From Patescibacteria group bacterium (lineage in GTDB: Bacteria > Patescibacteriota > Minisyncoccia > Phycocordibacterales > UBA12088), in the NCBI GenBank assembly GCA_015491245.1, contig WFWH01000007.1:1-35369 (forward strand): DNA of 35,369 bases, in the 5' to 3' direction. Each line of letters begins with the position of its first letter. The stretch's first letter is position 1. This document shows positions 1 through 35,369 of this stretch, in pieces. The position numbers and the translations under genes are program-made. The notes beneath the pieces are model-generated. The model was not told the origin of the DNA, ran no database searches, and was given only the letters and a program-made list of their open reading frames with translations.

Positions 1-1
1 C

Positions 2-172
2 GGGATGACGGCGCTCGTAATAAAAAACGTCACCGTTCCATTTCCCGTCACCCCAGTTGCAGCCGATGAGGTTCGACTGGTCGCCACAAAACCAACAAAA
101 AGAGCAGAGCGTTTTAAGAACTTAAATCCCTGTTTTTTCCGTGACCTCAAATGGATCGGGGTCGACGGGTAA
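2..172 (+). CDS. C-terminal end of an unidentified protein (5' truncated by window edge)
   Basis: Reading frame 2 is open from the window edge to a TAA at 170-172, giving 56 residues that end in DLKWIGVDG. It is too short for the ORF track. I do not recognise the protein. The support is positional: a strong intrinsic terminator begins one base after the stop codon. The third codon positions are less GC-rich than in the well-supported genes of this window, so this could be a non-coding stretch that happens to be open. The real start lies outside the window. Confidence 0.4.
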   Translation, partial: GMTALVIKNVTVPFPVTPVAADEVRLVATKPTKRAERFKNLNPCFFRDLKWIGVDG

Positions 173-200
173 GCGGTGCACACTGTGCACCGCTTTTTCC
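173..200 (+). terminator. Rho-independent terminator after the truncated first CDS
   Basis: The inverted repeat GCGGTGCA / TGCACCGC at 173-193 has an 8-bp stem and a 5-nt loop (up to 10 bp as a near-perfect palindrome). It is followed at once by TTTTTCCTTT. It starts directly after the TAA of the upstream frame and separates that gene from the tRNA promoter. Confidence 0.85.
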
Positions 201-209
201 TTTAGATTT

Positions 210-238
210 TTGCGAGGAGGCTGTTGCTGTGGTATAGT
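210..238 (+). promoter_or_regulatory. Promoter of tRNA-Glu
   Basis: A -35-like TTGCGA (210-215) and a -10 TATAGT (233-238) are separated by 17 bp. The predicted start is near 245, about 20 bases before the mature tRNA. It lies just after the preceding terminator, as expected for an independent tRNA unit. Confidence 0.7.
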
Positions 239-265
239 AACCGACGCCCACGAGGGAATAAATGC

Positions 266-337
266 GGCCCCTTCGTCTAGCGGTCAGGACGCCACCCTCT
301 CACGGTGGAAACACGGGTTCGATTCCCGTAGGGGTCA
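266..337 (+). tRNA. tRNA-Glu (anticodon CTC)
   Basis: A full cloverleaf can be folded. The acceptor stem is GGCCCCT/AGGGGTC with one G-T pair. The anticodon stem CCACC/GGTGG holds the 7-nt loop CTCTCAC, giving anticodon CTC at 299-301. The T-arm is ACGGG-TTCGATT-CCCGT and the discriminator is A337. The 3' CCA is not encoded (CAC follows), so it must be added by the CCA-adding enzyme. The gene has its own promoter and terminator. Confidence 0.95.
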
Positions 338-347
338 CACAGAATCC

Positions 348-384
348 CCCCCGCAGTGGTGCACCACTGCGGGGGATGGTTTTT
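348..384 (+). terminator. Terminator of the tRNA-Glu transcript
   Basis: A perfect 13-bp stem (CCCCCGCAGTGGT / ACCACTGCGGGGG, 348-375) lies ten bases downstream of the tRNA. A T-rich tail follows (GGTTTTTG near 378-385). The first few tail bases are not T, so termination may be imperfect, but the hairpin is very stable. Confidence 0.75.
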
Positions 385-499
385 GCCCTCGAGTCTTGAG
401 TTTTTGTGCCTACTCTCCGAGGAATACCCCCCTGCACAACCCAATCTCTCACCCTTCTCTTCGTCCGATCTTCAGCTCGGTGCAGAAACTGAAAAGGAA

Positions 500-528
500 T
501 TGACAAACACATGACCAAGGGGTAGAGA
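500..528 (+). promoter_or_regulatory. Promoter in front of the structured 533-946 unit
   Basis: A consensus -35 TTGACA (500-505) lies 17 bp from a weak -10 TAGAGA (523-528). The expected start is near 535, which coincides with the first base-paired element of the structured region described next. Support is the perfect -35 and correct spacing; the -10 is poor. Confidence 0.5.
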
Positions 529-655
529 GGAGGTGGCTTCTGCACGCCCTGCCTCAAGAAAGTGGCGAGGAACGTATCGCCGGTTCTGCAGTAACCACAT
601 GGGTGCCAGGCGGTAAATTGCCGATACCTGCACCCCCAGCACAGGAGCGACGCAA

Positions 656-868
656 ATGGCGCGTAAAAAGCAAGGGAAGTACGAGCGTATGCTCGTCGCC
701 TACATGACAACACGCCACTGCTCAGCGAAGGAGGTATTCCTTCGCGCGTGGTACCAGAAAACAAAGCGGCTATATGACATTGCCCCGCACCGGCACCATG
801 CCCTGTGGACCCGACATCCACAGGGAGGGCTCCCCGATTACGTAAAGCGCTTTTTGGAAACGCAATGA
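656..868 (+). CDS. Small hypothetical basic protein, 70 aa (possibly spurious)
   Basis: The ATG at 656 is preceded by AGGAG with about 8 bp spacing, one of the few clear Shine-Dalgarno sequences in the window. The product is basic and rich in aromatic residues (KYERMLVAYM near the N-terminus, LPDYVKRFLE near the end), with no membrane segment. Codon use resembles the rest of the window. I recognise no family. Three perfect hairpins fall inside the frame, including an 8-bp stem whose loop carries GGAGGT remnants, so the frame may be incidental to a non-coding RNA. A terminator follows at 911-946. Confidence 0.4.
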   Translation: MARKKQGKYERMLVAYMTTRHCSAKEVFLRAWYQKTKRLYDIAPHRHHALWTRHPQGGLPDYVKRFLETQ

Positions 869-910
869 TGGTCTGCACGCAACGGCAGGTGCAGCCCGCA
901 CCTATCCTTC

Positions 911-946
911 ACCCCCCTAGCCACCAGGGCCCGGGGGTTATTTTTC
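911..946 (+). terminator. Terminator of the structured unit / 70-aa ORF
   Basis: ACCCCC (911-916) pairs with GGGGGT (933-938) around a GC-rich loop that can fold further. A tail TTATTTTTCTT follows directly. It closes the transcript begun by the promoter at 500-528. Confidence 0.65.
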
Positions 947-1046
947 TTGGATAGAAAAGCCCGCACGCTGCTGTGTTGCCGTTTTTTTGGAGCAACACGT
1001 ACGCACACACTCGCCGTATCAATACAACCTACCGTTGAGGATTTTG

Positions 1047-1091
1047 CAAAAAACAAAAAAATGGGCCGGTGAAGCAATGCTTCTCCGGCCC
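1047..1091 (-). terminator. Minus-strand terminator hairpin, possibly the end of a very short RNA
   Basis: GGGCCGG/CCGGCCC (7 bp) and GAAGC/GCTTC (5 bp) are separated by one T-T mismatch around loop AAT (1063-1091). On the plus strand the hairpin is preceded by CAAAAAACAAAAAAAT, so on the minus strand it is followed by a long T-tract, a textbook intrinsic terminator. The other side lacks a T-run. No credible minus-strand gene ends here. The only partner is the promoter at 1114-1143, which would give a transcript of about 60 nt. Confidence 0.75.
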
Positions 1092-1113
1092 CAATTTCCC
1101 TCTGGCCAGTACC

Positions 1114-1143
1114 ACTATAGCAGCATATCCGTGCGCGGGTAAA
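1114..1143 (-). promoter_or_regulatory. Minus-strand promoter, extended -10
   Basis: On the minus strand there is TTTACC (1143-1138), 18 bp, then TATAGT (1119-1114), with an extended -10 TGC directly before the hexamer. The predicted start is near 1107. The terminator at 1047-1091 follows within about 16 bases, so the unit contains little except the hairpin. Confidence 0.5.
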
Positions 1144-1253
1144 GTGGAGACACCCACAACATCGCACCAAATGCGCTGCCGCCTGATACGGCACCGCAAG
1201 CAATCCATGCGCGCCGCGCGCACCTTGGCCTATTTTATATCCCCATACCATGG

Positions 1254-1283
1254 TTGACTTTTAATACCCCACAGGGGTATATT
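1254..1283 (+). promoter_or_regulatory. Promoter of the rhodanese-copB unit with CsoR/CstR-like operator
   Basis: The -35 TTGACT (1254-1259) and -10 TATATT (1278-1283) are 18 bp apart. Between them, and running into the -10, is the palindrome ATACCCC-ACA-GGGGTAT (1264-1280). This C-tract/G-tract dyad with flanking ATA/TAT is the style of operator bound by CsoR/RcnR-family repressors (CsoR for copper, CstR for persulfide). The position would block RNA polymerase. The genes behind it, a rhodanese and a copper-type ATPase, match the two known outputs of that family. No csoR-like gene is in the window, so the regulator is inferred. Confidence 0.65.
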
Positions 1284-1289
1284 GCAGGC

Positions 1290-1691
1290 ATGGGAGCAGC
1301 ATCATCGCACCCAACGGGCCGCCGCGGCTCTAGGCGCGGCAGCCGCTCCGTGCTCGCAAGTTTTGAAATATCCCCGAGTACCGTTGCGGATAAAATCGCG
1401 CGCGGGGAAGACTTTATTCTTGTGGACGTGCGCCGCCCGGAAGAGTATGCGGCACTGCACCTTAAAGGCGCGCAGCTTTTACCGGTGGAAGAACTTTCCG
1501 CCGCTTCACTGGCACACATCGGGTTGGGGAGCGACATGAAAAACAAAGAAATTATCGTTTATTGCCGCAGCGGCGTGCGCAGCAAAACCGCGTATGACAT
1601 TATGACTTCACTGGGTTACCATAACGTAAAAAGTATTGCCGGCGGCATGCTCCGCTGGACCAAGGAACGTCATCCTTTTATTGAAACGTAA
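1290..1691 (+). CDS. Rhodanese-domain sulfurtransferase
   Basis: A single rhodanese domain of 133 aa. It begins around FEISPSTVADKIARGEDFILVDVR and carries the substrate motif DVRRPEEY and the active-site loop IVYCRSGVRSKTAY, whose Cys would hold the persulfide. It ends with the usual GGMLRW. The ORF track starts at a TTG (1254) that is actually the -35 element. I chose ATG 1290 because it falls about where the promoter should start transcription, implying a leaderless mRNA. The N-terminal 30 residues are Arg/Ser-rich and not part of the fold. The copB start lies 22 bases after the stop. A role in sulfane-sulfur or persulfide handling is inferred from family and context. Confidence 0.85.
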   Translation: MGAASSHPTGRRGSRRGSRSVLASFEISPSTVADKIARGEDFILVDVRRPEEYAALHLKGAQLLPVEELSAASLAHIGLGSDMKNKEIIVYCRSGVRSKTAYDIMTSLGYHNVKSIAGGMLRWTKERHPFIET

Positions 1692-1713
1692 TGTAGTAAA
1701 CCGCCGCTTTTCC

Positions 1714-3747
1714 ATGCACCCCCGCACATCAGACACCCACCCGCATCATGCCCACCACCATGCCGGTCACCACGCGCCCGGTATGGGGCACGGCAGCGCC
1801 GAAGAATTTTTGCGGCGCTTTTGGATCGTCACGTTCCTTCTCATTCCCCTGCTCTTCACTAACGAAACCGTGGCGGGGCTCATGGGTATTGCGCCGCTCC
1901 CGTTTTCGCGTTGGATTGGCTTCGGCATCGCAACGGTGATTTTCGGGTTTTCCCTCGTGTTCTTCCAGCATGCGTGGCATGAAATACGCGCACGCCGCTT
2001 TGGCATGATGACGCTGGTGAGTTTGGCGGTGGGATCGGGGTATCTCTTTTCGGCCGCCTCCACCTTTCTTCCCTCGCTGGAAGTGGAGTTTTATCTTGAA
2101 ATTGCCACACTTATCTGGGTGCTACTCTTCGGGCATTACCTGGAAGCGCGCTCCGGCGCCGCCGCGGGAAACGCACTCCAAGAAGTCGCAAAACTGCTTC
2201 CCAAAAAAGCGCACAAGCTGATTGACGGGAAAGAGGTTGCCGTGGACATCGGCGCGCTCCAAGAAGGCGACATCGTGCTGGTAAAACCCGGAGAAAAAAT
2301 TCCCGCAGACGGCCGTATCATGGAAGGTTCCGCCAACGTGGATGAATCGTTGGTAAGCGGAGAATCCAAGCCGGTGGAGAAGCAAAAAGGTGACGAAGTG
2401 GTCGCGGGATCCATTTGCTTGGACGGCGCGCTCACCGTAACACTCACGCGCGTAGGCGCGCACTCCACCATCGGTCAAATTCAGACCCTTATCGCAGAGG
2501 CGCAGGGGACCAAGCCGCGCTCACAGCGTATTGCCGACCGCGCTTCGGCGGTGCTCACCTTTGTGGCGGCACTCACCGCACTCCTTACCATCCTGGTGTG
2601 GACGGCGCTGCTGGGCAAGCCGTTCGTATTCGCAATTACCCTCGCCATTACCGTATTGGTCATCGCCTGCCCCCATGCGCTAGGGCTCGCTATTCCCACC
2701 GTGACCACCATTACCACCTCGCTTGCGGTGAAAAACGGCGTATTCATAAAAAATCTCGCAAAAATAGAAGTGCTGCGCAAAGCCGATTATGTGGTATTTG
2801 ATAAGACCGGCACCCTTACCAAAGGTTCATTTGAGGTGCATGAGGTGGCGCCAGCACCGGGGGTATCTCCCGAACAGCTCTTGGCGGCCGCCGCCTCTAT
2901 TGAGGCGCATTCCTCTCATATCATAGGGCACGCCATTGTCCGCGAGGCACAAAAAAGAGGCGTGGTCCTGCAGGAAGCAGCCGAGGTAAAGAACATCGCC
3001 GGCAAGGGCATTACCGCGGTATGGGGCAACACGCGCTATGCGGCGGGCAATCGCGCGCTCATGGAGGATCTGGGACTGCGCCTTGACAACGCGCTAGAGC
3101 AAAAAGCGCGTTCGTTTGCCGCGCGGGGCGAAACCATTGTCTATGTCGCCGATGCACGCCAAGTATTGGGCGTCATTTCCCTTACCGACACCATCAAGCC
3201 CGAATCCTATGAAGCGGTTAAAAAACTCCACGAGTTGGGGGTAAAGGTGGCCATGCTCACAGGCGATAACGAAAAGGTGGCGCGAGGTGTCGCGGAAGCA
3301 TTGGGTATAGACACGTATTTTGCCGAGGTGCTGCCCCAAGACAAATATACGCATATCAAATCGCTCCAAGAAAAAGGCAACGTGGTGCTCATGGTGGGAG
3401 ACGGTGTGAATGATGCGCCCGCCCTCACACAAGCCGACGTGGGTATCGCCATCGGGGCGGGAACCGATGTTGCGGTGGAGGCGGGAGATGTGGTGCTCAC
3501 ACGCAACAACCCCTTGGATATCGTGCGCCTCATCAAACTCGCGCGCGCAGTATATCGAAAGATGATACAAAACCTCGTGTGGGCGCTCGGCTATAACGTG
3601 GTGGCAATCCCCGCGGCGGCGGGTGCGTTTGCCGCGTGGGGCATATTTCTCCGCCCGGAAGTGGGCGCCCTCCTAATGAGCTTGTCCACGGTCATTGTGG
3701 TGGTAAACGCGCTGACATTGAGGAGTATTGACCTTGAGCGCGCATAG
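1714..3747 (+). CDS. copB: P1B-type ATPase, CopB-like copper exporter
   Basis: A membrane ATPase that would pump copper out of the cytoplasm. The 677-aa protein has a His-rich N-terminus (HPHHAHHHAGHH) in place of a CxxC metal-binding domain. It also has an actuator loop SGES, a transmembrane CPH motif (IACPHALGLA) rather than CPC, DKTGTLT phosphorylation site, GDGVNDAPAL hinge, and a last-helix MSLSTV motif. CPH plus MSxST plus His-rich tail define the P1B-3 (CopB) group. The nucleotide-domain HP dipeptide expected in SEHPL reads SSHIIGHAI, so the proline is missing. The ORF track begins at 1636 inside the rhodanese gene; ATG 1714 directly precedes the His-rich tail and avoids that overlap. 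It ends in TAG. Confidence 0.9.
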   Translation: MHPRTSDTHPHHAHHHAGHHAPGMGHGSAEEFLRRFWIVTFLLIPLLFTNETVAGLMGIAPLPFSRWIGFGIATVIFGFSLVFFQHAWHEIRARRFGMMTLVSLAVGSGYLFSAASTFLPSLEVEFYLEIATLIWVLLFGHYLEARSGAAAGNALQEVAKLLPKKAHKLIDGKEVAVDIGALQEGDIVLVKPGEKIPADGRIMEGSANVDESLVSGESKPVEKQKGDEVVAGSICLDGALTVTLTRVGAHSTIGQIQTLIAEAQGTKPRSQRIADRASAVLTFVAALTALLTILVWTALLGKPFVFAITLAITVLVIACPHALGLAIPTVTTITTSLAVKNGVFIKNLAKIEVLRKADYVVFDKTGTLTKGSFEVHEVAPAPGVSPEQLLAAAASIEAHSSHIIGHAIVREAQKRGVVLQEAAEVKNIAGKGITAVWGNTRYAAGNRALMEDLGLRLDNALEQKARSFAARGETIVYVADARQVLGVISLTDTIKPESYEAVKKLHELGVKVAMLTGDNEKVARGVAEALGIDTYFAEVLPQDKYTHIKSLQEKGNVVLMVGDGVNDAPALTQADVGIAIGAGTDVAVEAGDVVLTRNNPLDIVRLIKLARAVYRKMIQNLVWALGYNVVAIPAAAGAFAAWGIFLRPEVGALLMSLSTVIVVVNALTLRSIDLERA

Positions 3748-3941
3748 CATACCGCACTCCCTTGCGCCATCCCCGAAATTAGGCATCGGTTGAAACGAGT
3801 TTGTGCCCGGGCATGGAATATGGGATTATAAGAGCGTGTGCCGTAGCACGCACTGCACCGCAACGGCGCACACTCGCATGCCGCAGTGCACCATCAAGTG
3901 GTTGAGCCTGCACTACCGCTTACTCAGTCTGTTGTTACTTC

Positions 3942-4748
3942 ATGGAACCAGAAAATATCAGCGCGACCATCTCGCCGCAATCACCTGATGTGCAGCGCAG
4001 CGACGGCGCGTCGCGCACCGCACGGACATCATCTGTTTTTGCGATACCCCTTTCCATCATTATTGCGGGTGCGATGATTGCCGGCGCAGTTATATATACC
4101 AACGGACGGCCTTCCGGCTTGGAAAATGCGCCTGTGGGCGCGCGGCAGGCAGCGGCGCCCCAGCCGAGTGGGTCCACCGATGCAGTGCGCCCCATAGGGA
4201 AAGAAGACCATATTCGTGGTAATCCTAACGCTCCGGTAAAAATAGTAGAATACTCGGATTATGAGTGCCCATTCTGCAAACGGTTTCATCCCACCATGCG
4301 CCGCGTCATGGACGAGTATGGCAAAAAGGGGCAAGTGGCGTGGGTGTACCGTCATTTTCCGTTAGAACAGCTGCATCCCGTAAAGGCGCGCGCCGAGGCC
4401 GTGGCATCCGAATGTGTGAATGAGCTGGGCGGCAATGAAGCGTTTTGGCAATTTACCGACCGCTTTTTTGAGCTCACTCCCTCTAACAACCGCACAGACA
4501 TTGAAACGGTGATTCCGCAGATAATCGCGGAAATAGGGCTTGATGCGCAAAAATTTGAAGCGTGCACTAAAAGTGGGCGCTACGACGCGCATATTGACGA
4601 CGATATCCGCAACGCGCTGGAAACCGGCGGCCGCGGCACGCCGTGGAGCATAGTAATAGCCCCGAACGGCAAGACCTTTCCTCTCAGCGGCGCCCAACCC
4701 TATGCGGCGGTGCGCCAGCTTATTGAAATTGCCCTTGCGCAACAGTAG
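3942..4748 (+). CDS. DsbA/BdbD-like thiol-disulfide oxidoreductase, membrane anchored
   Basis: A 268-aa protein that would catalyse disulfide formation in secreted proteins. One hydrophobic segment (about residues 32-52, VFAIPLSIIIAG) anchors it, then a flexible Gly/Pro/Ala linker leads to the thioredoxin-like domain. The active site is CPFC (109-112) in SDYECPFCKRF, and the cis-proline loop is GTPWS. The helical insertion typical of the DsbA family is present. No VKOR or DsbB partner is recognisable; the next gene encodes a small membrane protein with a conserved-looking Cys pair. It lies 194 bp after copB, so it may have its own promoter, but none is convincing. It ends in TAG. Confidence 0.88.
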   Translation: MEPENISATISPQSPDVQRSDGASRTARTSSVFAIPLSIIIAGAMIAGAVIYTNGRPSGLENAPVGARQAAAPQPSGSTDAVRPIGKEDHIRGNPNAPVKIVEYSDYECPFCKRFHPTMRRVMDEYGKKGQVAWVYRHFPLEQLHPVKARAEAVASECVNELGGNEAFWQFTDRFFELTPSNNRTDIETVIPQIIAEIGLDAQKFEACTKSGRYDAHIDDDIRNALETGGRGTPWSIVIAPNGKTFPLSGAQPYAAVRQLIEIALAQQ

Positions 4749-4763
4749 TTTCAATCAGCACCT

Positions 4764-5315
4764 ATGACACTGAAAGCGGCTCTGATGCGCGTATTCTCTC
4801 GCCCTTGGTACCTTGCGCTGGCGGCGGGAACTGCCGCCGTAGTGTTCGCTTTTTCCGTCCTCTTGCCCAATATTTCCCTCGTTGCCAAAGTGGCAACGGA
4901 TTCGGGCATTCCGCTCTCGCAGAAGGTGCGCGTGGTAGGCAGCCTGTTCGGATCCATTGGCACCAACTTTACCGCCGTCTCGGCGACGTACACCTTTGCC
5001 ATCGCGCTGCTCTTGGGAGTGAACCTCTCCCTCTTTACCTTTTACCTGCGGGACAACCGTGCGCCGCACAGTGCAGCAAAAAGCGCATCGTGGAGTGTCG
5101 GCGGCTTGGCGAGCGGCCTGTTTGGCATAGGGTGCGCCGCCTGCGGCACGTTTGTACTCAGCACCCTGCTGGGTGTAGCCGGCGCCGTCGCGGTGCTCAC
5201 CCACCTCCCCTTCGGCGGCGCGGAGTTCGGTTTTCTCGGTGTGGGGCTTCTCTTATACTCCTCTTTTGCGCTTGGCAAAAAAATCGCACATTCCACGAGA
5301 ACCTGCGAGACGTAG
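4764..5315 (+). CDS. Small polytopic membrane protein with GCAACG motif
   Basis: A 183-aa hydrophobic protein. Likely membrane segments are about residues 15-35, 75-95, 113-140 and 152-172. The third carries GIGCAACGTF, a CxxC (Cys124 and Cys127) inside or at the edge of the membrane. I do not recognise the family firmly. The start is 15 bases after the stop of the DsbA-like gene, so the two are almost certainly co-transcribed. A redox role, for example passing electrons to or from the DsbA-like protein, is plausible from the Cys pair and the context, but it is inference only. Confidence 0.7.
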   Translation: MTLKAALMRVFSRPWYLALAAGTAAVVFAFSVLLPNISLVAKVATDSGIPLSQKVRVVGSLFGSIGTNFTAVSATYTFAIALLLGVNLSLFTFYLRDNRAPHSAAKSASWSVGGLASGLFGIGCAACGTFVLSTLLGVAGAVAVLTHLPFGGAEFGFLGVGLLLYSSFALGKKIAHSTRTCET

Positions 5316-5342
5316 CGTGTCTACGACCGTGAAGCCGTACCC

Positions 5343-5371
5343 TTTACGCGCGCCATCCTCGGTAGTACAGT
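5343..5371 (+). promoter_or_regulatory. Promoter of the phosphoribosyltransferase gene
   Basis: TTTACG (5343-5348), 17 bp, TACAGT (5366-5371). The start codon ATG begins 6 bases after the -10, so the mRNA would be leaderless. Each hexamer matches consensus at four of six positions; spacing is ideal. Confidence 0.45.
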
Positions 5372-5377
5372 GTTGCT

Positions 5378-6034
5378 ATGCTGCGACGTTTTAAGGACAG
5401 AGAGGAGGCGGGTTTGCTTTTGGCGGACGCAGTGGAACCGTTTGCAGACGAAGGAGCGGTGGTATATGCGCTGCCGCGCGGCGGCGTGGTGGTGGGGTAC
5501 CAGGTGGCAAAAAAACTGGGCGTGCCGCTGGATATCGTGGTGGCGCGCAAAGTGGGGCACCCCGCCAATCCGGAATTTGCGGTATGTGCGGTAACGGAAG
5601 AAGGAGAAATGCTGTGCAATGAGCACGTCGCCCATCTCACCGACCGTGTATGGCTTGCCGCAGCGGCCCGCGAAGAACAAGAAGAGGCGCAGCGGAGAAG
5701 AAACGCCTACCTGCCGCAGGAACGGCACATTCCCGCAACAGGCAAAACCGCAATTCTCGTGGATGACGGAGTGGCGACCGGCCTTACACTGCAGGCTGCC
5801 CTGCAGTCCTTGCGCAAAGAGCGCCCCGCAAAAATCGTGGTCGCCGTCCCCGTTGCCCCGCATGACGTGGTGGAGGAGCTGAAAAAAGAGGCCGATGAAG
5901 TGGTGGTGCTCCTGAATGAAGCGCACTACCTCGGGGCGGTGGGCGCCTACTACGAAGACTTTCCCCAGACGACTGACGAAGAGGTCATTAAATTGCTTGC
6001 GGATACGCGCATGAGGAGCGGAGGACAGGATTGA
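5378..6034 (+). CDS. Phosphoribosyltransferase-domain protein (COG1926-like)
   Basis: A 218-aa type I phosphoribosyltransferase fold. ALPRGGVVVG (about 31-40) forms the first nucleotide loop. The PRPP-binding signature is AILVDDGVATGLT (about 125-137). In between is VARKVGHPANPEFAV, typical of the stand-alone predicted phosphoribosyltransferases of COG1926. The substrate is unknown; these are not the hypoxanthine, adenine or orotate enzymes. It follows the Dsb-like pair by about 60 bp, with a separate weak promoter. It ends in TGA and converges on the coiled-coil gene at 6061-6399. Confidence 0.85.
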   Translation: MLRRFKDREEAGLLLADAVEPFADEGAVVYALPRGGVVVGYQVAKKLGVPLDIVVARKVGHPANPEFAVCAVTEEGEMLCNEHVAHLTDRVWLAAAAREEQEEAQRRRNAYLPQERHIPATGKTAILVDDGVATGLTLQAALQSLRKERPAKIVVAVPVAPHDVVEELKKEADEVVVLLNEAHYLGAVGAYYEDFPQTTDEEVIKLLADTRMRSGGQD

Positions 6035-6060
6035 ATGGATAGATAGGCGAAAACAGCACA

Positions 6061-6399
6061 CTACAATTTCCGCGCTTTTTGGGCTTTTCTCTTCTCCTCT
6101 TCTTGCTTGTGCTCCAAACCGAGCTTCTCCTCTTCCAACAGGCGCACTTCCCGCGCCAAACGCGCCGCTTCGGCCTCTAACTTTTCCTTTTCCATTTCAT
6201 CGCGGCGCATTTGCTGTTTCTTCACGCGCACGCGCGAGAGCAGGTACTGTGCTTCCCGCTCCATGCGCGCAATCTCTTTTTTGGGCGCCTCAATGCGCCG
6301 TGTCACCTCCTCCAGTGCTTTTTCTTTTTCGTGCAAGTGGCGCTTGCGTATCTGCAGCCTTGCTGCCACTTCCTGCAACTGATACTGCAATGATTTCAT
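6061..6399 (-). CDS. Small coiled-coil protein
   Basis: 112 residues, almost entirely charged heptad-like helix (for example KEKALEEVTRRIEAPKKEI), with no signal peptide or membrane segment. No family is recognised. On the minus strand the ATG at 6399 is preceded by GGAGGAGAG about 10 bases upstream, one of the clearest ribosome binding sites in the window, which supports translation. It is divergent from the HtrA-like gene and convergent with the phosphoribosyltransferase gene. Confidence 0.65.
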   Translation of the reverse strand: MKSLQYQLQEVAARLQIRKRHLHEKEKALEEVTRRIEAPKKEIARMEREAQYLLSRVRVKKQQMRRDEMEKEKLEAEAARLAREVRLLEEEKLGLEHKQEEEKRKAQKARKL

Positions 6400-6481
6400 A
6401 GCGTATGTCTCTCCTCCGCGCTCCCGCCCGCACTGTTTCTATCGGCGTTTTACCATACTGGGTGTTGTGTTTCAGTATAGC

Positions 6482-7468
6482 ATGAAGCGCTTTTTCCGAT
6501 ACCTTGTGTGCCTCTTGGGCGCAGCAGCCGCCGGCGCGTCGGGAGCGGCACTGTATCTGCATATGTCCGCCGGCGCCGCACCTGCGGCAGCACTGCGGGG
6601 GCAATCCGATACTGCCGCACGTGATGCTCTGCAATCCTCCGTGGCACAGCTTACCCAAGAGCTTTCTGCACTAAAGATCCAAGTGGCGGAACTCTCGCAG
6701 AAGCCGCGTGAAGAAATGGAGCGCCAAATGGCGCGCCAAGTGACCGGAGATAGCGCACTGGTTGAGGCGGTGGCGCGCGTGGCGCCTTCGGTGGTGTCCA
6801 TTGTCGCCGCCAAGGAAGTCTCGCGCCTCCGCGTGGAATAGGTAAATCCCTTTGGGGACGACCCATTTTTCCGCAACTTCGGCTTCCGCATACCAGTCTA
6901 TCGACAAGAAGGAACGGAAAAGCGGAAAATAGGCGCCGCATCAGGATTTATCATTACTCCAAGTGGCCTTATTGTCACCAATCGCCACGTAGTGGCCGAT
7001 CCTAACGCGGAATATACGGTCCTGCTCTCTGATGGCTCCCAAAAGCGCGCGCAGGTGCGGTATCGCGACCCCGTGCACGATTTGGCACTGCTGAATATTG
7101 AGGGAGGAGGCTACCCCGCCGCTCCCTTGGGAGATGCATCGCTCCTGCGTTTGGGAGAGCGGGTGGCAGCAATCGGAAATGCGCTGGGCGAATACGCAAA
7201 CTCCGTTTCCACCGGTATTGTCTCCGGCCTCAACCGCACTGTGGTTGCACGGGGTGCAAACGGCACACCGGTTACCCTCAGAGGGGTGCTGCAAACGGAC
7301 GCCGCCATCAATCCCGGCAATTCGGGCGGGCCGCTTATCAACCTTCGCGGCGAGGTGGTGGGGGTTAATGTTGCCACGGTTGCCGGATCAGAAAATATAG
7401 GATTTTCCATTCCCATCAACGAGGTGAAGCGGGTCCTTGCCGAAGTGATACGCGAAGCGCGGCGCTGA
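6482..7468 (+). pseudogene. HtrA-like serine protease interrupted by one in-frame TAG
   Basis: The frame from ATG 6482 encodes a membrane anchor (about residues 5-28), a short coiled linker and the start of a trypsin-like domain (ALVEAVARVAPSVVSIVAA). It then meets TAG at 6839-6841. The same frame continues as VNPFGDDPFFRNFGF, typical of this family, and carries the full triad: His in TNRHVV, Asp in DPVHDLALL, Ser in NPGNSGGPL. There is no PDZ domain; it ends soon after the protease domain. No frameshift is needed. The sequence fits a single-base change, for example from TAC or TAT (Tyr). Restarting at a downstream GTG would lose the His. TAG ends intact genes elsewhere here, so it is not recoded. 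Options are an assembly error, a true pseudogene or readthrough. Confidence 0.8.
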
Positions 7469-7543
7469 GGTGTGGCATTCCACAACTTCGTTCGCAGCTC
7501 GCTAAGAGGCATGCTGCGTTAATACACGCACCGCGGAGGCGCC

Positions 7544-8869
7544 TCACGGGCGGTGGCGCCATTCTTTTTCCTGCCGCACCAAAAGCTGCGGCGCCTCATC
7601 GGGATTGCGCAGGAGCGCACGCACCACGCGCTCCAAGCGAATGCCCGCCTGCGATCCCTTCACCAGAATAAGATCGCCCTCGGCAATGTGCGCTACGGCG
7701 CTCTCCGGCGCGTCCGCACTTTTTTCGCATACTGTTATATGTGCTGCATCCAAGCCCGCCTCCTGTGCCGCTTGCGCCACCATGCGCGCATACTCCCCTA
7801 CCGTGATGAGGCGATCGCACACCTGTGCCGCATGCTGGCCCGCCTCCAGGTGCGCCTTGTGGGCAAATTGCCCCAGTTCACGCATGTCACCTAATACGCA
7901 CACCTTTTTTCCACTCGTGGGCAGCTCCGCCAGAGTATCCAGTGCCTTATGCAGGGCAACCGGCGATGCATTGTAGCTGTCATCTATAATGGTACTGTTC
8001 CGTATTCCCGCCAGCACACGCATGCGGCCCGGCGTGGGAGGCGCCTTTTGCAGCGCCGCGATAAGCGCCACCATATTACCTCCCAGTGAAAGGGCGACCG
8101 CGAGTGCCGCGAGTGCGGCATACACGCTCTGTTCTCCCACCACTCCCGGCAAAAACACCGGTGCGCTCTTCCCCTCCCACGTGACGCGGAATTCCATGCC
8201 CAAAGGGACACCCTCGGCGCCATAACGGATGCGTACCTCGGTCCCGCGCACATCCGCACCGTATGCCAAGCCGTAGGTGACTTTTTTTTGGGTCGGGTGG
8301 CGCGGCGCAAGTGCGCGCACCTTGGCATCGTCATGGTTTACCACCACTGTCCCTTCGGGGCGCAACGCGTCAAGCAGCAGTGCTTTTTCCTTCGCCACTT
8401 CCTCGGGAGAAGAAAAAAATGCCACATGAACCGGCACTTCGGGAAAGCGGGTAATAACCGCTACATCAACAGGAAGCCAGCGCACCAGTGCGCGCATATC
8501 ACCCGGACCATCCACTCCCGCTTCCACCACCACGATCTCAGGATAGCGCTCCCGCGCCCACAGCGCCGCCACCCCGCGCACTACGTTGGCGCACCACCCC
8601 CATGGGCTGCCCCATGCACTCTTCAACCCCAACACGGTGAGCGGGATTCCCAGTTCGCTATTGTAGCTTTTGGGGCTTTTGCGCACCGCGGCATGCGCGG
8701 AGAGCGCCGCCGCGGTGAAATCTTTAGTGGTGGTTTTTCCTACACTGCCGGTTATTGCCACTACACGCGGCTTATGCCGCCATAATAAGAAGCGCGCCTC
8801 TTGCGTAAGCGCCGCTGCCACAACTTTTTTAAATAGCGCATGCATAGTTGCGGGACAAGTATGCTGCAT
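7544..8869 (-). CDS. murF: MurF-type Mur ligase (UDP-MurNAc-tripeptide--D-Ala-D-Ala ligase)
   Basis: Adds D-Ala-D-Ala to the UDP-MurNAc tripeptide in the cytoplasm, using ATP. The P-loop ITGSVGKTTTKD lies at about residues 39-50. It is followed by SYNSELGIPLTVL (uridine-nucleotide substrate region), VVEAGVDGPGDM and the C-terminal domain motif DDSYNASP, which is characteristic of MurF. Classical MurF has a further N-terminal domain that puts the P-loop near residue 105; here it is reduced to about 40 residues. The track start (ATG 8869) sits about 13 bases after the predicted transcript start. An internal ATG at 8845 (MHALFKK) is an equally good candidate. It is the last gene of the local division and wall cluster. 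Confidence 0.88.
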   Translation of the reverse strand: MQHTCPATMHALFKKVVAAALTQEARFLLWRHKPRVVAITGSVGKTTTKDFTAAALSAHAAVRKSPKSYNSELGIPLTVLGLKSAWGSPWGWCANVVRGVAALWARERYPEIVVVEAGVDGPGDMRALVRWLPVDVAVITRFPEVPVHVAFFSSPEEVAKEKALLLDALRPEGTVVVNHDDAKVRALAPRHPTQKKVTYGLAYGADVRGTEVRIRYGAEGVPLGMEFRVTWEGKSAPVFLPGVVGEQSVYAALAALAVALSLGGNMVALIAALQKAPPTPGRMRVLAGIRNSTIIDDSYNASPVALHKALDTLAELPTSGKKVCVLGDMRELGQFAHKAHLEAGQHAAQVCDRLITVGEYARMVAQAAQEAGLDAAHITVCEKSADAPESAVAHIAEGDLILVKGSQAGIRLERVVRALLRNPDEAPQLLVRQEKEWRHRP

Positions 8870-8888
8870 TTCTCATGCCGTACGCCTC

Positions 8889-8916
8889 AGTATAGCGCGC
8901 TGCACGCAAAAACCAA
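8889..8916 (-). promoter_or_regulatory. Promoter of murF
   Basis: On the minus strand there is TTGGTT (8916-8911), 16 bp, then TATACT (8894-8889), in the 53-bp gap between ftsI and murF. The start would fall near 8882, giving a leader of about 13 bases to ATG 8869. It suggests murF can be transcribed apart from ftsI. Confidence 0.5.
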
Positions 8917-8922
8917 TAACCG

Positions 8923-10638
8923 CTACCGGTCAGGAGGTATTTCATAGTAGTTTATAAGAAAGTTCACAATATCCATGAAGGGATCCGTGAGCGTCTGAGA
9001 CGCATAACGCGCACCCCGCGGCTCCATTGCGTAGAGAAACACTAAAAACTGAGGGTCAAAAGAGGGGAAGTAGCCAAAAAAGGTATGCAAAAAACGATCA
9101 TCATAGTAGCCGCGTGCATCTTTTCTTGCAATTTGCGCGGTGCCCGTTTTTGCAGCGATCCGATAGCGCTCCTTCGCCACAGTCCCACCGCGCAATGCTT
9201 CGTCCACCACCACCGTAAGCATACGGGAAATTTCCTCTGAGGTGTCGGCGGCAATGACCCGCTTCGGCTCCGGCAGGGGGGGCTTGTAGGACCCGCCGTT
9301 TTCGTATCGTATTTCTTTCGTGAGGTGCGGGGTAATCAGGTAGCCGCCGTTGGCAAGCGCGGAGAGCGCACGCACCATGGCGATGGGAGTAACCGCAATA
9401 CCCTGCCCGAAAGAGGCAGTTGCGTACTCCACCGCGCGGGGGCTATGCAAATTGGCAATTAACCCGCGCACCTCATTGGGGAGCTCTATGCCCGTTTTTT
9501 CCCCAAATCCAAAGCGCAGCATGTAGCGGGTAAATTCCTCCCTCCCCACCTGATCAACGATAAATGCCGCACCGGTATTGAGCGATTGGTTGAGCACTTC
9601 CTGCATGGGTACCTCACCGCGCCCGCGATTGTCATAGTTACGGATAGTGGAGCCGTCTATGGTAATGGCCCCTTTATCAACGTACGTAGTATCTGGAGTA
9701 ACCGCTTGGGTATCCAAGCCAATTGCCATCGTAATGGGTTTCATAATAGAACCCATTTCAAACACGCTCTCCACTAGCGGATTGTCAAATACGGAAGGGT
9801 CGGCGCGGAAAAACTCATTGAGGTCAAAAGAGGGGAGTGAAGCCATAGCGATGAGGGAACCATCGCGCGGATCAATCACGATGGCCCCTACCTCTTTTGC
9901 ACTCCACGTGTCCTGTAGCGCGGCGAGCACCTCTTCCACCTGTGCCTGCACCGAGGGCTCTAGAGTAGTAATAACCTCCCCCGCACGGTTTTTCCCGCTG
10001 TCAAAAATACGATCGGATATTCCGGTGAAAACTTCCGCAAAGAAATTCACGTACACCTTTTTCTCCTCGCGGCGCAAAATATCGTCATAGTAGCGCTCCA
10101 ATCCATAGCGGCCACTGCGCGTCTCCCCATCCTCGCCGAATGCCTCAAAGCCGAGCACGTGTGCGGCAAGTGAGCCACCCGGGTAGTATCGCCAACGCTC
10201 ACGGTACAGAGAAATTCCCTCAAGTCCCATTTGATCTATGGCACGGGCGGTTTCCGCGCTCACCTTGTGGGCGATTTCTTCATAAGGGTCGTCCTTTTTG
10301 CCCACACGAGCAATAAAGGACTCATAGTCTAGTGGAATGAGCGGTGAAAGTGCGGCATAAAGGGCATCGGGGTCTTCCACTTTTTTCGGATTTACCGCAA
10401 CCAAAAAACCGGAGCGCACCGTTGCCCCGGCAATCTCTCTCCCCTCTTTGTCGGTAAAAAATATGTTGCCGCGGTCATAGAGATTGCGCACCGGGCGCAG
10501 GTATTGGCGCGACGCCAGTTCCGCGTAGCGCTCCCCATGCACAATCTGCACCGAATAAAGACGCCCCGCGAGTACGAGGAAAAAGAGTAGTACCAGCGCG
10601 AAGATAACTCTTGTGCGCAGAATAAAACGCGCGCGCAT
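8923..10638 (-). CDS. ftsI: Class B penicillin-binding protein, FtsI/PBP3-like transpeptidase
   Basis: Cross-links septal peptidoglycan outside the membrane. The 571-aa protein has one N-terminal membrane helix (about 10-30), then the class B dimerisation domain (RNLYDRGNIFFTDKEGREIA), then the transpeptidase domain. The active-site motifs are SIMK (297-300), SLN (352-354) and KTGTAQ near residue 495. Lying directly downstream of an FtsL-like gene, with only 3 bases between them, and in the mraZ-rsmH cluster identifies it as the divisome enzyme. The other class B protein, at 14773, belongs to the Mre cluster. Confidence 0.93.
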   Translation of the reverse strand: MRARFILRTRVIFALVLLFFLVLAGRLYSVQIVHGERYAELASRQYLRPVRNLYDRGNIFFTDKEGREIAGATVRSGFLVAVNPKKVEDPDALYAALSPLIPLDYESFIARVGKKDDPYEEIAHKVSAETARAIDQMGLEGISLYRERWRYYPGGSLAAHVLGFEAFGEDGETRSGRYGLERYYDDILRREEKKVYVNFFAEVFTGISDRIFDSGKNRAGEVITTLEPSVQAQVEEVLAALQDTWSAKEVGAIVIDPRDGSLIAMASLPSFDLNEFFRADPSVFDNPLVESVFEMGSIMKPITMAIGLDTQAVTPDTTYVDKGAITIDGSTIRNYDNRGRGEVPMQEVLNQSLNTGAAFIVDQVGREEFTRYMLRFGFGEKTGIELPNEVRGLIANLHSPRAVEYATASFGQGIAVTPIAMVRALSALANGGYLITPHLTKEIRYENGGSYKPPLPEPKRVIAADTSEEISRMLTVVVDEALRGGTVAKERYRIAAKTGTAQIARKDARGYYDDRFLHTFFGYFPSFDPQFLVFLYAMEPRGARYASQTLTDPFMDIVNFLINYYEIPPDR

Positions 10639-10641
10639 ACA

Positions 10642-11016
10642 CTATTCTTCGCTCCGCACCACTAATGGCTTTTCTGCAATATCCGAAACGGTGACAAAAC
10701 GCTTCTGCGCAAGCGGCACCAGCCCCAGCGCCTCAGCGTGTGCGCGGTCAACTGCCGCTATCTTGATCAGATACTCTTCCTCGAGAGCACTCAAACGCGA
10801 ATGTACCTCAACACGCTCCATTTCCAACTCTTTGCGCAGTACCACATTCATGACTGAAGCGGTGATGAAATACATATAGAGTCCCGAGAGCGCCACAATG
10901 GCAAGTCCTATTGCAAAAAGCGCGCGGCGCTCGCGCGCATAGGGAGCATGCGCGCGACGCATACTCGGCCGCTTTTGCTTACGAAGAAAACGGTATTGCA
11001 GTATAGACAGCCACAT
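10642..11016 (-). CDS. ftsL: FtsL-like single-pass division protein
   Basis: 124 aa: a basic cytoplasmic N-terminus, one membrane helix (ALFAIGLAIVALSGLYMYFI) and a short coiled coil (LRKELEMERVEVHSRLSALEEEYL). Size, topology and position between rsmH and ftsI are those of FtsL; the sequence itself is poorly conserved, as usual for this family. The track start (11196) lies inside rsmH. ATG 11016 is 7 bases after the rsmH stop and is the natural start, although a later ATG before the helix (MRRAHAPYAR) is possible. It likely recruits FtsI at the septum; a FtsB/Q partner is not in the window. Confidence 0.75.
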   Translation of the reverse strand: MWLSILQYRFLRKQKRPSMRRAHAPYARERRALFAIGLAIVALSGLYMYFITASVMNVVLRKELEMERVEVHSRLSALEEEYLIKIAAVDRAHAEALGLVPLAQKRFVTVSDIAEKPLVVRSEE

Positions 11017-11023
11017 AGAATGA

Positions 11024-11995
11024 TTACGTGTTTTTGTTTTGTACCGCTTTTTCAAGAATGCGCAGTTTGGCGCTGCGCGCGCGCGAATTTCTACGCATCT
11101 CATCCGCAGAAGGAACAATCGGCTTCTTGGTGATGAGGTGCGCCTGTGCCTCTTGTACCTGCGCACGGAAGAATCGCTTAACCCAGCGATCCTCAAGGCT
11201 GTGGAAAGAGATCACGGCGATGCGGCCCCCGGGGCGTAGCGCCCGCCAGGCACTTGCTACCCCTTCCTGAAGCGCGGTGAGCTCGCGATTGACCGCAATG
11301 CGCAATGCCTGAAACACCTTCGTGGCAGGATGAATGCCGCTGGGGTAGCGCCGTTTTCCCTTTACCTCGGTGATGATGTGCACCAGCTCGGCGGTACGGG
11401 TGATGCGGCGCGCGCTTCTGGCGGCGACTATAGCGCGCGCGATTGCGCGTGCCGCACGCTCCTCCCCATACACCCAGAAGAGATCTGCGAGAGCAGCCTC
11501 TTCCCACTCATTGAGAATGTCCTCTGCGGTAACGGCGTCGGGAGAGGGGTGCGCCGCAAAGGTCATCAGCAGGGGTTCATCTTTCTGGAACGAGAAGCCG
11601 CGACCTGAGCGCTCCAGCTGGTCAGAACTCAAGCCGAGGTCAAAAAGGGCTCGGTCAATCGCCGCAATTCCTGCCTGCCGCAGCACGCGCGCCACGTCGC
11701 GGAAGTTAGCCGTCACCAAGAACACGCGGGGTGCCGCACCAACGAGCGCCTTGCGTGCGCGTGCCACCGCGCCGCTGTCCGCATCCAACCCGATAAAGAC
11801 ACCGCGGCGAGAGAGCCGCGCCGCCAGCGCGCACGCATGGCCCGCTCCACCCAGCGTAGCATCCAGCACTACGTCATCCGGCTGGGGAGCCAATCCTTCT
11901 ACCACTTCATGTAAAAGAACCGGAACATGCACAGTCGCAGAGTGCGACACGGCACTCTCGTGCGCTCCGTGGGCTCCTGGCACTCCTTCCGGCAT
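11024..11995 (-). CDS. rsmH: 16S rRNA (cytosine(1402)-N4)-methyltransferase RsmH
   Basis: Methylates C1402 in the ribosomal P site using S-adenosylmethionine. 323 aa with HVPVLLHEVVEGL at the start of the domain, the SAM-binding motif DATLGGAGH (about 45-53), FDLGLSSDQL and GRGFSF, and the conserved C-terminal ISFHSLEDRWVKRFF and NSRARSAKLRILE. This order is diagnostic for RsmH (MraW). It follows mraZ by 21 bases, the standard dcw arrangement, so it is likely under MraZ-controlled transcription. Confidence 0.96.
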   Translation of the reverse strand: MPEGVPGAHGAHESAVSHSATVHVPVLLHEVVEGLAPQPDDVVLDATLGGAGHACALAARLSRRGVFIGLDADSGAVARARKALVGAAPRVFLVTANFRDVARVLRQAGIAAIDRALFDLGLSSDQLERSGRGFSFQKDEPLLMTFAAHPSPDAVTAEDILNEWEEAALADLFWVYGEERAARAIARAIVAARSARRITRTAELVHIITEVKGKRRYPSGIHPATKVFQALRIAVNRELTALQEGVASAWRALRPGGRIAVISFHSLEDRWVKRFFRAQVQEAQAHLITKKPIVPSADEMRRNSRARSAKLRILEKAVQNKNT

Positions 11996-12016
11996 GAAAC
12001 CAACCCTGCCGCTCCC

Positions 12017-12451
12017 TTAGATAAGGCCTAGCTCACCCAGTTTTTCTGCCATCACGTCCACTTGCTGTAGTGTGCGCTCACGGTACGCGTGCCAACGCGC
12101 CTCACTCCAGAGCTCTACACGATCGTGAACGCCGATAAGCACTGCCTTATCCTTTAATCCTGCAAACCGCGCCAAATATTCAGGAAGCAGTACACGCCCG
12201 AGAGCATCTACCTCCAGCTCCTGTGCACTGGCGAGGAAAAAGCGGTTAAACGCACGGGCCTCCGACTGCCCCATGGAGAGGTTTGCGAGTTTCTCCACGA
12301 GCCGCTTCCAGCGTGTTGCGGGAAAGACGAAGAGACTGCCGTCCAGCCCGCGCGTTATCACCACTTTTTTTCCCAGCTCCTTGCGGAATTTCGCAGGGAG
12401 TGAGATGCGCCGCTTGCCGTCAAGAGTGTGCAGATATTCTCCGATCAGCAT
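12017..12451 (-). CDS. mraZ: MraZ transcriptional regulator
   Basis: 144 aa with the two swapped-hairpin AbrB-like halves: LIGEYLHTLDGKRRISLPAKFRK near the start, and a second DALGRVLLPEYLARFAGL motif at about 75-100. MraZ binds repeats upstream of its own operon and regulates the dcw cluster. The track start is a GTG at 12460. I prefer ATG 12451, because the family nearly always begins M-(L/F)-I-G-E-Y. Neither start has a Shine-Dalgarno sequence. It is first gene of the mraZ-rsmH-ftsL-ftsI-murF run, and four candidate MraZ boxes lie about 110-145 bases upstream. Confidence 0.94.
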   Translation of the reverse strand: MLIGEYLHTLDGKRRISLPAKFRKELGKKVVITRGLDGSLFVFPATRWKRLVEKLANLSMGQSEARAFNRFFLASAQELEVDALGRVLLPEYLARFAGLKDKAVLIGVHDRVELWSEARWHAYRERTLQQVDVMAEKLGELGLI

Positions 12452-12561
12452 GCGCGGCACGTAGTGAAATAAAGGGGTTCAATCGCGTGAGGGGATTGTG
12501 AGGTTTTTGGGGATGTTGTGTTGGGGTATAGCGTTGTTGCTATGGAGTTGTTGTCGATTTC

Positions 12562-12611
12562 CCACTTTATTCCACTGCGTTCCACTATATACCACCTTAT
12601 GCCGCATGCAA
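12562..12611 (-). promoter_or_regulatory. mraZ promoter with four MraZ boxes
   Basis: On the minus strand the pentamers GGTGG, AGTGG, AGTGG and AGTGG start exactly 10 bp apart (plus-strand CCACY at 12592, 12582, 12572 and 12562). Tandem GTGG-containing boxes at one-turn spacing are the known operator form of MraZ. A candidate promoter overlaps them: TTGCAT (12611-12606), 16 bp, TATAGT (12589-12584). That places two boxes at or upstream of the -10 and two downstream, which suits autorepression. The leader to ATG 12451 would be about 125 bases; the rest of it (12452-12561) shows nothing further. Confidence 0.75.
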
Positions 12612-12639
12612 GGGGACCGCATGTGGAAAAATACATGAT

Positions 12640-12668
12640 CCGATACAAAAGAACTCCCCCGAGGGGAG
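12640..12668 (-). terminator. Terminator of lysS
   Basis: CTCCCC-CGA-GGGGAG (12654-12668) is preceded on the plus strand by ATACAAAAGAA. On the minus strand this is a 6-bp GC stem followed by TTCTTTTGTAT. It lies about 40 bases after the lysS stop and just before the mraZ promoter, so it insulates the two units. Confidence 0.75.
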
Positions 12669-12708
12669 CTGTCAAGGAGAGAATACTGCCCGCGCCGCAA
12701 AAAGTGCC

Positions 12709-14169
12709 TTAAGAGCGCGGGCGTGGGCGCATAAGGGGAAACAACTGGGTCTCGCGCACCGGCTTATCCACCAAGTACGCAAAATAGCGCTCAGAAAACC
12801 CATGCCCTGCCGCAGGCGGCATGCCGTATTCCAGCGCTTCTACAAAATCCCAATCCGCCATGTGCGCCTCTTCATCCCCCGCATCGCGCAGCGCCTGTTG
12901 CTCTTCAAATCTCTTGCACTGGTCCAACGGATCATTGAGCTCCGAGTACCCTTGGCCCAACTCCGAACCGGCAATCACAAAGTGAAAACGCTCCACCATA
13001 TGCGGCTTGTCGGGAATTTTTTTCGCCAGCGGCGAGGTAAAGAGCGGCTCGTTAACGAGAATAAGTGGACCGGCTATGTTCTTGCGCACCTGTTTCCACA
13101 GCAAATCCACGAGACGCCCCTTCCCCGCTTCGGGCTCATGCGTAATGCCAAGCTCGTCCGCTTTTGCCGCCAACGCCTCTCTGTCCTCTTTCCATATGTC
13201 TACCTTGAGGTGTTCGCGAATCAAGGTGGCGTAATCCGCCACCTCCCATTCACCGCCCAGATTCACCTCAAAGCCGCGCATGGAAAACTTCAGCGTACCG
13301 AAGGTTTCCTCCGCCACGAATTGAAAACACTCGCGCAAGAACGTATACATGGCGCGATAGTCGGCATAGGCCCAATACGCCTCGCACTGGTCGTAGTCTT
13401 GAAGATGCTCAGATGACATGCCCTCATTGCGGAATATCCTTCCTATCTCAAACGTTTTGGGAAATCCCGCCACCATCAAGCGCTTCTGCCACAGTTCCCC
13501 TGCGGAAATGCGCAAGTACACATCCATATCCAGCGCGTGGTGGTGCGTTACAAACGGGCGCGCGTCACCGCCGCCGGGAGTTGACTCCAACACAGGGGTA
13601 CGCACCTCTAAAAACCCGCGCTGCTCATGGAAGGTGCGCACCGCGCGCCAAAACGCCGCCTTACGTTCCACTATTTCGCGTGATGCGGGATTGAGCAGGA
13701 AATCCAAATAGCGCTTGCGGTAGCGCTCATCCTCGTCTTTGAGGCCGTACCACTCATCAGGTATCGGCTGGAGCGACTTGGACAGCATTGCCCAACGAGT
13801 GACTAACAGCGATTGCTGGCCGCGCTTGGTGGTAAACAGGGGGCCCTCTACCTCTATGAAATCGCCTTGGTCGACCACGGAGAGGAAAAAATCATACTCC
13901 CCATCCTCCATCTCATCCCTTTTCAACACCGCTTGTAGACGCGCCGTCCCGTCAAATAAATCGAGAAACGTGAGCGCCCCCTGTGCGCGCTTGGACATGA
14001 TGCGCCCGGCAATCACGGGGCGCGCATCGGCCTGCGCGAGCGCCGAAAAATCCCTCAGTACCGCCGCAAGGGTATGCGTGCGCCTTGTGCGGCACGGATA
14101 GGGATCTCTCCCGCGCTCTTTAAGCAACGCCAGTTTCTTCAACCGCTCTGTGCGTATTTCTTCCAACAT
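12709..14169 (-). CDS. lysS: Lysyl-tRNA synthetase, class II
   Basis: Charges tRNA-Lys. 486 aa from ATG 14169 (the track start at 14265 overlaps greA). The N-terminal OB-fold contains GRIMSKRAQGALTFLDL. Class II motif 1 is around FLEVRTPVLESTPGGGDARPF. Motif 2 is FEIGRIFRNEGMSSEHLQDY. Motif 3 reads GHGFSERYFAYL instead of the usual GIGIDRL, keeping the arginine but with Ser and Glu before it. The end RETQLFPLMRP is typical of LysRS. It has a probable promoter inside the end of greA and a terminator downstream, so it may be a single-gene unit. Confidence 0.93.
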   Translation of the reverse strand: MLEEIRTERLKKLALLKERGRDPYPCRTRRTHTLAAVLRDFSALAQADARPVIAGRIMSKRAQGALTFLDLFDGTARLQAVLKRDEMEDGEYDFFLSVVDQGDFIEVEGPLFTTKRGQQSLLVTRWAMLSKSLQPIPDEWYGLKDEDERYRKRYLDFLLNPASREIVERKAAFWRAVRTFHEQRGFLEVRTPVLESTPGGGDARPFVTHHHALDMDVYLRISAGELWQKRLMVAGFPKTFEIGRIFRNEGMSSEHLQDYDQCEAYWAYADYRAMYTFLRECFQFVAEETFGTLKFSMRGFEVNLGGEWEVADYATLIREHLKVDIWKEDREALAAKADELGITHEPEAGKGRLVDLLWKQVRKNIAGPLILVNEPLFTSPLAKKIPDKPHMVERFHFVIAGSELGQGYSELNDPLDQCKRFEEQQALRDAGDEEAHMADWDFVEALEYGMPPAAGHGFSERYFAYLVDKPVRETQLFPLMRPRPRS

Positions 14170-14190
14170 ACTGGCACTTTGGGCGCGGGG

Positions 14191-14218
14191 CTTATACGAC
14201 ACACCAACATACTGTTTA
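14191..14218 (-). promoter_or_regulatory. Promoter of lysS
   Basis: On the minus strand there is TAAACA (14218-14213), 16 bp, then TATAAG (14196-14191), at and just after the greA stop codon. The predicted start near 14184 leaves a leader of about 15 bases to ATG 14169, which supports that start over the upstream track start. Confidence 0.5.
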
Positions 14219-14692
14219 CGAAATTTCCAAAATTTTATAGCGTTGTTTCCCCTTGGGCGTTTCAAAGGAAAACTCCTCGCCTTTTTTCTTCCCCATCATC
14301 GCCTCACCCAGTGGGGAAAGGTAGGAAATTTTTCGCTCCATGATATTCGCCTCTTCGGAGCCCACTATCTCATACTCATGGCGCTCTTTCTCTCCCACCT
14401 TTTGTATGACGACCTTGGAACCCATGGAAACGACACTCCCCTTCTTTTTGGGAGATACGATCTCCGCATGGGCGATGAGATGCTCCAGGTGCGCAATGCG
14501 CTCTTCTATCGCCGCCTGCATTTCGCGCGCCTCTTGGTACTCGGCGTTTTCCGAGAGATCGCCGAGCGAGCGCGCATACTCCAAGCTCTCCGCGATCTCT
14601 TTGCGCCGTACCGTCTTTAGGGTCTTGAGCTCCTCTTTCAGCTCTTCAAATTTTTCCGGCGACAGGAAGTCGCGTTCTTGGTCATCCTGCAT
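14216..14692 (-). CDS. greA: Transcription elongation factor GreA
   Basis: 158 aa, the family's usual length. The N-terminal coiled coil carries the acidic tip GDLSENAEYQEA that reaches into the RNA polymerase secondary channel and stimulates transcript cleavage. The C-terminal globular domain has YEIVGSEEAN, ISYLSPLGEAMMGKKKGEEF and the closing KGKQRYKILEI. It has a strong promoter upstream and sits between mrdA and lysS, all on the minus strand. Confidence 0.96.
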   Translation of the reverse strand: MQDDQERDFLSPEKFEELKEELKTLKTVRRKEIAESLEYARSLGDLSENAEYQEAREMQAAIEERIAHLEHLIAHAEIVSPKKKGSVVSMGSKVVIQKVGEKERHEYEIVGSEEANIMERKISYLSPLGEAMMGKKKGEEFSFETPKGKQRYKILEIS

Positions 14693-14733
14693 AGTTATTG
14701 GTTAGCGTCTGTTGGGATTCGAGTATCTGCCGT

Positions 14734-14762
14734 AGTATAGCGAATTTACCTCCCGCAAACAA
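14734..14762 (-). promoter_or_regulatory. Promoter of greA
   Basis: On the minus strand there is TTGTTT (14762-14757), 17 bp, then TATACT (14739-14734). The start near 14727 gives a leader of about 34 bases to ATG 14692. This is one of the better promoter matches in the window. Confidence 0.65.
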
Positions 14763-14772
14763 GAAGCGCAGG

Positions 14773-16461
14773 TTACTCCGCCGCAAGATACTCCGGCGCA
14801 CCGTCTTTCATCCATCGCAGTAATTCATACATAACATAGGGTGCGCCAATGAGCGTACCCGCGGGGCCTTTTTCCATGACCACCGCAAACGCATACCGCG
14901 GATTTTCATAGGGGAAGAATCCTACCACCCAGGAGTTCATGAATTCCTTTTTTCTCCCCACCTCCGCCGTGCCCGTCTTCCCCGCTACCGCAACCCACGG
15001 AACGTCCAGCGCACGCGTGGTCCCCTCCGTCACCGCGCGGCGCATGCCACGCTTTACCACTTGGTACTGTTCAGGGGTAAAGGGGAGCTTGCGCTGCTCT
15101 TTGCGCTCCAGCAGTGAAAGCCGTGGACGAACCAGGCTGCCCTCGGAAGCGATGGCAGCCACCGCGCGCACCACCTGCAGTGGGGTCACGAGAAAGCCAT
15201 ACTGGCCGATGGAGGTGTTGTAGGTATCACCCACACGCCATGTGGGATCGCCGAACGTTTCCTCTTTCCATCGCGGGGACGGGATGACCCCGTAGTCCTC
15301 GGGATCCAACACGCTGCCGGTAGATTGCGCCAACCCGAAAAGGCGTGCGTATTTCTCAATGCGCGCAATCCCCAATCCCTCTTGGTCACCAAATCCTCCG
15401 CCGATTTCAAAGAAGTACACATTGGAAGAAACCGCCAGCGCCCGCTCCATATCCACCGGCCCGTGCGCTTTCCAGTCTTTAAAAACGGTGGGGTGCGCGG
15501 GATCATAGGGATTGGGCACCACGAGCGCACCCGTACTAACAATGGTTTTTCGGGGATCAATAATACCCTCGCGCAGTGCGGCGAGCGCCACAAATGGCTT
15601 AATGACCGACCCCGGGGTATACAAGCCGCGCACCGCGCGGTTAAGGAACACCTTACGGGGATCGTCACGGAATGCGCGAATAGCCGTAGCGTTTTCCGCG
15701 CGCACTAGTGCGTTGGGGTCATATTCGGGATAGTTGGTAAGCGCAATGAGGTCACCATTGCGCACGTCCATAATCACCCCCGCACCCGCTCGAAAGCCGC
15801 CCTCTTCGGCACGCTCTCGGAGAAAAGAAAACAGTTGTTCCTGTATGCGTGCATCTATGGTGAGCGTCATTGACGTGCCGCTCCGCGGCGGCACAATTAC
15901 TCCTTCTGTCTGCACCGCCCCCACAGCATTGGTCTCCACAATTTTCAACCCGTTGCTCCCCGCGAGCTGTCGGTCGTATATTTTTTCCGCTCCCGCAATG
16001 CCTTCAATGCGGGCGCGATGGAACACCCCGCGCGCATCGCGGCGCGGCAGCGCCACATACCCCAGTACATGGGCGAATCCTGAGGTAGCGGTATAGGAAC
16101 GCATAGCAAATACGTCGCGCGGGTTGGGTACGTTCCACGCCAATTCTACCCCCCGGCGATCATAAATTACGCCACGCTCGGCAAACACCGGCTCGTAGCG
16201 CAGGCGGTTTTCCTCACTCTGCGCTGCGTACGCATCACCTGCCACTACCTGCAGCCAAAAGAGTCGTGCGAGGAACACTAGTAAAATCACCACATACGCG
16301 CCACTGACCAACACGAGCGCCCGCGCGCTTATCGGACGTTCCATTCTCCCCTCCAACTGCCAGATATTGTACGCGGGAAGGTTGTGCGCATCCAAGAGTA
16401 TCTCTTCCGGGTTTACCCCGTCCCCGACAAAGTGTTTTTTCTTTTTCCTGAAAAACCTCAT
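14773..16461 (-). CDS. mrdA: Class B penicillin-binding protein 2 (elongasome transpeptidase)
   Basis: Cross-links peptidoglycan during side-wall growth. 562 aa from ATG 16461, which lies 7 bases after the mreD stop (the track start 16527 is inside mreD). A basic cytoplasmic tail precedes one membrane helix (about 47-68), then the dimerisation domain (ERGVIYDRRGVELAWNVP) and the transpeptidase domain. The motifs are SVIK in YTPGSVIKPFVAL, SSN in LAVSSNVYFFEIG and KTGTAEVG. Following mreB-mreC-mreD directly identifies it as PBP2 rather than FtsI. The next gene, greA, has its own promoter. Confidence 0.93.
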   Translation of the reverse strand: MRFFRKKKKHFVGDGVNPEEILLDAHNLPAYNIWQLEGRMERPISARALVLVSGAYVVILLVFLARLFWLQVVAGDAYAAQSEENRLRYEPVFAERGVIYDRRGVELAWNVPNPRDVFAMRSYTATSGFAHVLGYVALPRRDARGVFHRARIEGIAGAEKIYDRQLAGSNGLKIVETNAVGAVQTEGVIVPPRSGTSMTLTIDARIQEQLFSFLRERAEEGGFRAGAGVIMDVRNGDLIALTNYPEYDPNALVRAENATAIRAFRDDPRKVFLNRAVRGLYTPGSVIKPFVALAALREGIIDPRKTIVSTGALVVPNPYDPAHPTVFKDWKAHGPVDMERALAVSSNVYFFEIGGGFGDQEGLGIARIEKYARLFGLAQSTGSVLDPEDYGVIPSPRWKEETFGDPTWRVGDTYNTSIGQYGFLVTPLQVVRAVAAIASEGSLVRPRLSLLERKEQRKLPFTPEQYQVVKRGMRRAVTEGTTRALDVPWVAVAGKTGTAEVGRKKEFMNSWVVGFFPYENPRYAFAVVMEKGPAGTLIGAPYVMYELLRWMKDGAPEYLAAE

Positions 16462-16468
16462 ACCATTA

Positions 16469-16768
16469 TCAAGAAACCATGATGCGTCGCCGCAACACTG
16501 TTTGAGCCGCCGCCAGTAACACCACAACGGTAGTGAGCGGAAAAGGGATAACGAGAGGATGAGACAACCAAGGGGTGGGCGCCGCCCACCACATATCCAA
16601 CAGCAATGCGCACGCCACGGCGGTTGCGCGATACCCCATGAGGAAAATGAGCGGCACTATGAAGAAAAAAACCCACCAGGGCGCAAAAAAAGATGCAAGC
16701 GCCACCAAGGTGATGAGTGCGAGAGAAGAAAGTATGCGCGAGAGCAATGGGGGAATGCGTACGCTCAT
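16469..16768 (-). CDS. mreD: Short MreD-like membrane protein
   Basis: 99 aa, mostly hydrophobic, with about three membrane segments (ILSSLALITLVALASFFA, WVFFFIVPLIFLMGY, FPLTTVVVLLAAAQTV). MreD normally has about 160 residues and five to six helices, so this is a minimal or divergent form. Identification rests on position between mreC and mrdA. Its ATG overlaps the mreC stop as ATGA (16768-16765), implying translational coupling. The track start at 16891 lies inside mreC and is rejected. Confidence 0.7.
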   Translation of the reverse strand: MSVRIPPLLSRILSSLALITLVALASFFAPWWVFFFIVPLIFLMGYRATAVACALLLDMWWAAPTPWLSHPLVIPFPLTTVVVLLAAAQTVLRRRIMVS

Positions 16769-17595
16769 GGGCGGCTGGTTACGATGCTCAGGTACAATCC
16801 GGAACGCAGTGCGAAGGGAGTGCTGAAGAGCACGGTACGGAGTGCATCCTCCGGCTTGGCGCGCAGTTGTTCCACCGTTCCCAAAACCCACAGTTCGGTA
16901 TCTGAAAGCAGGAGCAGGTCCTCCTCACGTACCGGCGCATCACGGGGAATGAGCGCGCGCAGAGCGCCGCCCCCCAATCCCTCTACCCGCACTGCGGTCA
17001 TACGGCCGTCGCTCAATACCCATGCGTAACGCTCAGTACCGGGAGAAGAAAAGAGAGAAATGAATGCCACTGTTCCCTCACGCGCCACGACCTCTCCCAC
17101 CGCCACCTCCTCGCCGTAGAGCGCCACATCGCCCACCGCCACCTCTTCCGCCTTACCCGCCGGCAGCAGTACTGTCACGAGATCATAGGGTGTTTCCGGA
17201 GGCCGCCGCAAAATTTTCGCCCGCACGCGGGTAGCCTCCCCATCCGCTTCCTCCGCCTGTTCCCGCAGCCTCTGGTTCTCCTCCCGCAGATACGCCAACA
17301 GCTGCCGCTCAAAATAAAAACGCTCCAACTCTTCCCTTAAGCGCGCATTTTCTTGCTCCAAAGCACGCTTGCTTGAGAAGAGTGCCATACCCTCCTGGAA
17401 AGAAGCGTACACAGTATCACTCAAGGTGTAGGCGCCTGCCTGCAGCGCATAGAGCGTGCGCGAAAGAATGCGCGGCGGCCCGGGTGCCCACCATAGCACC
17501 ACGAGCACTACCATAACGGCAAAGAGCACGGGGACGCGCCGCGCTATGCTACGTACGCGGTCCGCGAGCGGTTGGAATGACCGGTTCTTCGTCAT
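16765..17595 (-). CDS. mreC: Rod shape-determining protein MreC
   Basis: A periplasm- or exterior-facing scaffold that links MreB filaments to PBP2. 276 aa from ATG 17595. It has one membrane helix (VPVLFAVMVVLVVLWWAP), a coiled coil (KRALEQENARLREELERFY) and the beta-barrel domain with ILRRPPETPYDLVTVLLPAG, the usual conserved stretch after the coil. The start overlaps the mreB end by 47 bases; a second ATG at 17625 would overlap more. The mreD start overlaps its stop by four bases. Confidence 0.93.
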   Translation of the reverse strand: MTKNRSFQPLADRVRSIARRVPVLFAVMVVLVVLWWAPGPPRILSRTLYALQAGAYTLSDTVYASFQEGMALFSSKRALEQENARLREELERFYFERQLLAYLREENQRLREQAEEADGEATRVRAKILRRPPETPYDLVTVLLPAGKAEEVAVGDVALYGEEVAVGEVVAREGTVAFISLFSSPGTERYAWVLSDGRMTAVRVEGLGGGALRALIPRDAPVREEDLLLLSDTELWVLGTVEQLRAKPEDALRTVLFSTPFALRSGLYLSIVTSRP

Positions 17596-18625
17596 GGCGC
17601 AACAATACGTCGCGGTACGCGGCAAAATCTTCTAAGATGATGCCAGTGCCGCGCGCCACTGTGGTCAGAGGGTCCTCAGCAACACGGACGGCAATTCCCA
17701 ATACCTCCTCCAGTAATTCTCGAAATCCAGGAATCAGCGCGCCGCCGCCGGTCAGCACCACCCCTTCCTGCATAATATCTGAGAGAATCTCGGGCGGCGT
17801 CGCTTCCATAATACTGCGCAAATTTTCTAACAGCGAGTCAATGAGCGGCACCACCGCCTCGCGCATGTCAGTATCGGTAACCACCACTTCGCGCGGCAAA
17901 CCCGTTACCACATCCCGCCCCCGCACCGTCGTCTCAAGGGGTTCCGGCCCCTCGGTAAGCGCACATACCGCAATTTTAAGCTCTTCCGCGGTCTTTTCCC
18001 CTATGACAATTTTAAACGCATCGCGCATGTGCAGCATGATGGCCTGATTGAGATGGTCTCCCGCAATGCGGATGTTCTGCGACGTGACGATGCCGCCCAG
18101 CGACACAATGGCGACATCGGTGGTGCCGCCGCCTATATCAATAATCATATTGCCCTGTGGCAAATGCACCGGAAGGCGCGCGCCAATGGCGGCCGCCATA
18201 GGCTCCTCCACAATGTGCACCTCGCGCGCACCGGCACCGATGGCCGCATCTTTCACCGCCCGTATCTCTACGTTGGTAATGCCGGGAGGAACGCCCACCA
18301 CCACACGAGGCCCCAACAATTTCGTACTCCCCTGCTGGGCAGTATTTAATAGGTACGCCAAAAGCTCTTCCGCCACTTCAAAATCTGAAATAACACCGTC
18401 CACAAGAGGGCGCACTGCGCGCAGATGTTGCGGCGTCCTCCCCAGCATTTCCTTGGCGTGCCGCCCCACCGCCACCACTTGGCCGGTTTTCTCGTTAAGC
18501 GCAACCACCGAGGGCTCATTTACCACAATGCCCTTGCCGCGCACATACACCAGCGTGTTGGCGGTTCCTAAATCAATACCAATATGGTATGCAATGAAAT
18601 TGCTGAGTACGGTAAGTGGCTTCAT
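17549..18625 (-). CDS. mreB: Actin-like rod shape protein MreB (first copy)
   Basis: 358 aa, a bacterial actin that polymerises under the membrane and directs the elongasome. It carries IGIDLGTANTLVYV (phosphate 1), IIDIGGGTTDVAIVSLGGI (phosphate 2), the connect motif VEEPMAAAIGA and the adenosine motif VVLTGGGALIPGF. The N-terminus MKPLTVLSNFIAY is hydrophobic and may insert into the membrane. Its ATG overlaps the proS stop as ATGA (18625-18622), and mreC starts inside its 3' end, so the run is tightly coupled. A second copy lies at 32550-33563. Confidence 0.96.
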   Translation of the reverse strand: MKPLTVLSNFIAYHIGIDLGTANTLVYVRGKGIVVNEPSVVALNEKTGQVVAVGRHAKEMLGRTPQHLRAVRPLVDGVISDFEVAEELLAYLLNTAQQGSTKLLGPRVVVGVPPGITNVEIRAVKDAAIGAGAREVHIVEEPMAAAIGARLPVHLPQGNMIIDIGGGTTDVAIVSLGGIVTSQNIRIAGDHLNQAIMLHMRDAFKIVIGEKTAEELKIAVCALTEGPEPLETTVRGRDVVTGLPREVVVTDTDMREAVVPLIDSLLENLRSIMEATPPEILSDIMQEGVVLTGGGALIPGFRELLEEVLGIAVRVAEDPLTTVARGTGIILEDFAAYRDVLLRHDEEPVIPTARGPRT

Positions 18626-19920
18626 ATCTTAGGCATTACCCCTGCGTCGGGATCCAATAGCAGCGAGGCGGCTTCTTCAATGGGTAACTGCCGCACCGAT
18701 CCAGTTTGGCGCTCCACCCATTCCACCACCCCATCGGCAATGCCGCGGTTTCCCACTACGAGGCGGCAGGGAATGCCTAAGAGATCGCTGTCGCTGAGTT
18801 TCTCTCCCGCATGAAGATGCGGACGGTCATCATACAACACCTCCATGCCTCCCTTTTGCAAGCGCGTATACAGCGCATCGGCGCACTCCCGCACCCCCTC
18901 TTCCTCTCCCAGCCGCACCAGGTGGAGCGCAAAGGGTGCCACCGAGAGGGGCCACACCAGCCCTTTCTCATCCGCATACCGCTCCGCAATGGTCCCCATC
19001 ACACGCGCAGGGCCAATGCCGTAGGATCCCATATACACCGGCACGTTTTCCCCCTCCTCATTTTTATAGGTAAGCCCTAATGCGGTGGAGTATTTGGTGC
19101 CCAGCGGAAATATATTGCCTACCTCTACTGCTTTCTTCTTTTGGAGGCGCGCTTTTTCCAGCCCGATCTCGCGCAGTATTTCGTCCCGGTACACCTCTTC
19201 ATTCACGGCAATACGCTTCTCTTCATCTACGTAAATCACATCCTCACCCGCCTCACAGACCGTTTGGAATTCATCGCTGAATTTACTGAACGATCCTCCA
19301 GACGCAAAGGTGCGGAATGTCCATGCGCCTAACCCGCACCGCGCAAATACCTTTAAATACGCTGCCGCCACTTGCTCGTAAAATGCACGGAACTCCCGCT
19401 CATCCCTACTGAAGGAATAGAGGTCCTTCATCACAAACTCACGCGTGCGCATCACGCCGCTCTTTGCGCGAACCTCATTGCGGAATTTGGTCTGAAACTG
19501 GTACACATATTGCGGTAGATCTTTGTGGGAGGCGATATGGTGCTTCATCATGCGCACCATGGGCTCCTCGTGGGTGTTGGCAAGCCCCAGTTCGCTCCCT
19601 TGGTGGAATGCCTCGCCGTGGTGCAGGCGGGTTTTAAACCACACATCCATCACTGTATCATCCCACCTGCCGCTCGCCTGCCACGGTGCAGGATCCTGCA
19701 GCGAAGAGAGTAGCACCTCCTGCCCGCCAATGGCGTTCATTTCCTCGCGAATGATGTTTTCAATCTTCTTCAGGGTGCGCAGGCCCAGCGGTAAAAAGTC
19801 ATACACCCCCGCCATTTCCTTATGGACATAACCAGCGCGGATGAGCAGCTGAGCGTTCTTTGCCACCTCATCCCGCGGCGCTTCTCTCCTCGTTTTGGAA
19901 AAAAACAATGATTGCCTCAT
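18622..19920 (-). CDS. proS: Prolyl-tRNA synthetase, short form without editing insert
   Basis: Charges tRNA-Pro. 432 aa with class II motif 1 (GVYDFLPLGLRTLKKIENIIREEM), motif 2 (FRNEVRAKSGVMRTREFVMKDLYSF) and motif 3 (GSYGIGPARVMGTIAE), then the anticodon-binding domain with DDRPHLHAGEKLSDSDLLGIP. Between GGSFSKFSDEFQ and VEVGNIFPLGTKYS there are only about 50 residues, where the long bacterial form carries the roughly 180-residue INS editing domain. Mischarged Ala-tRNA-Pro would need another editor. It leads the proS-mreB-mreC-mreD-mrdA run. Confidence 0.94.
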   Translation of the reverse strand: MRQSLFFSKTRREAPRDEVAKNAQLLIRAGYVHKEMAGVYDFLPLGLRTLKKIENIIREEMNAIGGQEVLLSSLQDPAPWQASGRWDDTVMDVWFKTRLHHGEAFHQGSELGLANTHEEPMVRMMKHHIASHKDLPQYVYQFQTKFRNEVRAKSGVMRTREFVMKDLYSFSRDEREFRAFYEQVAAAYLKVFARCGLGAWTFRTFASGGSFSKFSDEFQTVCEAGEDVIYVDEEKRIAVNEEVYRDEILREIGLEKARLQKKKAVEVGNIFPLGTKYSTALGLTYKNEEGENVPVYMGSYGIGPARVMGTIAERYADEKGLVWPLSVAPFALHLVRLGEEEGVRECADALYTRLQKGGMEVLYDDRPHLHAGEKLSDSDLLGIPCRLVVGNRGIADGVVEWVERQTGSVRQLPIEEAASLLLDPDAGVMPKI

Positions 19921-20028
19921 ATGAAAAGTAAATACCTATAGAGAAATAAGGGAATATGTCCCCGCGCCGAAAAGAAGCGCAAACCAACAGAAGCGTGCAG
20001 GCGTGCGCAGGCGGAGGTGTGCCCTAGT

Positions 20029-20056
20029 ATCTTACCACAGCGCCCGTGCCTGAAAA
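20029..20056 (-). promoter_or_regulatory. Candidate promoter of proS-mreBCD
   Basis: On the minus strand there is TTTTCA (20056-20051), 16 bp, then TAAGAT (20034-20029), both four of six matches. It gives a leader of about 100 bases to ATG 19920. The leader can form GCGC/GCGC around a T-rich loop, but no known riboswitch or T-box motif was recognised. The -35 also lies in the loop of a GTGCC/GGCAC hairpin. Confidence 0.35.
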
Positions 20057-20116
20057 GGCACGCGGTTTTAGGTGCCTCCCGTCTCTCTCGCACGTGGCGG
20101 GGAGAAAGCACGGCGG

Positions 20117-21229
20117 TTAGCGGAACAACTTAAGCACATCATTGTAGGTGACTACCGCCATAAGCACGAGCAAGAAAACGAATCCGAAACGGTTGAGCAT
20201 CTGCACCGCTGTGGCATTCACCGGGCGCCGCAAAAGCGCCTCCAAGAGCACTATCACCAGGCGCCCGCCGTCTAGCGCGGGGAATGGCAAAAGGTTTATC
20301 ACGGCAAGGTTGAGCGAGATAAATGCCGTAAAAGTAACCAGGTAGGCAAAGCCGAGCGCGGAAGCGTCCCCTACCATCCCTGCAATACCCACCGGACCCG
20401 TAACTTGCGAGAAATTGGCGTCCAAGGTGAGCGCATCGTAGAGAAAGCCGGCAATCCCCACCGCCACCGCAGCCAGCATCGTCCCTGTCATGCGCGTGCC
20501 CTCCCACAGCGCCGGCAAGAGGGGGAGCCGCTTCACTCCCGCAAGCGACATTTGCACCCCCACCGCAGCGCGCTCCGCTTCTTCTGCGATAAGTCCCCTT
20601 TGGGGAGTTACCGGAATAACCTCCACTGCTCCGTCCCGCCGGACGGTAAACAACACAGGCACTTCGCGCGCGCCCGCCGCAGCAACAAAATCCACTATTT
20701 TCTCTGGGGTCAACTCATCCGCCACCGTGCCATCAGGGAGCGCTGCTGCGACAATTTCATCTCCCGGGCGCAAACCAGCACGCGCTGCGGGAGAGTTCGG
20801 CAGCACCCGCACCACAAGAAGGCGCACCTCCTGTGCGTCAGCACGCTCTTCGGGTGAGAGTGCCGTGGGCATGCCCCATACAAACCCGCCCACGAAAAGA
20901 ACCCACGCCAACAGGATGTTAAAGCCTACTCCTGCAACCAGCACTATCGCCTTTTGCCACCAGGGGCGAAATGAAAAATTGCGTTTTTTCTCTTCCTCGC
21001 TGAGTGTTTCTTCCTCCGCATCCTCACCGAAAATTCTCACGAACCCGCCCAGGGGGAGTGCGTTGAGCGTATATTCTGTTTCCCCTATTTTCTTCCCCAC
21101 CACTTTGGGGGGAAACCCCATCCCAAATTCATCCACGCGAATGCCGAACTTTTTGGCGGCAAGAAAATGCCCCAACTCGTGCACCAAGATAAGCAAAAAA
21201 AGAACAAGAAAAAACAAGAGAATACTCAT
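20117..21229 (-). CDS. rseP: RseP-like site-2 membrane metalloprotease
   Basis: 370 aa intramembrane zinc protease. The first membrane helix holds HELGH (about residues 18-22). The region that follows has FGMGFPPKVV and LNALPLGGFVRIFGED. A PDZ domain spans roughly 125-210 (VLPNSPAARAGLRPGDEIV). The C-terminal helices carry NLLPFPALDGGRL, which supplies the third zinc ligand. Single rather than double PDZ matches the short Gram-positive-like form. It follows frr by 123 bases. TTTAAT five bases before the ATG could serve as a -10 for a leaderless start, but no -35 is apparent. Confidence 0.92.
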   Translation of the reverse strand: MSILLFFLVLFLLILVHELGHFLAAKKFGIRVDEFGMGFPPKVVGKKIGETEYTLNALPLGGFVRIFGEDAEEETLSEEEKKRNFSFRPWWQKAIVLVAGVGFNILLAWVLFVGGFVWGMPTALSPEERADAQEVRLLVVRVLPNSPAARAGLRPGDEIVAAALPDGTVADELTPEKIVDFVAAAGAREVPVLFTVRRDGAVEVIPVTPQRGLIAEEAERAAVGVQMSLAGVKRLPLLPALWEGTRMTGTMLAAVAVGIAGFLYDALTLDANFSQVTGPVGIAGMVGDASALGFAYLVTFTAFISLNLAVINLLPFPALDGGRLVIVLLEALLRRPVNATAVQMLNRFGFVFLLVLMAVVTYNDVLKLFR

Positions 21230-21352
21230 AGGAGATTAAAAGCAAAGCGGCTTATTGCCCCGCCCCTGCGCCGAAGTGCCTGCACGGAAACACGCGATGC
21301 CACACTGCGTACGGAATGGGTGAAGCGCATAGGACATTCAGCAAACAGCGCA

Positions 21353-21904
21353 CTAAAAGCTTAGCTCTTTTTCCTTGCGTGCGGCAGCTTCCTGGAGCGC
21401 TTCACCGGCTTCGCGCACTATTTTCTCCATCTCCTCCTTGGCGCGGTACTTTTCATCCTCACTCATTTCCCCTTCTCGCTGTTTCTTTTGTATGTCACTC
21501 CACGCATCATCGCGCGCGCGGCGCACCCGCACGCGCGCCTCTTCCAATTTTTCCTTTACTTTTTTCTTGAGCGCCTCACGCCGCTCGCCCGTGAGGTCGG
21601 GAAACACCACACGCACGCCGCGCTCATCGGCCCCTACGGAAACCCCGAGATCCGCATCGGTAATGGCTTTTTCAATCTTTTTCACGTTGGCCGCATCCCA
21701 CGGAACAACCCGCAGTACCTTTGCGCCCTCTGTGCTAATGGTGGCGACCTGTGTGAGCGGCGTACGCACCCCGTACACCTCTACCGTAACCTGGTCCAGA
21801 AAGGCGGGCGTTGCCTGCCCCGTGTGTATGGCAACGAGTTCGGCAGAAAACCACTCCCGCACTTGGTCTAATTCTTTCGTGAGTGTGGCAAATGAATACC
21901 GCAT
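21353..21904 (-). CDS. frr: Ribosome recycling factor
   Basis: 183 aa, the family's usual size. It dissociates post-termination ribosomes together with EF-G. It shows the three-helix domain I and the beta-sandwich domain II (LVAIHTGQATPAFLDQVTVEVYG). Also present are ISTEGAKVLRVVPWDAANVKKIEKAI, GVRVVFPDLTGERREALKKKVKEK and RRARDDAWSDIQK. It ends in TAG. The ATG is 9 bases after the holB stop, so the two are co-transcribed. Confidence 0.96.
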   Translation of the reverse strand: MRYSFATLTKELDQVREWFSAELVAIHTGQATPAFLDQVTVEVYGVRTPLTQVATISTEGAKVLRVVPWDAANVKKIEKAITDADLGVSVGADERGVRVVFPDLTGERREALKKKVKEKLEEARVRVRRARDDAWSDIQKKQREGEMSEDEKYRAKEEMEKIVREAGEALQEAAARKEKELSF

Positions 21905-21913
21905 ACGCAGTGG

Positions 21914-22576
21914 TTAAGGATATACCATCGGGCACGTGACCGCAACGTACTCCAGTATTTGCTTCACGGAAGGGGCGCGCCCCAAGAGATACGTGCGCAG
22001 GAGCGGCAGCTGGCGCAGCAGGGCGCGCGCCGCTTCGTCGTCGCGCGCGTAGCGCGCCAACGCAGCCTCCAGCGCGTCTAAGAGCGCCAACGCGCCTTCC
22101 TTGTCCCCCTTCTTTACAAGCGGCGCCACGTAGCGCAGTTTTTCACCCCTCTCCAGGGCGAGCAGGTGCACTCCCTCGTCAGGGGGGCGCACGTCCTGCG
22201 GGGGACGGCGCAGGAGCGCTACGCGCGAGCGCACCGTGGGCAACAATGTGGCGGCACGAGGAATGATAATAATAAAGCGGGAAGCGGCGGGCGGATCCTC
22301 TAGCAGCTTCAGCAAGGCGTTTTGCGCCTCAGTGGTAAACGTGAGCGCGGCCGCAATTAGCCACTGCCGCGCGCCACTGGGTTTTTGTGTGGCGGTATGC
22401 GCTAACGCGCGCACCTCACTAATGCCGAATGTATCATGCAAAAAAAAGCGCACATCGGGGTCATGCAATGAAAGCGGTACGCCGGCCCGCGCGGCAATCA
22501 CCGCCTGTGCTTCCTCAGGAGTGGATACTTTTTCCTCAATCACTGTTGCGTGGTGCCACATACCTTTGTTGAGCAT
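21914..22576 (-). CDS. holB: DNA polymerase III delta'-like clamp loader subunit
   Basis: 220 aa with the AAA+ fold of the delta' subunit. It has TTEAQNALLKLLEDPP (about 85-100), the most recognisable motif of the gamma/delta' family, then RFIIIIPRAATLLPTVRSRV, which contains the sensor 1 and SRV/SRC region. No Walker A is seen, as in delta', so it likely does not hydrolyse ATP. The C-terminal collar is short. The start at ATG 22576 is used; ATG 22561 (MWHHATV) is an alternative with AAAGG before it. It precedes frr. Confidence 0.8.
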   Translation of the reverse strand: MLNKGMWHHATVIEEKVSTPEEAQAVIAARAGVPLSLHDPDVRFFLHDTFGISEVRALAHTATQKPSGARQWLIAAALTFTTEAQNALLKLLEDPPAASRFIIIIPRAATLLPTVRSRVALLRRPPQDVRPPDEGVHLLALERGEKLRYVAPLVKKGDKEGALALLDALEAALARYARDDEAARALLRQLPLLRTYLLGRAPSVKQILEYVAVTCPMVYP

Positions 22577-22610
22577 TAACGCTCAGTGCCCCATACAACA
22601 TATAAGGCCT

Positions 22611-22659
22611 ACGGGAAGAGGGGGGCGAAAACTGCCGCCGGAATACCCCCTCCTCCCGT
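22611..22659. other. Strong imperfect stem-loop between the giant helical gene and holB
   Basis: ACGGGA (22611-22616) pairs with TCCCGT (22654-22659). After one mismatch, GAGGGGG (22618-22624) pairs with CCCCCTC (22646-22652). That makes 13 pairs around a loop of about 21 nt. It begins 2 bases after the giant ORF's stop on the minus strand. Neither side has a T-run, so it is not a classical intrinsic terminator; it could stabilise a 3' end or attenuate readthrough into holB. Confidence 0.6.
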
Positions 22660-22661
22660 GG

Positions 22662-25600
22662 TTACGCTTTCCCTTGCTGGTTCTGCCGCGGCACTGCCTC
22701 CTGCAGGCGCGCAATCCACTGGCGCAGTGTCTCATCCTTGCGCGGCATAAGCGGGCGCAGCGCTTCTTCCCACTGCCCCTCGCCTGTGCGGGCCACCGCA
22801 CGCTGCATAAGGCGCGCTGCGTGATGATAGAGCAACATACGGTCCGCTTCTTCCGAGAACTGCCTGATCTGGCGCATCAGCCGGTCTCGCTCTTGTTTTA
22901 ATTGCAGCTTTTTTCGCGCCACCCTCTCTGTGCCTTGAAGCCACTGCCATATTTTTGCCACTCCCCGAGGGTTGTCCAGCCGCTCCGCGTTGCGCTCAAC
23001 CTCGCGCAGGTGGTGATTAAGGGAGTCTATAGTGGCAAGGATAATGGCGCGCTGGCTGTCAAAGGTTTCCGCCGCGGGTGCGGGCTTCGCCTCGCGCACC
23101 CCAACCGGCCGCGGGCGCGCGGGGTGGAGCGCTGCCAAAAAATCGTGTGCAGGATCTTCTGCGTGGCGCTGCAGCACTTCCGCGAGGTGTTCCCTTTCGG
23201 CGTATATTTCGTGCTGCTCTTTTTCCTCGGAAGTGCGCACAGCCTCCGCGGAAAGGGGCGCGGCGGTGGCGCGCGGCGGGCTCTCTCGCTCATTTGCGGC
23301 CTCGGCGCCGCGCGCGGGCGCCTCCGCTGGTGCTGCACCGGCCGCATGCCCTTCGGCGCCCGTGAGTTGCGCACGGAGCTCTTTCATCCACGTGCGCACA
23401 TTTTCTGCGCGCCACGCGAGCTCTTTCTGAAATGCCGCGGCACGGCGCTCCGTAGGAGTTCCGTCTTCGTCTTTAAGCTTCCCTTCTTTAAAGCGCGCAA
23501 AACGGCCCAGCACCCGTTCCAAATGCGCCATCTCCTTCTTCAGCGGACCATAGAGAAAATGCTGCGCCGGATCTTTGCCCTCCTTTTGCATTTCCGCCAT
23601 AAAGGCGAAGAAGTCGCGCTGCGCGGCACGCGCCGCCTCTTCAGGATCACGTGCGCCAGATTCAAGGTGCGCAGAAGCGCCCTCCGCGTAAGGTGCAGTG
23701 CGCGAGGTGTCCCCTGATTTTGGTTCCTCCTGGGAGTGGCCACCCCCCTCTGTGTGCCCACCAAGCACACGTTGCACGGCCGCTATCAGGGGGCGCAATG
23801 CCGCATTGCACTGTGCAATCCTCTGCCGCTTCTCTTCCAATTGTGCCAGGTAGCGCATGTTGCTCCTGGCATCATGCCCCGATCCTGTATTGCGTGCCTC
23901 ACGAAATTCCTGTACCGCCTGCGCGAGCGCACCGACCGCGGCAAGAAAACGCCGCACCTCTTCCTTCCCTGCAAGATCCTGCGCGCGGAGCTGCAATTCC
24001 TGCACCAATCCCTCGCTCACTCGCAGGAGATCCTCTGCCTCTGCAGGTGCAGGTTTGGCGTAAGGGGCAGCTTCCGGGTGAGCGGATGCAGCCTCTTTTT
24101 CAGGCGCTTCCCGCGCTCTTTCCGCTGCTTCGGCCGCGGGAACGGCGCCGGAATCCGCATCGCCGCGCCTAACCGCCTCTGCCGCTTTTTGTGTTGCCGC
24201 TGCTGCCTGCGGCTGTGGCGGGGCGAATCCCGCACCACGTGCTGTTGCCTCTTGCTCCCCGGAGTGCCGTGGTTCCTCCATGGCGGCGCGCACGTGCGCC
24301 AATAGCGCCTCTATGCGCGCCACCTTTTCCCTTGCCTCATCGGCAAACAAGTTAGGGGTATAGTAAGGGTTAGCATTCCCTGCCGCGGCATTTTGCTCAT
24401 CCCGGCGCGCCTCTTCCTCGTAGCGCTCTTTCAGTGCCGTTAAGGAGCGCACCAGTGCGGCATATTCCTCTTGTGCCTTGCGCAAATCTTTTTCAAGGTT
24501 TGCTGCGCGCCTTCCTGACTCGGATGCTTCGTATGCTTCCCACTGCTCTTCATAATCTTCCGCGCTCAATGCCGCTATAGCCTTGGGCTTGTGGCGCTCT
24601 TCTCCCTCAAGCGCAGCGCGCAGTTTCCGTATCTTGTCTGCCAGCGCCTTCGCGCGGCGCGGCGCATCCCTCAGTAGGGTGCGCTCCTCGCACTCTTGCA
24701 AAAGAGGGCGCAGCGCCTCGGAAAACTCTCTGGTTGCTGCAGCGACATTGCGGCGCGCCGCCGCCACCTCTGCCGCATGTTCCTTTTCCTCTTCGGGAGA
24801 AGTGGCGAGTGCGCGCTGCTCGCTCAAATGGATAAATTTATTGAGGGCATGCTGCAGCGCATCCCGCGCGCGCAGGAAAGAGATAAACATTCCCCGCACC
24901 TCAGCCACACTCACGCCGCTTTGCGCCAAACGCGCCTCTATTTTTTGGCGCCAATTCCTAACCTCTTCCAGCGCCTTACGCGCCTTAGAAACATCCAGTG
25001 TTGCCTCGCCGCGCGCTTCCGGAAGCGGCGTTTCCGGTGCAGGCGCTTCGGGTGCGGAGGATTCTTTTCCATTTTCAGCGGGTGCGGCCGCACCCAGCAC
25101 ATGGTAAAGGTGGGTGAGCTTCTCTTTCGCAACATTGGCTCGCTCCACCAATATTTCCCTCTCTGCGGTATTTCTCTTTCTCGCTTTTTGCAGCGCTTCC
25201 GCCCTCTGTACCGCCTCGGCTACTGCCTTGCGCGCAGTGGCCCACGCGCCGCCGTGGCGCCGGTCAAACTCCTTCAATGAGCCATATCTCGCCCTTATCT
25301 GTGTGCGCGCGCCGTCAAGCTCCTCGTTAAGTACGGCTGCGAGCGCCACAAACGCGTGCTTTCTTGCTTTCTCTTCGCCACAGGCGGCAATCGCATCGTC
25401 AAGCGCTTGCAATCGCAGAGGACGCAATGCCCCAGCCGCTTCTTTTCGCCGCTCCGGTGGCGCCTCCTCTGAAGCTTGCGCTGGCTTTGGTTTTTCCTTC
25501 TCGGGCGGCATGGCCGGCGGAGCTGTTTTTTGCTCCGCCGGCGCGGCGCCATGCGCGCGCACTGCATTAATGATTTCCCGCTCAAGAGCAGCCACTTCTC

Positions 25601-27533
25601 CTTCCCACACCTTTGCGCGTTCCTTGAGCCACGTGGAGATATCCTCCCCCTTCTGCGAACCATTCTCCTGCAGACGTGCGGCCACTTCGCCCTTAAACCT
25701 CTCCTCCATTGCTTGCACTCTTTCCTCAAGTGCACGTGCCAACTCCGGCGCGCCCACGCGCCGCGCCAAGCCCCGCAAGAGGAACATGCGTGCCGCAAGC
25801 GGCTTTTCTATATGGTCCTGCTCACCGCGCTGCACCTTTTCTAGGATCTCTTCCTTTTCAGAACTTTGCACCCTCTCAGCCCCGAGTATCTCCCCAAAAA
25901 CGCGCTTGAGGCCGACAAGCGCTTCCACCCTCTCTCTCAAAACTTCCGCCTGAGCGGCAATATCCCGAAGTGCCGCAAAGCGCTGCGCAAGCCGCGTACA
26001 CGCTTTCTCTTTTTCCTCCTCCGCTGCGTGGCCATCATTCACCGTCTTGGTATCGGCAATGATTTCCCGTGCGAGGCGATCTTTTTCCTCCCTCAGAGAC
26101 GCAGCAGCATCTTTAATTTCATCCGCAAGCGCAAACGCGGGCACCTCCCCCTTTTGCCCACGTGGCGTTTTTTCCTTATTTTCCGTACCCAATTCCGGGT
26201 ACCATCCACGCAGCGCCTCGTTGTAGCACGCCCACGCAAGGCTGGCTATTCTCCTCTCCGGCGCACGTTCCTCTTTGAGAAGCCGCAGCGCATCGTTGAG
26301 GTTCCCGTCCACCTGTCGCGCCCACTTGGCAAGCGCTCCTTTTTCCGGCCGCATTGGTTCACCTTTTACACGCTCCGATGCAGCGACAGTGCCGCGCCCG
26401 GCAGTGCGCCCTTCCTCATCTGCAATCCCTCCTCCTTCTCCGCCGTGTAAGTCCTCTTCTGTACGCGTGCGGCGCACGCGGAAGCGGCGCCTTCCGGCAG
26501 GAGGCGCGGGCGTGCCCTCGGCTGCTTCTTCATCCGCGCGTGACACAGCGCGCGCCCCGCCCTCTTCCGCGACCTTTGAGAGCTTAGGAGACGCAGCGGG
26601 CTTCCCCTCCTCTGCCTCTGCAAGCTCCGGTGCTACTTTTGCCGACGCGTGGGGTTGCGTTTCCTCTCCGGCCCGCGGTACCGCGGGCGCGCTGCGCTCC
26701 TCGGACACGGCGCGCTGCGCTCCCGCCACGGCACCTTCACTCCGCTTCTCTTTTAAAAGGGCGCGCAACCTTTTCTCTCTTTCCGCACCCGTCAAGGGCG
26801 GCGAGGAAGCACGTGCGGGCTTTGCCTGGGCGACTAAGCGGGCGGCATGTGCCGCATGTACGGCGGCTTTCCAAAACTTATTCCTCTCACTCACACTGGC
26901 GCTCCCCCCTTTTTCAAATGGGCGCAATCCCTCTTGCGCTCTCTGCAGTATCTGTTGCGCCACAACCCCGCGCTGTGGTGCGCCACCCCCTCTCTTTTTC
27001 TTTCCCTCATCGGGAATAGAGGGTGACTGCTGCTCACCGATCTCCTCCAGCAGTTCCTTCAAGAGCGTGCTCTGCATGGAGTTATAAGTGCGCTGCAATT
27101 CTTCTTCAAAATTGGTAAGCGCGTGCTGGCACTGTTCCAGTGCTTCGTTGCTGGGAAGAATTTCCTTGAGCTCCTCCTCAAATCCATGCGGCTTCTTTTT
27201 TCCTGCAGCCGCACTTTTTTGGGCCACCGCTTCTATTTTGGAAAACGCTGCTTCATCCCACTTCTTTTTTTCTGGAAGCGCCACACCCCACAGAAAGTCC
27301 CGAAATTCTTCCTGTTCCTTCTTATCCTGCAGTTCTCTGAAGAAATCTTCCGCGCGCTTGCGTGCCTCTGCAATCTCCGCGCAGCGCGCCACCGCTGCCG
27401 CCACGCGCTCCGCTTCTGCGGCGCGGTGCGGCACTGTGCGCTTTTTTTCCGCAGCGGGAGCGGACGGGCTCTCTTCGCGCGAGGCCGGTTTTTTTTCGGG
27501 ATTTGGCTGGGGCGGTTTTTCTTGGTGTGCCAT
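22662..27533 (-). CDS. Giant Ala/Glu/Arg-rich helical protein, 1623 aa, unknown function
   Basis: The longest gene in the window. No signal peptide, membrane helix or enzymatic motif is visible, so it is probably cytoplasmic. The sequence alternates charged helical blocks of about 100-200 residues with Ala/Pro/Glu/Gly-rich linkers, roughly at 255-400, 700-750, 855-885, 1130-1220 and 1440-1480. A short theme recurs in some blocks: FRDFLWGVALPEKKKW, DPAQHFLYGPLKKEM and DPAHDFLAALHPARP. The ATG at 27533 follows AGAGG closely. Base composition and codon use match its neighbours, which argues against recent transfer. I recognise no family. Possible roles include a scaffold or filament-forming protein, but nothing shown here proves it. 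Confidence 0.8.
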   Translation of the reverse strand: MAHQEKPPQPNPEKKPASREESPSAPAAEKKRTVPHRAAEAERVAAAVARCAEIAEARKRAEDFFRELQDKKEQEEFRDFLWGVALPEKKKWDEAAFSKIEAVAQKSAAAGKKKPHGFEEELKEILPSNEALEQCQHALTNFEEELQRTYNSMQSTLLKELLEEIGEQQSPSIPDEGKKKRGGGAPQRGVVAQQILQRAQEGLRPFEKGGSASVSERNKFWKAAVHAAHAARLVAQAKPARASSPPLTGAEREKRLRALLKEKRSEGAVAGAQRAVSEERSAPAVPRAGEETQPHASAKVAPELAEAEEGKPAASPKLSKVAEEGGARAVSRADEEAAEGTPAPPAGRRRFRVRRTRTEEDLHGGEGGGIADEEGRTAGRGTVAASERVKGEPMRPEKGALAKWARQVDGNLNDALRLLKEERAPERRIASLAWACYNEALRGWYPELGTENKEKTPRGQKGEVPAFALADEIKDAAASLREEKDRLAREIIADTKTVNDGHAAEEEKEKACTRLAQRFAALRDIAAQAEVLRERVEALVGLKRVFGEILGAERVQSSEKEEILEKVQRGEQDHIEKPLAARMFLLRGLARRVGAPELARALEERVQAMEERFKGEVAARLQENGSQKGEDISTWLKERAKVWEGEVAALEREIINAVRAHGAAPAEQKTAPPAMPPEKEKPKPAQASEEAPPERRKEAAGALRPLRLQALDDAIAACGEEKARKHAFVALAAVLNEELDGARTQIRARYGSLKEFDRRHGGAWATARKAVAEAVQRAEALQKARKRNTAEREILVERANVAKEKLTHLYHVLGAAAPAENGKESSAPEAPAPETPLPEARGEATLDVSKARKALEEVRNWRQKIEARLAQSGVSVAEVRGMFISFLRARDALQHALNKFIHLSEQRALATSPEEEKEHAAEVAAARRNVAAATREFSEALRPLLQECEERTLLRDAPRRAKALADKIRKLRAALEGEERHKPKAIAALSAEDYEEQWEAYEASESGRRAANLEKDLRKAQEEYAALVRSLTALKERYEEEARRDEQNAAAGNANPYYTPNLFADEAREKVARIEALLAHVRAAMEEPRHSGEQEATARGAGFAPPQPQAAAATQKAAEAVRRGDADSGAVPAAEAAERAREAPEKEAASAHPEAAPYAKPAPAEAEDLLRVSEGLVQELQLRAQDLAGKEEVRRFLAAVGALAQAVQEFREARNTGSGHDARSNMRYLAQLEEKRQRIAQCNAALRPLIAAVQRVLGGHTEGGGHSQEEPKSGDTSRTAPYAEGASAHLESGARDPEEAARAAQRDFFAFMAEMQKEGKDPAQHFLYGPLKKEMAHLERVLGRFARFKEGKLKDEDGTPTERRAAAFQKELAWRAENVRTWMKELRAQLTGAEGHAAGAAPAEAPARGAEAANERESPPRATAAPLSAEAVRTSEEKEQHEIYAEREHLAEVLQRHAEDPAHDFLAALHPARPRPVGVREAKPAPAAETFDSQRAIILATIDSLNHHLREVERNAERLDNPRGVAKIWQWLQGTERVARKKLQLKQERDRLMRQIRQFSEEADRMLLYHHAARLMQRAVARTGEGQWEEALRPLMPRKDETLRQWIARLQEAVPRQNQQGKA

Positions 27534-27593
27534 ACCTCTACACGGCTAGCTTAACGTATCTCCCGATAAAAAGCAGCAGCAATCATGCACACT

Positions 27594-28952
27594 TCACGTG
27601 CGGACCAGCGCAAGGCGGCGCGCCACATAGGGCGTGAGCGGCGGCTCAATGAGCAGGGTATACAGGATCACCCACATCCCCACCGCAAAGATGAACTCGC
27701 TCCCCGCAACTCCTGAAGCGAGCGCCACCAGCATGAGAATCGCGGGAATGGCACCCGTCTCCCGAATGAAGCTGAGGAACATGAGCTCCCGCCACGTGAA
27801 TACCGCCTCGTCCCGCACCATCCAGGGGAGCAGGCTGATAAACACCACCAAGGGGCGCACGAAAAACATAAATACCACTGCCGCCACCGCACCGACGGCG
27901 GCCGTTGCCGCAAGCGCGGAGAGCGGCACCACCGCCCCCAAGAGCACAAAAATGACCGGTTTGATAAAGCTGTCCACAAACGTTTCAAAAAATGCGCGCA
28001 CTTCTTTGGTGGCGTGCCGCCCGTCATAGAGCAACCCCGCCACAAACGCCGCCAAAAATCCCGACCCGCCCACCAAACTTCCCAAGGCGAACATGAGGAT
28101 GGGAACGGAAAAAAAGAGCGCGGGATCCGACCAGTGGCGCTTGCTCCGCGCAAGGGAATCGGACCACCGCCCCAACAGCCACGCGCCGAATACGCCGGTT
28201 GCCACACCCCATACTATTTCCAATGTAATGGATTCCACCACCCCGCGCGAGAGCAGAGGCGAAAATTCCACCAGCACAGACCCCGCGCCTGCGGCCGCGA
28301 GCGCCCCCACCAGAAAAAAGCGCGTGACAATGGTTCCCGCAACATCGTTCACCGCGCTTTCCGAGAGCGCGATGTCCCGCAAAAAGGGCTTTTTGAGGCT
28401 GAGATTCTTCAGTGTGGGCAGCAGCGCGGTGGGATCAATGGAAGAGAGAATGGCGGCCGTGAGCAAGAGCGTTATCGCTGGCACGGAAAACCCAAAAAAG
28501 GGCACGAACAGCTCCAGTGCCAGCGCAAACAAGAGCACGGTAAGCAGCGTCCCGACGAGGGAAATGCTGGCAATGGGGGCGAGGTAGCGCGTGAAATTCT
28601 TAAAGGGCACCTCCACGCCTCCAGCAAACAGCACAAACGCCGCGAGCAGCTCCACCACCACGAGCAATGCCGCGCCGTTTTCCGTAAAGAGAGCAAAGGC
28701 AGGCTGCAGCGCCACCCCGAAAAGAATGGCCCACACAAACGAGGGAATCACGGTGCGCGGCGCAAAATAGTTAAGGGTGTATCCCGTCAAAAACAGCACG
28801 CCAAGAGAAAGATACAACCCCTCGGGCACCTTCTGAAACACTGCTGCCGCGCCCGGCAACGCGCGCAACACCCCCGCGAGCAAAAATGCCGCCGCAACCA
28901 GCAAAAGGTACGGTTTCCAGTAAGACGCGACGCGCAGCCCTTGCGTGGCCAT
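27594..28952 (-). CDS. Cation:proton antiporter, NhaP/CPA1-like
   Basis: 452 aa, about 12 membrane segments. It would exchange Na+ or K+ for H+. The ion-binding signatures are SSIDPTALLPTL, with the DP pair in the unwound helix, and ALSESAVNDVAG, which matches the ES-xx-ND motif of the CPA1 group. No cytoplasmic regulatory domain follows; it ends at YVARRLALVRT. The track start at 28964 lies within the probable -10, so I prefer ATG 28952 (MATQGLRV), where transcription from TATGAT would begin. Confidence 0.88.
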   Translation of the reverse strand: MATQGLRVASYWKPYLLLVAAAFLLAGVLRALPGAAAVFQKVPEGLYLSLGVLFLTGYTLNYFAPRTVIPSFVWAILFGVALQPAFALFTENGAALLVVVELLAAFVLFAGGVEVPFKNFTRYLAPIASISLVGTLLTVLLFALALELFVPFFGFSVPAITLLLTAAILSSIDPTALLPTLKNLSLKKPFLRDIALSESAVNDVAGTIVTRFFLVGALAAAGAGSVLVEFSPLLSRGVVESITLEIVWGVATGVFGAWLLGRWSDSLARSKRHWSDPALFFSVPILMFALGSLVGGSGFLAAFVAGLLYDGRHATKEVRAFFETFVDSFIKPVIFVLLGAVVPLSALAATAAVGAVAAVVFMFFVRPLVVFISLLPWMVRDEAVFTWRELMFLSFIRETGAIPAILMLVALASGVAGSEFIFAVGMWVILYTLLIEPPLTPYVARRLALVRT

Positions 28953-28959
28953 ACTTCCT

Positions 28960-28965
28960 ATCATA
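28960..28965 (-). promoter_or_regulatory. -10 element of the antiporter gene
   Basis: TATGAT on the minus strand (28965-28960) lies 7 bases before ATG 28952, so the message would be leaderless or nearly so. A TTGAAA occurs upstream but 27 bp away, too far for a standard -35. Confidence 0.35.
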
Positions 28966-29062
28966 CCCCATTCACACGAGCGAAGGGGGGCTTTTCAACA
29001 GGAAGGTCCCCGCGAGCGCAACCGAGCCACACGTTTTTATGGTTTATGGTGCCATTCTCGGC

Positions 29063-31825
29063 CTATAACCCGTACTGCGCGCGTATCCTTTCCTCCACCT
29101 CCGCACGCGGCGTGCCGTAAGTGAGATACGAGAGCTGCTTGAGCTTTTCCGCCGTTTCGGGATCACCCTGGGGCGGCGGCAGAGTGCGGATGTTGAACGG
29201 ATCCTGCGGCACCCCGCGCGCCAAGAGGCGCACGTAGCAGTGGTAGTTGTCAATGTTCATAAGGTCGTGTGCGGAAAACGTGGGAGCAAAATGCTTTTCC
29301 AAAAACTGCGCATCTTCACTGCCGACGCGGAACGCGGTGAGCGACCCCACGTTACCGAACACGGAATCGCGGATGCCCTCCTCCAGTTGCGCGAGGTACT
29401 GGTGGGCGACCGTGAGCGAGAGCGCGTACTTGCGCGCCTCAGAAAAAATGGCGGAGATGGAATCGGTGGTGACATTTTGGAACTCGTCAATATAGAGGAA
29501 GAACGGCGGTTTCTCTCCCACCATATCAACGCGCGAGAGCGCCGCCATAAGGAATTTCCCCACCAAAATGAGGCCCAGCAAATGCGCGTTAATGTCCCCC
29601 AGCAGGCCCTTGGACAAATTGACCAAAAATATCTTGCGCGTATCCATCATTTCGCGGAAATTGAAAGAGGATTTTTGCTGGGCAATGATGGGGCGCATGA
29701 TGTCGTTGGCGGTAAACACGTCAAACTTGTTGGTGATGTAGGGAACGATGTTGGCAAGCGACGCCTCGCCGCCGGCTTTCGTTGCTATCTCTTCCCAGAA
29801 TTGGCGCACGACGGGATTGCGGCAATGGGAGAGCTTGAGGTTTCGGTACGCTTCGTTGGAGAGCACGCGCGACACGTCAAGGAGCGTATTGCCGCTCTCG
29901 GGATGCTCCAGTACCAGTGCGGTCGCGTTGCGGAAGTACTGCTCAAATGCCGGCCCCATACTCTCCGGTATGTGGCGGTAGAGCTTGCGGAAAATGCTGA
30001 ACAGCTCGTTGATGACAAAGGTTTTCTGCTCGGGGCGGTTCTGGTCATACTCCAGCATATTGAGCCCCATGACCCGCTCCATATAGCTGGGATCAAAATA
30101 CACCACATCTTTATGGCGCTTCGGCGGCACGGCGGCGAGCACATCCTGCACGTCATTGCCGTGCGGATCAATGAAGCACACCCCGTGCCCCTGGAGAATG
30201 TCTTGCACGCAGAGGTTCACCAGAAACACAGATTTGCCGGTGCCGGTTTGTCCGATGACGTACAGGTGCCGCATCCGGTCGGCGGTGGTGAGATACACGC
30301 GGGTGGTCCTGCCCCGAAACTCGTTCACCCCCAGCAGGGTGCCCTCCTGCGGCAGGGAAAGCGGCGGCGCAACTTCGGCGGATTTGCTCTGCCGAAACTC
30401 CGGCGAGGCATGGATGAGCGCCGGATCGGGAAAATGCATCAGGCTCGCCGCCTCGCGCAGGGAGAGGGGCAGCGCTTCGGCGGTAAGGAAGCGGCGAAAG
30501 ATAATGGCGCGTACTGCCTCCCGCTTGCGCCGCGGCGGCGCCGGCACGAAGCGAAATCCGTTCCCCCCGACCAAATCAAACTGGTTGAAGCTGGAGAGAA
30601 TCTCGTGCAGCAGCGCGCGGGCGCGCCCGCCGCGGTGCGTGGACACCGCCACACGCACATTAGCCGCCACCACGGGCGCTGCGAGTTTCTTCCGCACCAG
30701 CTCCATGGTGGTGTGGTCGGGCCCTTTGTCCTCCACTCCTTCGTCTTTTTTATCCTTCTCGCCCTTGGGAGGGAAAAAGACCTCGCGCAGGGTCGCCGCT
30801 ATCTCTCCCGTCCAGTGGTCCGGTGTGTCTTTGAGTGCTTCCTTGAGCGCCTTCCCTTTTTCCATCTTTTCCGCCACTTTCAAATAGCGCTTGGTATAGC
30901 GGTCGCCCACGGGGCGTATCACCATTTGGAACGAGGCGCCCTCTCCCTTGTCCGCCAGTTTGGAAAATACGTTAATCATCACATTGAGCGGGTCGTGGTC
31001 AAACTCCTCGTACGTTTTGAGAGGAAGAATGGGATCTTCCTTCAGGCGCGCGGAGGCAACCTCCACCTCGCCGTCGCGCACGAAAATATTGTAGTCCGCT
31101 TTTTGCTCCACCAGCCGCGCATCCGGAAACAGCCCGCCCACGTGCTTCTGGAACAGCTCTTTCCGGTCGGTCGGAACGGCAAGGTAGAGCACAATATCGG
31201 GCGCCGACTCCGCCACCGCCAGCTCTATGGAAAAATGCCGCTTACCCAGTGTCTTGGGGTCAGCAATGGAGAGCATGCCCGCGTAAAACTGCTCCATGAC
31301 GGAGATGCGCTCCTTCAGCCCCCCGGATGGGCCTGCCCGCTCCTTTTCATCCGCCACCTTGGGGAGCATGACCTCAAACAGGGTCATGTGCAGCTCATCC
31401 CACAGCGGCGTCCCCTCGCGCACATCTTTCGCCGTATACCCCTCCGCGAGGTAGCGCACCAACGCGCGATGGAAATCATCCTCCAAATGGGGGTTGCCCA
31501 TTTTTGCTACCACCGACAGCGCGTTTTTCACCCCGCGGCGCTGCACAATACCCAACAGCTCCCCCACCGCCTCGTCGTCCTCATCGGGCGGCAGATCCAA
31601 AATGATTTCGCCAATTTCATGCACATCGGCCCGATACTCGGCGCTGAGCACCCGCTCGGGCGGCACCTGCGCATACGCGCGCACCACCTCTTCGGCCGCC
31701 TCGTGCACCGGCACCTCGCGCGCCTCCCGAGCGGCGAGGCGGCGCTGCGTTTCCTCCACCTGCCGCTGCAGGTGCGCCAGCTCTTCCTGCGGATCGCTAA
31801 ACCTCTGATGGGTCTCGTGCGCCAT
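29063..31825 (-). CDS. VirD4/TraG-HerA-like ATPase, unanchored
   Basis: 920 aa, a DNA- or substrate-translocating ATPase of the FtsK-HerA superfamily. The N-terminal half (1-500) is charged, with a coiled coil at about 10-40 and no membrane helix. The ATPase half has Walker A VIGQTGTGKSVFLVNL (about 520-535), HGVCFIDPHGND, Walker B FFLYIDEFQNV (about 773-783) and AHQYLAQLEEGIRDSVFGNVG, as in conjugative coupling proteins. Classical VirD4 is anchored by two N-terminal helices; this protein lacks them, and no relaxase or type IV secretion genes lie nearby. A role in DNA handling, uptake or secretion is possible. It ends in TAG. Confidence 0.85.
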   Translation of the reverse strand: MAHETHQRFSDPQEELAHLQRQVEETQRRLAAREAREVPVHEAAEEVVRAYAQVPPERVLSAEYRADVHEIGEIILDLPPDEDDEAVGELLGIVQRRGVKNALSVVAKMGNPHLEDDFHRALVRYLAEGYTAKDVREGTPLWDELHMTLFEVMLPKVADEKERAGPSGGLKERISVMEQFYAGMLSIADPKTLGKRHFSIELAVAESAPDIVLYLAVPTDRKELFQKHVGGLFPDARLVEQKADYNIFVRDGEVEVASARLKEDPILPLKTYEEFDHDPLNVMINVFSKLADKGEGASFQMVIRPVGDRYTKRYLKVAEKMEKGKALKEALKDTPDHWTGEIAATLREVFFPPKGEKDKKDEGVEDKGPDHTTMELVRKKLAAPVVAANVRVAVSTHRGGRARALLHEILSSFNQFDLVGGNGFRFVPAPPRRKREAVRAIIFRRFLTAEALPLSLREAASLMHFPDPALIHASPEFRQSKSAEVAPPLSLPQEGTLLGVNEFRGRTTRVYLTTADRMRHLYVIGQTGTGKSVFLVNLCVQDILQGHGVCFIDPHGNDVQDVLAAVPPKRHKDVVYFDPSYMERVMGLNMLEYDQNRPEQKTFVINELFSIFRKLYRHIPESMGPAFEQYFRNATALVLEHPESGNTLLDVSRVLSNEAYRNLKLSHCRNPVVRQFWEEIATKAGGEASLANIVPYITNKFDVFTANDIMRPIIAQQKSSFNFREMMDTRKIFLVNLSKGLLGDINAHLLGLILVGKFLMAALSRVDMVGEKPPFFLYIDEFQNVTTDSISAIFSEARKYALSLTVAHQYLAQLEEGIRDSVFGNVGSLTAFRVGSEDAQFLEKHFAPTFSAHDLMNIDNYHCYVRLLARGVPQDPFNIRTLPPPQGDPETAEKLKQLSYLTYGTPRAEVEERIRAQYGL

Positions 31826-31834
31826 GTGCTACAG

Positions 31835-31840
31835 AGTATA
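31835..31840 (-). promoter_or_regulatory. -10 element of the VirD4/HerA-like gene
   Basis: TATACT on the minus strand (31840-31835), 9 bases before ATG 31825, in the 62-bp gap after the VTT gene. The leader would be only about 2 bases. No good -35 is seen at standard spacing. Confidence 0.35.
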
Positions 31841-31887
31841 TGCCATGCGGCTGCCACCCCCGAGAAATCCTGTCCACATGGAGGCAC

Positions 31888-32550
31888 TCAGGAGGCGTGC
31901 GGCGGCGCGGTGGATGTTTCGTTCCCCTTCCGTGCGCGCAGCATGCGCCACGCGCCCAGTCCCGTCAGCGCAAACACGGCGATGAGCGTGAGCACCTGCG
32001 GGAGTATCGGTAGCGCCGCGGCATAGGAAAACACAAAAGCAAACGGCGTGACCCCCAACAGGGTCGCCCAAAAATACACGCCTTGCGCAACCGTGGAAAA
32101 GAGGCCCACCGCGTAGGAGAGCACGTCCACTGGCAACAGGAGCCGCAGGAGAAAAAGGGTCCAGAAAGGGCGCTGCCCCAACAGCACGCCCACATAGGCG
32201 TCGGCGCGCTCCAGGGGCGCCACGCGCGCAACCGCCCCGCGCAACACGGAGCGGGAAAGCTCAAACGCAATTTGCGCGCCCGCGGTCCACCCCGCCACAC
32301 TCAACACCGCCGCCCACAACGGGCCCCACAGCACCACCGCCACCGGTATGAGCGGGAGCGTGGAGAACGGTGCCACCACGACGGCGGCAGCGGTAAGCAG
32401 CACGTACTCCGCCATACCCCATGGCCCGCGCAGCACTGCCGCGCTGAGGAGCGCGTCTTGGTAGCGCGCCGCGAGAAACGACACCCCTGCGAATGCCGCA
32501 ATGACCAGCGCGGCGGCGAGATACTCGCGTTCTCCCGGTTTTTTCCCCAT
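31888..32550 (-). CDS. VTT-domain (TVP38/TMEM64, DedA-like) membrane protein
   Basis: 220 aa from ATG 32550. It has about five membrane segments with the VTT/SNARE-associated core: VVAPFSTLPLIPVAVVLWGPLWAAVLSVAGWTAG, then LLLRLLLPVDVLSYAVGLF, then GVTPFAFVFSYAAALP. The family includes lipid scramblases and undecaprenyl-phosphate flippases, so a role in envelope lipid movement is a reasonable inference beside wall genes. The start codon shares one base with the stop of the upstream mreB copy (TAATG), implying coupled translation. The track start 32625 lies inside mreB and is rejected. Confidence 0.85.
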   Translation of the reverse strand: MGKKPGEREYLAAALVIAAFAGVSFLAARYQDALLSAAVLRGPWGMAEYVLLTAAAVVVAPFSTLPLIPVAVVLWGPLWAAVLSVAGWTAGAQIAFELSRSVLRGAVARVAPLERADAYVGVLLGQRPFWTLFLLRLLLPVDVLSYAVGLFSTVAQGVYFWATLLGVTPFAFVFSYAAALPILPQVLTLIAVFALTGLGAWRMLRARKGNETSTAPPHAS

Positions 32551-33563
32551 TAGCGTTTGGTGATAATGCTGCGCTTGTAGGCATCCAAATGTTGGAGTGC
32601 CATGCCGGTGCCGCGCACCACGCACAGCGGGGCATCTTTGGCAAGCCGCGCGCGCACGCCGGTGCGGCGCAGCACCAGCTCGGGAAAGTGCCGCAGGAGC
32701 GAGGAGCCACCGGTCATGATAATGCCTTGGTCAATGATATCTGCCGCAAGTTCCGGCGGCGTGTTCTGCAGCACATCAGTCATCGCGCGGATAATCTCGC
32801 GCAATTCCCTTTGGATGGCGGCAACCACCTCATTGGTGCGTATCTCAGTGGTGCGCGGCAAGCCGCTCACCACCTCGCGCCCCTTCACCGTATGCACGAG
32901 CTCGTCGTCTACCGGCAGCGCCGCCCCTACCGCTATTTTTATCTCCTCCGCTGTTTTTTCCCCTATGGAGAGATTGTGTGCCTTTTTCACATAATCCACA
33001 ATGGCGCGGTCAATGCGGTTGCCCGCGCACTTTACGCTGGTAGCGGTGACGATGCCACCCAACGAGATGACGGCCACATCTATGGTGCCGCCGCCGATGT
33101 CCGCCACCATGTGCCCCTTGGCTTCTTGAATAGGTATGTTGGCACCAATTGCCGCAAGGATCGGTTCCTTCACCACAAAGGCGTTCCGCGCGCCCGCGTG
33201 AATGGCCGCCTCTATGACCGCGCGGCGCTCGGTGGAGGTAACACCTGCGGGTACGGAAATGAGCACATCGGGGCGCAGCAGGTTCCATCGCCCCAGCGCT
33301 TTGCGTATGTAGTACGTCAGCATCGCCTCCGTCACGCGGTAGTCGGCGATCACGCCATCCTTCATGGGCCGGTATGCCGTAATGTCATCGGGGGTACGCC
33401 CCAGCATGGCTTTTGCCTCATCGCCCACCGCCACCACCTTTTTCCCGTCGGGCCCTATTGCCACCACGGACGGCTCATTGAGCACAATGCCGCGCGAGGG
33501 CGCAAATACCAGTGTAGTGGTGGTGCCGAGGTCAATGCCGAGCTTGGGCGCCAGAGAGAACAT
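32550..33563 (-). CDS. mreB: Second MreB paralogue
   Basis: 337 aa, shorter than the copy at 17549-18625. The actin motifs are intact: LGIDLGTTTTLVFA, VADIGGGTIDVAVISLGG, VKEPILAAIGA and IIMTGGSSLLRHFPEL. It lacks the hydrophobic N-terminal extension, beginning MFSLAPKLGIDLG. No mreC or mreD follows; instead it is fused by a TAATG overlap to a VTT-domain gene. The -10 lies 8 bases before the ATG, so the message is probably leaderless. It is divergent from murA. A specialised filament or a filament co-assembling with MreB1 is possible. Confidence 0.94.
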   Translation of the reverse strand: MFSLAPKLGIDLGTTTTLVFAPSRGIVLNEPSVVAIGPDGKKVVAVGDEAKAMLGRTPDDITAYRPMKDGVIADYRVTEAMLTYYIRKALGRWNLLRPDVLISVPAGVTSTERRAVIEAAIHAGARNAFVVKEPILAAIGANIPIQEAKGHMVADIGGGTIDVAVISLGGIVTATSVKCAGNRIDRAIVDYVKKAHNLSIGEKTAEEIKIAVGAALPVDDELVHTVKGREVVSGLPRTTEIRTNEVVAAIQRELREIIRAMTDVLQNTPPELAADIIDQGIIMTGGSSLLRHFPELVLRRTGVRARLAKDAPLCVVRGTGMALQHLDAYKRSIITKR

Positions 33564-33571
33564 GGAGTTTC

Positions 33572-33620
33572 ATACTACGCTGAAAGGCGCGGCTTTTCAA
33601 TGCGCCTTCTATGGTATGCT
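33572..33620. promoter_or_regulatory. Interleaved divergent promoters of mreB2 (minus) and murA (plus)
   Basis: On the minus strand there is TTGAAA (33600-33595), 17 bp, then TAGTAT (33577-33572), with ATG at 33563. On the plus strand there is TTTTCA (33594-33599), 15 bp, then an extended -10 TGG-TATGCT (33615-33620), with ATG at 33631. The two -35 boxes are the same six or seven bases read in opposite directions. Both predicted start sites fall at or within a few bases of the start codons. Confidence 0.6.
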
Positions 33621-33630
33621 AGGGGGCGCT

Positions 33631-34956
33631 ATGGCACCCGTATTGAACTTCGTCATAGAAGGCGGCAGGCCGCTGAAAGGGACGGTAGAAACCAACCGTT
33701 CCAAAAATGGTGCGGTGGCGATTTTATGCGCCACACTCCTCAACCGCGGCACCACCACTCTCCGCCGCGTACCCAGAATTGAGGAAGTGTACCGCCTCTT
33801 GGAGGTTTTGGAGAGCATGGGGGTTGCGGTACGCTGGCGCGGCACCACGCTTACCCTCACGCCGCCCGCGCGCCTTACGCTCTCGCGGCTCAATGCGGAG
33901 GCGGCGCGTAAAACGCGCAGCATTATTCTCACCATGGGCCCTCTCCTGCATCGCCGCCGCGCATTTTCCCTGCCCCGATCCGGCGGCTGCAAACTGGGAA
34001 GCCGCACCGTCCGCCCCCATTTTTACGCACTGGAAACCCTGGGAGTATCGGTAGAAGATCGGCCGCACACGTGGCAGGTGCGCCACAAGGGGCTGCGCGC
34101 GGGGCGCGAAATTATCATGTATGAGTCGGGTGACACCGCAACGGAAAATGCGCTATTGGCAGCGGCGGGCATTGAGGGGGAGACGGTGATCAAGTACGCG
34201 AGCGCCAACTATATGGTGCAGGACCTCTGCTATTTTCTTGAAGCACTGGGGGTACGCATTGACGGCATCGGCACCACGACCCTCACGGTCCGCGGGAAAA
34301 AGGACATCCGGCGCAATGTCACCTATACCATTGCCGAAGACCCCACCGATGCCATGTTTTTCTTGGCAGCCGCCGCCACCACCCGCGCCGCGCTCACCAT
34401 TACGCGCGCACCCCTGCAGTTTCTTGAATTGGAGCTCGCGGTGCTGGAAAAAATGGGGCTGCGCTTCCGAACCGGACCGCGCTACGTTTCGGAGAACGGC
34501 AACACGGTGCTCACCGACATTGACGTATTCCCCTCACGGCTTTCCGCGCCGCCGGAGAAAATCCACGCGCGCCCCTATCCCGGGCTCAATATGGACAATC
34601 TTCCCTTCTTTGCCGTCATTGCCACCCAAGCGCAAGGCACCACTCTCATCCATGACTGGGTGTATGAAAAGCGCGCCTTGTATTTCACCGAGTTGGACAA
34701 ATTAGGTGCCGCCACCACCCTTGCCGACCCGCACCGCATTTTTATCCACGGCCCCACGCCCCTCCATGCCGCAGAGTTAGTGTGTCCTCCCGCCCTGCGC
34801 CCCGCCACTATTTTGCTCATCGGCATGCTTGCCGCGCGCGGCACCTCGCTCTTGCGCAACGTCTATTCCATCAATCGCGGCTATGAAGACTTGGCGCGGC
34901 GGCTGCGCCGCCTCGGGGCGCGGGTGCGCGTGCAAAAGGACACAACATTGCCATAG
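33631..34956 (+). CDS. murA: UDP-N-acetylglucosamine 1-carboxyvinyltransferase
   Basis: First committed step of peptidoglycan synthesis: transfers enolpyruvate from PEP to UDP-GlcNAc in the cytoplasm. 441 aa. The substrate-binding Lys-Asn is in SKNG (24-27). The catalytic loop SGGCKLG holds Cys120, the fosfomycin-target cysteine. YTIAEDPTDAMFFLAAAA carries the conserved Asp region. The end has DLARRLRRLGA with the usual arginine. The track start 33364 lies in the antisense of mreB2; ATG 33631 has AGGGGG nine bases upstream and begins with the normal LNFVIEGGRPLKGTV. Confidence 0.94.
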   Translation: MAPVLNFVIEGGRPLKGTVETNRSKNGAVAILCATLLNRGTTTLRRVPRIEEVYRLLEVLESMGVAVRWRGTTLTLTPPARLTLSRLNAEAARKTRSIILTMGPLLHRRRAFSLPRSGGCKLGSRTVRPHFYALETLGVSVEDRPHTWQVRHKGLRAGREIIMYESGDTATENALLAAAGIEGETVIKYASANYMVQDLCYFLEALGVRIDGIGTTTLTVRGKKDIRRNVTYTIAEDPTDAMFFLAAAATTRAALTITRAPLQFLELELAVLEKMGLRFRTGPRYVSENGNTVLTDIDVFPSRLSAPPEKIHARPYPGLNMDNLPFFAVIATQAQGTTLIHDWVYEKRALYFTELDKLGAATTLADPHRIFIHGPTPLHAAELVCPPALRPATILLIGMLAARGTSLLRNVYSINRGYEDLARRLRRLGARVRVQKDTTLP

Positions 34957-35006
34957 CGGCCCTCACCTAGCTTCTCCAGAGAAAAAAGGGGGGGTGCAAA
35001 ACACTA

Positions 35007-35129
35007 TTACGTAAAAAGCCACATCCCCACCGCCCCAAGGAGAAAGAGCACGTTCAGCGTGCGGAGGGTGTAGGGGTGGGTGAGGAAGCGAGGTAAACGA
35101 AATGGAATTGATGGGTGGTGCATCTTCAT
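35007..35129 (-). CDS. Tiny membrane protein, 40 aa (too short for ORF track)
   Basis: Minus-strand ATG 35129 to TAA 35007. The product begins MKMHHPSIPFRLPRFL and ends with one hydrophobic helix, LNVLFLLGAVGMWLFT. It lies 6 bases after the stop of the next small membrane gene, which suggests a pair. There is no Shine-Dalgarno sequence and no known family. The call rests on the helix, the open frame and the tight spacing. Confidence 0.4.
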   Translation of the reverse strand: MKMHHPSIPFRLPRFLTHPYTLRTLNVLFLLGAVGMWLFT

Positions 35130-35135
35130 ATTCGT

Positions 35136-35309
35136 TTAAAGGAGGTACCACGTCGTAATGAGATAGCCCACATACGCTGCAGCGGGAGCCCATAAGAGAA
35201 AGAAGTATTTCGCATGCGGCAGTTTCTCCTTGCGCCAGAGAACGTAGAGTATGATGCCCACCGCAATAACGGTGAAAACGAACGAGAGTTGGGCGAACCC
35301 TGACGCCAT
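35136..35309 (-). CDS. Small membrane protein, 57 aa
   Basis: From ATG 35309 (the track starts earlier, at 35360). Two membrane helices, FVFTVIAVGIILYVLW and YFFLLWAPAAAYVGYLITTWYL, are joined by a short basic loop RKEKLPHAK. GGAG directly precedes the ATG, closer than usual. No family is recognised. It is the first of two tiny membrane genes on the minus strand, and the right end of the window shows no other gene. Convergent with murA; the gap 34957-35006 holds no clear terminator. Confidence 0.55.
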   Translation of the reverse strand: MASGFAQLSFVFTVIAVGIILYVLWRKEKLPHAKYFFLLWAPAAAYVGYLITTWYLL

Positions 35310-35369
35310 CTCCGTGCGACGCGGCCAAATGGATGACGTATAAGGAGAAATAGCCACCACACCCCACCA

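What the first reader, a model, noticed from the sequence alone, without database searches (positions are those of the whole stretch)
22662..27533. Giant 1623-aa modular helical protein of unknown function
It makes up about 14% of the window in a probably small genome, with no membrane segments or catalytic motifs. Helical blocks alternate with low-complexity linkers, and degenerate motifs recur (FLWGVAL / FLYGPLKKEM / FLAALHP, preceded by DPAQ or DPAH in two cases). Size and style suggest a scaffold, filament or cytoskeletal partner, possibly relevant to the two MreB copies nearby.
Basis: partly seen in the sequence, partly recalled or inferred. Interest (0 to 1): 0.55.

Follow-up and report, generated by a model that had tools for sequence, protein, structure and literature searches.

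The report
Orphan giant helical Patescibacteria protein
A tiny-genome bacterium carries an intact gene for a very large, all-helical, water-soluble protein that no other searched genome shares, sitting in a cell-wall gene cluster at a spot where some relatives keep other large, fast-changing proteins; it is probably a flexible scaffold, but its partner is unproven.

Summary
The ORF is real: 1623 aa, intact, on the MINUS strand (window 22662-27533); a stop-free run this long has a chance of ~1e-22. It is Ala/Glu/Arg-rich, near neutral, has no transmembrane segment, and is predicted as helical bundles separated by disordered linkers. No sequence relative was found in Pfam, NCBIfam, PHROGs, PDB sequences, phages, IMG/VR, GTDB contigs or 397 genomes of its order, nor a paralogue in its own genome. 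The recurring FL motifs are only marginally beyond chance. It is neither SMC-like nor a tape measure. The locus is the useful lead. The window's gene order (mreB2, VirD4/TraG-like ATPase, ..., holB-frr-rseP-proS-mreB1-mreC-pbp2) recurs in another family (f42), with large low-complexity proteins in the same slot. Across the order, large orphan proteins flank that ATPase far more often than other genes (14/85 vs 4/539). Many of them share a glycine-rich hydrophobic segment, a LysM-like module and a C-terminal motif. The window protein lacks the first two and only resembles the third (p~0.03), so membership is not shown. Best reading: a lineage-specific cytoplasmic helical scaffold filling that slot. 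The MreB link is neither established nor excluded.

The parts
22662..27533 (-). 1623-aa giant helical ORF (P0001), ATG start, stop at 22662-22664
26340..26822 (-). long disordered low-complexity linker, residues about 238-398 (pLDDT mostly below 45)
25089..25454 (-). best-predicted helical bundle, residues about 694-815 (block pLDDT about 80-95 from residue 711)
24264..24998 (-). second confident helical bundle, residues about 846-1090 (block pLDDT mostly 70-93)
27291..27296 (-). FL motif 1 (FLWGVAL, residues 80-81)
23553..23573 (-). DPAQHFL motif, residues 1321-1327
23136..23156 (-). DPAHDFL motif, residues 1460-1466
22707..22733 (-). C-terminal ETLRQWIAR (residues 1601-1609), resembling the C-terminal motif of ATPase/holB-linked large proteins; not significant by an HMM built without it
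27594..28964 (-). neighbour: Na+/H+ exchanger (PF00999)
29063..31825 (-). neighbour: 920-aa VirD4/TraG/HerA-like ATPase, found in 305 of 397 genomes of the order at E<=1e-110
32550..33563 (-). neighbour: mreB2 (name from sequence resemblance and synteny)
21914..22576 (-). neighbour: holB-like (DNA polymerase III delta', PF13177)
21353..21904 (-). neighbour: frr (name from sequence); followed by rseP 20117-21229, proS 18622-19920, mreB1 17549-18625

Best explanation
The gene encodes a lineage-specific, soluble, presumably cytoplasmic scaffold or tether: a string of alpha-helical bundles joined by flexible Ala/Pro/Glu-rich linkers, able to hold several partners together at a distance. It occupies a chromosomal slot (VirD4/TraG-like ATPase ... 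holB, inside the mreB-mreC-pbp2 cell-wall cluster) where another family of the order encodes other large, rapidly evolving, low-complexity proteins. It most likely serves the same envelope-associated machinery as those proteins: the ATPase, or else the wall-elongation proteins. Shown: intact ORF, helical composition and prediction, absence of detectable homologues, positional equivalence, enrichment of such proteins at the ATPase. Inferred: expression, cytoplasmic location, scaffold role, partner.
For: Helices only, alternating with linkers predicted as disordered. No enzymatic, membrane, phage or SMC family hit. The gene order around it is conserved in family f42, with large low-complexity proteins in the same slot in 5 of 5 loci first examined, and a holB-proximal large protein in 6 of 7 further loci. 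Orphan hydrophilic proteins of at least 350 aa flank the ATPase in 14 of 85 flanks (16 before two spurious ORFs were removed by hand) against 4 of 539 flanks of other conserved genes, Fisher p about 5e-10. The exchanger upstream and holB downstream are on the same strand, 60 and 85 nt away.
Against: No sequence similarity to any of these slot proteins above reversed or shuffled controls. It lacks their hydrophobic segment and LysM-like module. A Na+/H+ exchanger lies between it and the ATPase. Members of another genus of its family (g2) keep ATPase-exchanger without it. Single-sequence structure models are low confidence (pLDDT 57-62). The enrichment count pools related genomes and was defined after inspection.
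Confidence: 0.4

Rival explanations
1. It is a highly diverged member of the ATPase/holB-linked large-protein class (LysM giants or the holB-proximal 'gene 2'), having lost or replaced the hydrophobic and LysM modules and kept only the C-terminal motif.
For: Same slot directly upstream of holB as gene 2 in f42. Similar style of helical blocks and Pro/Ala linkers. C-terminal P-x3-ET-x3-W-I-x-R resembles the class motif; the loose regex matches 12 of 1218 ORFs (duplicates included), all but one from ATPase-linked proteins or this one. LysM-class proteins exist in other genera of its family (G002, G004, G005) but none was found in this genome.
Against: HMMs built without it score its tail at chance-like levels: 284 of 10000 shuffles reach the real score, 272 of 3000. 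The regex p of 0.0003-0.0026 is post hoc. No hairpin, no LysM.
Confidence: 0.25
2. It is a cytoskeletal partner of MreB, organising the elongation machinery in this species.
For: It lies between mreB2 and mreB1-mreC-pbp2 on one strand. In three f42 genomes without a detected ATPase the holB-proximal large protein remains in the mreB cluster.
Against: mreB2 and mreB1 are present in relatives whose loci have no such protein. Large orphan proteins occur next to the ATPase without mreB nearby. Nothing in the sequence points to MreB binding.
Confidence: 0.15
3. It is a tape-measure, SMC-like or other already known long-helix protein.
For: Length and helicity; weak Foldseek matches to BAR, catenin, vinculin, MukB/Smc coiled coil and, among viral models, tape-measure proteins.
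Against: No PDB match at E<=0.001 and TM-scores near 0.1 by query length. No PHROG or phage hit. No ATPase head. Housekeeping genes on both sides.
Confidence: 0.05
4. It is a young, taxon-restricted gene with little or no function yet, for example a de novo or composition-driven expansion.
For: No homologue in any searched genome; weak codon bias (0.09 bits per codon); low-complexity composition.
Against: 4.9 kb kept open in an 866-kb genome; confidently predicted helical bundles; in line with the neighbouring genes on one strand.
Confidence: 0.15

Closest known systems
LysM-containing giant proteins next to the VirD4/TraG-like ATPase in this order (e.g. 1238 aa in G205, 744 aa in G123, 1427 aa in G134)
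   Same: Large, hydrophilic, helical with low-complexity linkers, fast evolving, same chromosomal neighbourhood
   Different: They carry a Gly-rich hydrophobic segment and a LysM-like module (Pfam LysM E=1.3e-4 in one); the window protein has neither
holB-proximal 'gene 2' proteins of family f42 (469-742 aa)
   Same: Identical position directly upstream of holB; linkers; C-terminal ETxxx[YF]LRR motif similar to ETLRQWIAR
   Different: A conserved ~130-aa C-terminal domain that is not detectable in the window protein
Patescibacterial VirD4-type coupling ATPases (Quinonero-Coronel et al. 2025, PMC12102498)
   Same: The 920-aa neighbour appears to belong to this abundant group (5,713 homologues in 2,918 genomes, mostly far from virB4, per that paper)
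   Different: I saw nothing in the passages read on giant neighbours; the giant itself is not a T4SS component by any test made here
Eukaryotic helical scaffolds (F-BAR, alpha-catenin, vinculin, talin)
   Same: Strings of long-helix bundles
   Different: No significant fold or sequence match; works-like comparison only

Membership tests
ATPase-linked LysM giant proteins of this order | LysM-like module (alignment A2) | tested here: not met
   HMM does not hit P0001; none found in own genome at E<=0.05
ATPase-linked LysM giant proteins of this order | Gly-rich hydrophobic segment | tested here: not met
   no TM-like window in P0001
ATPase-linked LysM giant proteins of this order | C-terminal E-T-x3-[YFW]-[LI]-x-R motif | tested here: inconclusive
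   regex present at 1601-1609, shuffle p 0.0003-0.0026 post hoc; HMMs built without it p about 0.004-0.03
ATPase-linked LysM giant proteins of this order | encoded beside the VirD4/TraG-like ATPase | tested here: inconclusive
   two genes away, Na+/H+ exchanger between; same slot as in f42
holB-proximal gene 2 of f42 | conserved ~130-aa C-terminal domain | tested here: not met
   tail score 0.3 bits, 272 of 3000 shuffles reach it
holB-proximal gene 2 of f42 | position directly upstream of holB-frr-rseP-proS | tested here: met
SMC-like protein | ABC-type ATPase head with Walker A/B and long coiled coil | tested here: not met
   no such domain
phage tape-measure protein | homology to tape-measure families and tail-gene neighbourhood | tested here: not met
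   and the housekeeping neighbourhood
MreB-associated cytoskeletal scaffold | physical association with MreB | not testable with these tools
   gene order only

The most novel reading that the evidence does not exclude
The window protein is an extreme member of an undescribed, order-wide class of giant, fast-evolving helical proteins that work with a VirD4/TraG-like ATPase widespread in these small-genome bacteria, as scaffold or as translocated cargo recognised through a short C-terminal helix motif.
Probability: 0.15. Interest if true: 0.7.

Novelty: new variant of a known kind. Interest (0 to 1): 0.4.

Why it matters
The protein alone is an orphan scaffold-like giant, notable mainly because it takes 4.9 kb of an 866-kb genome. 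The locus matters more. VirD4-type ATPases are abundant in Patescibacteria but usually lie away from the rest of the secretion genes, and their role is unsettled (PMC12102498). Finding that in many families they are flanked by giant, rapidly diverging proteins, many with a LysM-like module and a shared C-terminal motif, would give a concrete handle on what this ATPase handles.

Tried and rejected
Searches without relatives: Pfam, NCBIfam, PHROGs, PDB sequences, phages, GTDB contig scan, IMG/VR scan, 61 relatives and 397 genomes of the order, own genome at E<=10. phmmer against neighbourhood ORFs: best hits no better than reversed or shuffled queries. C-terminal motif as proof of membership: attractive by regex (51, 55) but not supported by HMMs built without the protein, so rejected as proof. 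A by-eye resemblance of residues 1500-1560 to a helical hairpin of the giants failed an HMM test. Foldseek matches rejected as generic long-helix matches. Promoter and terminator scans at shuffle level. In the enrichment count two hits were removed by hand: G003 445 aa (resembles NusA) and G002 481 aa (overlaps the ATPase antisense).

Full report
Observation. The ORF is real and intact: 22662-27533, minus strand, 1623 codons. The plus-strand reading has many stops. A stop-free run of this length at 60.9% GC has a chance of about 1e-22. GC by codon position is 0.73/0.49/0.61, and codon usage is less biased than in neighbouring genes (0.09 bits per codon). The product is 179 kDa, net charge +1, pI 7.7, 19% Ala, 14% Glu, 10.5% Arg, without a membrane segment. 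The genome has 866,371 bases in 53 contigs and is 97.6% complete.

Anatomy. AlphaFold2 on the two halves, from single sequences and so of low confidence (mean pLDDT 57 and 62), gives helices only. The better-predicted bundles lie at residues about 694-815 and 846-1090, and the long disordered linker at about 238-398. Foldseek against the PDB returns no match at E<=0.001; the weak ones are generic long-helix proteins (F-BAR, catenin, vinculin, talin, Smc and MukB coiled coils). Against viral models two matches pass 0.001 with TM-scores of about 0.1, which I regard as meaningless. The repeats are weak: six FL sites against 2.7 expected, p 0.05; joint similarity of the FL windows p about 0.03; no single pair significant. 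DPAxxFL twice is unlikely by shuffling (0 of 2000) but was picked after the fact.

Relatives. None by sequence: Pfam, NCBIfam, PHROGs, PDB sequences, phages (22), IMG/VR and GTDB contig scans (30, 17), 61 relatives and 397 genomes of the order (10, 18), or its own genome (78).

Locus. On the minus strand the order is mreB2, DedA-like, 920-aa VirD4/TraG/HerA-like ATPase, Na+/H+ exchanger, giant, holB, frr, rseP, proS, mreB1, mreC, pbp2 (gene names without a family search are from sequence and synteny). The ATPase is found in 305 of 397 genomes at E<=1e-110. In another family, f42, the same order recurs with large proteins between ATPase and holB: 1190+482, 1151+742, 1238+535, 1492+469 and 584 aa, and six of seven further loci again carry a large protein next to holB. 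In other families the ATPase lies between map and ndk and is often flanked by large orphan proteins without mreB nearby.

Enrichment. Orphan hydrophilic ORFs of at least 350 aa flank the ATPase in 16 of 85 flanks; after removing two by hand (one resembling NusA, one antisense to the ATPase) 14 of 85, against 4 of 539 flanks of other conserved genes, map and ndk excluded (Fisher p about 5e-10). The genomes are related and the criteria were set after inspection, so the p-value is optimistic. In three f42 genomes without a detected ATPase (G169, G260, G340) the giant is missing too, while the holB-proximal protein stays with mreB2.

A class of giants. Many of these proteins share modules: a Gly-rich hydrophobic segment, a LysM-like module and a C-terminal motif around E-T-x3-[YF]-[LI]-x-R. 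A search with the motif, built without the window protein, hit 27 of 397 genomes, all but one in open frames of 469-2515 aa; in several of these it lies at the extreme C-terminus.

Is the window protein one of them? Tested and not met: LysM, hydrophobic segment, gene-2 C-terminal domain. Inconclusive: C-terminal motif. ETLRQWIAR at 1601-1609 fits the regex, but HMMs built without it give only p about 0.004-0.03 or 0.09. Other genera of its family have LysM giants (G002, G004, G005) and none was found in this genome. So it is equivalent in position but not shown to be homologous.

Interpretation. I commit to a lineage-specific helical scaffold or tether serving the same envelope-linked machinery as the other slot proteins (0.4). 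The partner is open: ATPase or wall-elongation complex. The MreB idea has gene order only. Literature: Quinonero-Coronel et al. 2025 (PMC12102498) report 5,713 VirD4-type homologues in 2,918 Patescibacteria genomes, only 148 near virB4, and do not exclude other functions; my literature searches on this topic turned up no description of giant neighbours.

Limits.

Noticed in passing
L123-L126, L128, L129, L135, L084, L102 and others: Giant (about 700-1500 aa) proteins next to the VirD4/TraG-like ATPase in many families of the order, many with a Gly-rich hydrophobic segment and a LysM-like module; poorly conserved between families.
   Followed up: partly
L163-L174 (regions around hits): A ~40-aa C-terminal motif (P-x3-E-T-x3-[YF]-[LI]-x-R) marks large proteins up to 2515 aa in 27 of 397 genomes; at least some of these (e.g. 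G049) do not lie next to the ATPase.
   Followed up: partly
L177, L178, L179 (G340, G169, G260): Three f42 genomes without a detected 920-aa ATPase also lack the giant but keep the holB-proximal large protein beside mreB2.
   Followed up: partly
L102 (G042), 3962-17091: Five large hydrophilic orphan ORFs (362, 442, 1274, 464, 728 aa) around the ATPase between map and ndk in one genome.
   Followed up: no
L190 (G004), 128-11025: A 1203-aa LysM giant directly beside a 2413-aa ORF that looks like a surface protein, on another contig than the ATPase.
   Followed up: no
L128, 12394-13998: Two adjacent homologous ORFs (273 and 261 aa, 54% identical) downstream of an ATPase-linked giant, resembling phosphoribosyltransferases.
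   Followed up: no
window 1636-3747 (+): Copper-type P-type ATPase with a His-rich N-terminus, followed by a DsbA-like ORF (3942-4748); from reading the sequence only.
   Followed up: no
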